Shown here one piece after another: positions 1 through 64,000 of a stretch of 64,000 bases of DNA. The notes below the pieces were generated by a model that searched no databases, had not been told where the DNA came from, and was given only the letters and a program-made list of their open reading frames with translations. Position 1 is the stretch's first letter, and each line of letters begins with the position of its first letter. Source of the stretch: Ignavibacteria bacterium (GTDB lineage: Bacteria; Bacteroidota; Ignavibacteria; Ignavibacteriales; Ignavibacteriaceae); NCBI GenBank assembly GCA_017302895.1, contig JAFLBV010000001.1:310001-374000 (forward strand). Direction: 5' to 3'. A program made the translations under genes and the position numbers.

Positions 1-1
1 T

Positions 2-787
2 GGTGAAAAGGGGATACCAGTGTTGGTTATCGATCAACCAAATATCATTGCATGCACATATGTGGATGGTCCAATTGTTGACGAATCTCTTTTTTCATTT
101 GTCGGCATAACAGCGTTGCCGATTGCTCACGGGATGACAGTCGGCGAACTTGCATACTTCTTCAAGGATGATATTTTAAAGAGAAAAGGGATTAAATGTG
201 AAGTTGGAGTTGTCAAGATGAAAGGTTATTACAGGGAGACAGAATTTGATTCGACAGGGATGCAATGGTTGAATCCATCACCTAATCTCAGATCGGTACT
301 TGCAGCAAAAGTTTATCCCGGTACCTGTCTTCTTGAGAACACGAATCTTTCGGAAGGGAGAGGTACAGAGGACCCGTTTCTTATCTTTGGTGCTCCTTTT
401 GTAAATTCCGGTGAACTGGCCGATGCAATTTCACGATTCCCCGGCATTAAAAAGGTGGAAACAATTGAATTTACACCCCGAGAAAGTGCTGCGGCAACAA
501 AGCCGAAGTACCTGAATGAAAAATGCTACGGGGTAAGAATTAAAGAAACATCTTCTGAATTCGAGTCTGTGAAATTTGGTTTTTTCCTCCTTGATCATCT
601 GTTAAAGGCTTATCCGGGGAAATTTGAAATCAGGGAAAAAGGATTCAACGGTAAAGCCGGAAAAAATGGAATAAGGGAAGTTTTGGAAAAGTCAGGGTGG
701 GAGGCTGTCGTTCAAGGTTACAAATCGGAACTGCAGCAGTTCATGCAACTTAGAAACAAGTATTTATTATACACTAACTTAAGGTAA
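2..787 (+). CDS. NamZ-like exo-beta-N-acetylmuramidase (DUF1343), 5' end missing
   Basis: The reading frame is open to the first base of the window, so this is the C-terminal part of a longer gene; the GTG at 20 is an internal codon (the frame upstream reads GEKGIP before VLVIDQPN). The segment VIDQPN, the GP motif a little later, and LLENTNLSEGRGTEDPF are typical of the DUF1343 family, whose studied member NamZ removes terminal MurNAc residues from peptidoglycan fragments (GH171). The complete family is usually around 400 residues, so roughly one third is outside the window, including any signal peptide. The gene lies 4 bp before a lipoprotein gene and is probably co-transcribed with it. Family assignment is fairly secure; the exact substrate is inferred. 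Confidence 0.75.
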   Translation, partial: GEKGIPVLVIDQPNIIACTYVDGPIVDESLFSFVGITALPIAHGMTVGELAYFFKDDILKRKGIKCEVGVVKMKGYYRETEFDSTGMQWLNPSPNLRSVLAAKVYPGTCLLENTNLSEGRGTEDPFLIFGAPFVNSGELADAISRFPGIKKVETIEFTPRESAAATKPKYLNEKCYGVRIKETSSEFESVKFGFFLLDHLLKAYPGKFEIREKGFNGKAGKNGIREVLEKSGWEAVVQGYKSELQQFMQLRNKYLLYTNLR

Positions 788-791
788 CAAT

Positions 792-1844
792 ATGTTATTA
801 AGAAAACTAATGTTTTCAATATTCGTTCTGTCTTCCGTCGTGATTCTTTCGGGATGTGGAGAAAAAGGTTCTGAAGCCGTTCAGGGTGCCACAGATATCG
901 ATACCAACTATCTCAAAGTAGAAGATGTAAAAGCAGCTGAAGGTGTTACAACTTTCGGTTACAAACTGGAAAAAGGAGATAAATTCAGTTATAAGGTGGC
1001 TTTTATCAACAAGATTTCACAGGATATGAAAGCTGATACAGTCATTTCGCAAAAAGTTGATCAGCGAAATGTTCTTATCATCGATTTTGAAGTGAAGGAT
1101 GTTGACAAAGACACAATCGCAGAGGTTGAAGTAACAACCAGAAGCGTATATGTGAAATCAGACCTCAATGGCAAGGTAAAAGAGTACAAAACGGGTGATA
1201 AACTCGATTCAACAAGCAGAATCGATTTTGGCTTCTATGAGGCTTTATCCGGTAATTCTTTTATGGCAAGAATCGACAAAAAAGGGACAATCCGCGAAGT
1301 GTACAAAGTTGACAAAATTGTTGACAATGCACTCCCAAAAACTAATGGTAAAGATTCAATTTCTGCACAGCAGAGAGAAATGGCAACCACTGAAGTTGCT
1401 GAGAATCTTAAGGGTATGATTCTTCAGGTGTTTAGAAACTTTTCGAACGGCAGCCTTAAAGCCAACGAGACCTATAGTGACAAAAAACCACCTGTTGCAG
1501 ATCCAAGCAGAATGTACCAATTGAATGCCACACAGCTCTACACGCTTAAAGAGAAAGGTAAATTCAACGGAAGCGACATTTCAATTATTGAAGCAGGATA
1601 TGATGCTTCGTATGAATTTAATCCTGAACTTGCACAGCAGGGAATCAAAGTTGATAAAAGTTTGATTACCGGTGGCGGCAAGGTTTATTACAACGATAAA
1701 GAAGGCAAACTTCAGAAGTCAAGAACAAATCTTGTTGAAGAAATCGCATTCAGTGGTGAGATACCCGATAAAACAGGTAAAAAGATTCCATTCACGAGTG
1801 TTAAAAAATCACTTATCGTGAATATAGTTGAGAAAATTAAATAA
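792..1844 (+). CDS. Lipoprotein of unknown function
   Basis: 350 residues. The N-terminus is a lipoprotein signal: basic MLLRK, a hydrophobic stretch, then lipobox LSGC with the acceptor Cys at about residue 22. The mature part is hydrophilic, rich in Lys, Asp and Thr, and lacks membrane segments. Alternating polar and hydrophobic stretches suggest a mainly beta-stranded domain. No family was recognised. It starts 4 bp after the NamZ-like gene and ends before a good intrinsic terminator, so it is the last gene of that operon. It may be an envelope lipoprotein acting near peptidoglycan, but that is only guilt by association. Confidence 0.7.
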   Translation: MLLRKLMFSIFVLSSVVILSGCGEKGSEAVQGATDIDTNYLKVEDVKAAEGVTTFGYKLEKGDKFSYKVAFINKISQDMKADTVISQKVDQRNVLIIDFEVKDVDKDTIAEVEVTTRSVYVKSDLNGKVKEYKTGDKLDSTSRIDFGFYEALSGNSFMARIDKKGTIREVYKVDKIVDNALPKTNGKDSISAQQREMATTEVAENLKGMILQVFRNFSNGSLKANETYSDKKPPVADPSRMYQLNATQLYTLKEKGKFNGSDISIIEAGYDASYEFNPELAQQGIKVDKSLITGGGKVYYNDKEGKLQKSRTNLVEEIAFSGEIPDKTGKKIPFTSVKKSLIVNIVEKIK

Positions 1845-1864
1845 TCTCAATTAAAAAGTGTTCT

Positions 1865-1908
1865 AAGAGGCTGTCCGGATATTAACTGTCCTGCAGCCTC
1901 TTTTTTTT
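1865..1908 (+). terminator. Intrinsic terminator after the lipoprotein gene
   Basis: Perfect 9-bp stem AAGAGGCTG (1865-1873) with CAGCCTCTT (1894-1902), followed by a run of eight T ending at 1908. It overlaps the last bases of the convergent NfeD gene. Confidence 0.85.
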
Positions 1909-3229
1909 ACATCCGTCTCTGAACCACTATTCTCACACCCTCCACCAAAATTACTTTGAGAGGTGAGTCCTTCTCGATATAATCTCCCTGAGTCACAACA
2001 TCGTACCTCGTTCCCTCAATCAACGCCGTGCCGGCAGGTCTTAAGACTGTCAGCGCCGTGCCTTCCTTTCCGACAAGTCCGGAATGATCCGGAGCCGAAG
2101 TAAAGCCGGATTTAGAACCCGATTCAGTATCCAGTACGAAATTTTTGAATGTCCTGGTGTTTGGCAGGAACTTATATGCAAGAAATCCGAGGAAAAAGAA
2201 TCCAAAAATTGCCGAACCCAACTGAATAATGGCCATCTGAATAAGGGAAGAGTCGAAATATCCTTCGGTATTAACCAGTGAAAAGAACAGCGAGGCGATC
2301 ATCAGGAGGATTCCGACCACCCCTGCAACTCCAAATCCGGGTATGAGGAATATTTCAACCAGAATCGCAGCAAGTCCGAGGATAAAAAGCACCACCTCGA
2401 ACCACGAAGCCAGATCAAGTATTAGAGAGGATCCGAAAAACAGGGTGAGAAATACAATGCCAAGTATCCCCGGTACTCCGAACCCGGGAGTCTTGATTTC
2501 GGTATAGACACCCGCGAGACCGAGCATTATCAGCAGGGAGGCGATAATCGGGTTGTTCAAAAATCTTACGAACTCTTCAGCCCAGTTGGTTTTCACATCG
2601 ATGATCAAGGGATTGGAGTAACCAAAAGCTTCCGCCGCAGCTTTTGCCGAGTTGACTATTGTGTCAGCCATTTTCAGGTTCACTGCCTCGGCATCATCAA
2701 GGGAGACAAGTTGGGTAGAATCCACCAGCCCGGGTATGACAACTCTTTCGTCGACCATGCCTTCAGCAATTTTAGGATTTCTGCCGTTTTTTTGAGCCGT
2801 TGATCTCATCTCAGCACGCATATACGACTGATATTTTTCAGAACCCTTTTTACCCTCCTGGTCAACCACCGTAGCAGCTCCGATTGTGCTCCCGGGTGCC
2901 ATGGCAATTTTTTTGCAGGAGAGGGTGATGAGTGCACCCGCTGAAATGGCTCTTTTGTTCACAAAAGCTATGGTAGGAATTTTTGCATCAATCAGCAGGT
3001 CTTTCAGTTGAGTCGCAGCATCAACTCTGCCACCAAAGGTGTTTATCTCCACAATCAGAGCATCAGCCTTCTCTTTTGTTGCCAATTCCAGTGCCCTTTT
3101 TAGATAAGGGACAAGGGAAAGAGAGATTTCCTCATTAAATGTAACACGGTAAACGGTCGATTGAGAAAAGCCGAAGGAACTTAAAAGGATTACGATTGTA
3201 CAAATTAGAAGCGAAGTTTTTGATTTCAT
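1907..3229 (-). CDS. NfeD-family membrane-bound serine protease
   Basis: 440 residues from the ATG at 3229; a TTG at 3253 is in frame, but the ATG puts a clean signal peptide (MKSKTSLLICTIVILLSSFG) at the start. Residues 27-210 form a ClpP/crotonase-like protease domain: INTFGGRVD for the oxyanion region, then AISAGA with the nucleophile Ser near residue 96 and a candidate general-base Lys near 132, as in archaeal 1510-N STOPP proteases. Four to five hydrophobic segments follow (about 220-370), then a C-terminal OB-fold NfeD domain (about 385-440). The family cleaves hydrophobic C-termini of partner proteins, often stomatins; no stomatin gene is adjacent here. The gene is convergent with the preceding lipoprotein gene and divergent from the SGNH gene. 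Confidence 0.88.
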   Translation of the reverse strand: MKSKTSLLICTIVILLSSFGFSQSTVYRVTFNEEISLSLVPYLKRALELATKEKADALIVEINTFGGRVDAATQLKDLLIDAKIPTIAFVNKRAISAGALITLSCKKIAMAPGSTIGAATVVDQEGKKGSEKYQSYMRAEMRSTAQKNGRNPKIAEGMVDERVVIPGLVDSTQLVSLDDAEAVNLKMADTIVNSAKAAAEAFGYSNPLIIDVKTNWAEEFVRFLNNPIIASLLIMLGLAGVYTEIKTPGFGVPGILGIVFLTLFFGSSLILDLASWFEVVLFILGLAAILVEIFLIPGFGVAGVVGILLMIASLFFSLVNTEGYFDSSLIQMAIIQLGSAIFGFFFLGFLAYKFLPNTRTFKNFVLDTESGSKSGFTSAPDHSGLVGKEGTALTVLRPAGTALIEGTRYDVVTQGDYIEKDSPLKVILVEGVRIVVQRRM

Positions 3230-3360
3230 GACTTTTAATGGATTATTTTGCAATCTTGTTTGCTAATATAATGCGATTTATCGGAATAATTTATTAAATT
3301 TGTATTTAAATCAGACCTCATTTTTCGCTTTAACGAAAACAATTTAATATGGAGAATAAC

Positions 3361-4728
3361 ATGTCAAACAAATTTGCCGGATTTCGGTCTTTCCTTCTGT
3401 TGGCAATCGCCGCTGTTACCATGTACGGTTTTACTTACATTCCCGAAGGAATCGAAATCGGTCCGTTTACAACCAAGAAAGTGGATGTCCTTTCCGATGT
3501 AAAAACTGACGAGATAACTCAAAGAATTGACGAATACAACTATTTCAGAGGTCTCGCTGATGCTTATGGCGTACTCGTAAACAACGATGTTTTAAGTGTA
3601 GAGAATTACAGCTCAGAGCTTAGAATAGAGGGTGATTTACAATCTAAAGTGCCCATATCGGGAAACACAGCCCAGCTTAAGGGTTTTGCCTCTGCCTTAA
3701 AGGGCTCAAAAAGCGGTACCGTAAGGATCGCTTATTTTGGTGATTCAGCCATCGAAGGTGACAACATCTGTGCAGACTTCCGTGAGGCACTTCAGGAGAA
3801 GTTTGGCGGAACCGGTGTCGGTTTCGTAGCGATCACAACTCAGGATAAAGCATACAGAGCAACCACGAAACTCGATTTTTCCGGGAACTGGGACTCACAG
3901 CTCGTAATCAATGGCAACCCTAAAAGAGGTGCCGGTATTTCCGGCGGAGTCTTTATTCCAAAAAGCGGAAGCTGGGTAAAGTATGAGACAACCTGGAAAT
4001 ATAAAACCGTAAGAACTTTCGACAAAGTGAGAGTATTCTACACCGAGGGTTCAGGTACATTCAAATACGAATTTGACAAAGGTGGCGAAAATTCAGCTCC
4101 TTTCAAATCCGGAAAAGGTGTAAATGTCACCGACATTACCTACAAAGGTTCAAAATCGTTCAAACTTACTGCTGACAAAGATAATCAGGCTGCACTTTAT
4201 GGAGTTAGCCTTGAATCAGGCAACGGCGTTTATGTCGATAATTTCCCGCTTAGAGGAGATGATGGTAACGCTCTCAAAAGGATTCCAAAAGACAATATAA
4301 AAGCTTTTCATGGCTATTTGAACTATGATTTGGTAATTCTTAGTTTTGGTCTGAATTCAGTTGACAAAGTGAAGAACACATCGAACTATGAAAAAGAATT
4401 TACCGATGTAGTAAACCATATCAAAAGTGCAATGCCCGGTGTTCCGATTTTGATTGTTGGAGTCGGTGATAAAGGCAAAAAGGTTGGTTCGAAGTTTGAA
4501 ACAAACGATATGGTTAAAAAGCTTGTAACAGTTCAAAAGAATGTCGCTTCGAAAGCCGGTGTAGCATTCTGGGATCTTTTTGCAGCGATGGGTGGTGAAG
4601 GTGCAATGGAGCGTTGGGGTAAAGACAAACTTACCACTGCTGACATGACACATCTCAGTGCAGAAGGTTACAAGAAAGTAGCCCGCATGCTTTTTGATGC
4701 ACTGATGGATTATTACGGTAAAAACTAA
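3361..4728 (+). CDS. Exported SGNH/GDSL-type hydrolase (acylation module)
   Basis: 455 residues. ATG 3361 is preferred over ATG 3349 because GGAG lies 6 nt before it. An N-terminal hydrophobic segment (residues 8-25) indicates export or membrane anchoring. SGNH blocks are visible: GDSAIEGD with Ser129, LSFGLNSVD for the oxyanion Asn, and DMTHLSAEGY with Asp428 and His431. About 150 residues between blocks I and III form an inserted beta-rich domain. The next gene starts 13 bp downstream, and the following genes encode an acyl-AMP ligase, ACP and MBOAT protein. In that position it resembles DltD or other SGNH partners of MBOAT acyltransferases, so a role in O-acyl transfer or esterase editing outside the inner membrane is inferred. 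It has a paralogue at 62103-63719. Confidence 0.8.
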   Translation: MSNKFAGFRSFLLLAIAAVTMYGFTYIPEGIEIGPFTTKKVDVLSDVKTDEITQRIDEYNYFRGLADAYGVLVNNDVLSVENYSSELRIEGDLQSKVPISGNTAQLKGFASALKGSKSGTVRIAYFGDSAIEGDNICADFREALQEKFGGTGVGFVAITTQDKAYRATTKLDFSGNWDSQLVINGNPKRGAGISGGVFIPKSGSWVKYETTWKYKTVRTFDKVRVFYTEGSGTFKYEFDKGGENSAPFKSGKGVNVTDITYKGSKSFKLTADKDNQAALYGVSLESGNGVYVDNFPLRGDDGNALKRIPKDNIKAFHGYLNYDLVILSFGLNSVDKVKNTSNYEKEFTDVVNHIKSAMPGVPILIVGVGDKGKKVGSKFETNDMVKKLVTVQKNVASKAGVAFWDLFAAMGGEGAMERWGKDKLTTADMTHLSAEGYKKVARMLFDALMDYYGKN

Positions 4729-4741
4729 AACAGAGAACCAT

Positions 4742-6448
4742 TTGAAACATTATAATAATGTTTGGCAACGCTGGGAGGATAACTCCCGGCGTTTTCCCAA
4801 TAAAGACGCCATAGTCCACTGGAGAGCCGGTGAGGAGCCATTTAGATGGTCATTCAAAGATTTGTTGGAAACCGCCAACAAATTTTCCATTTTATTAAAG
4901 AAACAAGGAATAAAGAGAAATGAAGTGTGTGCCATCATAATCAGGCACAATCCGATGTTTTTCCCTTTATATCTCGGTGTTGCGGGCTTGGGTGCTATAC
5001 CTGCAGTGCTTGCATATCCAAATCCAAGACTTCATCCTGACAAGTTTAAATCCGGTGTGGAGGGAATGTCCCAGCGCTCCGGTCTCGACTGGATATTTAC
5101 TGAGGCCGACCTTGAACCGATTATTTCCCCACTCGTGCATCACGAGGGGAGTACGATAAAAGGTCTGTTCTTTCCATTGGAATGGGACAGGGAATTTACA
5201 CCTTCAGCGGAAGAAATCAATGATTTAACATCAGTCAGAGACTCAATTGTTGAATCGGATCCTTTCCTTCTGCAACATTCATCGGGAACGACAGGTCTTC
5301 AGAAACCGGTACTTCTTTCACAAAGGGCTGTTTTGGATCATGTTGACAATTACGCCCTTTCCATCAACCTAACCGAGAATGACAAAATTGTCAGTTGGCT
5401 CCCGTTATATCATGACATGGGGCTGATAGCTGCTTTTCATCTTCCACTTGCTTTTGGAATCACTTCAGTGCAGGTTGATCCTTTTGAATGGGTACTCGCA
5501 CCCTCTCTTCAGTTCGAAGCTTTGAATGCTGAAAAAGCCACAGTGTGCTGGCTGCCTAATTTTGCTTACAATTTCATGGCAGACAGAATTGAGGAAGATG
5601 AGATGGAATCCGTTTCTCTTGAATCTTTGCGACTCGTCATCAATTGCAGTGAACCTGTAAGAAATGAGAGTCACAAAAAGTTCAGCGCCGCTTTTGAAAA
5701 ATATGGTTTTAATCCTCTCGGGCTATCGGCTTCCTATGCGATGGCAGAAACAACATTTGCTGCAACACAAACAGAACCGGGTAAACCGATTACCACTATC
5801 GAAGTGGATCGTGAAAGCCTCGCTCAGGGAGTGGTTACACCTCCAATTCCCGGAAAAACATCAAGAATTTGCGTTTCGTCCGGAAAAGTGATAAAAGGAT
5901 GTGAAGTCAGGATTGTGGATGAAAAAGGAAATGAGCTTCCCGAACATGGAGTAGGGGAGATTATCATCACATCGGTTTCGATGTTCGACGGCTACAGAAA
6001 CTATCCCGAGAAGACTGCTGAAGTACTTAAGGACGGCTGGTATTACAGCGGTGATTACGGCTTTAAGCAAAATGATGAACTCTTCGTAATTGGTCGTAAA
6101 AAAGACATAATTATCGTTGCCGGTAAAAACATTTATCCCGAAGATGTCGAAGATGCCATCGGAGTGGTTAGCGACATAATCCCCGGCAGGGTAATTGCAT
6201 TTGGCGAAGATAATGTGGAACTCGGTACCGAGGAAATCAGCGTTGTGGCTGAAACTCCCTTGACTGATGAAAAAGAGAAGAAAAGACTGATTCAGCGTGT
6301 GAAGGAAAAAGGGACATCGGTTGATCTCACGATCACACATGTATATCTTGTTCCTCCAAGGTGGCTAATTAAAAGTTCTGCCGGTAAACCAAGTAGAAAA
6401 GCCAACAAGGAGAGAATCGCCGAAATGAAAGAATTGAACAAACATTAG
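4742..6448 (+). CDS. Fatty-acyl-AMP ligase-like adenylate-forming enzyme
   Basis: 568 residues from a TTG start at 4742, 13 bp after the SGNH gene. ANL-superfamily signatures are clear: the P-loop HSSGTTGLQKP, the A5-type motif SASYAMAETT, YSGDYG, and IGRKKDIIIVAGKNIYPED in the hinge. The catalytic lysine of the C-terminal domain is probably in KSSAGKPSRK. The segment SWLPLYHDMGLI is characteristic of FAALs, which load acyl-AMP onto a carrier protein rather than CoA. The ACP gene follows 15 bp downstream, which supports this. The predicted job is ATP-dependent activation of a carboxylic acid (chain length unknown) and transfer to the ACP. A plain acyl-CoA synthetase role is less likely but not excluded. 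Confidence 0.85.
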   Translation: MKHYNNVWQRWEDNSRRFPNKDAIVHWRAGEEPFRWSFKDLLETANKFSILLKKQGIKRNEVCAIIIRHNPMFFPLYLGVAGLGAIPAVLAYPNPRLHPDKFKSGVEGMSQRSGLDWIFTEADLEPIISPLVHHEGSTIKGLFFPLEWDREFTPSAEEINDLTSVRDSIVESDPFLLQHSSGTTGLQKPVLLSQRAVLDHVDNYALSINLTENDKIVSWLPLYHDMGLIAAFHLPLAFGITSVQVDPFEWVLAPSLQFEALNAEKATVCWLPNFAYNFMADRIEEDEMESVSLESLRLVINCSEPVRNESHKKFSAAFEKYGFNPLGLSASYAMAETTFAATQTEPGKPITTIEVDRESLAQGVVTPPIPGKTSRICVSSGKVIKGCEVRIVDEKGNELPEHGVGEIIITSVSMFDGYRNYPEKTAEVLKDGWYYSGDYGFKQNDELFVIGRKKDIIIVAGKNIYPEDVEDAIGVVSDIIPGRVIAFGEDNVELGTEEISVVAETPLTDEKEKKRLIQRVKEKGTSVDLTITHVYLVPPRWLIKSSAGKPSRKANKERIAEMKELNKH

Positions 6449-6463
6449 ACAGAGAGAACCATA

Positions 6464-6694
6464 ATGATATCAGAGAGACTAAAGAATACGATACTCAAAC
6501 AACTTGAACTCGAAGATTACGACATTCAGGATGAAACTAAAGCAAATACTGTACCAGGTTGGGACTCACTCAGTCATGCCAATGTGATACTCTCGATTGA
6601 GAAAGAATACAACATAAGACTGAAGCACATAGAAGTTCTTAAATGCAAGAACCTCGGAGACCTTCAGAGATTAGTCGATTCCAAAATTTCGTAA
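6464..6694 (+). CDS. Acyl carrier protein
   Basis: 76 residues, typical ACP size, with a four-helix pattern and the phosphopantetheine site GWDSLSHANVI, Ser35. It lies between the FAAL-like ligase and the MBOAT gene with 15 and 12 bp gaps, so it is a dedicated carrier rather than the housekeeping AcpP. By analogy with DltC it would accept the acyl group from the ligase in the cytoplasm and hand it to the membrane acyltransferase. It needs a 4'-phosphopantetheinyl transferase encoded elsewhere. Confidence 0.88.
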   Translation: MISERLKNTILKQLELEDYDIQDETKANTVPGWDSLSHANVILSIEKEYNIRLKHIEVLKCKNLGDLQRLVDSKIS

Positions 6695-6706
6695 AAAGGT
6701 ACTGTA

Positions 6707-8218
6707 TTGAATTCTGTCATCGATTTTTCCAAGCTGGCGGGGCTGTTCGTTTACAGTCCGGACAACCCGCTTCAGTTTGGTACGCTTACTTTTATGTTCT
6801 TTCTTGCTTTGGGACTTCTTGTTTATCATGCAATATATCCAAACCAGAGATTAAGAGCTACATTTCTACTGTTGTTCTCCGCATTTATCTACTACAAAAT
6901 TGGCGGTTTATTCCTCATCCTTCTGTTGGGGGTCGGGGTTGTAAACTACTTTTTTGGAAAAATACTCTTCGGAATAGCTGATACCGACAAGAGAAGGTAT
7001 GTACTTTGGGGAATGGTAATCCTGAATGTTGGATTGCTTGCATACTTCAAATACACAAATTTTGTGCTCAGTCAAATTGCGACTCTTCAGGAGACAGAAT
7101 TTACGGCACTTGACATTATGCTACCGATCGGTATCTCGTTTTACATATTCAAGGTTTTAAGCTTCCTTTTCGATATATATTACGAGAAATATGAGGAATT
7201 GCCGCGTCTCGACGATTTCATGCTCTATGTAACCTTTTTCGGGAATATTCAGGCAGGTCCTATCGACAGAGCTGATGAGTTTATTCCACAGATCAAACAA
7301 AACCTCCTTACTTCCCCCGAAGGTAAGACATCAACCGGCCTGGCTGTATTTTATCTTGCATCGGGAATAATCAAAAAACTGATTATCGCTGACTATATTT
7401 CCCTGAATTTTATCACAAGAGTCTTTGAGGATCCTCTAAGATTCACCGGTGCAGAGAATATACTCGCCATTTACGGCTATTCGATTCAGATTTATTTCGA
7501 TTTTTCGGGTTACTCCGATATGGCTGTGGGGATGGCACTGCTGTTCGGATACAAAATCATCGACAACTTCAATTCACCATATAAAGCCACCAGTGTTGCC
7601 GACTTCTGGAGACGCTGGCATATTTCTCTTTCGAGGTGGCTGCTTGATTATCTTTTTACTCCAATGCAAATGGGTTTAAGGAACATGAAGCAGTACGGAA
7701 ATGCCATTGCACTCATCGTCACATTCGCAGTTTGCGGGCTTTGGCACGGAGCTACCTGGGGGTTTATCATATGGGGTACAGTCCATGGCTTTATTATGGG
7801 TTATTCTGTTTTAACGAAAAAACTTCGTGCAAAAGGATTGATGAAGGTTGGAGTGAAGGAAGGTGGAAAGGTGCTAAACTTCGTGAGAGGTTTCATCACG
7901 TTCAACATCATTACATTAACCTGGATATTCTTCAAGGTTGATTCATTAGACAAAATTCCAATGATCTACACACAGATCACAGAGAACCTGCATGCTGTAG
8001 TGTTTACACAGTTCTATGGTGGATTCCCGGGAGTGCTCATCTTTTTTGTGATCGGGCTCATTATCATCTTCTTCCCTGAAGGGGCAAAAGAGAAGATAAA
8101 AACAGGGCTTATGAATATGCCTTTCTGGGCACAAGGACTTGTTCTTGGATTAGTAATCTACCTGGCTTCTCAGATAATGATGGCTGAAATGGTGCCTCCT
8201 ATCTATTTTGAATTTTAA
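6707..8218 (+). CDS. MBOAT-family membrane O-acyltransferase
   Basis: 503 residues from a TTG start at 6707. About ten or more hydrophobic segments are visible. The MBOAT hallmarks are present: FDIYYEKYEELP, YFGNIQAGPI-like region, FDFSGYSDMAVG, FWRRWHISLSRWL, and the active-site region CGLWHGATWGF followed by a second His in VHGF. This is the AlgI/DltB/PatA architecture, which moves acyl groups from a cytoplasmic donor across the membrane onto an extracellular polymer or lipid. The donor here is probably the ACP encoded just upstream; the acceptor is unknown. The NlpC/P60 gene begins 14 bp after its stop, so the operon may continue. Confidence 0.9.
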   Translation: MNSVIDFSKLAGLFVYSPDNPLQFGTLTFMFFLALGLLVYHAIYPNQRLRATFLLLFSAFIYYKIGGLFLILLLGVGVVNYFFGKILFGIADTDKRRYVLWGMVILNVGLLAYFKYTNFVLSQIATLQETEFTALDIMLPIGISFYIFKVLSFLFDIYYEKYEELPRLDDFMLYVTFFGNIQAGPIDRADEFIPQIKQNLLTSPEGKTSTGLAVFYLASGIIKKLIIADYISLNFITRVFEDPLRFTGAENILAIYGYSIQIYFDFSGYSDMAVGMALLFGYKIIDNFNSPYKATSVADFWRRWHISLSRWLLDYLFTPMQMGLRNMKQYGNAIALIVTFAVCGLWHGATWGFIIWGTVHGFIMGYSVLTKKLRAKGLMKVGVKEGGKVLNFVRGFITFNIITLTWIFFKVDSLDKIPMIYTQITENLHAVVFTQFYGGFPGVLIFFVIGLIIIFFPEGAKEKIKTGLMNMPFWAQGLVLGLVIYLASQIMMAEMVPPIYFEF

Positions 8219-8232
8219 TTTTTCGAAGGTTT

Positions 8233-9423
8233 ATGAAAAATATCGCAGTTGTTTTATTACTGATCTTAATTTTGGGAACCGGAATGTCAGCACAAGTTGC
8301 CACCATATCGCAGATAGATGGTGTATATATGGTTATTACCGACAAATATGCCCCGGATAAGCGAACGGCTATTCTGGATCTTAAATTTGATTTGGATATG
8401 CCGCGAAACATCCTTACAGTCTCCGGTGAGACGACCGTACCGGCAGCACTCGAAGATATGCGGAAAATGCTTCACAATTACACAATCAACGATGTGGTTG
8501 AAAGACTTCCTGCTAAATCTCTTAATGGTTACGAGTATGGAGTAGTCACACTTTCGGTGGCAAATATCAGATCGAAACCATTTCATCCTGCGGAACTAGT
8601 TACTCAGGCTTTGCTTGGAACACCTGTCACTATTCTGAAAGAGGGTGATGACCATTGGTTTTTGGTGCAGACTCCTGAAGGATATATTGGATGGGTTGAT
8701 GATGCGGGAGTTCAATCGTTCAATAAAAAAGAGATGGAAGGCTGGTATAGAGCCGACAAGGTGATCTTCACTGATGTTTATGGTTTTGTTTATGAAGATG
8801 AGAATGCAAAAGGGGGCACAATATCGGACATTACAGCAGGGGGTATCCTTCAAATAAAATCGACCGGCAAAAACGGTTATAAAGTTGCACTTCCCGACGG
8901 CAGAGAAGGTTTTGTATCTAAAAAATCGGCTTCGCCTCTTAAAAAATGGATTAAGGGACAAAATCCAGATTCAAACACTATAATCAAAACCGCAAAAAAA
9001 TTCCTCGGTGTGCCTTATCTCTGGGGCGGTACTTCCCCTAAAGGAATGGACTGCAGTGGATTTACTAAAACGGTATATTTCCTGAACGGAATTATGCTTG
9101 CCAGGGATGCTTCTCAACAGTGTCTGTATGGTGAAGAAGTCGATGTTTCAAAAGGATATGAAAATCTGAAAAGAGGGGATTTACTCTTCTTTGGTCCGAA
9201 ACCTGAAGAGGGTAAAAAACAACGAATTACTCATGTTGGGATTTACATGGGAAACAAAGAGTTCATCCACGCTGCCGGAATGGTAGGTATCAACAGTTTT
9301 GACCCCGCAAGTCCCGTTTTTAGCGCTTACAGAACAGGGATGCTTGTTTCGGCAAGAAGGATTTTGACCAAGGTTGATTCACCCGGAGTCAAAAAGATTT
9401 CGGTTTCAGACTATATCAAATGA
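8233..9423 (+). CDS. Secreted NlpC/P60 endopeptidase with SH3-like domains
   Basis: 396 residues with a signal peptide ending near SAQ (residue 22). The middle holds two bacterial SH3-like segments (about 95-160, with VANIRSKP and GYIGWVDD, and about 170-235). The C-terminal NlpC/P60 domain (245-380) has FLGVPYLWGG, the nucleophile Cys274 in MDCSGF, His334 in THVGIY and His346 in FIHAAG, so the Cys-His-His triad is intact. This family cuts gamma-D-Glu-diamino acid bonds in peptidoglycan stem peptides. The next gene encodes a dipeptide epimerase, the same pairing as in B. subtilis ykf-type murein peptide use, which supports muropeptide degradation. Confidence 0.9.
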   Translation: MKNIAVVLLLILILGTGMSAQVATISQIDGVYMVITDKYAPDKRTAILDLKFDLDMPRNILTVSGETTVPAALEDMRKMLHNYTINDVVERLPAKSLNGYEYGVVTLSVANIRSKPFHPAELVTQALLGTPVTILKEGDDHWFLVQTPEGYIGWVDDAGVQSFNKKEMEGWYRADKVIFTDVYGFVYEDENAKGGTISDITAGGILQIKSTGKNGYKVALPDGREGFVSKKSASPLKKWIKGQNPDSNTIIKTAKKFLGVPYLWGGTSPKGMDCSGFTKTVYFLNGIMLARDASQQCLYGEEVDVSKGYENLKRGDLLFFGPKPEEGKKQRITHVGIYMGNKEFIHAAGMVGINSFDPASPVFSAYRTGMLVSARRILTKVDSPGVKKISVSDYIK

Positions 9424-9430
9424 GACGATA

Positions 9431-10561
9431 ATGGATTCCAGAAGAGATTTTATAAAAAAAGCTTCATTGCTGTCAGCCGCTGCGGTAGTGGCTGGAAATG
9501 GAGCCTCAATAACAAAATTCGCAATTAATAAAATGAACAGCAATAAACTAAAACTAAGTTTCAGACCTTATACCCTTGAACTAAAACATGTTTTTACTCT
9601 CGCAACGAGTTCAAGAACCACCACCCCTGTAATGCTGACTGAAATTCAGTTTGGCGATGTAACAGGCTACGGTGAAGCATCAATGCCACCTTATCTGGGT
9701 GAAAGTCACGAGACAGCCACTGCTTTTCTTTCCAAAGTGAAACTCGAACAGTTCAATGACCCGTTCAAACTGGAGGAGATCATTGATTACATCGATACAG
9801 TGGATACGGGGAACTACGCAGCTAAAGCCTCAGTTGATATAGCTTTACATGACCTGGTTGGTAAATTGATCGGACAGCCATGGTATAAAATCTGGGGCTA
9901 TGATCCTGTCAAAACTCCCCACACGAGTTTTACAATCGGAATTGACAAACCTGATGTGGTGAAAGAGAAAGTGCGTGAGGCTGCCGAGTACAAAATCCTT
10001 AAGGTAAAACTCGGTCGTGATACTGATAAAGAGATGATTGAAACAATTCGCTCCGTAACCGATAAACCGATCTGTGTTGATGTTAATCAGGGTTGGAAGG
10101 ACAAACAGGCAGCTTTGGACATGATCTACTGGCTCAAAGAAAAAGGTGTCGTTTTTGTTGAACAACCAATGGATAAAAAGAATCCTGATGATAACGCCTG
10201 GCTTACACAAAACAGTCCGCTCCCAACCATAGGTGATGAAGCGGTTCAAGGGCTTGCGGATGTTTTAAAAGCTAAAGGAGTTTACTCGGGTATCAACATC
10301 AAACTGATGAAATGTGGAGGAATGAGAACTGCCAACAAGATGGTAAGTCTGGCTGATGGTTTGGGTCTGAAGGTGATGATAGGATGTATGACAGAAACTT
10401 CCTGCGCCATCTCTGCTGCTGCACAGCTCTCACCGATGGCGCTGTGGGCTGATCTTGACGGGGCACTTCTCATCAGTAATGATATTTATAAAGGAACTAC
10501 AATAACAGATGGAAAGGTTACTCTTTCATCGTTACCAGGAATTGGAATAGAAAAAATTTAA
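9431..10561 (+). CDS. Dipeptide epimerase (L-Ala-D/L-Glu epimerase type), Tat-exported
   Basis: 376 residues from ATG 9431, 7 bp after the NlpC gene; a longer in-frame start at 9374 would overlap that gene and is unlikely. The N-terminus MDSRRDFIKKASLLSAAAVV matches a Tat signal (SRRxFxK), suggesting export of a folded enzyme, which is unusual for epimerases that normally act in the cytosol. The rest is enolase-superfamily, muconate-lactonizing type: KVKLG lysine pair, CVDVNQGW, VEQPM, IGDEAV metal ligands, and the opposing Lys in INIKLMKCGG. The chemistry would interconvert L-Ala-D-Glu and L-Ala-L-Glu from murein peptides; substrate specificity is inferred from the NlpC/P60 neighbour. Confidence 0.85.
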   Translation: MDSRRDFIKKASLLSAAAVVAGNGASITKFAINKMNSNKLKLSFRPYTLELKHVFTLATSSRTTTPVMLTEIQFGDVTGYGEASMPPYLGESHETATAFLSKVKLEQFNDPFKLEEIIDYIDTVDTGNYAAKASVDIALHDLVGKLIGQPWYKIWGYDPVKTPHTSFTIGIDKPDVVKEKVREAAEYKILKVKLGRDTDKEMIETIRSVTDKPICVDVNQGWKDKQAALDMIYWLKEKGVVFVEQPMDKKNPDDNAWLTQNSPLPTIGDEAVQGLADVLKAKGVYSGINIKLMKCGGMRTANKMVSLADGLGLKVMIGCMTETSCAISAAAQLSPMALWADLDGALLISNDIYKGTTITDGKVTLSSLPGIGIEKI

Positions 10562-10578
10562 TTAACGGAGACATCTTA

Positions 10579-11907
10579 ATGAAACCCGGTTATTCAATAA
10601 CTAAAATTATCCTGCTATTAATTATCATGACAGCATCTGAAATATTTGCCGGTGGTGTTTTCCCTTACAAAGTTCACAGGGTTACACTTCAAAACGGATT
10701 TAAAGCCCTTCTAATCCCGATGCCGGGAAGCGGTCTTGTATCATACTATACCGTTGTAAGGACAGGCAGCCGTGACGAGTGGGAACCCGGGAAAAGCGGT
10801 TTTGCCCACTTTTTTGAGCACATGATGTTTCGCGGTACCAACAAGTACCCGCTTTACGACTCGGTTACCACTTCAATAGGTGCCGATGCAAATGCTTATA
10901 CAGATGATGACCTGACGGTTTACCATCTTAATTTTGCTGCAGAAGATCTTGAAAAAGTGATGGATCTGGAATCCGACCGTTTTCAAAATCTGAATTATAA
11001 AAAAGATCAGTTTATGACGGAAGCGGGCGCCGTTTACGGTGAATACAGAAAAAGTGTTACAAATCCTTTTTCAGTACTTTTCGAAAAATTTCAGGATATG
11101 GCTTTCGACAAGCACACATACAAGCATACGACAATCGGATTTGAAGCTGACATAAAAGAGATGCCAAACCAGTATGAATACAGCCTTTCTTTCTACAACC
11201 GTTATTACAGGCCCGAAAACTGTGTACTCGTTATAACAGGTGACTTTGATGTGGCGAGTGTGACAGGTATGGTCGATAAATATTATTCATCATGGAAAAC
11301 AGGCTATACTCCTCCAAAGATCGAAATGGAGCCAAAACAGACAGCTCCCAGGGAAGCAAAAATTAAGTATGACGGAAAAACCCTTCCTCTTCTGGCGATC
11401 GGGTACAAGTATGATGGATTCAATGTTTTTAACAAAGACTATATGTCGATGATTCCGTTTGCGGATATTGCTTTTGGAGAGACGAGTGAATTGTACAAGA
11501 AACTGGTGCTTGACGAACAGAAAGTGCAGTTTATTGCCGGTGGAGCCCAAACAAGAAGGGATCCGTTTCCTTTTATGATTTACTCGAGAGTCAAATCAGA
11601 GAATGATTTGGAATATGTAAATCAGGAAATCGAAAAAACAATTGATTATTACAAAAACAATCTTGTTTCCAAGGAACAGTTGGACAAATTGAAGAAGAGG
11701 ATGAAATATCAGTTCCTCATGGGTCTCGACAGTCCCGAGGCGGTCGCCTCTGTTCTACCTATGTTTATCACGCTTTCGGGAGATATCGAAGTACTCGATG
11801 AATTTTACACCCAAATGATGGACATAACCCCACAGGATATTCAAAATGCCGTAAGAAAGTATTTTGTTAAAGAGAGCAGGAACCAAGTAATTCTCACAGG
11901 AAATTGA
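10579..11907 (+). CDS. M16-family zinc peptidase, catalytic member
   Basis: 442 residues with a signal peptide (cleavage near IFAG, about residue 24). The inverted zinc motif HFFEH is intact at residues 77-81, with the distal ligand probably Glu155 in VYGEYRK. The fold of two M16 halves and the length match bacterial M16B subunits. A good GGAG-type ribosome site precedes ATG 10579. The next gene starts 4 bp after the stop and encodes an M16 protein without the zinc motif, so the two likely form an active/inactive heterodimer in the periplasm that degrades peptides or small proteins. Confidence 0.9.
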   Translation: MKPGYSITKIILLLIIMTASEIFAGGVFPYKVHRVTLQNGFKALLIPMPGSGLVSYYTVVRTGSRDEWEPGKSGFAHFFEHMMFRGTNKYPLYDSVTTSIGADANAYTDDDLTVYHLNFAAEDLEKVMDLESDRFQNLNYKKDQFMTEAGAVYGEYRKSVTNPFSVLFEKFQDMAFDKHTYKHTTIGFEADIKEMPNQYEYSLSFYNRYYRPENCVLVITGDFDVASVTGMVDKYYSSWKTGYTPPKIEMEPKQTAPREAKIKYDGKTLPLLAIGYKYDGFNVFNKDYMSMIPFADIAFGETSELYKKLVLDEQKVQFIAGGAQTRRDPFPFMIYSRVKSENDLEYVNQEIEKTIDYYKNNLVSKEQLDKLKKRMKYQFLMGLDSPEAVASVLPMFITLSGDIEVLDEFYTQMMDITPQDIQNAVRKYFVKESRNQVILTGN

Positions 11908-11911
11908 CATT

Positions 11912-13411
11912 ATGAACCGAACATTTAAATACACCGGCTTTTTATTTTTACTGATCCTCGTAACGAGCTTAAACGCAATGGATAAAAACAGAATTGTATT
12001 ATTAAAAACCCAGGAACCGGTAGTTTCATTCAGAATCTGGTTTAATGCGGGTTCCAAGGATGATCCTAAAGGGAAGGAGGGGCTTGCTGCTCTTACCGCT
12101 GCCTTGCTGAATGAAGGCGGCACATCCAAACTTACTTATTCGCAGATACTGGAAAAACTCTATCCATTGGCTGCAGGTTATTCTGCATCTGTTTCGAAAG
12201 AGAATTCTGTTTATTCCGGTTCTGTCCATTTGGATAATCTTGACGAGTATCTCAGTCTTTTCACAGGGCAGCTTTTGGATCCCGGATTCAGAGAAGAGGA
12301 TTTTCAAAGAGTAAAGGATGAGGCGATCAGTTATCTCTCAACCACCCTGAGGTATTCGAGTGATGAAGAGCTCGGCAAAGCAGTCCTTTACAACGAGATT
12401 TTTCAGGGAACACCTTACGGTCACCTTGCAACAGGGACGATTAGTAGTTTGAAAAACATAACTCTCGACGATGTTAAATGGTTTTATAAAAAATATTTCA
12501 ACAAAGAGAATTACATCCTCGGTATCGGTGGGGGATTCGACGATAAAATTGTTCAGCGGGTCTGGGATGAATTGCAAAAACTCCCTGACGGAGTGGTTAA
12601 TTCCGGTTTGCAGATCAATCCGAATCCCGTTTCAGGATTAAAAGTTGTGATCGTTGAAAAAAAGACGAATGCAACTGCGATTTCGATGGGCTATCCGATT
12701 GACTTGTTACGCAACAATGAAGAATGGTATCCCTTGGCTCTTGCAAATTCCTGGCTGGGTGAACACCGAAATTCCAGTTCACATCTTTATCAGGTGATAC
12801 GGGAGGCGAGAGGATTAAACTACGGTGATTACAGCTACATTGAATATTATCCCAACGGTGGAAGACTTTCGAAACCACCGGTGAATGTCCCGCTTAAAAA
12901 GCATCTTTTTGAGATGTGGATCAGACCGGTTCCAAATGAGACCAAACATTTTGCTTTCAGAGCCGCAATGCGTGAGCTTGATCTCCTTGTAAAGAACGGT
13001 CTCGGAAAAGATGATTTTGAGATGACACGAAAGTTTCTGCAAAAATATGTGTTGCATTACGCTCCTAATACAGATATGCGACTCGGTTATGCACTCGATG
13101 ACAAGTATTACGGCATTAAAGAACCGGGTCATTTGCAAAAATTCAGAGAGATGATGGCAGGTGTGACGATTGACGCAGTTAATGCGGCGATAAAGAAGTA
13201 TCTTAGCCCCGAGAACATGGTAGTGGTGTTTGTAACCGAGAATGCGAATGATCTTAAGGATAAACTTGTAAAGAACACATCTTCGCCGATAGTTTACCAG
13301 ACTCCAAAACCTGAAAGCGTTTTGAAAGAGGATAAATTTATTTCCGAGTTTCAACTCAAAATTAAACCTGAGAATATTAAAGTAGTAAAAGTGGAAGACC
13401 TTTTTAATTAA
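11912..13411 (+). CDS. M16-family protein, inactive partner subunit
   Basis: 499 residues with signal peptide MNRTFKYTGFLFLLILVTSL. The overall M16 pattern is recognisable (FRIWFNAGSKDDPKGKEGLA, the linker PETVVV-like C-terminal half, RGLNYGDYSYIE), but the place of HxxEH reads LAALTAALLNEGG, so the zinc site is lost. Non-catalytic M16B subunits normally retain the R/Y substrate-binding pair in the second half, and REARGLNYGDYSY is a good candidate. It follows the catalytic member by 4 bp, so the genes are surely co-expressed. Confidence 0.88.
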   Translation: MNRTFKYTGFLFLLILVTSLNAMDKNRIVLLKTQEPVVSFRIWFNAGSKDDPKGKEGLAALTAALLNEGGTSKLTYSQILEKLYPLAAGYSASVSKENSVYSGSVHLDNLDEYLSLFTGQLLDPGFREEDFQRVKDEAISYLSTTLRYSSDEELGKAVLYNEIFQGTPYGHLATGTISSLKNITLDDVKWFYKKYFNKENYILGIGGGFDDKIVQRVWDELQKLPDGVVNSGLQINPNPVSGLKVVIVEKKTNATAISMGYPIDLLRNNEEWYPLALANSWLGEHRNSSSHLYQVIREARGLNYGDYSYIEYYPNGGRLSKPPVNVPLKKHLFEMWIRPVPNETKHFAFRAAMRELDLLVKNGLGKDDFEMTRKFLQKYVLHYAPNTDMRLGYALDDKYYGIKEPGHLQKFREMMAGVTIDAVNAAIKKYLSPENMVVVFVTENANDLKDKLVKNTSSPIVYQTPKPESVLKEDKFISEFQLKIKPENIKVVKVEDLFN

Positions 13412-13426
13412 CATTGGAGAGATTAG

Positions 13427-14056
13427 ATGTCTAAAAACTTCATTTCAAATAAAAAAGAAACACCGCGAATGTTCGAGAATGACATTCTCGAATTTTTCTC
13501 GAAGGTGCACCCTTCCATTCCGGCGATTATTTTTGTTCCTGTGATTGCATACCTTTTTTATAAGGCTACACTCACCGGGCTATCAGCGCTGACTATATTT
13601 TTGCTCGTATTAGCAGGTTTTATTGCATGGCAGATGTCCGAGTACACCATTCACAGGTTTCTGTTCCATTTCGAATTTGATTCTGCGTTCGGGAAGAGGA
13701 TCCATTTCCTTATTCATGGTGTGCATCACGATTATCCGTCTGATCCATTTCGACTGGTTTTGCCTCCATCGGTAAGTATTCCATTAGCGGTATTGTTCTA
13801 TTTCGTCTTTCTGGTTCTTTTAGGTGAAGTTTACTTTTATCCCTTCTATACGGGATATGTAGGAGGTTACCTCTTCTACGATATGACGCATTATGCGATC
13901 CACCATTTCAGGATTAAGAATAAATTCTGGCTGGCGATTAAAAATCATCATATGAAACACCATTTCCAAACGGACAAGGCAGGATTTGCAATAAGCCTTC
14001 CCTGGTTCGATAAATTTTTTGGAAGTGATTTCAATCAGCTTGAAAAAAAAGGATAA
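13427..14056 (+). CDS. Fatty acid hydroxylase / sterol desaturase superfamily membrane protein
   Basis: 209 residues with about four hydrophobic segments. The di-iron histidine clusters of this superfamily are complete: HRFLFHFEF, HGVHHDYPSDPFR, HYAIHHF and HHMKHHF. The spacing and the DPFRLVLPP segment resemble fatty-acid 2-hydroxylases (Scs7/FA2H type, without the cytochrome b5 domain). It would hydroxylate a lipid acyl chain using O2 and an external electron donor. The gene is 15 bp after the M16 pair, with AGAGA before ATG 13427. The substrate cannot be read from the sequence. Confidence 0.82.
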   Translation: MSKNFISNKKETPRMFENDILEFFSKVHPSIPAIIFVPVIAYLFYKATLTGLSALTIFLLVLAGFIAWQMSEYTIHRFLFHFEFDSAFGKRIHFLIHGVHHDYPSDPFRLVLPPSVSIPLAVLFYFVFLVLLGEVYFYPFYTGYVGGYLFYDMTHYAIHHFRIKNKFWLAIKNHHMKHHFQTDKAGFAISLPWFDKFFGSDFNQLEKKG

Positions 14057-14074
14057 TCTTCAAAGCGGTAATAC

Positions 14075-15778
14075 ATGAATAGAAAAACCATTTTTATTTT
14101 CTTCGCAGGACTTTTGTTTTCATCCTGTTTCTTTTCCTCTACCAACAAGGCTGACGATAATGTCAAACTTATTCCGGTGGTTACAGATGACAGGGGAGAC
14201 TTCGCATCGGATGTCTTTATCAGAGTAAATCAGGTCGGATTCAGAAGGCTTGATGTAAAAACTGCCGTTGTACTTTCAAAAAAAGACATGGGTGGCATTA
14301 AGTTCTACATAAAAGATGTGAAGTCCGGAAAGGATGTCTTCGAGAGCCGGATTCAACCAAGCATCGCGGGGTGGGGTGGGTTCAACTTCTGTCATGTGAT
14401 AGATTTTACCGGTTTTGGATCGGAAGGCACTTTCGTCATTGATGTAGAAGGAAGCCGTTCCTCCAATTTCAAAATTGGAGAGGGAATATATAATACAATA
14501 GTTGATTCTCTTCTGTTGTTTTTTAGAGTTCAAAGATGCGGACCGACAGGACCTTATCTCCATAAGGTATGTCATCTTTACGATTCCCCAAATGTTGTCG
14601 GCGACGACCGGGCAGGAAAGACAGATGTGACAGGAGGATGGCATGATGCAGGCGATTTTACAAAATTTCTGAACACAACTGCATTTTCAACCTACATGCT
14701 CCTTTTTGCTTACGAATTCAATTCCAAGAAAATGGAATTTGATAAAAACAAGGACGGGGCGCCCGATGTACTCGAAGAGGCAAGAGTCGGGCTTGATCTC
14801 TTACTCAGAATGAATTATAAACCTAATAACCTGATTATCCAGGTACAGGACAAAAGAGATCAGACAGTCGGGTGGCGAATGCCTGAGAATGATACTCTCA
14901 AATTTGACAGACCTGCTTTTGCCGGAATGGGTAAAAACCTCATTGGTATCTATACAGCAGCACTCGCAATGGGAAGCAGGATCTGGAAGACCCGTTTTCA
15001 GGATGCTGCTTTCTCTGATAAACTGATGAAGGCTGCAAACAATATTTTCGCATTAAGAAACAGTGCACCTGATGTTGATACAAATCCGATAGGGCTGTAT
15101 CAGGACAGCAAGTATGAGGGAAAACTTGCCTTGGGAGCTATCGAAATGTATATCACAACAGGTAATAACGCATACCTTGAGGAGGCTAAAAACCTCGCTA
15201 AAAAAGCAGATTCAGACTACTGGTGGAGCTGGGGGAATATTAACTCCCTGGCGCAGTACAGAGTGGCAAAATACTCGACAGATATGAAACAGTATATCGA
15301 GAACAATCTTTCAGCGTTTAATGAGACCAGGAAAAAAACTCCATTTGGAGAAGGTACAACTTTTTCATGGGGGACCACTCATACGCTTCTCGGCATAGCG
15401 ATGCAATCCATACTTTTCAGGGATCTGACAAAATCTTCACTATACGATTCCGTTGCAAGCTATCAAAGGGATTATGTTCTGGGCAAAAATCCATGGGGTG
15501 TATCCTTTATTTACAACATCGGTAGCAGATCCACCAGAAATTTTCATTCACAGGTCGGCTATTTTAATAATGGTTATCTCCCCGGTGCGGTAGCTGCAGG
15601 ACCTGTTCCGGCGGAAATTTTGAAGGGTTATAATATACAACGGACGAATTCGACTTACGACAAATTCAATTCGCCGGAAGTAAAATATTATGACGACAGA
15701 CAGGATTATATTACAAACGAACCAACAATTGTGACGAACGCTACAGCAGTTTTCGTTTTTTCTCATTTTTATAAATAA
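14075..15778 (+). CDS. Glycoside hydrolase family 9 lipoprotein (endoglucanase-like)
   Basis: 567 residues. The N-terminus has a lipobox-like LFSSC near residue 18, so it is probably membrane anchored. An N-terminal Ig-like CelD_N domain follows (VNQVGFRRLDVKTAVV), then the (alpha/alpha)6 GH9 domain from about residue 150. Catalytic candidates are Asp191 and Asp194 in GGWHDAGDF and Glu549 in YITNEPTIVTNA; the RSTRNFHSQVG segment corresponds to the conserved His/Arg region. GH9 enzymes cleave beta-1,4-glucans or remove terminal glucose by inversion. The gene is 18 bp after the hydroxylase gene and is the last one before the sigma-54-type promoter region. Confidence 0.88.
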   Translation: MNRKTIFIFFAGLLFSSCFFSSTNKADDNVKLIPVVTDDRGDFASDVFIRVNQVGFRRLDVKTAVVLSKKDMGGIKFYIKDVKSGKDVFESRIQPSIAGWGGFNFCHVIDFTGFGSEGTFVIDVEGSRSSNFKIGEGIYNTIVDSLLLFFRVQRCGPTGPYLHKVCHLYDSPNVVGDDRAGKTDVTGGWHDAGDFTKFLNTTAFSTYMLLFAYEFNSKKMEFDKNKDGAPDVLEEARVGLDLLLRMNYKPNNLIIQVQDKRDQTVGWRMPENDTLKFDRPAFAGMGKNLIGIYTAALAMGSRIWKTRFQDAAFSDKLMKAANNIFALRNSAPDVDTNPIGLYQDSKYEGKLALGAIEMYITTGNNAYLEEAKNLAKKADSDYWWSWGNINSLAQYRVAKYSTDMKQYIENNLSAFNETRKKTPFGEGTTFSWGTTHTLLGIAMQSILFRDLTKSSLYDSVASYQRDYVLGKNPWGVSFIYNIGSRSTRNFHSQVGYFNNGYLPGAVAAGPVPAEILKGYNIQRTNSTYDKFNSPEVKYYDDRQDYITNEPTIVTNATAVFVFSHFYK

Positions 15779-15781
15779 TTG

Positions 15782-15822
15782 TCTCATAATGATACACTAT
15801 GAAAAAGTGTCTCATAATGAGA
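15782..15822 (+). promoter_or_regulatory. Two copies of a TCTCA-N3-TGAGA operator (candidate enhancer site)
   Basis: TCTCATAATGAGA at 15810-15822 is a palindrome around a 3-bp centre; TCTCATAATGATA at 15782-15794 is a half-degenerate copy 28 bp upstream. They lie 80-110 bp before the -24 element of the sigma-54 promoter, the usual distance for an NtrC-type activator. The same palindrome recurs at 20149-20161. Confidence 0.6.
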
Positions 15823-15893
15823 ATTAATCGACTAAAAGTTTACAAAAATGTTTTGAAAATGCGTTATTTTCGCCGTTTTCGAACATGTATCGG

Positions 15894-15910
15894 TTGGCAT
15901 GATTATTGCT
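15894..15910 (+). promoter_or_regulatory. Sigma-54 (-24/-12) promoter of the exopolysaccharide operon
   Basis: TTGGCATGATTATTGCT matches the consensus TGGCAY-R-N4-TTGCW; GG at 15896-15897 and GC at 15908-15909 are separated by exactly 10 nt. A start of transcription around 15921 would give a 5' leader of about 20 nt before ATG 15943. Confidence 0.75.
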
Positions 15911-15942
15911 AATTATACACGACAACAAAAAGCAAAGAAGAT

Positions 15943-17241
15943 ATGGCAAACGGAAAAATAAATCTTATAAACACCGGCATCTCAATAGTTGATGAGTCCT
16001 GGGGTGGTTTTTACCGTGGTGGAACTTATGTTCTCATAGGTCCCCGCAAATCAGGAAGAACTACTCTCGGTCTTCAGTACGCCATGGCAGGTATCGAGCA
16101 AAAAGAGGTGTGTCTCTATTTCACGAGCATGCGTCCGAAGGATTTGATGATCCTTGCTGCTTCAGTTGATTTTGATCTCCAAACTCATATGGATAACGGT
16201 GAACTTATAGTTGTAAAGGTGACACCACCTCTCGATGTTTACGAGTCGGGGAATCCAGACAACTATCTTGTCGAGTATCTGAACGATATCGTCAATGTCG
16301 TGGAGCAATATCAACCGGCACGGCTCGTCTTCGATGAGTTGACTTATTTTGTTGGATTTGAAAACATTACCCTGCTTCAGCAGGCGTTTCTCCGTACTAT
16401 TGAAAGTATAGAAGATAAAAATGTAACGAGTTTATATATACTCGGTGAACCAGCCACACCATTCGCTCAAAATATTGTGGATAATATTGTTCAGTACACC
16501 ACTGCAATTATTTATCTTCAAAAAGGTGAAGGGAGCAGGGGACAGGGCGGAAAAGCCACTATTACCCCAAACATTGGGCACACTGAAGGTCAGTTTACAA
16601 CACCGTTCTCGTTTGAACCCTACAAAGGAGTCGTTTTTGAATCGACAACCGGCACCAGATCAGAGATGTTAAACCCTTCACAGGGTCAGGGATTTCAACA
16701 GTCCGTAATTCCTACTGCACAGGCATTTCCGGTAGCTCCTCACGGTAATACTGCAAATGCATCGGCGCCGGCTCAGGTAACGGCTAATATTCCTCCCAAA
16801 TATCGCCCGATTATTGAAGTGGAAGTGGTTCAGGCTCCCATGACCCATACTAATCAGTACAGCAAGGAAGAATTTAATCTGATTTTAAATAATCAGGTAG
16901 CACTCTACAAAAGTACCGGACAGCCCTTTACTCTGATCGCACTTAAACTCGATCCACAGGCAGAGGCTGCCGGAATAGTTTCGATGAACCAGTTTGGAAA
17001 TGCTGTCAGGTTATCCTTGACATTAAAAGAGAAATTGTGTATTGATGGATATACAATACTTGTCCTTTTAAGTAAGGCTGACGAAAGGGCACTTAGTGTG
17101 TTAGTCGCAAAATTAAGAGCAAATCTGCAGTCGAATGACCCGAATTTTATCCAGCGTGCCTTTGGTTTGATCTACTCGTGCTCGTATGTATCAAATGCAT
17201 CTACTGAGAATGCAGATGCAATTTTAAGAGAAGTTTTATAG
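15943..17241 (+). CDS. KaiC-like RecA-fold ATPase with degenerate GGDEF-like tail
   Basis: 432 residues, no signal peptide, cytoplasmic. Residues 1-240 resemble single-domain KaiC/RadA-like ATPases (GISIVDESWGGFYRGGTYVLIG). The Walker A segment is GPRKSGRTT at 33-41, so the invariant Lys is Arg39, although a Lys occurs earlier in the loop at 36. A Walker B-like LVFDEL follows near residue 130. After a Gln/Pro/Ala-rich linker (about 245-300) the last 120 residues look like a GGDEF domain that lost its signature (EEFNLILNNQVALYKSTGQPF, IALKLD). It heads the operon behind the sigma-54 promoter, 8 bp before the TPR/barrel gene. A regulatory role in polysaccharide synthesis, perhaps comparable to BcsQ-type ATPases or c-di-GMP sensing, is inference. 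Confidence 0.65.
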   Translation: MANGKINLINTGISIVDESWGGFYRGGTYVLIGPRKSGRTTLGLQYAMAGIEQKEVCLYFTSMRPKDLMILAASVDFDLQTHMDNGELIVVKVTPPLDVYESGNPDNYLVEYLNDIVNVVEQYQPARLVFDELTYFVGFENITLLQQAFLRTIESIEDKNVTSLYILGEPATPFAQNIVDNIVQYTTAIIYLQKGEGSRGQGGKATITPNIGHTEGQFTTPFSFEPYKGVVFESTTGTRSEMLNPSQGQGFQQSVIPTAQAFPVAPHGNTANASAPAQVTANIPPKYRPIIEVEVVQAPMTHTNQYSKEEFNLILNNQVALYKSTGQPFTLIALKLDPQAEAAGIVSMNQFGNAVRLSLTLKEKLCIDGYTILVLLSKADERALSVLVAKLRANLQSNDPNFIQRAFGLIYSCSYVSNASTENADAILREVL

Positions 17242-17249
17242 GCTTTTGC

Positions 17250-20144
17250 ATGATAAATCCCCGTATCCTGATTTTTGCAGCACTGTTTTTTCTTGCTTTT
17301 GTCTCATTGGCACATGCTCAGGGAAATCCTGAGAAGTATAAAAACGATGCCATAACCATGATGAATGGAGGCAAGTATGGGGAAGCAATCGATTTATTGA
17401 ATAAATATGTGGGTGCATTTCCCTCAAAACCTGACGGATACAATCTGAGAGGGAAATGTTATGAAAAGCGTAACCAGCTTGTAAATGCTCAAAATGACTA
17501 CAGAATTGCTGCTAAACTCGCACCCGGTAACAACGAATATCAAAATGATCTCGCCAGGGTAAACCAGAAGCTGAACAGTGATCTTAACGCTCTAATCAAG
17601 GGATACCAGCGTGAAATAGCCATCAATCCAAAGAACCCAAAAAACTATCTTGAGATCGCAAAGTGTTATAAACTGATGTTTAACTGGGTTCAGAGTGAAG
17701 AGTGGTACGACAAGTATCTCGAACTGGAAGAGCCCTCCTCTGATGAAGTTATCAGATACACCGAGGTCTTGAGCTATCTTAAAAAATACGCAAAAGCCGA
17801 GCCCATCCTCGCAAGATTCGTAAAAAAATTCCCGAACGACCACAGACTGTGGAGTCGTTACGGCTACATTCTTTACTGGCTGGGAAAGAGCGAAGAAGCA
17901 AAAGTTGCTTTCGAGACCGCATTAAAACTGAGGCCCTACTTTAAAGAGGCACAGGACGGACTTGATCAGGTGCTCGGTAAATATTTTACAAATCTTTACA
18001 AAGACACAACCGGAACCTGGGAGCAGAAAAATCAGAAGCCACCTCCACCTCCTCCGGAGTTTGCAATTGATAAATATTACAGGATTCTTAGAAACAATCC
18101 AAAAGACGATAAAACCCGTTTCCTTCTTATTGATGAACTTATTGTTTATAAAAGATGGGAAGAGGCTTGGCAGCAACTCATTATTCTTCAGGAAAAGTAT
18201 AAAGAAGACAAAAAATGGATGGCTTTGTATGAGAAGGTGAAAGCCGTAAGAGTTGAAAGCTATACAAAACGGATTTTAGAGCTTGAAAAACTGCTTCAGA
18301 AGAATCCAAACGACATCAAGGCTCTCACCGAGATGGTTGGATTGCTAAGTAATCTTGAGAGGAATGAGGAAGCTTTCAACCTGTTAAAAGCTTACTTTGA
18401 AGCAAATCCTGATTCTCCAGACTGTAAATTGAGGAAGATATATGCAAGAATTGCCGTTGATTATCAAGATAATTACACCGCAATAGATCAGCTTGACTTC
18501 TGTATCGCAAAAGATCCAACAGATCTTGAATTGAAATTACAAAGAGGAATCGTATCTGTCTGGCTCGGAAAAGATGAAGACCTGGCATATCAGTACTTGA
18601 ATGAAGTACTTAAAGCGAAACCGAAAGAAGTTACAGCACTTGTCGGACTGGCATCTCTCGAGATGAAAAAAAATAATTTTGACAAATCTGCCGAATATAT
18701 CGAGATGATCAAAGCCATCGAGCCTACACACCCCGAGCTTGAGACACTTCTTTCAAATCTGGAGACCTCGAAAGCAAGAGCTGCCGAAGAAGCACTTTTT
18801 GAGAGTCTCGAAAAGGGAAGAGAGATGATTCGGGCGGGTGATTGTGCCGGTGCCCTTGCAGTATATGATGACTTTCTTTCGAAACATGAAGGCAACAGGA
18901 CAATCCTGAAGGAATATGCTGACATCAATTCCTGTTTGAAGAATTATGACAGGGCAATTCAAATTTATGATTCTCTTCTGACAGGTGAATACGATTACCT
19001 TATCGATCTCGAGAGAGCGAAAGTATTTTTCTTCAAAGGTGACTATAATAAATCGATCACCGAGTTCGAAAGGCTTGTGAAAGAGGATAATGCAGATTTT
19101 GCAGTTAAACTTTTCCTTGGTGACGCCTACGCGCAAACTCAAGAGTATGGGAGAGCGAGAGATATTTACGATTCGCTTCTGGTCGGAAATACTGACACAA
19201 CCCAAATAGCTCTGATTAATCAGAGACTTGGCTGGTTGCCGGTTACAGGACTCGGTGCATTGCTTGGTTCGTTCCCACAGTACATTCTGTTAAATCCGTT
19301 CATCTCATACTTCGGTGACAATACTGATTTTAGCTATTTAAATTACGGCATTGCCTCAGATATGGGAATTACTTCCTTCTTATCTCTTGGTTTGCAGGGA
19401 AGTCTGGGGCGACTTTCGAGTCCCTACACTAAAGTGGAGTTGAATACCTGGAAAGGGTCTCTGTTCATTCGACCTTTTGAACCTTTTCTGATCGGACTTT
19501 CTTATGGCGAACAGTCATTTTTGTCACCAAAGAAAAAGTATCCTTTGTACGAGGCATTTATTCGTGCCAATGTAGAGAAAGAGTATCACGCTCAGATAAC
19601 TTACATCCAACAGGAAGCTGCCACCATGCTTTATTCGGCAGCACTGGTTTATCCTTTTGGATCGTTAAAAGACAGACTTAGAGTGGAAATGATAAAGGGT
19701 GAGGGATGGTATAACCTGCCCTCCAAATATCGGGTATCAGGTGCTTATACATATTTGATGATATCAGATGGCAACAGGGGAGCCAATACCGAATTGAGAA
19801 TCGGCAGATACTTCTATCCGGAGTTGCTGGCGGGTTACGAATTCTATTCGACGATATACGCCAGAAAGTCAATATTCTATTATTCCCCGCAGAGCTTCCT
19901 GTCGCACAGTTTGTTTGCTGACTGGAATTTCTACAAGGCTGATCAGCTTGATCTTTCTGCGGGCGGAAGATTTGGTTACATTCCTGAAAGTTCATACTGG
20001 CTAAGGGAATTCTACTTCCAGGGATCTTATAACCTTCTTTCCAATCTCAGGATAAACGGGAGAGCCCAGATCGGCAGTACCTCCAGAGAAACAACCGGAT
20101 ACAGCTCGAGATCCTTTAGTGCCTCAATTTTCTGGATGCTTTAG
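17250..20144 (+). CDS. TPR-rich outer-membrane beta-barrel protein, candidate polysaccharide exporter
   Basis: 964 residues. Signal peptide with AHAQ cleavage near residue 24. Residues 28-640 are built from many TPR-like helical pairs (YGEAIDLLNKYVGAFP, AEPILARFVKKFPND, YNKSITEFERLVKED), interrupted by a PPPPPPE linker near 265. The last 300 residues switch to alternating amphipathic strands rich in Tyr, Gly and aromatic residues and end in ASIFWML, as expected for an outer-membrane barrel. TPR-plus-barrel is the plan of PgaA, BcsC and PelB/AlgK-AlgE, which guide polymers across the periplasm and outer membrane. A membrane GT2 synthase gene follows 125 bp downstream. Polymer identity is unknown. 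Confidence 0.78.
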   Translation: MINPRILIFAALFFLAFVSLAHAQGNPEKYKNDAITMMNGGKYGEAIDLLNKYVGAFPSKPDGYNLRGKCYEKRNQLVNAQNDYRIAAKLAPGNNEYQNDLARVNQKLNSDLNALIKGYQREIAINPKNPKNYLEIAKCYKLMFNWVQSEEWYDKYLELEEPSSDEVIRYTEVLSYLKKYAKAEPILARFVKKFPNDHRLWSRYGYILYWLGKSEEAKVAFETALKLRPYFKEAQDGLDQVLGKYFTNLYKDTTGTWEQKNQKPPPPPPEFAIDKYYRILRNNPKDDKTRFLLIDELIVYKRWEEAWQQLIILQEKYKEDKKWMALYEKVKAVRVESYTKRILELEKLLQKNPNDIKALTEMVGLLSNLERNEEAFNLLKAYFEANPDSPDCKLRKIYARIAVDYQDNYTAIDQLDFCIAKDPTDLELKLQRGIVSVWLGKDEDLAYQYLNEVLKAKPKEVTALVGLASLEMKKNNFDKSAEYIEMIKAIEPTHPELETLLSNLETSKARAAEEALFESLEKGREMIRAGDCAGALAVYDDFLSKHEGNRTILKEYADINSCLKNYDRAIQIYDSLLTGEYDYLIDLERAKVFFFKGDYNKSITEFERLVKEDNADFAVKLFLGDAYAQTQEYGRARDIYDSLLVGNTDTTQIALINQRLGWLPVTGLGALLGSFPQYILLNPFISYFGDNTDFSYLNYGIASDMGITSFLSLGLQGSLGRLSSPYTKVELNTWKGSLFIRPFEPFLIGLSYGEQSFLSPKKKYPLYEAFIRANVEKEYHAQITYIQQEAATMLYSAALVYPFGSLKDRLRVEMIKGEGWYNLPSKYRVSGAYTYLMISDGNRGANTELRIGRYFYPELLAGYEFYSTIYARKSIFYYSPQSFLSHSLFADWNFYKADQLDLSAGGRFGYIPESSYWLREFYFQGSYNLLSNLRINGRAQIGSTSRETTGYSSRSFSASIFWML

Positions 20145-20148
20145 TCGT

Positions 20149-20161
20149 CTCAAAATGAGAT
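20149..20161 (+). promoter_or_regulatory. Third TCTCA-N3-TGAGA palindrome, upstream of the GT2 synthase
   Basis: TCTCAAAATGAGA has the same arms as the site at 15810-15822 and the same 3-bp centre. Its centre is 71 bp before the GG of a sigma-54-like element at 20224-20240, against 80 bp at the first promoter. It begins 5 bp after the stop of the exporter gene. Confidence 0.55.
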
Positions 20162-20223
20162 ATTCGATGAAAATGAAAAATGAAAAAATTGATTATTTGC
20201 ACTGTAAATGCAACTTTGTAGTT

Positions 20224-20240
20224 TGGTATGGAATTTGATG
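20224..20240 (+). promoter_or_regulatory. Possible sigma-54-like promoter of the GT2 gene (imperfect)
   Basis: TTGGTATGGAATTTGAT keeps GG at 20226-20227 and the exact 10-nt spacing, but the -12 dinucleotide is GA instead of GC, which normally weakens such promoters strongly. ATG 20270 lies about 30 nt downstream. Its support comes mainly from the accompanying palindrome. Confidence 0.35.
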
Positions 20241-20269
20241 AATAACTGTGGAAAAGCATAAAGGAACCA

Positions 20270-21667
20270 ATGGCTCAAAATAAGATAAGATCTACCCGGA
20301 TCACTGTTAAAAACACTGAAGCGACTGAAGTTGCCGGAGAGAATCGTCTAAGACAAATTCTTAGAAGGATGATCTCATCCGGAGTATCTTCGCTTGCATT
20401 GATTCTCGTGATCGTCTTTACGATGCCAATGACTGTTTTGTCGTATTCTGCTCTCTTTGAGTATTCGACAATGATTTCCTTGCTTCTATTTCTCTTGATT
20501 CTCCTCATCAGATATTTTGGATTGTTGGGGATGGCTTATTTGTGGCTGAATAACTACACCTTTTCGAAGAGACCCGATTTTCAACCGTTCGTATCGGTAA
20601 TAGTGCCTGTATACAATGAAGGATTATTACTTAAAGATGCGATTATGTCGCTTCTTGAACTTGAATACTCAAATTATGAAATTATCATTGTCAACGACGG
20701 TTCATCCGACAATACTTACGATGTTGCGAAGACACTTGTCGGGTTCCAGCAAGGTTTATACGGTAAGGTAAAGGTTTCACTGATTAGCAAACCTAATGGT
20801 GGAAAAGCGAGAGCTTTGAATGCAGGAATCAGCTATTCGAAATCCGAGATTGTACTCTGTATGGACGGTGACAGTCAGCTTTCACCCGAAACGATCAGAA
20901 ATGCGGCCAGGCACTTTATCGATCCTAGAATCGGTGCGGTTGCCGGTAATGTTAAAGTATTGAACAGAAAAAGATTTTACGCCGACCTTCAGGCTCTCGA
21001 GTACATCGAAGGTCTAAACATGGCGCGGGCAGCACAGAGTTTTCTTAAGCTGGTAAACATTATACCGGGACCCATCGGTTTGTTCAGAAAAAAGGCAATT
21101 GAAGAGGTCGGTTACTATTCAAGCGACACATTTGCTGAAGACGCAGATCTGACCCTGAAGATATTATCCAAGGGATGGAAGGTTTATTATGAACCAACAG
21201 CAATCGCATGGACAGAGGCTCCGGTCAAGCTGCAACAGCTTCTGAAACAAAGATATCGCTGGACGAGGGGAATTCTCCAGGCGATCAGAAAACATAAAAA
21301 TTTGCTTTACAATCCCACGATTAACTTTGGTGATACCTTCATTCTCTGGACCATGTTCTATGAAGCGCTTATCTGGCCCACGATGAATATAGTTGCCAAC
21401 TTTTTCTTCATCGTGGTATCGATTTTTTACGGTTACACCAGTCTGATTTTTTTCTGGTGGGTATTTTTGGCTTTACTTGATACAGTGACGGCACTATATT
21501 GTGTAGCTGTGGAAGATGAAGAATTACGACTTGTACCTTATTCTTTAGTGTACAGAATGTTTTTCGTATTCGCAATTGATATTTGTAAGATGATGTCGAC
21601 CATTGAAGAGTTTCTCGGTTTGGATATGAACTGGGGAAAACTGGAACGCATCGGAACCGGTAAATAG
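20270..21667 (+). CDS. Processive family-2 glycosyltransferase (polysaccharide synthase)
   Basis: 465 residues, start ATG 20270 with AAGGAA before it. Two hydrophobic segments (about 35-60 and 65-95) precede a cytoplasmic GT2 domain (105-340) and are followed by two or more TM segments (about 360-430). Processive-synthase motifs are complete: IVNDGSSDNT, CMDGDSQLS (DxD), TFAEDADLT (catalytic base) and QRYRW (QxxRW). This set is shared with PgaC, hyaluronan synthase and BcsA; no PilZ domain is present. It should polymerise UDP- or GDP-activated sugars while pushing the chain across the inner membrane. The next gene is 18 bp downstream. Confidence 0.88.
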   Translation: MAQNKIRSTRITVKNTEATEVAGENRLRQILRRMISSGVSSLALILVIVFTMPMTVLSYSALFEYSTMISLLLFLLILLIRYFGLLGMAYLWLNNYTFSKRPDFQPFVSVIVPVYNEGLLLKDAIMSLLELEYSNYEIIIVNDGSSDNTYDVAKTLVGFQQGLYGKVKVSLISKPNGGKARALNAGISYSKSEIVLCMDGDSQLSPETIRNAARHFIDPRIGAVAGNVKVLNRKRFYADLQALEYIEGLNMARAAQSFLKLVNIIPGPIGLFRKKAIEEVGYYSSDTFAEDADLTLKILSKGWKVYYEPTAIAWTEAPVKLQQLLKQRYRWTRGILQAIRKHKNLLYNPTINFGDTFILWTMFYEALIWPTMNIVANFFFIVVSIFYGYTSLIFFWWVFLALLDTVTALYCVAVEDEELRLVPYSLVYRMFFVFAIDICKMMSTIEEFLGLDMNWGKLERIGTGK

Positions 21668-21685
21668 AAAAAACAAGGAATTTAT

Positions 21686-22162
21686 ATGGAATTAATACCT
21701 ATTCTCGCAACAATTATTCTGGTGGCAACCATCAGTACTTTCTTCCTCTCGATCGGAGCTTATATACTCTTCAAGATCAGGGAGGCTCAGGGAGTCAGGG
21801 CAAAAGCAGTGCCTCCGGCAACAATTCAGGCTGAACTTGTAACTCCTGAACTGGCTTCTGAACGGACCTCCGCCACCATGTCGACTCGTGAAACACAGAG
21901 AAGAACCGGACAAACCTTCGAGACAACTCATGCGCCTGAATACAGAGCAACGAGTGCTCCAAGCAGAGTTACCGGTAATTTTGCCACAGAGAATGTTCCG
22001 GCTGCTCAGCAGTATGCTCCTCCCAGAAGGGAAGCTCCTATTTCTGCAGTTACCACTAATGCAAAGAAATTTGTTAAAGTCACCTCTGAAACCGCACAGG
22101 AACAGCAGCAGCAACAGGCTCCACAACAGCAAAGACAAGGCGGGAACCTTAAGTGGCGTTAA
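21686..22162 (+). CDS. Small single-pass membrane protein with Q-rich disordered tail
   Basis: 158 residues. One N-terminal membrane segment (IPILATIILVATISTFFLSIGAYILF) is followed by a low-complexity, charged and Ala/Pro/Thr-rich tail ending in a run of Gln (EQQQQQAPQQQ). No domain was recognised. It lies between the GT2 synthase and the deacetylase-fold gene, and its last 10 bases overlap the next gene. By position it could be an accessory subunit of the synthase, like PgaD, but there is no sequence similarity to prove this. Confidence 0.7.
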   Translation: MELIPILATIILVATISTFFLSIGAYILFKIREAQGVRAKAVPPATIQAELVTPELASERTSATMSTRETQRRTGQTFETTHAPEYRATSAPSRVTGNFATENVPAAQQYAPPRREAPISAVTTNAKKFVKVTSETAQEQQQQQAPQQQRQGGNLKWR

Positions 22163-24045
22163 AAAAGAGAAATGCCTTTTTTACATCGCTCCTGATTTTA
22201 ATCGCAGGAGGGCTGATGCTTGTGACCTCCGTCCTGATTTACAATTACATTCTTCAGGGCGTCTTCGGGTCTTATGCATTTGCGTCTGATGGATTTTCCC
22301 TCGAGGCATTTTCCAAAATATTTGGTGCTGACCAGACCAAGGTTGCCATTCTTTATTCAAAGAAAACCGAGAATTTTCTCCCTAAAGGTTCCACTTGGAT
22401 CAAAGATAATGTGACTGCATGGGAGCGGTACACCCAGGGGAATAAATTCCCTGTTACCGTGATAACTGAAGACGATCTTGAAAAAGGCGTCCTCACTCCC
22501 GAAAATTTTCAGATTCTCATCATGCCCAGTATCAAGGCTCTTAGCGACAGGGAAATTCTTACAATTAAAGATTATCTTGACAAGGGCGGCAACATTATGG
22601 CGACCGGGGCAACCGGCACATTCTCTGCTGATGGCAAGTGGCGCGGATGGGAGTATTTTAAGGAAGTTTACGGAACACTTTTTACGAAAGAGACCGCAAA
22701 AATTCCGTCACCTCGCTTGCTGACTTTAAAAGGCGGCTCTCCAATCACGTTCGACATTCCCACCGGGTACCGGTTAAAGATTGCTACATGGGATAACATG
22801 GTTGCGACGAGAGTTTTGGATCCCAGAACTCAACAACTGAGTTTTTGGTATGACTTTAAAATTGACTCAGGTCTTGTTAGAGAAGAAGTTCTTAATACTT
22901 CGGGACTCTGCTATGGTACTTATGGCAAGGGGAGATTTGTGTGGTACGGATTTGATATTATTACCATTGTAGGACAAAGAGAAGAATACCTTGTTCTCGA
23001 CAAGCTGATAAGAAATTCTTTAAACTGGCTTGCAAAAAAACCGAGTGCTTATATTGTTGACTGGCCCGGAAATAAAAAAGCTGCTGCCGTAATTCTTGCC
23101 TCAATAGGTGAAGAACCGGGAAATATCAAAAATCTCCTTCCAATTCTTGCTCAGGAGGGGGTAAAGGCTACATTTCTTGTAGAGGGGGCGCTTGCCGGTA
23201 CGAACGCGGATCTCGTTAAGAGTCTTTCAGCTTATGGCGACATTTCGGGGGTCGTTGATATCGGATTTATGAATTCGGTAAATGATACCGTGAACAAGCT
23301 TAAAAAGCTCGAGGTTCAGGAAGCTGATTTTAATAACTCAATTAAGACATTCAAAACTGCCACGGGTGGTACACTAAAAGGGGTTAAGCCGCTTTACGGA
23401 TTGTTTGATGACAACTCTCTGATGGCCGCTGCTGCAAGTGGAATAAAGTATATAATTACCGATTCTTTGACCGACAGATCGGTTCCAAAATATGTCGTTA
23501 AAGGTGAGGAAGCAATCATAACGGTTACCAAGACTGTAAGGGACGACAAGGAAATTGTCGGAAAATACGGGCTTGTCGAGCACGATTATCAGCTCTACAC
23601 TTACCTGGAAGATGTTGACAGACTGATTTTTGAAGGTGGACTGTATGTTCTCAAGTTACATACCAATTATCAGTTGAAACCTGAATATGTCTCAGTTGTC
23701 AAAGATGTAATCAAGTATATGAAAGAGAAAGACATGTGGATAACAAGCATGCCGGTTTTATATACATGGTGGACAAACAATAACAGGGTTGAACTTAGAG
23801 TTGAAGCCAGAGGTACCAGCAGGATGGTAATTGCTCTATCGAATGTGGGAAATACAATATTGAAAGAGGTACTCGTTCCTGTTGATTTCACTCTAATGCC
23901 GAAAACCTATAAAATTTCAACCGAAATTATAAACACACCTCTGCCTGACACAGATGTGAACAGAGAACTTAGAAAATTGACACTAAAAATTAAGAATTTA
24001 AAACCGTCAGAATCCAGAATTTATTACATAGACTACAAAAATTAA
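22153..24045 (+). CDS. Membrane-anchored protein with degenerate polysaccharide-deacetylase fold
   Basis: 630 residues from a GTG at 22153 that overlaps the previous stop by 10 bp, pointing to translational coupling. One N-terminal membrane segment (10-33) anchors a periplasmic part. Residues 50-290 look like a glutamine-amidotransferase-like or ThuA-like domain (ILIMPSIKALSDREILTIKDYLDKGG, GRFVWYGFDI). Residues 300-520 have the order of a NodB/PgaB-type (beta/alpha) deacetylase: KKAAAVILASIGEEPGNIKN, KATFLVEGA, VKPLYG, GIKYIITDS. However, the Asp-Asp and His-x3-His metal motifs are absent. A C-terminal beta domain follows. A catalytically dead chaperone or polymer-binding role in place of PgaB/PelA is inferred. 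Confidence 0.65.
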   Translation: MALKKRNAFFTSLLILIAGGLMLVTSVLIYNYILQGVFGSYAFASDGFSLEAFSKIFGADQTKVAILYSKKTENFLPKGSTWIKDNVTAWERYTQGNKFPVTVITEDDLEKGVLTPENFQILIMPSIKALSDREILTIKDYLDKGGNIMATGATGTFSADGKWRGWEYFKEVYGTLFTKETAKIPSPRLLTLKGGSPITFDIPTGYRLKIATWDNMVATRVLDPRTQQLSFWYDFKIDSGLVREEVLNTSGLCYGTYGKGRFVWYGFDIITIVGQREEYLVLDKLIRNSLNWLAKKPSAYIVDWPGNKKAAAVILASIGEEPGNIKNLLPILAQEGVKATFLVEGALAGTNADLVKSLSAYGDISGVVDIGFMNSVNDTVNKLKKLEVQEADFNNSIKTFKTATGGTLKGVKPLYGLFDDNSLMAAAASGIKYIITDSLTDRSVPKYVVKGEEAIITVTKTVRDDKEIVGKYGLVEHDYQLYTYLEDVDRLIFEGGLYVLKLHTNYQLKPEYVSVVKDVIKYMKEKDMWITSMPVLYTWWTNNNRVELRVEARGTSRMVIALSNVGNTILKEVLVPVDFTLMPKTYKISTEIINTPLPDTDVNRELRKLTLKIKNLKPSESRIYYIDYKN

Positions 24046-24062
24046 GAATTTGGTATTTAATC

Positions 24063-25364
24063 ATGATAAAAAAGTTTGCTTCGATCGCGCTTCTTCTAAT
24101 AACAGTTTTGACTCTATCCTCGTGTGTTGAACCATTGGGAGGAAGTGACTCCATTCCCCCGTCAGTTGCGCTTTATAAACCAACCACGAATGATACAATA
24201 ATCCTGGGACCACAGGAGATCATCTATGATGCATCTGATGACCAGGGTATTGCAAAAGTGGAAATTTATGTTGACGGATTACTCGCAGGCAGCTTCCCGG
24301 CGGAAAGTGGAAACAGACCCAAAGTTACTCTTAACCTTGATTCAGCAACTTTCGTAAACAAATCATTCAGCTATTACATCAAAGTGTACGATCTCGGTGG
24401 TAATTCAACTGCAAGTGATACAAAAACCAAAATAGCCGTCGTGACTTCGAAATCACCACCGTCTGCGCCTTACGGACTCGAGATAATTGAACCCGAAGGT
24501 TCATCAGATATTATTTTGTCCTGGAAGGACACATCAAAGCTTGTTGAGGGTTATGAGATTTGGTTGAGTGAAGTAAACACTGATAATTCGTCATTCTTTC
24601 TATATACAACAGTTTCGGGGAATACGCGACTGCTGCCCTTGCCAAAGCCATTTTTGATTAACTATTACAAAATCAAAGGTTTCAACAAGATTGGTAAATC
24701 GAATTTCAGCACCATAATCAATTCAGAGGGTGGTTCGGGAAGTGGTGTACTTGCACCAACCAGTCTTACAGCAACCCCTTGGGGAACCAGGGAAGTGGAG
24801 CTTACATGGGTAAACAGGGCTTCAAATGCAGTATTTCTTAATGTTCAACGAAGGGCGGCAAGTTCAGTGCTCTGGACGAATATAGCCACTCTTTCTTTGA
24901 GCAGGACTTCCTATACCGACAATTCCGGTGGTTTATCATCAGGAGGTACCTTTTACTACCGCCTGAAAGTTGTGGCTCAATCTGATTCAGGTTTTTCTAA
25001 AGAAGTTTCAGTTACAACTTGGCCATTCGATTTGACGCCCGTTACAAATCTTGTTGGTGTATTTGCCGATACTCCCGCAGTATCGAAGAAGATGGTCAAA
25101 CTTACCTGGAAAGATAATTCCAACCAGGAAGAGAATAACATTGTCGAAAGAAAAGATGGAGCCGGTGGTACCTATCAGGCGATTGCAATCCTCAGTCAGG
25201 ATGTAACTGCATTTGATGATACATTGATTGTTAAAGGGCGAACATATTATTACAGAATAAAAATCAGCCGCAACGGATATGTTTCAAAGCCATCAAATGA
25301 AGTATTTGTTACTGTTTCGGAACCAGCCAGGGCATATATGCGTGATCAGAAAAAGAGTAAATAG
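24063..25364 (+). CDS. Lipoprotein with fibronectin type III domains
   Basis: 433 residues. Lipobox LSSC at about residue 21, hence an envelope lipoprotein. An Ig-like segment (about 35-125, SVALYKPTTNDTI) is followed by three FN3-like repeats (about 135-225, 232-320, 325-415), each with the typical Trp and Tyr pattern such as DIILSWKD, VELTWVNR and VKLTWKDNSNQEENN. The tail is short and basic. It lies 17 bp after the deacetylase-fold gene and 6-9 bp before the hybrid kinase. It may bind the exported polysaccharide or scaffold the exporter; this is inferred from location. Confidence 0.75.
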   Translation: MIKKFASIALLLITVLTLSSCVEPLGGSDSIPPSVALYKPTTNDTIILGPQEIIYDASDDQGIAKVEIYVDGLLAGSFPAESGNRPKVTLNLDSATFVNKSFSYYIKVYDLGGNSTASDTKTKIAVVTSKSPPSAPYGLEIIEPEGSSDIILSWKDTSKLVEGYEIWLSEVNTDNSSFFLYTTVSGNTRLLPLPKPFLINYYKIKGFNKIGKSNFSTIINSEGGSGSGVLAPTSLTATPWGTREVELTWVNRASNAVFLNVQRRAASSVLWTNIATLSLSRTSYTDNSGGLSSGGTFYYRLKVVAQSDSGFSKEVSVTTWPFDLTPVTNLVGVFADTPAVSKKMVKLTWKDNSNQEENNIVERKDGAGGTYQAIAILSQDVTAFDDTLIVKGRTYYYRIKISRNGYVSKPSNEVFVTVSEPARAYMRDQKKSK

Positions 25365-25373
25365 AAGGGTGTG

Positions 25374-28300
25374 ATGATCGACGCCTCTTCTCTGAAACAA
25401 CTTTTTGACAGCTTCGCAGGAAGTGCAGTCTATCCGTTTGTGATAATGGATTTGAAAGGGAAGTTGCTCTCCTTCAATGAGAAAGCAGAAACTCTCTTCG
25501 CCATCAAAGAGGGGAATGATTCGTTTGCTGATTTGTTTCTGATCTCGGAGGGGCTTAAACTCAAGAGTTTGCTTATTCCTGAGACTAAAACCGATTTTTC
25601 TGATACTGTGACCCTCTATTTAAGGAATGGGAAAGAGATAACTGTAAGTTACGCTGTACAATCGCCTGAAGTGGCCGGTGAGAAGTATCTTTTTTTCCAG
25701 TTCAGGGAATCATCACAAAGAGGTGTCAACCACTTTAATCTGAATGTAACCAGAAAAGAGATGAAGGATCTTGGAATTCAGGATGAACTTTCAACATTTC
25801 TGGGTGAGATAGAGTCCTCATATCCCTTTACTTACCTTGCAAAAAACAAACTTCAAACGAAGGCAAACCAGTTCTCTGAGATGATCTGGTTGAAAGATTC
25901 GGAAGGGAAGTATGTCCTTGTAAATGACAAGTTCTCAAACCATCTTAACCTGAAACCGGGGCAGATGGAGGGCAGGGCAGAAAAAAACTTCATCCCTAAC
26001 TTTATCAACGATTTTTACACAGCTCTCGAAAAATACCTGAAAGAGAGTCTTTCCATCGCGATCCTGACTTCCGATAAAGTCAAAGGGATTGCCGTGGATA
26101 CACCTCACGAAATTATCGAAATCCCGCTTCTCGATCTTGATGATAATCTTGTTGCCATTGTTGGTGTTGCAAGACCGTCCGATGAAAAAAAGCTCCTTGG
26201 GGGAAAGGATTCAGAGAATAATCTTATATTTACGGACGACATTAATTTTAATCTTGAAACCATCCTAAAGTTAAAAAACAAGATGTATGAATTTATAATC
26301 AGCAAAAATCCTGATGCAATCTTTATTTATGATCTGGAATCCTTCAAGTTTCTTGATGTAAACGATGCCGCCTTGAGCATATACGGCTATTCAAGGCAGG
26401 AATTTTTGCAAATGGATCTGACTGACCTTTATCTTCCCGAGGAAATTCAAACAATTGCTGAATCAGCAAAAAATGAGGAAGGCAGATTCGTCGGTCCCTT
26501 CAACCATCGCAAGAAGGATGGTTCCCTTATTCAAGTGGAAATATGCAAAATATCCTTTACTTATGAAGGTGCGGAAGCCCACTTCAACATTGTCAGAGAC
26601 ATAACAAAAATTCTTGAAATCGAAGAGCAGTTGCAGATGATGCGGACAGTTTTCGAATATTCACAGGACATTTTAATAGTAACTGACAATACAGGTTTTA
26701 TAAATTATATTAATCCGGCCGTAGAAAAACATCTTGGTTTTAGGAGAACCGATCTTCTCAATAACAGTATTATCAGTCTCGCCTCCGAGAGTTCGCGTGC
26801 TGATTTTCTCAAGAAAAGCGAAACGCCCTATAACTTTAGTGCCACAATAAAAAACAGTTCCAAAGCTGATGTTGCAGTTGAGGTAACCTCGGTTGCATTC
26901 GCGGGGATTGACGGCGAAGTTTCTCAGGTGGCATATATTGGCAGAATCGCAGATGCGGTTTCGGAACCAAAAGAAGTTGTTGTCGAAAAGGAAGTCGAAA
27001 AAATTGTTTATGTCGACAAACCGGTCGAAAAAATTGTTTATGTCGAAAAACAGACACAAGGCAACCACGAGATTAAAGCCGGTGGTATTGATCCGGGTCA
27101 GCTCTCATTTATCTTCCATGAAATTCTGACTCCGATAAATGTGATTGTCGGGTTTATCTCAGAATTGAAGGATACACTCGAGACTCCTTCCGAGGAGCAG
27201 GAAGAAGCAATCGGATATATAGACGAGAACAGAAAAAAACTCCTCTATACCATGGATTCCATATCGGAATATGCACAAATCGAGCAGCATTTTGGTGATA
27301 TAACAAAAACACAGTTCAACCTTGATGAACTTGTGCAGAAAGTATTTAAAGAGATGCATGATTCCCAGAGTCCGTGGAAAAAAGAAATTGTGCATGACAG
27401 GATTTCGATGGGGGTTCAGATAAATTCAGATCAGGAAAAAGTTCTGAATATAGTCTGCCTGATTCTTAAAATAATTTCTCATGTAACTGATGAGCGCGAA
27501 ATAATAATCAGCGCCTACCAGCTCGATGATGCAAATTTCATTGTGACCTTTAGAGATCACCACCTGAAAATTCAGCAAAAGCTCCTTTACATCATCCAAA
27601 ATCTCTTTTCGGAACAGGATGTCTCGAAGTTGAGGGCATTTGGAGTTTCCAGATTTACTATCTTTTCCGCGCAACGACTGTTTACTCTCTTGAACGGCAG
27701 ATTTGAAATTGTTCAAAAATCGGGTTTACCGTTTGAGATTGGATTGATTCTTCCAATTAATGCGGAATTTGTTTCGGAAACGGAAGCCGTGGAGGAGCAG
27801 AAGGAAAATATTTTCAGACCGGCGATCACCGCTGAAAAAGTTAATTCTCCCCGGGCCTCAGCCGAATATGCCGACACTTCCGCTCGCAGCAATCCAATCG
27901 AAAATGTAAGCGGTTCTCAGTATGATTATCTGATGCCCAAACAGGAACCGCCTGCGAAATCCGTCGAAAAGGAGAAAAGCGAGTATATCGATTTTGATTT
28001 TGACAGCGAACTCGATTTCTTAAGCAGACGAAAAAAGAGAGAAGCCGACAGGAGAGAAAGCGAGAGAAGTGAAACAAGGAACTTCCGCCGGTCTTTCGAG
28101 GAGCCGCCGTTGCAAAGGGAGGAATTGAGGGAGCCGGCAAGACGATCCGACACTTCGTTTGATTTCGATTCGGGTTTCTCCCGTTCGGATTATAGTGAAA
28201 AGAAGCCGGCTAAACCGGTGCAAACCTCATATCCTGACACTTCCTCCCGAGAGGTTACGCCACAGAAGCCTCCGCTAAGAGAAGAACCGCCCTCTGTACC

Positions 28301-28775
28301 AAAAGAGCCGGTAAGGACTTATTCGCCACCACAAGCCCCTGAGCCACCAGAAAGCCGGTCAGCTTCTGTTGCCAAGGTCACTGAGAACAGGGAGCCATCC
28401 TCGATCGATCTCCGCAATATGAGTTGTCTTTATATCGAGGATCAACTGGATTCACAGATACTCTTTAAAGTCCAGATGAAAGAACTGAAATCGATCAAAT
28501 TTTCTCAAAGTTTTGAAGATGCGATTCCTTTGCTTGAAAACGAGAAATTTGATTTTATTGTGCTTGACATCAATCTTCAAGGTGAGTACAATGGACTGGA
28601 TGCGCTAAAAGTTATCAGGACTATGGAAGGTCTTGAGTTGATTCCAATAATCGCCGTAACTGCATATGTTCTCCCGGGTGACAAAGAGAAATTTATTGCA
28701 ACCGGGTTTACCGATTTTGTATCAAAACCTATCTTCCGAAACAAACTTGTGGAAGTACTTAGTAAAATATTCTGA
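25374..28775 (+). CDS. Soluble PAS-repeat hybrid histidine kinase with degenerate ATPase domain and receiver
   Basis: 1133 residues from ATG 25374 (an adjacent GTG at 25371 is also possible). No membrane segments. Four PAS-like units can be seen at about 15-120, 155-265, 300-420 and 430-540. A Val/Glu/Lys linker with two copies of EKIVYV follows, then a dimerisation domain with H-box FHEILTPINVI near 580. The next 200 residues occupy the ATPase position but lack the N box and the DxGxG motif, so kinase activity is doubtful. A long charged, Pro/Ser-rich region precedes a C-terminal receiver (1010-1133) with acidic IED, phospho-acceptor Asp in VLDINL and SKP Lys. Probably a signalling hub for the polysaccharide operon. 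Confidence 0.8.
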   Translation: MIDASSLKQLFDSFAGSAVYPFVIMDLKGKLLSFNEKAETLFAIKEGNDSFADLFLISEGLKLKSLLIPETKTDFSDTVTLYLRNGKEITVSYAVQSPEVAGEKYLFFQFRESSQRGVNHFNLNVTRKEMKDLGIQDELSTFLGEIESSYPFTYLAKNKLQTKANQFSEMIWLKDSEGKYVLVNDKFSNHLNLKPGQMEGRAEKNFIPNFINDFYTALEKYLKESLSIAILTSDKVKGIAVDTPHEIIEIPLLDLDDNLVAIVGVARPSDEKKLLGGKDSENNLIFTDDINFNLETILKLKNKMYEFIISKNPDAIFIYDLESFKFLDVNDAALSIYGYSRQEFLQMDLTDLYLPEEIQTIAESAKNEEGRFVGPFNHRKKDGSLIQVEICKISFTYEGAEAHFNIVRDITKILEIEEQLQMMRTVFEYSQDILIVTDNTGFINYINPAVEKHLGFRRTDLLNNSIISLASESSRADFLKKSETPYNFSATIKNSSKADVAVEVTSVAFAGIDGEVSQVAYIGRIADAVSEPKEVVVEKEVEKIVYVDKPVEKIVYVEKQTQGNHEIKAGGIDPGQLSFIFHEILTPINVIVGFISELKDTLETPSEEQEEAIGYIDENRKKLLYTMDSISEYAQIEQHFGDITKTQFNLDELVQKVFKEMHDSQSPWKKEIVHDRISMGVQINSDQEKVLNIVCLILKIISHVTDEREIIISAYQLDDANFIVTFRDHHLKIQQKLLYIIQNLFSEQDVSKLRAFGVSRFTIFSAQRLFTLLNGRFEIVQKSGLPFEIGLILPINAEFVSETEAVEEQKENIFRPAITAEKVNSPRASAEYADTSARSNPIENVSGSQYDYLMPKQEPPAKSVEKEKSEYIDFDFDSELDFLSRRKKREADRRESERSETRNFRRSFEEPPLQREELREPARRSDTSFDFDSGFSRSDYSEKKPAKPVQTSYPDTSSREVTPQKPPLREEPPSVPKEPVRTYSPPQAPEPPESRSASVAKVTENREPSSIDLRNMSCLYIEDQLDSQILFKVQMKELKSIKFSQSFEDAIPLLENEKFDFIVLDINLQGEYNGLDALKVIRTMEGLELIPIIAVTAYVLPGDKEKFIATGFTDFVSKPIFRNKLVEVLSKIF
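26994..27046 (+). repeat. In-frame 30-bp tandem duplication within the PAS kinase linker
   Basis: The 23-base string beginning GTCGAAAAAATTG occurs at 26994-27016 and again at 27024-27046, a period of 30 bp (10 codons), encoding VEKIVYVD/E-KP units. Probably an elongated linker or short coiled stretch. Confidence 0.7.
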
Positions 28776-28779
28776 TTAA

Positions 28780-29520
28780 ATGATAAATAATAAGAAGATA
28801 GTTGTAGTTTTACCTGCCTATAATGCAGCTAAAACTCTTGAACAAACTTACAAAGAAATACCATTTGATATAGTGGACGATGTGGTGCTTGTGGATGATG
28901 CGAGCAAAGACGATACATCCGAGGTCGGGAAAGCCCTCGGGATAAAGCACATTATAAAACACGATAAAAATAAAGGGTACGGGGGAAATCAGAAATCGTG
29001 TTACAAAAAGGCGCTCGAACTAAACGCTGATATTGTTATCATGCTGCATCCCGATTATCAGTACACTCCTAAACTTATTCCTTCAATTTCATGGATCATA
29101 GCCAACGGGCTCTATCCTGTTGTACTCGCCTCAAGGATATTGGGGAAGGGTGCATTGAAAGGGGGAATGCCAATATATAAATACATTGCAAACAGAGTTC
29201 TCACACTTGTACAAAACTGGCTGGTTGGGCAGAAATTGTCAGAATACCATACAGGATACAGGGCGTTTTCGGCGGAAGTGTTGCGGGATCTGAATCTTGA
29301 AGCCAATTCTGATGATTTCGTTTTCGATAATCAGATGCTCTCCCAGATTATCTTTAAAGGATATGAGATCGGAGAAGTAACCTGCCCAACAAAATATTTT
29401 GAAGAAGCTTCCTCTATAAATTTCAAACGAAGTTCCATCTACGGAATCGGGGTTCTTGTTACCTCCGTAAAACACCGTCTCCAGAAAATGGGGCTTGCCA
29501 GATTTGATATCTACAATTAG
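28780..29520 (+). CDS. Family-2 glycosyltransferase (Dpm1-like)
   Basis: 246 residues, soluble. N-terminal VVLPAYNAAKTLEQT and VDDVVLVDDASKDDT give the nucleotide-sugar-binding fold; HPDYQYTPKLI occupies the DxD position. There are no C-terminal membrane segments, as in short Dpm1/DPMS enzymes that transfer a sugar to polyprenyl phosphate. The gene begins 4 bp after the hybrid kinase, so it is likely the last gene of the exopolysaccharide operon. It ends 1 bp from the convergent PMT-type glycosyltransferase, which would use just such a polyprenyl-linked sugar; the functional link is inference. Confidence 0.82.
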   Translation: MINNKKIVVVLPAYNAAKTLEQTYKEIPFDIVDDVVLVDDASKDDTSEVGKALGIKHIIKHDKNKGYGGNQKSCYKKALELNADIVIMLHPDYQYTPKLIPSISWIIANGLYPVVLASRILGKGALKGGMPIYKYIANRVLTLVQNWLVGQKLSEYHTGYRAFSAEVLRDLNLEANSDDFVFDNQMLSQIIFKGYEIGEVTCPTKYFEEASSINFKRSSIYGIGVLVTSVKHRLQKMGLARFDIYN

Positions 29521-29521
29521 T

Positions 29522-31189
29522 CTACGGTTTTTCTCTCCTCTGTAAAAAAATAAACCCGTTTTTCTCGTAAAGAACCTTGAGATTGTGGATTTTTGTCCAC
29601 TTGTCGCGTTCATTAATCTTTGTCACGAAATAGGCAGGCTTCTTTATGTCACCATTTATCAAGAAATCTTCGATGTCTTTGTGTAATATTCCAATCCCGG
29701 ATGCACTGTTTTTCTTCTCCTTTTTACTGTAGTAGATATCAGCATAACTCCGGAATCCAACAGCTTTCACATAGACATCCTTCCCCTGAAGCGATTCATA
29801 AAATCCGACCGGTGCACCTTGTACATAATTTTCGATTTGTGGTAACATAAGAGGCAACATCAGAGAAAGTGTGAGAGCGGTCCCACCAAAAAGGAACAAA
29901 ATTCCGCGCATTGGCTTTCTTTTGTTGAAAAGGATTACAGCGAAAATTGTCGTTCCGACGAGCAATAGTCCAATCACAGGTTCATAACCGTACCACAGGG
30001 AATCTGCCTGAAGGTTTGCCCTTACAAATTCATCCTGCACATAAGGGATGATATCCTCTTTGAAAATTCCGATCATTGCAAGAGCAGAGATAAGTAATCC
30101 GATAAAAACCCCGGTTATGACGATTGCAATTTTCGTCCATTTGAAATTTGTGAGTCTCTCATTCACAATCTCATACAAAACAAGTGCGCCAAGAAAAGTC
30201 ACTGGGTAGTAGGAGAGAGATGAGTAATGCACAATTTTTGTTTTGACGACTGAAAAAATTATCATTACCACTGCGAGCAGAATCAACATCACCAGTTTGA
30301 AATTTTTCTGTCCGTCCGTCAGTGAATCCTGCTTTTTAAATGAATTGAAAATAAAAAGAGAAGCAGGGAAACAACCAATAAGAACTACAACCAAATGATA
30401 GTAGATCGGACCGCTGAATCCTGCATCGCCGGTCGTAAGCAGCCTGATCTGGTATTTGAAAAAAGCTTCGAGAAAAACAGGACCATTCACAGACAATTCG
30501 ACACCGAACCAGACACCTGCTGTAAGAATTGCGACAACTCCGAAAAGGAGCATCTGAATGATTTTGAATCTGAATTTTTTTATCGTAATCAGGTTAAATA
30601 TGATGAACGACAGTCCGGGAAGAAGTAACCCGACGGGTCCCTTTACTAGAATCGCAAGTCCGGAAAAGAAACCTGCATAGAGGTAATTGTAGTTCTTTCC
30701 CTCTTCATCATCAAAAAAACGAAATATGTACCACGCTGAAATAAACATGAACAGATTGAAGAGGGGATCGAGGATACCGGACCTGAAGTAGAAGTAGGGA
30801 AGGATTGAACCTGCATAGGCAACCACCCATAACAAACCAAATGACCTGTCGAACAGTCTCTTACCGAAGGAATAGAGCAACAGAAGTGTAATGATGCCGA
30901 TGATTGCATTTGGAAATCTTGCGCCAAATTCATTGATGCCAAAGATTTTCATCGAGATTACCTGAACCCAGAAGAAAAGAGGAGGTTTTTCGTAGAATGG
31001 TTCATAATCGATGTGGACGCGTAACCAGTCACCCGTTTCGATCATCTCCCGGGAAGCTTCAGCAAAATTGATTTCGTCCCAATCAAACAGATGTACACTC
31101 CCCAGAAATGGAAGGAACAAAACAGCCGCGATAACAATAATACTCAGCTTTAATTTCAGATCGGAAAGATTTTTAATGGTTTCAATCAT
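29522..31189 (-). CDS. PMT/ArnT-type membrane glycosyltransferase
   Basis: 555 residues from ATG 31189; the in-frame ATG at 31234 lies inside the mdh terminator hairpin and is unlikely. About ten or more membrane segments are followed by a soluble C-terminal part of some 100 residues. The first periplasmic loop holds the acidic motif FDWDEINFAE and then EPFYEKPPLFFW, which are diagnostic for GT39/ArnT-like (PMT_2, GT83) enzymes. These move a sugar from polyprenyl phosphate to lipid A, protein or another envelope acceptor. It is convergent with the Dpm1-like GT2 gene. The acceptor is not evident. Confidence 0.85.
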   Translation of the reverse strand: MIETIKNLSDLKLKLSIIVIAAVLFLPFLGSVHLFDWDEINFAEASREMIETGDWLRVHIDYEPFYEKPPLFFWVQVISMKIFGINEFGARFPNAIIGIITLLLLYSFGKRLFDRSFGLLWVVAYAGSILPYFYFRSGILDPLFNLFMFISAWYIFRFFDDEEGKNYNYLYAGFFSGLAILVKGPVGLLLPGLSFIIFNLITIKKFRFKIIQMLLFGVVAILTAGVWFGVELSVNGPVFLEAFFKYQIRLLTTGDAGFSGPIYYHLVVVLIGCFPASLFIFNSFKKQDSLTDGQKNFKLVMLILLAVVMIIFSVVKTKIVHYSSLSYYPVTFLGALVLYEIVNERLTNFKWTKIAIVITGVFIGLLISALAMIGIFKEDIIPYVQDEFVRANLQADSLWYGYEPVIGLLLVGTTIFAVILFNKRKPMRGILFLFGGTALTLSLMLPLMLPQIENYVQGAPVGFYESLQGKDVYVKAVGFRSYADIYYSKKEKKNSASGIGILHKDIEDFLINGDIKKPAYFVTKINERDKWTKIHNLKVLYEKNGFIFLQRREKP

Positions 31190-31220
31190 AACTTCAAGTT
31201 GCCTGTTATTTAAAATAGAA

Positions 31221-31252
31221 AAACCCTTCACCATTTCTGACGGAGGGTTTTA
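31221..31252 (-). terminator. Intrinsic terminator downstream of mdh
   Basis: Stem AAAACCCT/AGGGTTTT (31245-31252 with 31221-31228) read on the minus strand and followed by TTCTATTTTAA. It separates the mdh operon from the glycosyltransferase gene. Confidence 0.7.
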
Positions 31253-31289
31253 AATTTATTAATCAACTGATTTGCAGGAAGCAGTCACC

Positions 31290-32225
<936 letters not shown>

Positions 32226-32230
32226 TTAAA

Positions 32231-32491
32231 CTATTCAGTTGGAGGTATTATGGAGATAAACTGACGGTCGTTTGCCCGGGCTCTGAATTGAACCGTTCCA
32301 TCTGTGAGAGCAAACAGAGTGTCATCTTTGCCTTTGCCAACATTAAGTCCCGGATGGAATTTAGTGCCTCTCTGGCGGACGATTATGGAGCCTGCTTCAA
32401 CGAATTGACCGCCGAAAGCTTTCACTCCCAATCTCTGGGCATTACTGTCTCTACCGTTCTTGGTCGATCCTTGTCCTTTTTTATGTGCCAT
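32231..32491 (-). CDS. rpmA: 50S ribosomal protein L27
   Basis: 86 residues. The N-terminus [20 protein letters not shown] and [20 protein letters not shown] are those of bacterial L27, which contacts the peptidyl-transferase centre. There is no N-terminal extension of the kind removed by Prp in Firmicutes. It lies 11 bp after rplU and 14 bp before mdh. Confidence 0.98.
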
Positions 32492-32502
32492 TTACTAACT
32501 CC

Positions 32503-32811
32503 TTATCCGATTTTTAAAATTTCAATTCTGGTAAGTTGCTGTCTGTGTCCATTGAGCTTGTCATAGTCTTTGCGTCTCTTTTTCTTGAAAACGAGAACTT
32601 TATCATCTTGAACATGGCTCAGAACTTTTGCGGTAACTTTTAAGCCGTCCACATACGGCTTGCCAACTTTTACGCCGGCATCGTCTGAGTAAAGCAATAC
32701 ATTATCGAATACTACTTCACTTTCAGGCTCAGCGTTTAGAAGGGGAACATAATGTTTCTCCTGTTCTAAAACTTTAAACTGCTGTCCTGCTATATCTACA
32801 ACTGCAAACAT
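32503..32811 (-). CDS. rplU: 50S ribosomal protein L21
   Basis: 102 residues. FAVVDIAGQQFKV at the start and KRRKDYDKLNGHRQQLTRIEI at the end are the L21 signatures, the latter binding 23S rRNA (shown here as an overlapping motif region near residues 78-98). It is the first gene of the rplU-rpmA-mdh operon and has a good Bacteroidota-style promoter about 45-75 bp upstream. Confidence 0.97.
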   Translation of the reverse strand: MFAVVDIAGQQFKVLEQEKHYVPLLNAEPESEVVFDNVLLYSDDAGVKVGKPYVDGLKVTAKVLSHVQDDKVLVFKKKRRKDYDKLNGHRQQLTRIEILKIG

Positions 32812-32854
32812 TGCGGTCCTTTATGGTTTGTAAAAAAACATTTTTAACAGATTA

Positions 32855-32885
32855 CAAATATAGTCAAGTAAACACCGAATGCAAA
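32855..32885 (-). promoter_or_regulatory. Bacteroidota-type promoter of rplU-rpmA-mdh
   Basis: On the minus strand TTTG (32885-32882), 19 nt, then TATATTTG (32862-32855). This fits the -33 TTTG and -7 TAnnTTTG pattern of the Bacteroidota housekeeping sigma factor. Confidence 0.55.
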
Positions 32886-32903
32886 AAAAATCTTTAAATT
32901 ATT

Positions 32904-32932
32904 TTGACAGTATGAAGAATTTGTAGTAATTT
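32904..32932 (+). promoter_or_regulatory. Candidate promoter of hppA
   Basis: TTGACA (32904-32909), 17 nt, TAATTT (32927-32932), about 100 bp before ATG 33035 in the divergent region with rplU. Spacing is ideal; the -10 is imperfect. Confidence 0.4.
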
Positions 32933-33034
32933 AGTCCATTGTTTTTTACCCCACCCGCAACAGCGATTTTGTACTGATATAACTGCAATAACTTGATAAT
33001 TTATTCATTAATAAACAACTCAAATTGAGGAGTC

Positions 33035-35425
33035 ATGTTCAAAAAACTACTTTTCGCTTTTTCTTTTCTGTTCTTGTCTGTCGATTTGTTCGCAAGCGAA
33101 GCAGATCTGAAAATTCCCGCTTTGAATGACAATCAAACCATACTTTTATACTATGGTTTGGTGGTTTGCGTGGCGGGACTGGCTTTTGGTATATATCAGT
33201 ACCTGAAGGTCAAAAAACTGAAAGCTCACAAATCGATGCTTGACATCGCACAGGTGATTTTTGAGACCAGCAAAACCTACCTTGTTCAGCAAGGAAAGTT
33301 CCTTGCCATTCTCTTTGCATTCATCGCAGTTTGTGTTGCTTTCTACTTTGGCTTCCTTCAAGGAAACGGTGTGGGTAATGTCCTTTTCATTTTAGGCTGG
33401 ACTGTGATTGGAATTCTCGGTTCTTACAGCGTTGCATGGTTTGGTATAAGGATGAACACCCTGGCCAACTCCAGAATGGCGTTTGCCTCACTGGAGCGTA
33501 AACCAATCAAATTACTCAACATTCCTCTCGATTCGGGGATGAGTATCGGTGTGATGTTGATCTGTGTTGAGCTTGTAATGATGCTCATTATCCTTCTTTT
33601 TGTTCCGAGCACACTTGCCGGAGCGAGTTTCATCGGATTCGCAATTGGTGAATCACTCGGAGCAAGCGCATTAAGAATTGCCGGAGGAATTTTTACAAAG
33701 ATCGCAGATATTGGCAGTGATCTTATGAAGATTGAGTTCAAGATAAAAGAAGATGACCCCAGAAATCCGGGTGTAATCGCTGACTGTACCGGGGACAATG
33801 CGGGAGACAGTGTTGGACCCACAGCGGATGGTTTTGAAACCTACGGAGTTACCGGAGTTGCCCTCATCAGCTTCATAGTGCTTGCCGTTGGCTCAGTGGA
33901 ACATCAAAAGGATTTGTTGACCTGGATATTTGTCATGAGAATACTCATGATTGTGACATCAGTAGTTGCCTTCGGCTTGAACCGGGCACTAAGCAGTCTC
34001 CTCTACGGTAATAGCGATGATATCGACTTCGAAAAGCCTCTCACTAATCTTGTATGGATCACTTCGATACTATCAATCATCGTAACATTCATCGTTAGCA
34101 AAATTCAAATAGGACATCTCCCTAACGATTTATGGTTAACCTTGTCAGCCATTATAAGTTGCGGGACGCTTGGTGCTGCTCTTATTCCTGAATTTACCAA
34201 GATTTTTACCAGCACGAAATCCAAGCATGTGGCTGAAATTGTAGCTGCATCGAAAGAGGGCGGACCGTCATTGAATATTCTCTCAGGATTTGTAGCCGGA
34301 AACTTCAGTGCATTCTGGAAAGGAATACTCTTCATTGTTCTCATGTATTCCTCTTTCTACTTCTCTCAGTACATTCCCGAAGGTATGATGGCTTATCAGG
34401 CAATCTTTGCATTCGGACTTGTTGCATTTGGTATGCTGGGAATGGGACCTGTTACCATCGCGGTTGACAGTTACGGTCCCGTTACCGACAACGCTCAATC
34501 GATTTATGAACTTTCACTCATTGAAGAAGATAAAAATGCCTCAAGAGACATTGAGCGCGATTTCGGATTCAAACCCGATTTCGAAAAAGCGAAACACTAT
34601 CTCGAAGAGAATGACGGTGCGGGCAACACATTCAAGGCAACCGCAAAACCTGTACTGATTGGTACAGCGGTGGTTGGTGCTACAACAATGATATTCTCAC
34701 TGATTCTTGTCATCAAAAAGTCACTTGGTATTGAGCCCGAAGCACTTCTGAACCTGCTGAATCCTTACACTATCTTTGGGTTGATTGCGGGAGGTGCTGT
34801 GGTTTACTGGTTTACAGGAGCATCAACTCAGGCTGTTACTACCGGGGCTTACAGAGCGGTGGAGTATATTAAGAAAAACATCAAGCTTGGAGATTCTGCA
34901 GAGAAGAGTGCATCAATTGAGACTTCGAAAGAGGTTGTTAAAATCTGTACTCAGTATGCTCAGAGCGGAATGTTCAATATCTTTGTCGCTGTTTTCAGTT
35001 TCGCCTTGGCTTTTGCATTTCTATCCGCTCCCGCGCACGGAGCGAAAGAGCCCGTCGCCTTCTTTGTCAGTTTTCTTATTTCCATTGCTATTTTTGGGCT
35101 TTCGCAGGCAGTGTTTATGGCAAATGCCGGAGGAGCCTGGGATAATGCAAAAAAATATGTGGAAGTTGTCCTCAAAGAGAAGGGAACCCCGCTTCACGAT
35201 GCAACTGTAGTAGGGGATACAGTCGGAGATCCATTTAAAGATACATCCTCCGTGGCACTTAATCCGGTAATTAAGTTTACAACTCTCTTTGGACTCCTTG
35301 CAATGGAAATTGCCATTGAAGAGAGTTTTAGAGATACCGCACCTCTTGTGGGATTGTTGTTTTTTGCCATCGCCCTTTATTTTGTCTGGAGATCTTTTTA
35401 TAAGATGCGAATTATCAAAAAATAG
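33035..35425 (+). CDS. hppA: Membrane-bound proton/sodium-pumping pyrophosphatase
   Basis: 796 residues with about 16 membrane segments; the first ones may include a cleavable leader (MFKKLLFAFSFLFLSVDLFA). The PPi/Mg site DPRNPGVIADCTGDNAGDSVG is present, as are the second and third acidic sites (DSYGPVTDNAQ, NAGGAWDNAKKYVE, GDTVGDPFKDTSS). The enzyme couples pyrophosphate hydrolysis to cation export. The K+-dependence region reads AGNTFKAT, with Lys where K+-dependent forms have Ala, so a K+-independent H+ pump is predicted. AGGAG sits 5 nt before the start. The gene stands alone, divergent from rplU and closed by a terminator. Confidence 0.95.
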   Translation: MFKKLLFAFSFLFLSVDLFASEADLKIPALNDNQTILLYYGLVVCVAGLAFGIYQYLKVKKLKAHKSMLDIAQVIFETSKTYLVQQGKFLAILFAFIAVCVAFYFGFLQGNGVGNVLFILGWTVIGILGSYSVAWFGIRMNTLANSRMAFASLERKPIKLLNIPLDSGMSIGVMLICVELVMMLIILLFVPSTLAGASFIGFAIGESLGASALRIAGGIFTKIADIGSDLMKIEFKIKEDDPRNPGVIADCTGDNAGDSVGPTADGFETYGVTGVALISFIVLAVGSVEHQKDLLTWIFVMRILMIVTSVVAFGLNRALSSLLYGNSDDIDFEKPLTNLVWITSILSIIVTFIVSKIQIGHLPNDLWLTLSAIISCGTLGAALIPEFTKIFTSTKSKHVAEIVAASKEGGPSLNILSGFVAGNFSAFWKGILFIVLMYSSFYFSQYIPEGMMAYQAIFAFGLVAFGMLGMGPVTIAVDSYGPVTDNAQSIYELSLIEEDKNASRDIERDFGFKPDFEKAKHYLEENDGAGNTFKATAKPVLIGTAVVGATTMIFSLILVIKKSLGIEPEALLNLLNPYTIFGLIAGGAVVYWFTGASTQAVTTGAYRAVEYIKKNIKLGDSAEKSASIETSKEVVKICTQYAQSGMFNIFVAVFSFALAFAFLSAPAHGAKEPVAFFVSFLISIAIFGLSQAVFMANAGGAWDNAKKYVEVVLKEKGTPLHDATVVGDTVGDPFKDTSSVALNPVIKFTTLFGLLAMEIAIEESFRDTAPLVGLLFFAIALYFVWRSFYKMRIIKK

Positions 35426-35443
35426 ATTGTCGTTTTATTTTCC

Positions 35444-35474
35444 AAGCTGCTTCTGTGAGGAGGCAGCTTTTTTT
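35444..35474 (+). terminator. Intrinsic terminator after hppA
   Basis: AAGCTGC at 35444-35450 pairs with GCAGCTT (35463-35469); a TTTTTTT run follows. The arms extend with a few mismatches. Confidence 0.8.
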
Positions 35475-35550
35475 TATGTCGGAAAAACAAGTCGTAACTG
35501 ATTGCAGGATTTTCCGTATTTTAAAGATTGAAAAATAAACGGAGATTAGA

Positions 35551-38019
35551 TTGAAATTTACCATAAGAAACAAGACAGCAATAATCTGGAAAGACCGAAA
35601 AATTTCGTATCAGGAATTCTTTCAGCAGTCACAGTACTATGCTTCTCTTTACTCTGAAATCAAAGCAGATAAAGTTGCGATTTATTCACCAAATCGCCCT
35701 GAGTGGACTTTTGCATTTTTCTCCGCCTGGTTGAATAATGCAACCGCTGTCCCGATTGACTTTATGTCACAGCCTTCGGAAGTTTCATACATTCTCAATG
35801 ATTCAAGACCCGAGGTGGTTTTTATTCCGGAAGAGTTTCGTGAAAATTTTTCGAAAATTGAAGAATCTCTCCAATACAAACCGAAAGTAGTGGTTTTTGA
35901 AGAACTGACCGGCGATTTTGAGAAATTTACAGCTCAGGATTTTATTCAGGATGATCACGATAAAACTGCGGTGATAACCTACACTTCAGGCACGACAGGA
36001 AACCCGAAGGGAGTGATGCTTTCATTCGAAAATATTTTGAAGAATCTTGAAGGAGTCTGTGAAAGTGTACCGATATACACACCGGAACGAAACACACTTG
36101 CTCTTTTGCCAATGCATCACATCCTTCCCCTTTTAGGTTCATTCATCGCACCGATCTATTCAGGTGGGACACTTGCCTTTTCGCCTTCAATGGTTTCAGA
36201 GGATATTATTGCGACACTTCAAAACAATGGAATTGCTATCATCATCGGAGTTCCCAGGTTATATGAAGCCATTCGCAAGGGGATAATGGACAAGATTAAG
36301 AAAAGTCCTGTGGCAAGAGCCCTCTTTGCACTGGCAAAAAAAGTGAATTCAAGAAGTTTTTCCAAAAAGATATTTGGTACTGTCCACAGAAAGTTTGGGG
36401 GCAAAGTTGAATTTATGGTTTGTGGTGGAGCAAAACTCAATGAGGAAGTTGCATCTGATTACAAGACGCTCGGATTCGAGATGCTTGAGGGCTACGGTAT
36501 GACAGAATGTGCACCAATGATCACATTCACCAGACCAGGCAGATGGAAAATCGGTTCAGCAGGCGAGTTGCTTCAGGGTGTTGAACTTGAAACCCGTGAC
36601 GGTGAGATTTTCGTCAGAGGCAGAAATGTGATGAAGGGCTACTACAACAAACCCGAGGCAACAGCCGAAGTGCTTCAGGACGGATGGTTGAGGACAGGAG
36701 ATTTAGGTCACCTCGATGAGGAAGGGTACATCCACATCACCGGAAGATCGAAAGAGATAATAATCCTCTCAAACGGGAAAAATATTTCGCCCGAGGAGAT
36801 AGAGGGAAAGTTGAAAGAAACCTCTGATTATGTGTCTGAAGTTGCTGCCTATGCTGAAAACGATAATATTGCCGTAGCAATCTTCCCGAATTTCAAAAAA
36901 CTCGCTGAAAAAGAAATCCACAACTATGAAGAAACTTTCAGATGGGAAGTGATCGACAAATACAACAAAAATTCACACCCGTCAAAAAAGATTGCCAAAT
37001 TTGTTTTGTTTAAGGAAGAACTTCCAAAGACAAGACTTGGTAAAATACAACGGTTTAAAATTGCTTCAATGGTAGCGGATACCTCACGAGACAAGGCAGT
37101 CGATAAAAAGCCGCAACCTGAATTCGAAGAATTCATTGTGATCAGAGATTATCTGACAGAACAGAAGAAAACCGCTGTTTATGCTGATGATCATTTCGAA
37201 ATGGATCTTGCTCTCGACAGTCTTGACAAAGTCAATTTTCATGTCTTTCTCGAATCAACTTTCGGTATCAAGGTAAAAGAGGACATTTTTGTCCATCATC
37301 CGACCGTTGAAAAACTCTCCCGTTTCATGAAAGAGAACAAAGCGAAAATCAGTGTTGAAACCGTAAAATGGTCGGAGATTTTCAAGGAAAAAGTTGACCT
37401 TAAGCTTCCAAAAAGCTGGTTTACTCAAAATCTGTTCAAAAACTCCTCCAAGGTTCTGTTCAAGCTTTATTTCAGAATAAAAGGTGAGGGTCTCGAAAAT
37501 CTTCCTTCAGGTCCGTTTATTCTCGCACCAAATCATCAAAGCTTCTTTGACGGACTGTTTGTTTCGATGTTCATTAAAAATTCCATTTTTAAAAACACAT
37601 ATTTCTATGCCAAAGAGAAGCATGTGAAAGGTAAGTTCCTGAAGGCTCTTGCGAACAGGAATAATGTAGTTGTGATGGATATAAACAAAGATTTGAAAGA
37701 GTCATTGCAAAAACTTGCGTCACTGCTCGAAAAAGGGAAAAACATCATAATTTTCCCTGAAGGTACGAGAACCCGCACAGGTGCCTTGGGAGAGTTTAAG
37801 AAGGCTTTTGCCATTCTTGCTCACGAGAAGAATGTCCCGGTGGTTCCTGTTTCAATTGATGGTGCAATTGATGCATTGCCAAGAGGGAGTTTCGTCCCGA
37901 GACCCTGGAAAAAGATCAAAGTAAAGTTTCACAAACCTGTTTATCCCGAAGGACATAATTACGACTCGCTCGTGGATGCAGTTTTCGAACAGGTTTCCGG
38001 TGAGTTGAAGAAGGCATAA
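35551..38019 (+). CDS. Fusion of acyl-activating enzyme, ACP and PlsC acyltransferase
   Basis: 822 residues from TTG 35551, with GGAG 6-7 nt upstream. Residues 1-500 are an AMP-dependent ligase: YTSGTTGNPKGVM, the YGMTE motif, RTGDLG, GRSKEIIILSNGKNISPEE, and catalytic Lys in PKTRLGKIQR. Residues 525-600 are an ACP domain with Ser557 in LALDSLDKV. Residues 615-822 are an LPLAT/PlsC domain with NHQSFFD (661-667) and FPEGTR (735-740). The protein could load a fatty acid onto its own carrier and transfer it to a lysophospholipid, like E. coli Aas plus a built-in ACP. It stands between two terminators or promoters as a single gene. Confidence in the domains is high; the acceptor is inferred. Confidence 0.9.
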   Translation: MKFTIRNKTAIIWKDRKISYQEFFQQSQYYASLYSEIKADKVAIYSPNRPEWTFAFFSAWLNNATAVPIDFMSQPSEVSYILNDSRPEVVFIPEEFRENFSKIEESLQYKPKVVVFEELTGDFEKFTAQDFIQDDHDKTAVITYTSGTTGNPKGVMLSFENILKNLEGVCESVPIYTPERNTLALLPMHHILPLLGSFIAPIYSGGTLAFSPSMVSEDIIATLQNNGIAIIIGVPRLYEAIRKGIMDKIKKSPVARALFALAKKVNSRSFSKKIFGTVHRKFGGKVEFMVCGGAKLNEEVASDYKTLGFEMLEGYGMTECAPMITFTRPGRWKIGSAGELLQGVELETRDGEIFVRGRNVMKGYYNKPEATAEVLQDGWLRTGDLGHLDEEGYIHITGRSKEIIILSNGKNISPEEIEGKLKETSDYVSEVAAYAENDNIAVAIFPNFKKLAEKEIHNYEETFRWEVIDKYNKNSHPSKKIAKFVLFKEELPKTRLGKIQRFKIASMVADTSRDKAVDKKPQPEFEEFIVIRDYLTEQKKTAVYADDHFEMDLALDSLDKVNFHVFLESTFGIKVKEDIFVHHPTVEKLSRFMKENKAKISVETVKWSEIFKEKVDLKLPKSWFTQNLFKNSSKVLFKLYFRIKGEGLENLPSGPFILAPNHQSFFDGLFVSMFIKNSIFKNTYFYAKEKHVKGKFLKALANRNNVVVMDINKDLKESLQKLASLLEKGKNIIIFPEGTRTRTGALGEFKKAFAILAHEKNVPVVPVSIDGAIDALPRGSFVPRPWKKIKVKFHKPVYPEGHNYDSLVDAVFEQVSGELKKA

Positions 38020-38123
38020 TTAGTATAATTGAACTTATAATTATCCTTCCCTTTTTGCTTTTTTTAGTTCAGGGAAAATGTTTACCTTGAGGATGAAGAA
38101 AGTTGTGATATCATAATTTTTTT

Positions 38124-38149
38124 CCTCTTCGAATTCATTTTTGAAGAGG
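38124..38149 (+). other. Leader hairpin before the type IX cargo gene
   Basis: Perfect 7-bp inverted repeat CCTCTTC (38124-38130) and GAAGAGG (38143-38149), about 75 bp before ATG 38222. No T-run follows it, so it is not a terminator; it may shape the 5' leader of the mRNA. Confidence 0.35.
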
Positions 38150-38221
38150 TACATACGGGTTGCTGACAACAGTTATCCGGAAAATTTCATCAATCAATCA
38201 TTCATTAAAGACAGGTGGTTT

Positions 38222-41200
38222 ATGCGAAATAAACTTACTTTTACGGTTAGTGCCTGGATGATTGCTTTATTCCTGATTCTAGGAATAAATCAATCGCAAG
38301 CACAATACCGGACGACACTTTGGGAGAAGGGTGCAAAGCTCGCCTCTCTTCCGGCGTGGTTTGGCACCGCTAACTCAGAGCGTGGCCTTGCTTACGGCAA
38401 TGGTAAAATTTATGTTTCAACAACTAAATACGGGACCAGAGTGCTTGTTCTGGATGCTGCTACGGGAGATTCTGTTGGCGTTCTTGACATGACAGGCGTC
38501 TCCGGTGGTTCTGGAGCAGCAATTGCTGATGTTGAAGTGGATGCAGATGGAGCAATCTATGCCTGCAACCTTGTTGTTACTGCCACAACTTCGGCATTCA
38601 AAATTTACAGATGGGCGAATGATGCGGCAGTGCCGGTAAATATCATTTCTTCATCAACTCCTGCTGCAAGACTTGGTGACAAGTTTACAGTAGTTGGTTC
38701 CACGAATAACAATTCACTTGTAATATATGCTGCCACTTCAACCACCAACAAGGTTTACAAGTGGACAACCGCAGACAACGGTACTACCTATTTACAAGAT
38801 TCAATAACACTTACAGGTGTTTCAACCACATCGCCCGGTTCAACTCCAGTAGTATATCCTCTAACAGCCGGTTTATCGGAATTCGTTTACAAGTCAAACG
38901 GTTCACAGGGCAGAAGATTCAATGCTGATGGAACTGTAATAGACTCTTTAAGTGCGAATGCAGTTGGGAACACAGGATCCAATGCTCTTCGTTACTTTAC
39001 GATGAACGGACGGAAGTACATTGCCATTTATCTCTACACAGGAAATCCACAAAATGGAATTCGTTTGATAGATGTAACCAACCAGTACAGCACACAACAC
39101 CTGGTTCTTGACTATACCCCGAGTATAGGTACTACTGCTAACGCTAATGGAACAGGTGATGTTGCGATGTTGCTTGGTTCAGGAGAAGTGACTTTTTATG
39201 TACTTGCGACAAACAATGGTATCGCTGCGTATAAATACTTCTTTAATGGATTACCTGAGACAAATACTGTTACTACTTTCCCTTATACCTATGATTTTAG
39301 CAATGGTTTAATCACCGGTAACGGCTGGTCTGGTAATTTTATTGACAGAGGTACTGAATCCAGGACCAATTATGCCGCCAGATACCTCTACAATTATATT
39401 CCGACCACTCAGGCCGGTTTAACATTTGGTAACCTTACTTCACCTAAAATTCAGCTTCCTGCAGGGCACAGGGTTAAATTCTGGTGGAAAGATGATGATA
39501 TTACTGCCGTAATTGGTCAGGATACAACATTTTTTGAAGTATCAACCAATAACGGTTCGACATGGACCACCCTTGGGTTTATGTCGAGAGCCAGCTCAAT
39601 GGCTGCTTATGAAGAAGCAATTTTTGATCTGAGCGCATATGCAGGAAACAATTTCAGAATGAGATGGAGAGATAAAACCAACGGTACATTCTCTGCTTAT
39701 GGTTTTGGTCTTGATGATATTCTCATTGAACCTGTTCCACAGGTTGCAGTTATTGGATTGAATCCAACAACTACTGCATTTGGAACAACCTATGTTGGTG
39801 GCAACATGCAAAAAACAGTTGTCGTCAGCAATACAGGTGGCGTACCTCTTACAGCTACATTGACTTTGCCAACAGGAATAACAGCGAATTCAACCTCGTT
39901 GAATGTTCCAAACGGACAGTCATTCAATCTTATTCTGACATGGACACCAACAGGTGCGGGTGCATACAGTGATTCGATAAGATTCGTAACGAATGATGCA
40001 ACAGCGAGTGATTTTTACTATAAACTCACAGGTACCGCTGTAACTCCTTTCGTACTTAATGAAGTAGTACAAAATTTTGATACTTCCACAGGTACAATTC
40101 CTGCAAACTGGACAGGCAATTACACCGTTGTAGCTGGTGGAGGAGTTGGCTGGTCAAAGAGACTCACCAAGAATCTTTATGGTACATCAACCAATATGAC
40201 CGGTCTGTTCACAACTCCATTTTTCTCTGCAACTGCCTCTTCAGTTCTGAGATTTAAATACAGAGCAGTGAATTTTAGCGGATACGGCACCGGTACAGCT
40301 ACAGCTACTCCTGCTTCTGATTTCAAGATTTGGATTTCAGTGTCAACCAACTATGGTGGATCATTCACCGTTGTTGATTCAATAGGAGCCCATAATCACA
40401 ATCCAGATACCAACTATGTCCAAAAATCTTGGAATCTGAGCGCTTATGCCGGTCAAAATATCCAGGTAAAGATAGATGGCACAAGATTAAATACAGCCGA
40501 TTTCTACTCTGATTTTGATGACTGGTTCATGGGAACTCCTCCTGTAGTAGCCATTGATTGGGGTAACCTGCAATGGCCCGCAACTGCAACCATCACCGCA
40601 GGTGACTCAGTTACCGTTTACGGTCAGGCTTATAAAGCCGGTGTGACTGACTCTACGGGTCAGGCATTTGGCTTGAAGGCATGGGTTGGTGTTAGTGCTA
40701 CAAACACAGATCCATCAACGTGGCCTAACTGGACACAAGCAACTTTCAATGTTCAGTCAGGTAATAACGATGAGTTCATGGCTTCCATCGGAAAAACTCT
40801 TGCACCCGGAACCTACTATTACGCCTACAGATATGAATACCTGGGCGGACCTTTCCGTTACGGAGGTTACAGTTCAGGTGGCGGTGGATTCTGGGATGGA
40901 ACCACCAATGTAAGTGGTGTTCTCACAGTTAATCCTTGGACAATTACTTCATTCCCTTATTTCCAGGGTTTTGAAGATGTCGCTTTCCCGCCAACAGGAT
41001 GGGTAAGAGAAGATAAAAACGGTGGTACCACATGGACGAGAGCAACTGCTTCACCAAGAACCGGTCTCGGTCATATGCGTTATACATATAACGGAACAAC
41101 TCCTGGTAACGACTGGATGATTTCACCCGGGGTCCAGATGACGGCCGGTCAATCACTCCAATTGTCATACTGGTTTAAGGCCGCTTCCAATGCTTACCCC

Positions 41201-43939
41201 GAGAAATTAAAAGTTCTTGTAGGTAAAGGCGCACAGACTGCAGACAGTTTAACAACAGTTCTCGCAGATCACCCGAACATTATCAATACTGTCTATGAAA
41301 ACAATGCTGTTTTCTTCACTGCGCCTGCAACAGGAGTCTATTACTTTGGATTCCAGGCATATTCGATAGCAGATCAATGGAATCTTGATGTTGATGATAT
41401 CACCATCTCAGCTCCAAGAATTGTTGATTATGCTGTTGTTGGCCTAACCCAGACTACCGGTCAGGGAGAAGGTTTCAAATCATTCAATATGTCGAAGAAA
41501 AATCCTACACTTCAGCTCGACATGAAGAATACCGGAAGAGCTGCTTCGAATGTAAATAACAGTTCGCTGATTAAATCAGACATACTTACAACCGAACTGG
41601 CCGGACTTCTTCCTGTATACATCCAGTCAACAATAAAGAGACTCGGAAGCACAGGGCCTGCATTTACAGTAAATGCATCATTCGATGGAACCAGTGCTGC
41701 ACCTGTGAACAGACCCGGTATCGGAACTATTGGAGAGATAGAAAATGTACCGTTCCAGTTTACCCCAACAGCAAGAGGAACTTTCTCCGTGCTGTCGTTT
41801 GTAACATCGGCGGGTGATTCCGTTTCATCAAATGATTCTCTCTACAATCATAAAATCCGCGTTTATCCGGATTCAGCAATAGTTCTCAAAAACGATGATG
41901 CAGAAAACAACCCTCTAACATCTGTCGGTTTCGGAACAAATAATCTCCCGCTGACGGCAGGAGTTCGTTTTACCGCTGACAGAAACATGAGACTTGCAAA
42001 CATAGATGCGATTTACAGAAATGAAAACGCTCCCGATTCGATCGAAGTGAAAGTATGGGCTGCCGGTGTTGATACACTTGCTCCTGGTGCTCTCCTTTAT
42101 TCGAAGAAATTTGCCGGTATCAACTACATTAACGGTGGTGCCGCAACTCAGCTCGTGACACTTCCACTTGGAAATGACGCTCCGACATTCCTTAACGGAA
42201 GCGATTTCTGGGTTAGTATTTCATTCGTTGCTGCAATCCAATTCCCGATGGGTGCTCACACAGGTACAATTCCTAAACCGGGAAGAAGCTTCCTGTCATC
42301 CGATGGCGGATCTGTTTGGTTGCCATTGGTACTTTCATCCACACCTTATGCATGGACTATGCGTTCTGTGGGTGTACCTTATACACCTCCACCACCACCG
42401 GTCTACAGCACATTGTGGGAAAAATCCGCTGCACAAGCATCACTTCCTTCATGGTTCTCGACTACGAACAATGAAAGAGGATTTGCTTATGGTATGGTTG
42501 ATGATGGAACGGGAAGTAAAGTCGGAAGACTCCTTGTTGTTTCAAGAAATGGCGGAAACAGCGTTAAAGTCGTCGATCCTGCTACAGGTGCTGACGCCGG
42601 TTCACTGACAATGGATGCCATAATTGCAGGCGGTCTTATCGTGATAAATGACATCGAAGTTACATATGACGGTAAAATTCTTGCTTCCAATGTTGTCGGT
42701 TCAACTGCCGGTGCCGAATACAGAGTATATATGTGGAACAGTCTGACAGCTACCCCTGTTTTGGCACTTTCATATATGACTCCCGCAAACACACCAGCTA
42801 TCAGAATTGGAGACAAATTCAGAGTTACCGGAAACTTCTACAACAACACAGCAGTTCTCTGGGCAGCCGATGCTTCGAATGCAAAAGTCTATAAATTCTC
42901 TATGAGTAATGGTGCTTTTAGCAACATTCCAGAGATTATTACACTTAGCAACGGTGCTTTTGGTGGATCAGCCTCAGTGGCTCCGCTTCCTGACGGTTCG
43001 TTCTACTATAATGCCGGCGGCAAAAATGTTATGAAATACACTTCAACAGGTACAATCATCGATACCATCCCCGGTTCCATTATCGGAACGGGCTCCAACT
43101 CGATTCAATTTCTTGGAAGTGTATCCAGAGCAACAAATGAATATGTAGTTACATTCGCACATGGTGCAGGAAATGAGAATGGATTTATCGCTCAGGTTCC
43201 TGATGGTAATCCAAAACTCGGTACCTTGTATGGTAAATCAACTACACTCGGCGCCAACTCCAACGCGAACGGAACAGGTGATGTTGCTTACATGTTTAAT
43301 TCTGACAATTCCATCACCGTTTTCGTTCTTTCGACGAACAACGGTTTCGGTGCTTACAAGCTATTGAATACCGTTCCTGTTGAATTGACTTCTTTCACTG
43401 CAACTGCCACTGGTTCAAATGTGAATCTTAGCTGGGCAACTGCAACTGAAACCAATTCTTCGGAATTTGTGGTTGAAAGAAAAGCAAACACCGGAAACTG
43501 GGAATCAGCAGGTTCAGTAAAAGCTGCAGGTACCACCACTTCACCAAGAGCATACTCGTTCGTCGATAAGAATGTTGCCTCAGGCAAATATTCCTACAGA
43601 CTGAAACAGGTTGATCTTGACGGAACTTCCACTACTTTCGCAGCAGTTGAAGTTGAAGTCGGAACACCCGCAACATTTGATCTGAGTCAGAACTATCCTA
43701 ACCCGTTCAATCCAAGCACCAGAGTTAACTTCTCGCTGCCAACAGCATCGAATGTTACTCTCGAAGTCTTTGATATCTCGGGTCAGAAGGTAGCTACTGT
43801 AATCTCAGGTTACCTGACTGCAGGTTATCATTCAGCAGACATCGATGCACAGAAGTTTGGACTTTCCTCCGGTATTTATCTCTATAAATTATCGGCAGGT
43901 CAGTTTACTTCAACAAAGAAGATGATTCTGATGAAATAA
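38222..43939 (+). CDS. Giant secreted protein with type IX sorting domain
   Basis: 1905 residues from ATG 38222, which directly precedes a signal peptide ending QSQAQ; the in-frame ATG 81 bp upstream would put 27 polar residues before it. Residues 30-390 form a DUF4623-like beta-propeller unit (TTLWEKGAKLASLPAWF, NANGTGDVA), repeated near the C-terminus (about 1390-1770, STLWEKSAAQASLPSWF). Between them are MAM/concanavalin-like jelly-roll segments (WSGNFIDRGTES, ISPGVQMTAGQSL) and an ASPM/SPD-2-like Ig domain. The last 85 residues, beginning near SQNYPNPFNPSTRV, are a type IX secretion signal. Surface attachment or adhesion is likely; no enzyme motif was seen. Confidence 0.85.
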   Translation: MRNKLTFTVSAWMIALFLILGINQSQAQYRTTLWEKGAKLASLPAWFGTANSERGLAYGNGKIYVSTTKYGTRVLVLDAATGDSVGVLDMTGVSGGSGAAIADVEVDADGAIYACNLVVTATTSAFKIYRWANDAAVPVNIISSSTPAARLGDKFTVVGSTNNNSLVIYAATSTTNKVYKWTTADNGTTYLQDSITLTGVSTTSPGSTPVVYPLTAGLSEFVYKSNGSQGRRFNADGTVIDSLSANAVGNTGSNALRYFTMNGRKYIAIYLYTGNPQNGIRLIDVTNQYSTQHLVLDYTPSIGTTANANGTGDVAMLLGSGEVTFYVLATNNGIAAYKYFFNGLPETNTVTTFPYTYDFSNGLITGNGWSGNFIDRGTESRTNYAARYLYNYIPTTQAGLTFGNLTSPKIQLPAGHRVKFWWKDDDITAVIGQDTTFFEVSTNNGSTWTTLGFMSRASSMAAYEEAIFDLSAYAGNNFRMRWRDKTNGTFSAYGFGLDDILIEPVPQVAVIGLNPTTTAFGTTYVGGNMQKTVVVSNTGGVPLTATLTLPTGITANSTSLNVPNGQSFNLILTWTPTGAGAYSDSIRFVTNDATASDFYYKLTGTAVTPFVLNEVVQNFDTSTGTIPANWTGNYTVVAGGGVGWSKRLTKNLYGTSTNMTGLFTTPFFSATASSVLRFKYRAVNFSGYGTGTATATPASDFKIWISVSTNYGGSFTVVDSIGAHNHNPDTNYVQKSWNLSAYAGQNIQVKIDGTRLNTADFYSDFDDWFMGTPPVVAIDWGNLQWPATATITAGDSVTVYGQAYKAGVTDSTGQAFGLKAWVGVSATNTDPSTWPNWTQATFNVQSGNNDEFMASIGKTLAPGTYYYAYRYEYLGGPFRYGGYSSGGGGFWDGTTNVSGVLTVNPWTITSFPYFQGFEDVAFPPTGWVREDKNGGTTWTRATASPRTGLGHMRYTYNGTTPGNDWMISPGVQMTAGQSLQLSYWFKAASNAYPEKLKVLVGKGAQTADSLTTVLADHPNIINTVYENNAVFFTAPATGVYYFGFQAYSIADQWNLDVDDITISAPRIVDYAVVGLTQTTGQGEGFKSFNMSKKNPTLQLDMKNTGRAASNVNNSSLIKSDILTTELAGLLPVYIQSTIKRLGSTGPAFTVNASFDGTSAAPVNRPGIGTIGEIENVPFQFTPTARGTFSVLSFVTSAGDSVSSNDSLYNHKIRVYPDSAIVLKNDDAENNPLTSVGFGTNNLPLTAGVRFTADRNMRLANIDAIYRNENAPDSIEVKVWAAGVDTLAPGALLYSKKFAGINYINGGAATQLVTLPLGNDAPTFLNGSDFWVSISFVAAIQFPMGAHTGTIPKPGRSFLSSDGGSVWLPLVLSSTPYAWTMRSVGVPYTPPPPPVYSTLWEKSAAQASLPSWFSTTNNERGFAYGMVDDGTGSKVGRLLVVSRNGGNSVKVVDPATGADAGSLTMDAIIAGGLIVINDIEVTYDGKILASNVVGSTAGAEYRVYMWNSLTATPVLALSYMTPANTPAIRIGDKFRVTGNFYNNTAVLWAADASNAKVYKFSMSNGAFSNIPEIITLSNGAFGGSASVAPLPDGSFYYNAGGKNVMKYTSTGTIIDTIPGSIIGTGSNSIQFLGSVSRATNEYVVTFAHGAGNENGFIAQVPDGNPKLGTLYGKSTTLGANSNANGTGDVAYMFNSDNSITVFVLSTNNGFGAYKLLNTVPVELTSFTATATGSNVNLSWATATETNSSEFVVERKANTGNWESAGSVKAAGTTTSPRAYSFVDKNVASGKYSYRLKQVDLDGTSTTFAAVEVEVGTPATFDLSQNYPNPFNPSTRVNFSLPTASNVTLEVFDISGQKVATVISGYLTAGYHSADIDAQKFGLSSGIYLYKLSAGQFTSTKKMILMK

Positions 43940-44010
43940 GTAGGAAGTATGAAGTATGAGGTATGTAAAATAATACCTGATGCCTAATACCTAATACCAA
44001 GAAGAAAATT

Positions 44011-44041
44011 AAGCTGTCTCAGAAATGGGGCAGCTTTTTTT
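44011..44041 (+). terminator. Intrinsic terminator after the first cargo gene
   Basis: AAGCTG (44011-44016) pairs with CAGCTT (44031-44036), then a T tract to 44041. Confidence 0.7.
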
Positions 44042-44141
44042 GTTTAAATCACTTGATATAAGCTAAATAATGATTAATTTGCATGTCATAGAAACGATTA
44101 ATTTAATTATTCACTACAATCAAATAAATAAGGAACGAGTT

Positions 44142-47100
44142 ATGAAAAAACTTGTTACAGTCTTACTGTTTTTGAGTATAGCATCAAGTTTTGCTTTTGC
44201 ACAAATGCAGTATAATTTCGGCAGGGCTACCGCAGCTTATGAGGGTAATACTGCCGGTTCTCAATTCACATGGACAGGTACCGCAGACGATGGATATTCA
44301 GCTCCTGTTCTTATAGGATTTCCTTTTACATACGCCGGAGTAGCCCGCGATACATTCCAGGTATCGACGAATGGTTTTTTTAGATTTGGATCAGGTCTTG
44401 CAAATTCCACATTTTCTAACGCATTAAACGGTACTCTCAGAAGCATTCTGGCACCGTTGTGGGATGATTTAAAAGCCTCGGATTCCTCTAAAGTAACCTA
44501 CCAGGTTACAGGAGATGCTCCTAACAGAATCCTGACTGTTGAGTGGAAATTAATGCACTTCCCATACAATAATGTTGACCCAAATTCAAATTTCATGGTC
44601 AAACTCTATGAGACTACAAATATCATTGAGTATGTGTATGGCGGTTTCGTTGTACCTACTTCAACTACTATTCCTACTGCATCAATTGGAATGTCGAACT
44701 CAACCACGATTCTGACTGCAAGCCAGGCAACGGGTCAATTCTTTTCGATCAATATCGGTGGAATCGCGGGTGCACGAGTATTCCATCAGTCCATGGGTCA
44801 GGAATTTAACGGCGTGGCTGCTTTTCCTGATTCAGGAACCGTTTTTACTTTTACACCGACAACACCCAATCCTCTCTCCGGCAACTATACTGTTGGTAGT
44901 GGTGGAAACTTTGCAACACTTAGTGCTGCAGCAATGTTTTTAAATAGAAATGGTGTTTCGGGTCCTGTTACACTTACGGTTAATTCAGGCACATATGATG
45001 ACATTTTTCATCTTATAGATGTTGCAGGAACCTCGTCAACTAATACAATTAAACTTGTTGGTTCAGGTACTGTGGTGCTTTCTCCACTTAACGGAAGTTA
45101 TTCAACCACATCTCCGGGTGCAGCATCAGGTGATGCTATTATCAGACTCGAAGGTGCTCAATATGTAACCATTGAAGGTCTTCAGTTGGTTGACAACCTG
45201 AACAACCTGACAACCAGAACCAAATTCAACATGGGTGTTCTGATGCGTAATGCTGTTTACCCTGTGTCAGGTGTCGCAACATTCATTGGTGCGAAATACA
45301 ATACAATTAAAAATGTTTCTATCGATCTTAATGCAATGAACGGCCAGCCAAATGCCGGAGCAATTGGTATCAGACTCGGAACATTGGGAACTAACGCTAC
45401 TGATACCCTGGGTGCGAACAGTTACAACACAATTCAGAATTGTATCATCGAAGATTTCTGGAGAGCTGCTGTACAAATGTATGGTTTCCAGGGCGTTACC
45501 AATCCTGACAGAGGCAACAGAATTATCGGTACTGATGGCAATTTCTGCGAATTCAGAAATGTTAATGTCAATGCAGGTGCAGCAGCCGATATCAGAACTA
45601 TCGAGATGAATGCTCAATTTAACCCGCTAATTGAAAATGTAAAGATATCCAATATCAAAGCTTCAGTCATGGTTACAAACAGTGTTTATGGTATCAGATT
45701 GAATCCGGCCAACTCTGCCACAGATCATGTCTCAGGTAATGTTGTTATCAGAAATGTAAGTATAGAAGGCATCTGGTCAGATGGAACTACACCAACCACC
45801 AGTCTTGCAGTCGGTATGGACATTCAGCAATTGGGTCTAAATTCAACATTGCTTATTGATAAATGCTCCATTAAAGACATTTACAGCAATGGCAGCACTA
45901 CCGGTAGAGCTTTTGGTCTTCAGATGAACAACGGTTTCGCAACCGGTGCAAATGTTACCAGAATACAGAATTGTTATATTTATGATCTCAGAGCGCCTCG
46001 TTCCACTGCATCAGGTACTGCAACAGGTCCCGCACTTCATGGAATGAACCTTCAGGCTACAGCCGGACCGGTTACTTATGAAGTTTACTACAATACAGTA
46101 CTTCTCGATGGTAATACTGCTCCAACTCTTGCAGCCACCCATTCAACAAACCTCTTTTGGGGAAACTTTGGTAACGGTGTTCTTGACTTAAGAAATAATA
46201 TTCTTGTGAACATGACACAATCAGGTACAGGAAGAAATTCTGTTCTCTTTGCCTCATCGGGAACAAACTTCCTGAAACTTGCTGCAACCACAAACAACAA
46301 CCTGCTTTATGCTGATACAGCACAGGTTCTTGATGTGATAGCTTACAACGCAGCCCTTGACTATGTAACCCTTGCTGATTACAAAGCTTATGTAACTCCA
46401 AGAGATACATTTGCAGTAACTGAGAAAGTGCCATTCCAGAGCTACGCAGCTCCTGTAAATCCAAGAATCAACACAGGCATGCCAACCCAGGCTAACGCCG
46501 GTGCACTTCCGATTGCAGGTGTTACAACCGATTTCTATGGTAACTTCAGAAATGCAAATACACCTGACATTGGTGCAGAAGAGTTCACAAATGAAGTAAA
46601 CGCCCCTTCAAATCTTGCAGCTACAAGTAACAATCCTTTCTATGTTCAACTGACATGGACAGACAATTCAGGTAACGAAGAAGGTTTCTACCTTGAGCGT
46701 AAAGATGGTGACTCAACAAGCGTGAATGCTTATTCTGTTATCAAAACCCTCATTGCAGGTGCGACCTCTGTAAGGGATTCCTCGATTCAGGGTTCAACAT
46801 CGTACACATACAGAATCAAAGCCTTCAACGGACAAATCAGCTCTGCTTACTCAAATCAGGCTCAGGTTGTTACAATCGTTCCTGTTGAACTGACATCATT
46901 TACAGTAACCGCTGATAAAAACAATGTTAATCTTGCATGGTCAACAGCTACTGAGACAAACTCGAATCAGTTTATCGTTGAGAGAAAAACAGCGGGTAGT
47001 GAGTGGACAGAAGCCGGAACAGTTAAAGCTGCCGGAACCTCTACCACAACCAAAACTTATTCATTCTCGGAGAAGAATCTTACAGCAGGAAAATATTCCT

Positions 47101-47444
47101 ACAGACTAAAACAAGTTGATTTTGATGGTTCTACCCAGACATTTGACGCAGTTGAAGTTGAAGTTGGAATACCGACTGCATTCGATTTAAGCCAGAACTA
47201 TCCAAATCCATTTAACCCGACAACAAGGATCAATTTCGCAATCCCAACAGCCGCAAATGTTACCCTCGAGGTATTTGACATTTCCGGTCAGAAGATTGCA
47301 ACTCTCGTTTCAGGTTTCATGAATGCCGGATATCATTTTGTTGATATGGATGCTGTGAAGTACGGAATGTCTTCAGGTACATACATCTACAAAATTCAGG
47401 CTGACAAGTTCTCCTCAGTTAAGAAGATGATACTTGTTAAGTAG
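44142..47444 (+). CDS. Secreted beta-helix/FN3 protein with type IX sorting domain
   Basis: 1100 residues from ATG 44142 (AGGAACGAG before it); the longer start at 44070 would add 24 polar residues before the signal peptide MKKLVTVLLFLSIASSFAFA. An N-terminal nidogen-like beta domain (30-260) is followed by a right-handed parallel beta-helix (about 275-830) rich in Asn ladders and short repeats such as NTIQNCIIEDF and NVVIRNVSIEG. An FN3 domain (about 845-930, WTDNSGNEEGFYLERKDGD) and the sorting domain (from SQNYPNPFNPTTRI) complete it. The last 190 residues closely resemble the preceding cargo protein. The beta-helix suggests carbohydrate binding, but no catalytic residues were identified. 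Confidence 0.85.
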   Translation: MKKLVTVLLFLSIASSFAFAQMQYNFGRATAAYEGNTAGSQFTWTGTADDGYSAPVLIGFPFTYAGVARDTFQVSTNGFFRFGSGLANSTFSNALNGTLRSILAPLWDDLKASDSSKVTYQVTGDAPNRILTVEWKLMHFPYNNVDPNSNFMVKLYETTNIIEYVYGGFVVPTSTTIPTASIGMSNSTTILTASQATGQFFSINIGGIAGARVFHQSMGQEFNGVAAFPDSGTVFTFTPTTPNPLSGNYTVGSGGNFATLSAAAMFLNRNGVSGPVTLTVNSGTYDDIFHLIDVAGTSSTNTIKLVGSGTVVLSPLNGSYSTTSPGAASGDAIIRLEGAQYVTIEGLQLVDNLNNLTTRTKFNMGVLMRNAVYPVSGVATFIGAKYNTIKNVSIDLNAMNGQPNAGAIGIRLGTLGTNATDTLGANSYNTIQNCIIEDFWRAAVQMYGFQGVTNPDRGNRIIGTDGNFCEFRNVNVNAGAAADIRTIEMNAQFNPLIENVKISNIKASVMVTNSVYGIRLNPANSATDHVSGNVVIRNVSIEGIWSDGTTPTTSLAVGMDIQQLGLNSTLLIDKCSIKDIYSNGSTTGRAFGLQMNNGFATGANVTRIQNCYIYDLRAPRSTASGTATGPALHGMNLQATAGPVTYEVYYNTVLLDGNTAPTLAATHSTNLFWGNFGNGVLDLRNNILVNMTQSGTGRNSVLFASSGTNFLKLAATTNNNLLYADTAQVLDVIAYNAALDYVTLADYKAYVTPRDTFAVTEKVPFQSYAAPVNPRINTGMPTQANAGALPIAGVTTDFYGNFRNANTPDIGAEEFTNEVNAPSNLAATSNNPFYVQLTWTDNSGNEEGFYLERKDGDSTSVNAYSVIKTLIAGATSVRDSSIQGSTSYTYRIKAFNGQISSAYSNQAQVVTIVPVELTSFTVTADKNNVNLAWSTATETNSNQFIVERKTAGSEWTEAGTVKAAGTSTTTKTYSFSEKNLTAGKYSYRLKQVDFDGSTQTFDAVEVEVGIPTAFDLSQNYPNPFNPTTRINFAIPTAANVTLEVFDISGQKIATLVSGFMNAGYHFVDMDAVKYGMSSGTYIYKIQADKFSSVKKMILVK

Positions 47445-47506
47445 TTGTGAGTTATGATTTAGCCGTCATTAATGGCGAAATCGTAATCTTAATCCAAAAA
47501 TAATTT

Positions 47507-47538
47507 AAAGCCTCTCATGAAAATGGGGGGCTTTTTTA
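47507..47538 (+). terminator. Intrinsic terminator after the second cargo gene
   Basis: AAAGCCTCTCA with TGGGGGGCTTT (G-T pairs in the middle), followed by TTTTT. Confidence 0.7.
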
Positions 47539-47579
47539 TTTAAGGGGTGTGAGATATCAATTTTGAATTTTTGGGTGAG

Positions 47580-47990
47580 TTATATTTCGAATTCGAGAAC
47601 GGTTTCGGTTCCGAGAGGGGAGGGGTTGAAACTGAGTGACTTTGAGTAGATTCTCATGAGGAAGAGGCCTCTTCCGGAATCTTTAAGCAGGTTCTCGGGT
47701 TTTGTGGGGTCAGGTATTGAAGTGGGATTAAATCCGGGTCCCTGATCTTTTATTGAGACGACAAAAAGTCCATCTGAAACAGTGATGTTAATGGTGACGG
47801 TTTTATCCGGGTTTTGCTTGTTGGCATGGAATATGGCATTGGTAGTTGCTTCAGAAACTGAGAGCATAATACCATAAAGTTTGTCTTCCTCTATTGCCAT
47901 TTCCTCGGCAATTTTAAGAAGAAACTCCTCGACAGTGTAAAGATTGTCGGGGATGCTTTGTAATTCCAGAAAAAACTTTTTTGTTTCCAC
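47580..47990 (-). CDS. RsbW/SpoIIAB-like serine protein kinase (HATPase domain)
   Basis: 136 residues, only a GHKL ATPase domain. N-box SEATTNAIFHANK, G1 box DQGPGFN and G2 box SGRGLFLM are all present, in the arrangement of anti-sigma factor kinases rather than full histidine kinases. Such proteins bind a sigma factor and phosphorylate an anti-anti-sigma partner. No partner gene (STAS protein, PP2C phosphatase or sigma factor) is next to it in this window. It is a single gene on the minus strand, 60 bp upstream in transcription from nothing recognised other than the barrel gene ahead of it. Confidence 0.82.
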   Translation of the reverse strand: METKKFFLELQSIPDNLYTVEEFLLKIAEEMAIEEDKLYGIMLSVSEATTNAIFHANKQNPDKTVTINITVSDGLFVVSIKDQGPGFNPTSIPDPTKPENLLKDSGRGLFLMRIYSKSLSFNPSPLGTETVLEFEI

Positions 47991-48048
47991 TAACTCTGTT
48001 TTTTTTATTGCAAAATAGTAAAAAATTAATTTATTTCAAGCCGGAAAA

Positions 48049-49959
48049 TCATAAAAACCACTTCACATTCATATTTAAAGTGGTTAAATAGCGTCGGTCG
48101 TTTCCTTTTGAATCGATTCTCTCGTACCAGCCCTTTATTGAGAGCAAAAAAGAGTTGTAAAACAGCGCGCTGATTTCTGTTAACGGGGCAATCCCGGAAT
48201 AAAAATTTTCCTCCTTGTTTACTCCGTTTAATATAATATCAGAATTATATGAGTAATATCTCAGACCTACTTTGAAGGAATAATTCCCAAAATTTGTAAC
48301 AAGTGCGGGCAGCAAGAGGAGTTCCCTTATCTCACGGCTTGGTTTGATTTTGTATTCACTCCACCTCAAGTCACCTTGTTCACTCAACTTGTAGAAACCT
48401 GTGAATTCAAATTGAAAGTCTTTGGAAATCGAAATGGAGGCGGAATCAACCAAAGAAATTTGTCTAAAACTGAAACTTTTAAATCCCGGATTCAGGTCTT
48501 CAAAATCATAGACGAGATAATTGGCTATTATTTCGAAAGTCCCGTAATTTCTTACTGCGGCAGAGTTGTAGCTGTAGCCCGTATTTAGTCTAAAAATTCT
48601 GTTAGTGTTATTATTCGAGCTCCGGGCTGCAAGGATGTAAACCAGTTTACCGTAAGAGAAGTCAAACCCGGCAAAGACAGAAAGATTTGAGTTTAGAACC
48701 CTGGTGTAGCGGGTTCGGAACTGGGATAACAATTCATCTCTTTCGTCAAAGTTCTCGATCGATGGAGTGTCGTATCTTAGTTTGAAATGTGAAACTGTTA
48801 AATCCACTCTGTCGTATGGACTTATAAGAAAGGCACCGGTAAAAGAGAGAAACACTTGTGAGGCTATGTTGTTCTTCACTCCTTCATTCTTCTGTTTCTG
48901 TTCGAAGTAGTCGGAATTTGCATCCGATGGATTAATCAGGAGAAATTTTTCATTTCTTTCTGCATAACTCGCAAACAGTTTCAAATCAAGAATCTCCGAG
49001 AGATAATTTATACCGCCACCAAGATCAAATTTCAATTCCTCAATTTGCGAGTCAAAGGAGGTTGGGAAGCGGTCGCCGGGAAGTTTGTATTTTGTTGTTC
49101 GTTCGACAATTCGATCGGAAAAATTGAGTCGAAAATTAACAGAGGTATTTTGCACCACATCGCTGTACATGAATTCATCGGAAAAGGCTATTTGTCTGTC
49201 ATTCCTTCGCTGCAGGTTCTTCTCAATAGCAAAGAGCGGTTTGAGGGTTGAATCAGCATCGAAGAAAAAATCCCTTCCCGATTCGTGATAGTTAAATGCA
49301 AAACGGTTTTGGATTCCCGGGTCAAGAAAATTTTCAATTGTGGTTCGGAATTCTCTCAATGTGTTTTTCCTGGGACTAATATCTTCATTTCTGAAAATAA
49401 AATTTCCCCCGATGAGGAATTCGGAGAGCTGCGTCTTGTCCATCCCTGCCTGAATACCGTAGATGCCTCCGTTGTTTGAGATGCCGGACTGCACATCCTC
49501 AATGTAGCCCGCAAAGGGAAGTATATCCAACAGATTTTCAACCAGTAAGCGATTATACAGCATCCCATAGTTCGAAGCTGCGGTGTTGATATCACTCGTT
49601 CGTGAGTCACTGTATATTTTGCTGCTGACAAGTGCACCGGGATTAAACCAGTTGTTGAATCTGTAGTCACCCGAGAGCTTCAGAACATTTTCATCTCTTG
49701 TTGTATTCGAACCCGAGTATTTCAGAAGTGAGGAATTCAGATTTTCATTTAGTCTGAGGTTAAGTCCGCCAAGGGATGTCGTATACTCAATATTAGTAAC
49801 AAGAGAGTAAATGCTCAATTCCTTGTTGAATACTGTAGAAATCGAATTTTGTTTCGAAAGAGGGAAAATATACGAGCCCGTTGAATCACCTTCATACTGA
49901 CCGAACAGTGAAGCAGGGAATAGAGCCAAAAGAAGGAGAATGATCAGATGCCGGTTCAA
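48049..49959 (-). CDS. Probable outer-membrane beta-barrel protein
   Basis: 636 residues if started at TTG 49959, whose bases overlap the TGA stop of the upstream gene (TTGA), an arrangement typical of coupled translation. That start gives the clean signal peptide MNRHLIILLLLALFPASLFG; the longer frame from 49998 adds 13 residues. The mature protein is made of alternating strands with many Tyr, Phe, Asn and Arg residues and ends in LNMNVKWFL with a terminal hydrophobic residue, which suggests an outer-membrane barrel. No named family was recognised. Its partner is the FN3 lipoprotein encoded directly upstream. Confidence 0.65.
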   Translation of the reverse strand: MNRHLIILLLLALFPASLFGQYEGDSTGSYIFPLSKQNSISTVFNKELSIYSLVTNIEYTTSLGGLNLRLNENLNSSLLKYSGSNTTRDENVLKLSGDYRFNNWFNPGALVSSKIYSDSRTSDINTAASNYGMLYNRLLVENLLDILPFAGYIEDVQSGISNNGGIYGIQAGMDKTQLSEFLIGGNFIFRNEDISPRKNTLREFRTTIENFLDPGIQNRFAFNYHESGRDFFFDADSTLKPLFAIEKNLQRRNDRQIAFSDEFMYSDVVQNTSVNFRLNFSDRIVERTTKYKLPGDRFPTSFDSQIEELKFDLGGGINYLSEILDLKLFASYAERNEKFLLINPSDANSDYFEQKQKNEGVKNNIASQVFLSFTGAFLISPYDRVDLTVSHFKLRYDTPSIENFDERDELLSQFRTRYTRVLNSNLSVFAGFDFSYGKLVYILAARSSNNNTNRIFRLNTGYSYNSAAVRNYGTFEIIANYLVYDFEDLNPGFKSFSFRQISLVDSASISISKDFQFEFTGFYKLSEQGDLRWSEYKIKPSREIRELLLLPALVTNFGNYSFKVGLRYYSYNSDIILNGVNKEENFYSGIAPLTEISALFYNSFLLSIKGWYERIDSKGNDRRYLTTLNMNVKWFL

Positions 49960-50849
49960 TTGAACTGAGAAATTTGGAATGATGAGAAGTCTGACCAATA
50001 GACAGCATTTGTTGATCCGGGAAGATAAACAGCAACCCTCCAGTAATATTTTTTATTGAGAACCAAGGAGTAAGCGGTAAAAGGAATAAAAAGCTCACCT
50101 TGTTCTGCTTTTCTGTATCTGTTTGACCTCCAGATTTCATTGATTACAGGCGACTCGTAAACGATAATTTCATATTCGAGATCGTAGGCGAGAGACTTGA
50201 CAGAAAACACATCGAACAAGGGAAGTATGGCTCCATTCAGTGGAAAGAGTTTTTCTGATTGTGGATATAGAAACGCCGGATAATCTTTTGAAAACCCGCT
50301 GTATCTTCCACCTTTGTCGGCTGTCCTGAATCTATAGTAATAGTTGACCGAGTGGGAGAGGGCAAGGGAATCGGTATCATTTGAATCATCCAAAAGAAGT
50401 ACAAAATCGTTTTGCGAAGGGACGAATCCGGCAATTGTTGATCTGTAGACCTCGAGTCCCTTAAGATCGGGATTTTCATCCCTGCTCCATTCAAAAGATA
50501 CGAGTAATCTTCCTTCAAAATTTACAGGTCTGACATTAATTATGAAGGGGAGCACGGGGTCTGAGTTGTTAACGGGTTTGGTACCGGGGAAAAATGCTTT
50601 TCTGCTCTCCTTTCCGTTTCTTCCAACTGCTGACACTGCGTAATAGTAAGTGGAATCGTAAAACAATCCCTCATCCCTGAAAAAATTGGTGCGAAGTTCT
50701 TTATACATAACAAGATTAACAGAATCATTTAACCCCCTGTAAAGCTTGTAGGAAGAGTATTCAGGGTCAATGTTCTCCCACCAACGAAGAATGATAACTC
50801 CATCAGTCGCCGTAACCACCCTCAGGTTCTCGGGAACGGCAGGAGGCAA
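49956..50849 (-). CDS. FN3-domain lipoprotein, start unresolved (possible frameshift)
   Basis: 297 residues are read from TTG 50849, but the frame stays open upstream and codes for a lipoprotein signal: hydrophobic VLFFLFLLILPFSGCEQ with the Cys codon at 50886-50888. No ATG, GTG or TTG precedes it in that frame. An ATG at 50982 in another frame gives MLIYTNCGFNHLTKI and would join the lipoprotein frame after a one-base slip in the run of eight T (plus strand A at 50917-50924). The mature part has three FN3-like segments (PPAVPENLRVVTATDG, FEWSRDENPDLKGLEVY, and a third near 200). It is coupled to the barrel gene that follows. Confidence 0.7.
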   Translation of the reverse strand: MPPAVPENLRVVTATDGVIILRWWENIDPEYSSYKLYRGLNDSVNLVMYKELRTNFFRDEGLFYDSTYYYAVSAVGRNGKESRKAFFPGTKPVNNSDPVLPFIINVRPVNFEGRLLVSFEWSRDENPDLKGLEVYRSTIAGFVPSQNDFVLLLDDSNDTDSLALSHSVNYYYRFRTADKGGRYSGFSKDYPAFLYPQSEKLFPLNGAILPLFDVFSVKSLAYDLEYEIIVYESPVINEIWRSNRYRKAEQGELFIPFTAYSLVLNKKYYWRVAVYLPGSTNAVYWSDFSSFQISQFN

Positions 50850-51057
50850 TCCCGAATCGTAGGGCGAAAGAGGTGTAACCTGCTCACACCCTGAAAAGGG
50901 TAGTATCAGCAGGAATAAAAAAAACAGAACTGGTGGCGATTTTAGTAAGATGGTTAAATCCGCAATTTGTATAAATCAGCATTTCAAAATAACAGATTTT
51001 GACGAGATTTAAAGCCCGAATAACGGGTAAAAACGGATACTCGAACCTCAGACCGCC

Positions 51058-52164
51058 TTACTTCAAACCGGGATTATATTCGATATCAACAAGGTTGAAT
51101 ACTCCGTATGTAAATTCTCCGTCAGGATAGTGCCACACTGCCTCACCTCTCGAAAGAACATTAACTCCGTTTATCTTTATATATTCCTGTAGGGGAGTGG
51201 AGAATCTGTAACTTTTCATATCTGAAACAGCGTATCTGTCGTCAGAGACAAAATTTATCAATTGTCCTTCGGAGTTAAAAATCAAGGTGGCAGAGATGGT
51301 GATATTTCCATTTTTAAAAGTTGCTTTAGTTGAAAGCGTGTCGATTTCCTCCCATTTTATTCTTTTATCGATAAGTGAAGCCGGAGCCATTAAACACATG
51401 TCGTTAAACAAGGTAACGGTTTCCGCCTTATTCATAATTTCGCCATCAACACCCATGACCGTAAAGAATCCAAAGAGCCGCACATCCATGGAAGCCTTCT
51501 CTTTTGAATATTTGTGATATCCGGGTACGGTCAGACCAAACATTTCACCTTTCATAAAGAAAAGGCGTGTCGGGTCATCAAAAAAGTTGTATTGCTCCGA
51601 CCTGAAAGTGAACCATTCCTTCCCCTTATCTCTCATCTGACCTTCGAATACAATCCGGACAGATTTTACTTTCTCTTTTCCGACAACTCCTGTGTAGTGG
51701 AGGTACTTCTGAACCGGAACGGGAAGGTGGAGAATGTCATTCTCTGAGAGAATATCAGATTTTTGTAATGCAACTCTTTTTATGTTTTCATCATAATCAT
51801 TGATGAATTTGTTCTCAAAGTTCCACATCCCAAAGTGAGCAATAACGGGCAGTAGAATGATGATATTTAACACAGTGCCATACTTTGCCGACTGCCAGTT
51901 GTTAAATATCAGTATCTGCGAGATGATTACCGCAATTCCGCACACCAACCACCAGTTCCGGTTTCCGGTTAGATACAAAATGGTAGAGACCCCGAAGAGA
52001 AGTGTGACAATAAGCCAGAAAACCCCTTCCTGTTTCCATATCGATTCAGTAATTTGGGGTACTTCAGCAAAGCCAAATCCTTTCACAAATCCCATAAGAT
52101 GGATTAAGCCATGAATTAAAAGGATAGCTGATAAAATAATTTTTGTTATATGTTCAAGCTTCAT
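51058..52164 (-). CDS. Four-TM membrane protein with soluble beta-rich domain, unknown function
   Basis: 368 residues. Four hydrophobic segments occupy about residues 8-28, 48-66, 72-90 and 98-115, with HGLIHLMGF in the first. The remaining 250 residues are soluble with conserved-looking motifs LPVPVQKYLHYTGVVGKEKV and WEEIDTLSTKATFKNG. The arrangement is like the uncharacterised DUF6544-type proteins, although I cannot verify that. ATG 52164 has AAGGAATTTGT upstream. It is downstream of the MBL hydrolase gene with a hairpin between them. Confidence 0.65.
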   Translation of the reverse strand: MKLEHITKIILSAILLIHGLIHLMGFVKGFGFAEVPQITESIWKQEGVFWLIVTLLFGVSTILYLTGNRNWWLVCGIAVIISQILIFNNWQSAKYGTVLNIIILLPVIAHFGMWNFENKFINDYDENIKRVALQKSDILSENDILHLPVPVQKYLHYTGVVGKEKVKSVRIVFEGQMRDKGKEWFTFRSEQYNFFDDPTRLFFMKGEMFGLTVPGYHKYSKEKASMDVRLFGFFTVMGVDGEIMNKAETVTLFNDMCLMAPASLIDKRIKWEEIDTLSTKATFKNGNITISATLIFNSEGQLINFVSDDRYAVSDMKSYRFSTPLQEYIKINGVNVLSRGEAVWHYPDGEFTYGVFNLVDIEYNPGLK

Positions 52165-52180
52165 ACAAATTCCTTTAAAT

Positions 52181-52205
52181 AACAGGCTGCCTAAAACAGC
52201 CTGTT
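52181..52205 (-). terminator. Hairpin between the MBL hydrolase gene and the four-TM gene
   Basis: Perfect 9-bp stem AACAGGCTG/CAGCCTGTT. On the minus strand it is followed by ATTTAAAGG, a weak U tract, so termination may be partial; on the plus strand there is a stronger T run at about 52222-52231. Confidence 0.5.
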
Positions 52206-52228
52206 AAATAGACAGTTAAACTGTTTTT

Positions 52229-53629
52229 TTATTTTAGAGTAAAATACTCTCCTTTTTTCGGAATCTTCACTGATTTGAAGTGGTTCAGAGTGAGGCGATT
52301 CGCAAACTTCTCCTGCTGGTCGGGTTCACCATGGACAAGGAAAATCTCCTTCATTTTTTCACGGCTGAATTTATTCACATAGTAGATAAGTTCATCAGAA
52401 TCAGCATGTGCAGAAAGTGAGTTGAAAACCACCACTTCCGCTTTCAACTTGTAGGGCTCTCCAAAAATGTTTATTTCAGGATTTCGTTCAATAATTCGCT
52501 TGCCAAGAGTGTGTTCTGCACAGTATCCCGTCATCATTATGATGTTGTTCGGGTTTTCGATATTGTTGGCAAGATGATGCAGAATTCTTCCGGACTCTGC
52601 CATACCTGATGCAGAGATAATCATCATCGGACCCTCTCTGTCATTCAGCCTCTTCGATTCCTCAACCTCGGTTATATAGGTTAATTTGTTGAAACCCAGA
52701 GGGTCTTCATTCTGCAGGATGTGAGCTGAAGTTTCGAGATCGTAACACTCGGTGTGCCTTCTAAACACAGCAGTTGCATTGAAGGAGAGGGGAGAGTCAA
52801 CATAAACAGGGATGTTGGGCACCAAACCTTTTTCAAAAATTGTATGCAGAAGATATACCAGTTCCTGAGTTCTACCGAGACTGAAAGCAGGGGTGATTAT
52901 CTTTCCTCTCCTTTCAATTGCCCGCTTTATCACTTCAACAACTTTGGCTTCAGACATATCGAAGTCTTCATGGAATCTGCCACCGTAAGTGCTTTCACAG
53001 ATAAAATAATCGACATCCGGAATTATCTCCGGGTCGCGAAGAATTGGCATGTTCGGTCGCCCGAGATCACCAGAAAAACCGAGTTCAATTAGTTTTCCAT
53101 TTTCGATAATCTTGAGATAAGTGACGGCACTTCCGAGGATATGACCGGCATCGTAAAATGAGGCAGTAACTCCCGGAATAACTTCAAACTCCTGATGATA
53201 ATTAACGCCCTGCATTAGTTGAAGAGTCTCATCAACATCCTCCTGCGTATAAAGAGGTTCGAAAAGGTTTTTTCCTTGTCTGGCCCTCTTTTTGTTAACG
53301 AATTCAGTATCTTTTTGCTGGATATGAGCTGAATCTGCAAGCATGATCTCGCAGAGGTCTTTCGTAGCGTGTGTGCAGTAAATTGGTCCTCTGAAGCCCT
53401 TTTTTACGAGATTTGGCAGGTTACCTGCATGGTCGATATGTGCATGAGACAAAATTACTGCATCAATATCTTTAGGATTGTAAAAATCGAATGTTCTGTT
53501 TAATTCAAAAGCCTCTTTTCTCTTACCTTGAAACATACCACAATCGAGAACAATTTTCCCGGCTGCTGTTCTAAGAAGATGATTTGAACCGGTAACAGTT
53601 CCGGCGGCGCCAATAAATTGAATGTCCAT
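52229..53629 (-). CDS. MBL-fold / beta-CASP ribonuclease-like hydrolase
   Basis: 466 residues. The metallo-beta-lactamase domain has SHAHIDHAG (HxHxDH) with further ligands in DAGHILGSA and SGDLGRP. The beta-CASP insert follows with SLGRTQELVYLL and SASGMAESGRILHH, and a C-terminal zinc site contains SLSAHADSDELI and FLVHGE. This is the CPSF73/YsH1-like group of bacterial RNA exonucleases or endonucleases. It would process RNA in the cytosol using two zinc ions. The gene is divergent from the nuo operon and the first of the long minus-strand stretch. Confidence 0.9.
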   Translation of the reverse strand: MDIQFIGAAGTVTGSNHLLRTAAGKIVLDCGMFQGKRKEAFELNRTFDFYNPKDIDAVILSHAHIDHAGNLPNLVKKGFRGPIYCTHATKDLCEIMLADSAHIQQKDTEFVNKKRARQGKNLFEPLYTQEDVDETLQLMQGVNYHQEFEVIPGVTASFYDAGHILGSAVTYLKIIENGKLIELGFSGDLGRPNMPILRDPEIIPDVDYFICESTYGGRFHEDFDMSEAKVVEVIKRAIERRGKIITPAFSLGRTQELVYLLHTIFEKGLVPNIPVYVDSPLSFNATAVFRRHTECYDLETSAHILQNEDPLGFNKLTYITEVEESKRLNDREGPMMIISASGMAESGRILHHLANNIENPNNIIMMTGYCAEHTLGKRIIERNPEINIFGEPYKLKAEVVVFNSLSAHADSDELIYYVNKFSREKMKEIFLVHGEPDQQEKFANRLTLNHFKSVKIPKKGEYFTLK

Positions 53630-53699
53630 AATTCTCCCGTGTAATTGTCCCGTAAAATTACAAAAAAGTTACGAGATTTATCAATAATCAAATTAAAAA

Positions 53700-53728
53700 T
53701 TGACTATATTGAAAAATTATAATAAATT
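53700..53728 (+). promoter_or_regulatory. Candidate promoter of the nuo operon
   Basis: TTGACT (53700-53705), 17 nt, TAAATT (53723-53728), about 40 bp before ATG 53767. Confidence 0.45.
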
Positions 53729-53766
53729 TAAAGTTTGAGTTTTAAGAAATAATTGCCGGATAAATA

Positions 53767-54135
53767 ATGCTTGAAAATTATATTCCATTAATTGTAGTTT
53801 TAGGTTTCGCTGTGGTCTTTGCCGTAGCCGTGGTGGCTTCGTCGAAGCTGTTCGGACCCCAAAGGCCCACAAAAGTGAAAATGTCGCCTTACGAGAGTGG
53901 AATGAAACCGATCGGCTCCACAGAGGAGAGGGTTTCGGTTAAATATTATGTTGTCGCAATGCTCTTCATCATTTTTGACCTCGAAGTGATTTTTGTTTAT
54001 CCCTGGGCGGTCAAATTTATCTCCCTGTTCAAAGAAATTGGAATTTCCGTCTTCGTTTCGATGTTTATATTTTTAGTTGTTTTTGAGCTTGGTTTCTTGT
54101 ATGCTTACAAAAAAGGAGGTTTTAGATGGGATTAG
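53767..54135 (+). CDS. nuoA: NADH-quinone oxidoreductase subunit A
   Basis: 122 residues with three membrane segments. The loop between the first two carries [20 protein letters not shown], the NuoA signature, followed by [16 protein letters not shown]. It is part of the membrane arm near the quinone site of complex I. Its 3' end overlaps nuoB by 10 bp. Confidence 0.95.
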
Positions 54136-54647
54136 AAGCGAAATTGATGAATGATGGTTTTATAACGACCACCATTGATGCCATAGTTGGCTGGGCAAGA
54201 GAAAGTTCCGTTTGGCCTATGCCGATGGGAATTTCCTGCTGCGGCATCGAGATGATGGCAGTAGGTGGACCTAAATATGACATCGCCAGGTTTGGTTCTG
54301 AAGTGATGCGTTTTACACCAAGACAGTGTGATTTGATGATAGTTGCAGGAACTGTAACATATAAGATGTCGCATGTTGTCAAGAAAATTTATGATCAGAT
54401 GCCCGATCCCAAATGGGTAATTGCAATGGGTGTTTGTACTTCCACCGGTGGAATGTACCGTTCATATCCTGTTGTTCAGGGTATCGATCAGTTTCTCCCT
54501 GTCGATCTTTATCTTGCCGGATGTCCGCCAAGACCCGACAACCTGTTGAACGCTCTTATGCTCATTCAGGATAAAATAAAACACACAAAAGCCAGAGAAT
54601 TTCAAGATATACCACTTTTGGAGCCTGTGAAAGTAAATGGAAATTAA
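54126..54647 (+). CDS. nuoB: NADH-quinone oxidoreductase subunit B
   Basis: 173 residues. It holds cluster N2, whose ligands are visible as the tandem Cys in GISCCGIEM, a Cys in VCTSTGGM and the Cys in GCPPRP. The overlap with nuoA (10 bp) and nuoC (11 bp) indicates coupled translation. It passes electrons to quinone at the junction of the two arms. Confidence 0.97.
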
Positions 54648-55125
54648 AGAGAATATCCTCAGACTTCTTGAGGAAAGATTCCCCGAAACAAAGTTCGAAA
54701 CCACGGATTTCAGGGGAGATCTTAAGATAAAGTTTGACAAGGCGCTGATCATTCCGGTCTGCGAATTCCTTAAAAATCACCCTGAACTTCACTTCGAAAT
54801 GTGTGAAGATGTAACTGCTGTCGACTGGGCAAAGAAAAAGGGAAGATTCACAGTGGTCTACCATATCTACTCGATCGAAAACAGATTCCGCCTTCGCCTT
54901 GCATGTGATGTGGAAGAGCATGAAGCACATATCAATACTGTAACATCAGTCTGGAAATCAGCAAACTGGTATGAGCGGGAAACTTATGATATGTACGGAA
55001 TCAAATTTGACGGTCATCCGGATCTTAGAAGAATGTATATGCCCGAAGAATATGAATACCATCCTCTCCGGAAAGAATATCCGCTGATGGGAATTCCCGG
55101 TGATTTAACCCTCCCCAAGAAATAA
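54637..55125 (+). CDS. nuoC: NADH-quinone oxidoreductase subunit C
   Basis: 162 residues. The family signature near the C-terminus is clear: [20 protein letters not shown], then [19 protein letters not shown]. NuoC is separate here, not fused with NuoD. The gene overlaps nuoB by 11 bp and is 8 bp before nuoD. Confidence 0.95.
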
Positions 55126-55133
55126 GTGAGTTT

Positions 55134-56387
55134 ATGGAAAGATTAACTAAAGACGATGTGCATCCAAGTATTGTGAAAGCTCTTTTGGATCAGGAATCAA
55201 ATATTTCTTTCGAGGATGCACTGGAAAATGAAATGATCCTGAACATGGGTCCTCAGCACCCCGCTACACACGGTGTACTTAGAGTGCTGCTCAGACTCGA
55301 TGGTGAAACAGTTGTGGCTGCCGTTCCCGATCTCGGCTACCTCCATAGAGGTTATGAGAAAATGGCTGAAAACATGTCATATTATGAGTTTATACCTCAT
55401 ACCGACAGACTTGACTACATTTCACCACCGGCAAACAATAATGCTTTCTGCCTCGCAGTTGAAAAACTTGTAGGAATTGAAGCTCCATTGAGAGCTCAGT
55501 ACATCAGGATGATCATGTCGGAGCTGGCGAGAATTACCTCACACCTCGTGGCAATCGGTGCCCTGGCAATGGATGTCGGTGCTCTCACCGTTTTCCTCTG
55601 GTGTCTTCGTGAACGCGAAAAAGTTCTTGATGCATATGATATAATTTGCGGAGCAAGATTCACCACGAGTTATACCAGAATCGGTGGTGTGGCTGCTGAT
55701 ATGCCTGATAATGCAATTAAAATTATCAAAGATTTTATTGCCCAGTTCGAAGAAAAGATCGATGAAGCTGAAAGACTTCTGAATACAAACAGAATTTTTG
55801 TCGAAAGACTTGAAGGCGTTGGTGTGGTTTCCAGGGAAGATGCTATTTCCTTGGGGATGACAGGTCCAAGTCTAAGAGGTTCGGGTGTTGATTTCGATCT
55901 TAGAAGAGCAAATCCCTATTTACAGTATAACGAAATCGATTTCAAGGTACCTGTTTACAATGAAGGTGACAGCCTTGCAAGATATTTCGTGAGGGCAGAT
56001 GAACTTCGCGAAAGCTGCAAAATAATTTTGCAGTGCCTCGATAAAATGCCAAAAGGCGATATCATGTTGAATTCTCCCAAGAAGGTACTTCCCAGAAAAA
56101 CTGAGATTTACACAAAAATGGAAGAATTGATTCATGATTTTATGATCGTCAATTTTGGTGTGAAGCCTCCTGTTGGTGAAGTGTATCAGGCTGTCGAAAA
56201 TCCAAAAGGCGAACTCGGCTTCTACATTGTCAGCACCGGTGAGGGACATCCATGGAAAATGAAAATAAAATCTCCTTCCTTCTCTAATTTACAAGCCCTC
56301 GGACCATTGGTCAAGGGGCACATGATCTCTGATGTTGTGGCAATAATCGGTAGTCTCGACCCTGTAATGGGTGAAGCCGATAAATAA
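55134..56387 (+). CDS. nuoD: NADH-quinone oxidoreductase subunit D
   Basis: 417 residues. GPQHPATHGVLR near residue 40 and LGYLHRGYEKMAE follow the family pattern (49-kDa subunit related to hydrogenase large subunits), and the C-terminus carries DPVMGEADK. It binds quinone together with NuoB. A ~40-residue N-terminal extension precedes the conserved core. Its stop overlaps nothing; nuoE follows 13 bp later. Confidence 0.96.
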   Translation: MERLTKDDVHPSIVKALLDQESNISFEDALENEMILNMGPQHPATHGVLRVLLRLDGETVVAAVPDLGYLHRGYEKMAENMSYYEFIPHTDRLDYISPPANNNAFCLAVEKLVGIEAPLRAQYIRMIMSELARITSHLVAIGALAMDVGALTVFLWCLREREKVLDAYDIICGARFTTSYTRIGGVAADMPDNAIKIIKDFIAQFEEKIDEAERLLNTNRIFVERLEGVGVVSREDAISLGMTGPSLRGSGVDFDLRRANPYLQYNEIDFKVPVYNEGDSLARYFVRADELRESCKIILQCLDKMPKGDIMLNSPKKVLPRKTEIYTKMEELIHDFMIVNFGVKPPVGEVYQAVENPKGELGFYIVSTGEGHPWKMKIKSPSFSNLQALGPLVKGHMISDVVAIIGSLDPVMGEADK

Positions 56388-56400
56388 TAAGAGGATATTA

Positions 56401-56874
56401 ATGGAATTCAAATTCACTGAAGAAAATCTTGAAAAAGTGAACCGGGTATTTAAGAACTACCCGACGAAAAAAGCTGCGGTTATGCCGGTGCTCTACATCG
56501 CACAGGATCAAAACCGTTACATTTCAGGCGAAGTGATCCAAGAGGTTGCCAAAATTCTCGAGATCACCGAAGAAGAAGTTATGGGTGTCGTAACTTTCTA
56601 CACCATGTATCATCAGCACCAGCCGGGCAAGTACCACTTGCAGGTCTGCACCAATGTTTCGTGCATGCTTCGTGGTGCCTACGATATCTGGAATGCGGTT
56701 AAAGAGCGTACCGGGCTCCAAAATGGACAAACTTCAGAAGACGGACTCTTCTCACTCGAGGAAGTGGAGTGCATGGGATCGTGCGGAACTGCTCCAATGA
56801 TTGCCGTCAATGAAGATTTCCATGAAAATCTGACTAAAGAAAAAGCCCTCGAATTAATTGACTCCCTAAAGTAG
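56401..56874 (+). CDS. nuoE: NADH-quinone oxidoreductase subunit E
   Basis: 157 residues from ATG 56401 with AGAGGA 6-8 nt upstream; the alternative start at 56371 would overlap nuoD. The 2Fe-2S thioredoxin-like domain shows VCTNVSCMLRG and ECMGSCGTAPM with four Cys ligands. It works with NuoF in the NADH-oxidising module. Confidence 0.95.
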   Translation: MEFKFTEENLEKVNRVFKNYPTKKAAVMPVLYIAQDQNRYISGEVIQEVAKILEITEEEVMGVVTFYTMYHQHQPGKYHLQVCTNVSCMLRGAYDIWNAVKERTGLQNGQTSEDGLFSLEEVECMGSCGTAPMIAVNEDFHENLTKEKALELIDSLK

Positions 56875-56884
56875 AAGTGGTGAT

Positions 56885-58195
56885 ATGGAAAAGATTGTTT
56901 TACCTGAAATAGAAAATTTACATAAACTGGATGTCTACCGTGCGAACGGTGGATATGAAGCCATTAAAAAAGCTCTCGCCACAACACCTGATGATGTTAT
57001 CGATATTGTTAAGAAATCGGGTCTTAGGGGCAGAGGTGGTGCCGCATTTTCAGCGGGACTAAAATGGTCATTCATGCCTAAAACAACTGATAAACCAAAA
57101 TATCTCTGCATAAACGGTGACGAATCAGAACCCGGCTCTTTCAAAGACAGACAAATTTTCGAGTATAATCCACACCAGTGTATCGAAGGCATTCTGATTG
57201 CATCCTATGCAATTGGTGCTCATGATGCTTATGTCTATATTCGCGGTGAATACCATAAATGGATAAAACTCTTCCAGAAAGCACTTGATGATGCTTATGA
57301 AGCAGGTCTGGTCGGTGAGAAAATGAAACAGACTTACGGCACAAAATTCCATGTGAATATTTATGTTCACAAGGGTGCCGGAGCCTACATTTGTGGCGAA
57401 GAGTCATCACTCATGAATTCCATCGAAGGAAAAAGGGGATACCCAAGAGTAAAACCTCCATTTCCTGCTCAGAATGGTCTTTGGGGCAATCCGACCACCA
57501 TCAATAATGTGGAAACTCTTACAAATGTTCCTGCCATCATTAACAAAGGTTGGGAATGGTTTTCAAAAATTGGAGCCGAAAAGCATCCCGGGACAATCTT
57601 GTATGGCGTAAGCGGTCATGTTAACAAGCCCGGTGTTTACGAACTTCCTTCCGGAACTCTCCTCACAGATATAATTTATAATTATGCAGGTGGAGTACCC
57701 GGCAATAAAAAGATTAAATGTGTCATCCCCGGAGGTTCCTCCATGCCACCACTTCGTGGTGATCAGCTCGAAGGAATCGCCATGGATGCGGAATCCCTGA
57801 AGGCTGCAGGAAGCTCTATCGGTACTGCAGGAATTATGGTAATGGATGAAGATACAGATCTCGTCAGAGTACTAGCCCGAATCACCAAATTCTATTACCA
57901 CGAAAGCTGCGGACAGTGTACACCGTGCCGTGAGGGAACAGGCTGGATGCTTAAAATCCTTAACCGGATGGCTGAAGGAAAAGGTCAGAAAAGCGATATC
58001 GAATTGCTCCTGAATGTTGCCAACAACATTGACGGCAACACCATCTGTGCACTCGGGGAAGCTGCTGCCTGGCCCGTGAAATTTATGGTCACAAGATTCA
58101 GAGATGAATTCGAAGCCAGAATGAACGATACCGTTGACCTCCCCTCCAGAAACAAAGTTCACTCAATGAGACATACCGGCATTGGTGTGGAGTGA
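56885..58195 (+). CDS. nuoF: NADH-quinone oxidoreductase subunit F
   Basis: 436 residues. FMN/NADH-binding segments GLRGRGGAAFSAGLKW and GAGAYICGEESSLMNS are present, and the 4Fe-4S N3 site is SCGQCTPCREGT with a later Cys in NTICALGEAA. It accepts electrons from NADH. It is 10 bp after nuoE. The usual next gene, nuoG, is missing: a strong terminator begins about 40 bp after its stop. Confidence 0.96.
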   Translation: MEKIVLPEIENLHKLDVYRANGGYEAIKKALATTPDDVIDIVKKSGLRGRGGAAFSAGLKWSFMPKTTDKPKYLCINGDESEPGSFKDRQIFEYNPHQCIEGILIASYAIGAHDAYVYIRGEYHKWIKLFQKALDDAYEAGLVGEKMKQTYGTKFHVNIYVHKGAGAYICGEESSLMNSIEGKRGYPRVKPPFPAQNGLWGNPTTINNVETLTNVPAIINKGWEWFSKIGAEKHPGTILYGVSGHVNKPGVYELPSGTLLTDIIYNYAGGVPGNKKIKCVIPGGSSMPPLRGDQLEGIAMDAESLKAAGSSIGTAGIMVMDEDTDLVRVLARITKFYYHESCGQCTPCREGTGWMLKILNRMAEGKGQKSDIELLLNVANNIDGNTICALGEAAAWPVKFMVTRFRDEFEARMNDTVDLPSRNKVHSMRHTGIGVE

Positions 58196-58237
58196 ACTGA
58201 GTACCTGATTAATTTGAAATTGTTGGTTGTTTGTTTT

Positions 58238-58269
58238 AAGCCTGTGAGAAATCACAGGCTTTTTTTTTT
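58238..58269 (+). terminator. Strong intrinsic terminator of the nuo operon
   Basis: Perfect 10-bp stem AAGCCTGTGA (58238-58247), GAAA loop, TCACAGGCTT (58252-58261), then a T run to 58269. Confidence 0.95.
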
Positions 58270-58310
58270 GAACACGATCTTCAGGATGTCAAAGAATAAA
58301 AAGGATGTAA

Positions 58311-58490
58311 CCCCCGTAGAGGGGTTATTCAATGAACAACGATTATAATCTACGAACATTCAAACCCACTCCGGGGTTATTCAATGAACAACGATTATTA
58401 TCTACGAACATTTAAACCCACTCCGGGAGTATTCAATGAATAACGATTTTAATCTACGAACATTCAACCCCACTCCTGGGGATAATCAGG
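58311..58490. repeat. 52-bp tandem repeat, three units plus partial ends
   Basis: Units start at 58321, 58373 and 58425 (52-bp period; the third has one extra base). Each begins GGGG/GGGA-TTATTCAATGAA and ends ACCCACTCC. The bases before the first unit (AACCCCCGTAGAGGGG) and after the last (CCTGGGGATAATC) are partial copies. Units differ at a few positions, and there are no unique spacers, so this is not a CRISPR array. Confidence 0.9.
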
Positions 58491-58500
58491 TATTATTTTT

Positions 58501-58577
58501 TTTGCGTATGGAACGCAAAGTTTTCCGGTAGGACAATCGAGACGATTGTCGCTCCTTTTCCGAAATTAAAGGTTTCG
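58501..58577. repeat. Cluster of three perfect palindromes (REP-like)
   Basis: TTTGCGT/ACGCAAA (58501-58507, 58513-58519), GACAATCG/CGATTGTC (58532-58539, 58543-58550), and CCGAAA/TTTCGG (58560-58565, 58572-58577). None is followed by a T tract on either strand, so they do not look like terminators. Confidence 0.8.
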
Positions 58578-58610
58578 GTCAGCTCATAGATCATAGATCA
58601 TAGTTAATAG

Positions 58611-60314
58611 CTACTTAACCAGGTACCTCTTGATCTTCTGAGTGGTGGTTTTTTCGAATTCTTTTTCTCTCAGATAGAACTTTTTGATTTGTTTGTATAC
58701 CGGGAGGTGTTTGTTTGTTTCTTTTACAATTTCGGCAACAATTTTTTCCATCATATCTTTGTCGATTTTTATGCCGTTCTTTTCAGAATATTCGATGAGG
58801 GTTTCGGCATTGAGAACGACCTGAACAGCAATTATTTCGGTGTGTTTTGCATCCTCTTCTCCATAAACAAATGACTCAAGAATCAATGGATTTCTGTTAA
58901 TTATATCCTCGATTTCCTCAGGGAACACATTCTTGCCATTGCTCGCAATTATGACATTCTTTTTCCGTCCTCTGATGTGGAGGAAACCGTCTGAATCGAT
59001 ATAACCGAGGTCACCCGTTCTGAAGTAACCATCCACGAAAGCTTCTTTGGTTAATGCTTCGTTTTTGTAATATCCGAGCATGACATTTCCGCCTTTCACG
59101 AAAACTTCACCAACACCATCCTGATCGGGGTCAACAATTTTTATATCAACTCCGGGTAGTGGCAGTCCGGCAGCATCATCCTTGAAAGCCATCAGTCTGT
59201 TCAAGGCGACTATGGGAGCGGTTTCTGTTAGTCCGTAACCCTGCACAAATGTAAAGCCAAAATCACGGAGTCCTTTAGCTACCTCAGGGTCGGGGGCAGC
59301 ACCACCTGCAATGAAAATTCTGACATGTCCGCCGAATCTCGCATGGAGCTCTTTGAAAACTTTTGCTTTTATCTCTTTAAGACCCAGTTTCTGCAAAAAC
59401 CCGGTGACTGTTACGAGAGGAGGCACAATTTTAGATTTTACCTTGTCTTCCTTGATCGATTTGGAAATTCTTTTGAACATTTTGTCAAACAGTAACGGTA
59501 CTCCAAGCAGTACTGTTGCTTTCACGACCTGCAAATCATCCACAATTGTTTTTAATGATCTGGCAAAATGCACGGAGGCACCCGAATAGAGAGGGCATAG
59601 CATTCCACAAGTACATTCATAGGTGTGGTGTATCGGCAATACAGAAAGGAATTTGTCTTCGGGGAAAATAAACATCATGCTTGTCATACTTACCAGGTTA
59701 ACTGCAAGATTTTTCTGAGTAAGCATAACCCCTTTTGCTCTTCCAAGAGAGCCGGAGGTAAAAATTATCTCCGCCATCTCCTCATTATTGATTTTTGGCA
59801 GGGAATTGATGTCGATGGGAGTGGAGGAATTTATCAGAGCGGTCATGGAGATTACATCTCCTTCATTTTGAAGGATGTCCATGTTTATTTTCATTTTGAG
59901 TCTTTTAATGGCAGCGGCCTCTTCATTCATCAGATTGCTGAATCCTTTTGAGAAGACAATGGCTTCTGATTCACTCTCGTAGATAATGTTTAAAATTTCA
60001 TTCGATGTAAGATTTTTATCAATAGGCACAATTACATAATTAAATGTCATCGCAGTAAGATATGTAATGCTCCACTGCACGCGGTTTTCAGAAATAACAG
60101 CTATATGGGAGCGTTCTTTTAGACCCAACTTTTGTAGGCCTGTGCCAAACCTCAGAACAGTCTCAAGCAATCCGTCAAAAGTAAGCCGCTTAAACGGAGT
60201 ATCGTTCAAATCCTCAAGAGCAATTTTCCCTGCATATTTTTTACTGTTTAGAAGCACCATTTCCTGAATATTGGAAATTTTAGGAACATCATAAAGTTTG
60301 TGTTTAAGATCCAT
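58611..60314 (-). CDS. Long-chain acyl-CoA synthetase-like ligase
   Basis: 567 residues. Adenylate-forming motifs: IIFTSGSLGRAKGVMLTQ (with Ser in place of the second Thr of the usual TSGTTG), the motif FVQGYGLTETAP, RTGDLGYIDSDGF, GRKKNVIIASNGKNVFPEE, and a C-terminal Lys in TTTQKIKRYLV. No ACP or acyltransferase domain is attached, unlike the protein at 35551-38019. It probably forms acyl-CoA or acyl-AMP from free fatty acids in the cytosol. The gene is divergent from the Rrf2 regulator and has the repeat region downstream. Confidence 0.85.
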   Translation of the reverse strand: MDLKHKLYDVPKISNIQEMVLLNSKKYAGKIALEDLNDTPFKRLTFDGLLETVLRFGTGLQKLGLKERSHIAVISENRVQWSITYLTAMTFNYVIVPIDKNLTSNEILNIIYESESEAIVFSKGFSNLMNEEAAAIKRLKMKINMDILQNEGDVISMTALINSSTPIDINSLPKINNEEMAEIIFTSGSLGRAKGVMLTQKNLAVNLVSMTSMMFIFPEDKFLSVLPIHHTYECTCGMLCPLYSGASVHFARSLKTIVDDLQVVKATVLLGVPLLFDKMFKRISKSIKEDKVKSKIVPPLVTVTGFLQKLGLKEIKAKVFKELHARFGGHVRIFIAGGAAPDPEVAKGLRDFGFTFVQGYGLTETAPIVALNRLMAFKDDAAGLPLPGVDIKIVDPDQDGVGEVFVKGGNVMLGYYKNEALTKEAFVDGYFRTGDLGYIDSDGFLHIRGRKKNVIIASNGKNVFPEEIEDIINRNPLILESFVYGEEDAKHTEIIAVQVVLNAETLIEYSEKNGIKIDKDMMEKIVAEIVKETNKHLPVYKQIKKFYLREKEFEKTTTQKIKRYLVK

Positions 60315-60429
60315 TTTTTCCTCAAAAATCTTGTTTTAATAACAGGAAACTTAATTAATATTTCATTAACGATTGTGAAGAATAAAAATATTTTAAAGTA
60401 TGTTCAACTTCCAAATCTCCTTTTTCCTT

Positions 60430-60457
60430 TTGAATTATAAGAGAGAAATGCTATATT
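60430..60457 (+). promoter_or_regulatory. Candidate promoter of the Rrf2-type gene
   Basis: TTGAAT (60430-60435), 16 nt, TATATT (60452-60457), 45 bp before the start codon. Confidence 0.45.
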
Positions 60458-60502
60458 AAACGGTCTTTTTTATCTGATTTATTATTCCGGGATTTAAAGT
60501 AA

Positions 60503-60940
60503 ATGACCGTAATCTTCTCAAAAAAATGTGAACTTGGTTTACAAGCTGTATTATATTTGTCAACACTCGACAAAGATCAGAGGGTAAGTGCTGCTCATGT
60601 GGCTACCAAACTGAAAGTGCCTAAAGAGTTCGTTTCAAAAGTGATGCAAATCCTTACAGATTCGGGGATAGTTGCTTCAAAGAAGGGGAAAAACGGCGGA
60701 TTCTATCTCGGGAAAAATCCGTCTGAAATAAAACTAATCGACATAGTCATGGTTTTGGATGGAGGGGATGTCTTTAATACCTGTATTCTGGGTTTCCCGG
60801 GTTGTTCCGTCTCCACTCCATGTCCGATGCATGACGAATGGGGGAAAATCAGAAATATGGCTTTTTCGATGTTGAACGCAGAAACTTTGGAGAGTATGAA
60901 ACATAAATCGATCGACAAGATCGAATCACTTGCGAAATAG
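60503..60940 (+). CDS. Rrf2-family iron-sulfur transcription regulator
   Basis: 145 residues with an N-terminal winged helix (YLSTLDKDQRVSAAHVATKLKVPKEFVSKVMQ... residues 14-55 region) and the turn KKGKNGGFYL that contacts the DNA minor groove. Three Cys in CILGFPGCSVSTPC (spacing x6 and x5) are placed like the cluster ligands of IscR and NsrR, so it probably senses iron-sulfur status, oxygen or NO. It may regulate the divergent acyl-ligase gene, but no operator could be recognised. It is convergent with the following SGNH gene (4 bp gap). Confidence 0.88.
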   Translation: MTVIFSKKCELGLQAVLYLSTLDKDQRVSAAHVATKLKVPKEFVSKVMQILTDSGIVASKKGKNGGFYLGKNPSEIKLIDIVMVLDGGDVFNTCILGFPGCSVSTPCPMHDEWGKIRNMAFSMLNAETLESMKHKSIDKIESLAK

Positions 60941-60944
60941 TCTG

Positions 60945-62018
60945 TTAATCCTCCTTATATAAATCGATGATTGCTTTGGCGAGGAATTTTGCTGCTGTTT
61001 CGTGACCTTCCTTGGTCAGATGAATATAGTCCTGAACTGCAAGTTTCGACTTGACCCAAACAGGCATTATCGTATCTCCTCCCATCACTTCGCTTAGATC
61101 CCAGTAACTCAACCCCTCTTTTAACGAGAGGGAAGTTATCCCTTCTTTCAAAATCTTAATATTTTTGTTAGGCTTGAATCCTTCCTTTCCATACGAATAA
61201 AATGTCGGCGGCGAAATCAACAAATATGATGCTGCCGGTGCCCCTTTTTTAAGCCGTTTGAGCAAATTCCCATATTCAACATCAAAATAATTCTTGTTGA
61301 AATTTGGTCCGGCACAGTCGTTCGTACCGAGATAGACAATCACCAGATCAGGATTTACTGTTTCAATGAAGGGGTAGAGGTAATTCAGTTCTGTGTTATA
61401 TGTCCTAATCGAAGCCGAAATCTTGCCAAAAAAGGTTGAAACAACCCCTTTTTCAGAGAAAGCAAGGATTCCTTTTGTCGATTTTTGTGGAACATTTTGC
61501 CGGTTATTTATGTAAAAACTCTCGACAGGTGACGAAAAAGTGACCTTAATTGCACGACCTTTGTTTATGGGGTTGATTGCAAAAGGAATCTTCTGTGAAG
61601 ATGCATCCATTACTTCAATTGAACTTGAGTCGGCGATCGAGTAAAGCTCAAATCCTCTCAGAAGTGATGATTTTTTCTTCATCGGCAACGGGTTGTACGG
61701 AAGAAGAGTCGGAAATTCACTTTTAAGAGAAAGTTTAATTTTCCCGCCGTCTCCAAATTCCGCTGCAAGTTCTTCTTCAAGGCAGTGAACAAACTCCCCC
61801 GAGGCAGTATAGGAGTCACCAATCACGAATATTTTAAATATCTTTGAAGTGGAGCTGTCAGAAAAAGTTTTCTGCAATTTAACTTTGAGTGATTGCGGAT
61901 TCCCGATTTTGTTTAGATCCGGTCGCAGAAAAGGAAACTCGTTATTGGATTTTTGTGAATATGCAATGGAAAAACACAAAAGCAGGCAAATTATAACTTT
62001 TTTCAAGATCGAATTCAT
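60945..62018 (-). CDS. Secreted SGNH-family hydrolase
   Basis: 357 residues with signal peptide MNSILKKVIICLLLCFSIAYS. SGNH blocks: VIGDSYTASG (nucleophile Ser), VYLGTNDCAG, and DYIHLTKEGH for the Asp-His pair. The family removes or transfers acyl groups on carbohydrates or lipids. It is divergent from the SGNH gene at 62103 and probably shares a promoter region with it. Compared with the other two SGNH proteins of the window it is shorter and lacks the GDSxIEGD form of block I. Confidence 0.82.
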   Translation of the reverse strand: MNSILKKVIICLLLCFSIAYSQKSNNEFPFLRPDLNKIGNPQSLKVKLQKTFSDSSTSKIFKIFVIGDSYTASGEFVHCLEEELAAEFGDGGKIKLSLKSEFPTLLPYNPLPMKKKSSLLRGFELYSIADSSSIEVMDASSQKIPFAINPINKGRAIKVTFSSPVESFYINNRQNVPQKSTKGILAFSEKGVVSTFFGKISASIRTYNTELNYLYPFIETVNPDLVIVYLGTNDCAGPNFNKNYFDVEYGNLLKRLKKGAPAASYLLISPPTFYSYGKEGFKPNKNIKILKEGITSLSLKEGLSYWDLSEVMGGDTIMPVWVKSKLAVQDYIHLTKEGHETAAKFLAKAIIDLYKED

Positions 62019-62102
62019 TTATGGCATTTTTCAGGGATATTTTATTATACCGCGTAAAAGGACAGGATTAATTAAATTTGATGTTTGAATATACGGAAAA
62101 AA

Positions 62103-63719
62103 ATGAATAAATATTCTCTTCAAATACTCTTCAGCATCCTTATAGTAAATGGGATACTTCTGTCGTTCTCTCTGGCAGGTCCCGAATTCAGTGTGCCTAA
62201 TCCCTTCTCCGATGAGGATTTGGTCATCAGTTTTCCTGACATAAAAGAGAGTCTCTTTAAATCGGCTGAACAGAAAAACGAGAATGCAGAAAATTTTCTC
62301 AGCAAATATGAAACAGCTGATGAAAACGCAGTAATTGATGAAAAACCGTCAGTTGACAATAATGAAGAGAACGGATTTCTGATAAATCCTGAGACAAGGG
62401 GAAAGAAGGCGCTCGACAATTTTTTCGAAGCCCTTGACAAGGAAAGCAAATCCAGAACGGTGAGAGTTGCTCATTACGGTGACTCCCAGATAGAAGGGGA
62501 CAGAATCACCTCCTATCTCCGGGAAAACTTTCAGAAGGAATTTGGCGGTGAGGGTATCGGCTATGCTCCTGTGGATGACATAACCGACAATGTAAACTAC
62601 TTTAGAAGCACCTCTGAAAACTGGGAGAGATATAATGTTTTTAACCATGCATATTCTTCAGGAAAATATGCACTTTCTGGGCTGGTTTTCAAATACGGAA
62701 ACGGCAAATCCAAGAAGGAAAATGATGAGCAGGAGCCAAAAGGGAAAAAAAAGAAGAAGCAAAAGGATGAAAAACCTGCTGAAGAAGAGCAACCTGTTGA
62801 CAGCTCAACCGTCTTAAATAAATACGGTTTACCGCATTTATTACTTGCGGACACCTGGTTCGCAGTCAAATCTGCTTTTCTCGCCTCTCCGAGAGATAAA
62901 ACAGAAGTGGTGGCTGCACTTCGGGGGAGAGTATCCCTTAATTTTGTGAAAAATGCTAAGTTCTCCAAAATAAAGGTTTTTTACGGAAAAGTCGGGGATG
63001 AATGCGAAGTCAGAATTAGTGACCAAAAAACCGGAACTGAAATCGGTACTTTGCAACTCAACGGTGAAAATCCTTTCAATCTTGCAACAACCGCTTTCAG
63101 GGGTGATGGAAGTTCCATTAGATTTGACATCTCAAGCGGGAGAAATCCCGAGATTTTTGGCTTCTTTTTTGACGGGGACAGAGGGGTTCAGGTTGATAAT
63201 TTCGCTATTCGTGGTCACTCCGGTGACGGACTTTTGAAGATAGATAAAGAACTATTATCAGCGCAATATGATGAATTGAATGTAAAACTTATTATCTTGC
63301 AGTTCGGTATGAATATAATGCCGACCGTAACAAAAGAAAAGGATTTGAAACGGGTCAGGGATTACTATAACCGTCTCTATGCGGGAATCAGGGAGAGAGC
63401 ACAAAATGCTTCAGTTCTCGTTGTTGGTCCGGGCGATATGGGTGTTATCAGAAGGGGAAGTTCTGTTTCGCATCCATACATTGCAGAAGTGGTAAAAATT
63501 ATGAAAGAATGCGCCATAGAGAACGGCTGTGCCTTTTGGAATACATATGAACTTATGGGGGGAGAAAACTCAATTGCTGCATGGGCTCAGAAGGGATATG
63601 CAGCCCGCGACGGTCATTTCATTAACAGAGGGCAAAAAATTATAGCTGCCGAACTGTTCAAGGGGATTAATGATTCGTACAGGCAATATTTAGACAAAAA
63701 AAATTCAAATAACCGTTAA
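62103..63719 (+). CDS. Exported SGNH-type hydrolase, paralogue of the 3361-4728 gene
   Basis: 538 residues from ATG 62103 (GGAA 6-8 nt upstream; the TTG at 62085 is less likely). An N-terminal hydrophobic segment is followed by a charged linker. Block I reads HYGDSQIEGDRI with Ser128, close to GDSAIEGDN in the earlier gene, and both have EFGGEGIGY/KFGGTGVGF after it. Block III is LQFGMNIM. The C-terminal pair is ARDGHFINRG: His505 aligns with the catalytic His, but Asp503 is two rather than three residues before it. A Lys-rich insert (KGKKKKKQKDEKP) near residue 220 interrupts the middle domain. Confidence 0.8.
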   Translation: MNKYSLQILFSILIVNGILLSFSLAGPEFSVPNPFSDEDLVISFPDIKESLFKSAEQKNENAENFLSKYETADENAVIDEKPSVDNNEENGFLINPETRGKKALDNFFEALDKESKSRTVRVAHYGDSQIEGDRITSYLRENFQKEFGGEGIGYAPVDDITDNVNYFRSTSENWERYNVFNHAYSSGKYALSGLVFKYGNGKSKKENDEQEPKGKKKKKQKDEKPAEEEQPVDSSTVLNKYGLPHLLLADTWFAVKSAFLASPRDKTEVVAALRGRVSLNFVKNAKFSKIKVFYGKVGDECEVRISDQKTGTEIGTLQLNGENPFNLATTAFRGDGSSIRFDISSGRNPEIFGFFFDGDRGVQVDNFAIRGHSGDGLLKIDKELLSAQYDELNVKLIILQFGMNIMPTVTKEKDLKRVRDYYNRLYAGIRERAQNASVLVVGPGDMGVIRRGSSVSHPYIAEVVKIMKECAIENGCAFWNTYELMGGENSIAAWAQKGYAARDGHFINRGQKIIAAELFKGINDSYRQYLDKKNSNNR

Positions 63720-63740
63720 ATAAACAGAACGGATGGCAAT

Positions 63741-64000
63741 ATGACCTATCAGTTACATTATCTGACCGGAGCAATGAAGAAAAGCGGAAAGCTCTTCTTG
63801 ATTGCTTCGTTTGGCAGTCTGGGAGTCCTTTTCGCCGGTTCTAACAACTATGACCTGAACCACCAAACGAAATTCTCCCCACCCGATTCAATCATCTCAC
63901 AATCACAGGATTCGATCAGTGAGACCGAGAAGCAGCCCGTTATCAATTCCGTTTCTACAACCGATGGAGGTTCGACCAGACTTGGCAGTTTCCCGTTTTT
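63741..64000 (+). CDS. N-terminus of an exported protein, cut by the window end
   Basis: The frame is open from ATG 63741 to the window edge (86 codons). An alternative ATG at 63774 gives a classical signal peptide MKKSGKLFLIASFGSLGVLF. A Ser/Asp/Gln-rich linker with no domain follows. It starts 21 bp after the SGNH gene, on the same strand, and is probably in the same operon. No family can be named from this part; a third SGNH protein is a possibility only. Confidence 0.6.
   Translation, partial: MTYQLHYLTGAMKKSGKLFLIASFGSLGVLFAGSNNYDLNHQTKFSPPDSIISQSQDSISETEKQPVINSVSTTDGGSTRLGSFPF

Follow-up and report, generated by a model that had tools for sequence, protein, structure and literature searches.

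In Vibrio fischeri the sigma-54 response regulator SypG controls the syp polysaccharide locus, and its site has been reported as TTCTCANNNTG (PMC10162802). A PEP-CTERM/exosortase floc system of Aquincola tertiaricarbonis is described as working through RpoN1 with PrsK-PrsR (PMC9850573), and in Flavobacterium psychrophilum a sigma-54 promoter, tested by mutagenesis, has been reported to drive remFG-sprCDBF, an operon for a T9SS-secreted adhesin (PMC9723704). According to an older proposal sigma-54 governs the bacterial exterior (PMC3162934), and the regulon described here fits that proposal.

The window, which is the whole analysed stretch of 64,000 nucleotides from an Ignavibacteria bacterium, carries a polysaccharide locus (C1:325-339 kb) with enhancer-like palindromes and sigma-54-type promoter elements before two transcription units. 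The best overall explanation, which we hold to be likely from the sequence, is a palindrome-marked sigma-54 matrix regulon under one NtrC-family activator, predicted to be the response regulator L011. As in the floc system, where a surface protein whose gene depends on RpoN and has a predicted enhancer is reported to act in aggregation together with exopolysaccharide, surface proteins are among the presumed targets, but their tails are of the T9SS type instead of PEP-CTERM, and the site here also heads polysaccharide units. With F. psychrophilum the regulon shares a sigma-54-type promoter before genes of predicted T9SS-secreted adhesins, whereas a palindromic site common to a polysaccharide locus is not known to be described there (PMC9723704). 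The features, in order along the window, are the following.

15780-15796, plus strand: distal enhancer-like site TGTCTCATAATGATACA, a 13/14 match to TGTCTCANNNTGAGACA
15808-15824, plus strand: proximal enhancer-like site TGTCTCATAATGAGAAT, core TCTCATAATGAGA at 15810-15822
15894-15910, plus strand: sigma-54-type -24/-12 element TTGGCATGATTATTGCT, heading the first unit
15943-17241, plus strand: KaiC-fold ATPase, first gene of the first unit (Pfam PF06745; AlphaFold2, Foldseek)
17250-20144, plus strand: TPR protein, weakly PgaA-like (export porin; TIGR03939, E 1e-14, below cut-off)
20146-20162, plus strand: second-unit enhancer-like site CGTCTCAAAATGAGATA, with core TCTCAAAATGAGA at 20148-20160
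20223-20239, plus strand: weak sigma-54-type element TTGGTATGGAATTTGAT, score 8.9, also in G003
20270-21667, plus strand: PgaC/IcaA-like family 2 glycosyltransferase carrying a QRYRW motif (TIGR03937, E 1e-58, below cut-off)
21686-22162, plus strand: small conserved protein with hydrophobic N-terminus and no family, also a neighbour in relatives
22153-24045, plus strand: polysaccharide deacetylase-domain protein (PF01522), with a presumed PgaB-like role
24063-25364, plus strand: Ig/fibronectin-type protein
25371-28775, plus strand: hybrid histidine kinase (PAS, HisKA, receiver)
28780-29520, plus strand: family 2 glycosyltransferase, last of the run

Like PgaABCD/IcaADBC, the locus has a PgaC/IcaA-type synthase, a deacetylase-domain protein and a TPR export-like protein, and from these three we infer that the polysaccharide is PGA-like. 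Both the PgaC model (score 199 against a cut-off of 422 bits) and the PgaA model, whose match is partial and confined to the TPR part, do however fall below their curated cut-offs, and the deacetylase-domain protein contains PF01522 but gave no match to the PgaB model. A further difference is that the unit here adds a KaiC-GGDEF-fold protein, the Ig protein and the hybrid kinase. Fold comparison of the whole KaiC-like model matched the KaiC domain only; when the C-terminal domain was then modelled alone (AlphaFold2 with Foldseek) it showed a predicted GGDEF fold, with the GGDEF motif absent. The receiver of the hybrid kinase is in relatives conserved above the kinase core, and the last glycosyltransferase adjoins this kinase only in G001 and G003 of the same genus.

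The sequence-only reading had described a palindrome at 15810-15822 with a second copy at 15782-15794, a near-perfect -24/-12 element at 15894-15910, and for the second unit a palindrome at 20149-20161 and a weaker element at 20224-20240, with distances from palindrome to -24 of 80 and 71 bp. The first palindrome reads directly as TCTCATAATGAGA, the near-perfect element as TTGGCATGATTATTGCT, which fits TTGGYAYN5TTGCW, is among the 22 matches to this pattern in the genome and has counterparts in relatives, and the distances of 80 bp (proximal site) and 71 bp (second unit) hold when counted from the centre of the site to the GG of -24. The second copy is present but not exact, being one base off the palindrome (TCTCATAATGATA); its centre is 108 bp from the GG and 28 bp from the proximal site, and it has the same position in G001 and G003. 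Both features of the second unit are present but misplaced, with TCTCAAAATGAGA one base further left, at 20148-20160, and TTGGTATGGAATTTGAT at 20223-20239. The 10-bp spacing of GG and GC is perfect in the first unit, and the second is weak, with GA instead of GC at -12, while relatives such as G027, G034 and G009 have stronger counterparts. Another sequence upstream of the second unit scores 9.0, compared with 8.9 for TTGGTATGGAATTTGAT, in a matrix whose weights were set from the consensus and are untrained.

By itself the palindrome is not enriched in the genome of 3.98 Mb, since its exact form occurs in 7 places (5 intergenic, 2 within ORFs) and the reversed pattern in 5. Allowing up to two mismatches gave 101 matches against 73 in the control, which is too loose alone, and only sites near a -24/-12 element were followed. 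The strong promoter pattern TTGGYAYN5TTGCW has 22 matches in the genome and none in the control, and in the 160 bp upstream of five of these 22 there is a site, defined as at least 11/14 matches to TGTCTCANNNTGAGACA, compared with a rate of 0.47% in shuffles. Relative to the -24/-12 elements the palindromes are thus not scattered at random, an outcome that would have counted against the sequence-only reading. Three of the seven exact palindromes lie at strong promoters; for at least three to do so P is 2e-8 if the places are independent, although two of the three form a tandem pair. The same reading would have failed without rpoN or an enhancer-binding protein; the genome has one rpoN gene and 13 matches to sigma-54 activators, nine of them strong.

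The sites recur in relatives but are not universal. Among 61 upstream regions of the two units, which are not phylogenetically independent, 35 have a site of at least 11/14 (shuffles 0.4%) and 33 a -24/-12 element (shuffles 1%), leaving 26 where no site reaches 11 and 28 where no element reaches 9. Divided by unit, 24 of 43 genomes have the site before the KaiC-like gene and 11 of 18 before the glycosyltransferase gene; the former count takes in 43 of the 57 genomes with a KaiC-like match, with 14 outside it, and G002 and a G022 copy were viewed separately. Tandem sites 28-31 bp apart occur in 22 of 53 regions, in most cases with distances to -24 of about 59 and 88 bp, and the distances from site to -24 fall into narrow classes, so that upstream dyads at enhancer distance, as at sigma-54 promoters, are a recurrent feature. 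Exceptions are G001, which has no second site-promoter pair and a gap of 28 bp in its place, and G049, where rpoN and the locus are present and both units lack the site and the -24/-12 element. Palindromes located genome-wide in relatives without regard to promoters adjoin -24/-12 elements at 11 of 17 loci inspected, where the gene they head is the KaiC-like one, that of the glycosyltransferase or, in G014 and G029, one for a pAdhesive_15/T9SS protein. Across 59 genomes a near-exact 17-mer has 30 occurrences, in 13 genomes, against 19 in the control, and the motif therefore drifts outside the genus.

The site and promoter also precede five large proteins with a T9SS sorting tail, four of which share PF20597 pAdhesive_15 (an ice-binding-like adhesive domain) and DUF11, the fifth having DUF4082 and fn3. 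In G017 the gene for a 1547-aa pAdhesive_15/T9SS protein has ATGGTACGGATTTTGCT, and the centres of its sites lie 59 and 88 bp before the GG of this element; at the polysaccharide locus no arrangement is commoner. Since one DNA site heads both the polysaccharide units and large proteins predicted to be secreted, one activator likely switches both. The earlier suggestion of one NtrC-like activator for the two units gains support, with the amendment that these units would belong to a wider regulon with surface proteins. That the genes form a coordinated regulon is very likely on this evidence, and it is probably a matrix regulon of PGA-like polysaccharide and predicted adhesins. It would be a sequence-defined and testable regulon in Ignavibacteria, where one DNA site ties matrix sugar to T9SS-tailed adhesins, predicts biofilm-building genes and names candidate activators, and the site with its -24/-12 element could serve as a marker for locating further matrix genes.

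Sites of this kind are generally bound by pairs of activator dimers. In the mechanism we propose, one NtrC-family activator would likely bind sites of the type TGTCTCA-N3-TGAGACA and turn on slime and predicted adhesins jointly. Its dimers would occupy the sites, which where paired stand for the most part some 59 and 88 bp before -24, and at 80/108 and 71 bp the sites here would lie roughly whole helical turns from -24; the bound activator would then contact sigma-54 RNA polymerase, and transcription would start.

The activator would not be encoded beside the two units, and our candidate L011 is found at C1:1503 kb (G000 C1:1503270), between the genes of a PAS histidine kinase and of a STAS protein (PF01740) and a receiver-phosphatase (PF00072 + PF07228). 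It consists of a receiver (PF00072), an AAA+ domain (PF00158) and a Fis-type HTH (PF02954). Given the regulon, we put the chance that L011 is the activator at about even. A perfect, putatively autoregulatory dyad, TGTCTTATATTAAGACA, stands before its kinase gene at a distance of 34 bp (G000) or 32 bp (G001), with the half-site TGTCTTA as at the locus of G005; this holds for 2 of 27 operons, the dyad being absent in 24 evaluable ones from other genera, and the kinase start in G010 was not located. Orthologs occur in 55 of 59 genomes, one with an interrupted frame (G028), and the order kinase-activator-STAS-phosphatase is kept, by ORF sequence, in all five relative loci viewed. G049, whose two units lack site and -24/-12 element, has no L011 ortholog. 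Against L011 stand, besides the interrupted frame in G028 and the rarity of the dyad, G033 (99% complete) and G007 (82% complete), both without an ortholog and both keeping degenerate sites and a -24/-12-like element. G049 is also without clear orthologs of L009, L014 and L016.

The analogy with syp extends to the operon of L011, where the STAS and receiver-phosphatase genes can be compared with SypA and SypE, and to the reported SypG site TTCTCANNNTGMDWN (PMC10162802), which shares TCTCA-N3-TG with the site here. It draws on that site and on gene and domain content. SypE is a serine kinase-receiver-phosphatase, whereas the phosphatase here has in Pfam only receiver and SpoIIE domains and no serine-kinase domain; moreover the phylum and the polysaccharide genes are others, the L011 operon lies away from the locus, and the targets include T9SS-tailed proteins. 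If the system works as SypG-SypA-SypE does, matrix production would be governed by a signal from the kinase together with a partner switch. Taken jointly, an Ignavibacteriales matrix switch, in which a SypG-like sigma-54 activator and a STAS/phosphatase partner switch act through a helically phased tandem palindrome, with the TCTCA-N3-TG half-site of SypG, to fire polysaccharide synthesis and ice-binding-like adhesins of the T9SS type, is a tentative reading that we find possible but doubtful. If true, a matrix-control module has been shared or has re-evolved across phyla. Our literature searches found no treatment joining Ignavibacter and RpoN, nor one joining KaiC, exopolysaccharide and Ignavibacteri.

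The regulon could also be the same with another activator, L010, an orphan NtrC-family response regulator at C2:25236 that would be phosphorylated by the hybrid kinase of the locus. It has no adjoining kinase gene of its own, and in 15 genomes (G013, G015, G018, G021, G022, G023, G028, G030, G031, G032, G039, G041, G043, G049 and G054) one contig carries its ortholog and the KaiC-like gene no more than 40 kb apart, a linkage found in no genome for L011 or L013; in G018 and G022 the ortholog and a HIT gene are convergent and directly adjoin the hybrid kinase. Full orthologs are present in 56 of 59 genomes, including G033 and G007, with a partial one in G008. We nevertheless consider L010 rather unlikely: it adjoins the locus in the very genome, G049, whose promoters have neither site nor -24/-12 element, no site of at least 12/14 was found in 14 kb around its gene, and no ortholog turned up in two genomes that keep sites, G036 (92% complete) and G002 (82%). 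Two would-be discriminators were set aside, covariation of the HTH motif, which cannot discriminate because the sites drift but the helices of L010 and L011 hardly vary, and similarity to LuxO in the PDB, which is nearly equal for L010, L011 and L014.

Another of the genome's own activators, above all L014 and otherwise L009, L013 or L015, might bind the palindromes; no motif could be assigned to any of the four. L014 occurs widely, with 16 orthologs among 17 loci selected for their likeness to it; it is present in G033, which keeps a degenerate promoter, and a clear ortholog is missing from G049, where the promoter is lost. Its ortholog is on the other hand not among the matches listed for G027 and G005, although the sites of G005 are among the best; G049 still has L013 and L015, and in 14 kb around each of the four genes no site of at least 12/14 was found. 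L012 and L017 adjoin promoters with other dyads, TTTATCATTTTGATAAA and TGAAACATCATGTTTCA. We consider this alternative rather improbable.

Both site groups begin directly after stop codons, and the palindromes could be RNA stem-loops or terminators behind the GH9 and the TPR gene. At 15780-15824 the two copies do fold into one hairpin (z -4.0), but the fold at the second unit does not stand out from shuffles (z 0.3), terminator calling gave none at the sites, the same sites stand elsewhere before promoters of divergent or isolated genes, and the distances to -24 form the narrow classes given above; we find this explanation very improbable. Chance palindromes beside chance -24/-12 look-alikes would suit the bare count of 7 against 5, but are hardly credible with 54-57% of the 61 regions (not phylogenetically independent) against 0.4-1% of shuffles, and with the five of 22 strong promoters in the own genome against 0.47%. 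Sigma-70-type promoters were also tried and rejected, with 9 against 9.9 in shuffles.

Both units of the polysaccharide locus are headed by a palindromic enhancer-like site and a sigma-54-type -24/-12 element, much as the sequence-only reading had it. The palindrome TCTCATAATGAGA can be read directly at 15810-15822 and the first-unit element at 15894-15910, as claimed, and a second site does lie at 15782-15794, although its sequence, TCTCATAATGATA, is an imperfect and not an exact copy. The second-unit palindrome TCTCAAAATGAGA and its element are also present, at 20148-20160 and 20223-20239 and not, as had been reported, at 20149-20161 and 20224-20240, and the distances of 80 and 71 bp from palindrome centre to the -24 GG agree with the claim. 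The two units are:

First unit: KaiC-like protein (15943-17241), then a TPR protein
Second unit: PgaC/IcaA-like glycosyltransferase (GT2; 20270-21667), then in order a small protein, a deacetylase-domain protein, an Ig-type protein, a hybrid histidine kinase (25371-28775) and a glycosyltransferase

Matches of the locus to the PgaC and PgaA family models fall below the cut-offs, so that "PGA-like" denotes a resemblance. A GH9 glycosidase gene (14075-15778), with a putative part in polysaccharide trimming, precedes the locus, and each of the 20 relative loci set against it, one of which is cut, has such a gene in front as well.

The bare palindrome is not above chance in this Ignavibacteriales genome of 3.98 Mb, with seven places against five for the reversed pattern, and two of the seven exact palindromes fall inside ORFs. 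What stood in the proposed genome search was its pairing with the promoter, which exceeds chance. There are 22 strong -24/-12 sequences in the genome and none in the control, and five of the 22 have a site (at least 11 of 14 positions matching TGTCTCANNNTGAGACA, at most 160 bp upstream), compared with 0.47% of dinucleotide shuffles. At least three of seven palindromes near strong elements would be expected with P of about 2e-8 if they were independent, but two of those three form a tandem pair. The five elements belong to the first polysaccharide unit and to four genes for T9SS-tailed proteins, listed here with two weaker cases:

C1:56502: 1024-aa protein with DUF4082, fn3 and a T9SS tail; two perfect palindromes, divergent
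C1:1740600, C2:819930, C2:951832: three large proteins with pAdhesive_15 (PF20597), DUF11 and a T9SS tail
C1:303922 (weaker): another pAdhesive_15 protein, of at least four in the genome; site 201 bp from its -24
C1:1739684 (weaker): 176-aa protein; site about 257 bp away

The site is not a simple mark of every T9SS gene, because two strong promoters of sigma-54 type that lack it could be traced to whole genes. One of these (L330:122-2470) encodes a cytochrome-like protein that combines a T9SS tail with MtrC/MtrF-like multihaem domains, the other an FG-GAP protein whose match to the T9SS tail is weak.

Comparison with related genomes, suggested earlier as a check, did show partial conservation of the sites. 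A KaiC-like match occurs in 57 of 59 genomes, that in G020 being a distant family member only, and relatives of the KaiC-like protein lie on three named contigs (two Ignavibacteriaceae MAGs and one Chlorobiota MAG). The gene order GH9-KaiC-TPR-GT2-small-deacetylase-Ig-kinase recurs among the 20 relative loci, of which some end early at contig ends or at the limits of the fetched stretch, and GT2 was unseen in three. Among 61 scored upstream regions (43 KaiC-like, 18 GT2), a site scoring at least 11 is found in 35 (24 and 11; shuffles 0.37%) and a -24/-12 score of at least 9 in 33 (18 and 15; shuffles 1.0%), counts that are not independent trials because the sequences are related, and a large minority of the regions fall below either cut. 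In the 53 regions with an element score of at least 5, the 71 sites scoring at least 10 lie 58-62 bp (27 sites), 86-91 (22), 78-81 (8), 69-73 (5), 100-108 (5) or other distances (4) from the GG, and 22 of these promoters have paired sites 28-31 bp apart. Once near relatives are dropped, 17 distances remain outside the two main classes, and these tend to differ from 59 by whole turns (p of about 0.01, uncorrected for remaining kinship). A promoter-blind search of the 59 genomes for a near-exact 17-mer found 30 occurrences, spread over 13 genomes, where the control had 19, and 11 of 17 fetched loci score at least 9 for a -24/-12 element beside the site; behind these 11 lie the KaiC-like gene, GT2, genes for pAdhesive_15 T9SS proteins, or one for a small protein of 161 aa. 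Genome G017 has a gene for a pAdhesive_15/T9SS protein of 1547 aa in which sites stand 59 and 88 bp upstream of an element that scores 13.7; three more sites follow the gene, with no good element.

An enhancer-binding activator had been postulated, and the genome holds nine strong matches. If the palindrome-marked regulon is real, the chance that the response regulator L011 (C1:1503270) is its activator is about even. Of the 59 genomes, 55 hold an ortholog of at least 63% identity, which in one case is interrupted. Its operon runs kinase-activator-STAS-receiver/SpoIIE phosphatase, in the same order in five relative loci, and a perfect dyad with half-site TGTCTTA stands 34 bp (source genome) and 32 bp (G001) ahead of the kinase gene, where the other 24 evaluable L011 operons are without a dyad of this type. 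Genome G049 is without L011 and at both units is missing site and element, though it keeps rpoN, the activator L013 and the orphan NtrC-family regulator L010 (C2:25236); L009, L014 and L016 are likewise without clear orthologs there. It counts against L011 that G033 is without an ortholog, yet keeps degenerate sites and a -24/-12-like element. In G028 the activator frame (L271:5606-6987) is interrupted into two overlapping ORFs, for which sequencing error and decay are alike possible, and at L114:2520-8197 a gene for a T9SS-tailed zinc carboxypeptidase (M14) directly follows the kinase-activator-STAS-phosphatase run.

L010 stays the main rival on the strength of its linkage to the polysaccharide locus, seen in 15 genomes; granted the regulon, we consider it rather unlikely as activator, though well above negligible. 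The linkage takes two arrangements, downstream convergent or upstream divergent (G049), and in several genomes L010 (L113:6796-8151 and relatives) adjoins a HIT gene. The probability left over, again for a real regulon, is shared by the remaining activators: L014 has an ortholog in G033, but no ortholog-type row for G005 or G027 among the matches listed, though both carry sites. L012 and L017 adjoin sigma-54-type promoters with other dyads, TTTATCATTTTGATAAA and TGAAACATCATGTTTCA (L115:8018, L119:6353).

Sigma-54 control of such genes is already known, and what appears new, judging from the sequence, is one palindrome for polysaccharide and T9SS-tailed adhesins in Ignavibacteria. In Vibrio fischeri, SypG is described as a sigma-54 response regulator governing a polysaccharide locus, its reported upstream site being TTCTCANNNTGMDWN (PMC10162802), SypA as a STAS domain protein (PMC4517449) and SypE as a kinase-receiver-phosphatase (PMC3610818). 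The half-site and the STAS and receiver-phosphatase genes near L011 resemble Syp, whereas its serine-kinase domain and the location of its genes within the locus, as reported, are unmatched here. For floc-forming bacteria, a PEP-CTERM surface protein that works together with exopolysaccharide is reported to be under the control of RpoN1, which probably acts with PrsK-PrsR (PMC9850573). The T9SS adhesin operon remFG-sprCDBF of Flavobacterium psychrophilum is reported to be driven in part by a sigma-54 promoter (PMC9723704), and a role for sigma-54 in controlling the bacterial exterior was proposed by Francke et al. (PMC3162934). In view of these systems the one-palindrome case is a variant on a known theme. 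A term search in the text of a 2025 regulon survey (PMC12316311) gave no mention of Ignavibacter.

The KaiC-like gene is the first of the locus across the relatives examined, and structure comparison gives its product a KaiC/FlaH-type fold. Pfam has no name for the second, C-terminal domain, which folded alone reaches a pLDDT of 92; nearly all of the best 50 rows for this model are GGDEF/diguanylate cyclase structures (TM-score to the model 0.55-0.72), and the GGDEF motif is absent from the alignment. The protein is predicted to be a KaiC-fold ATPase fused to a domain of GGDEF fold, and matrix output may be linked through it to c-di-GMP or a nucleotide. In the hybrid kinase the receiver is about 49-71% conserved in most relatives examined, against about 32-40% for the kinase core, a pattern that looks as if the receiver docked to a fixed partner.
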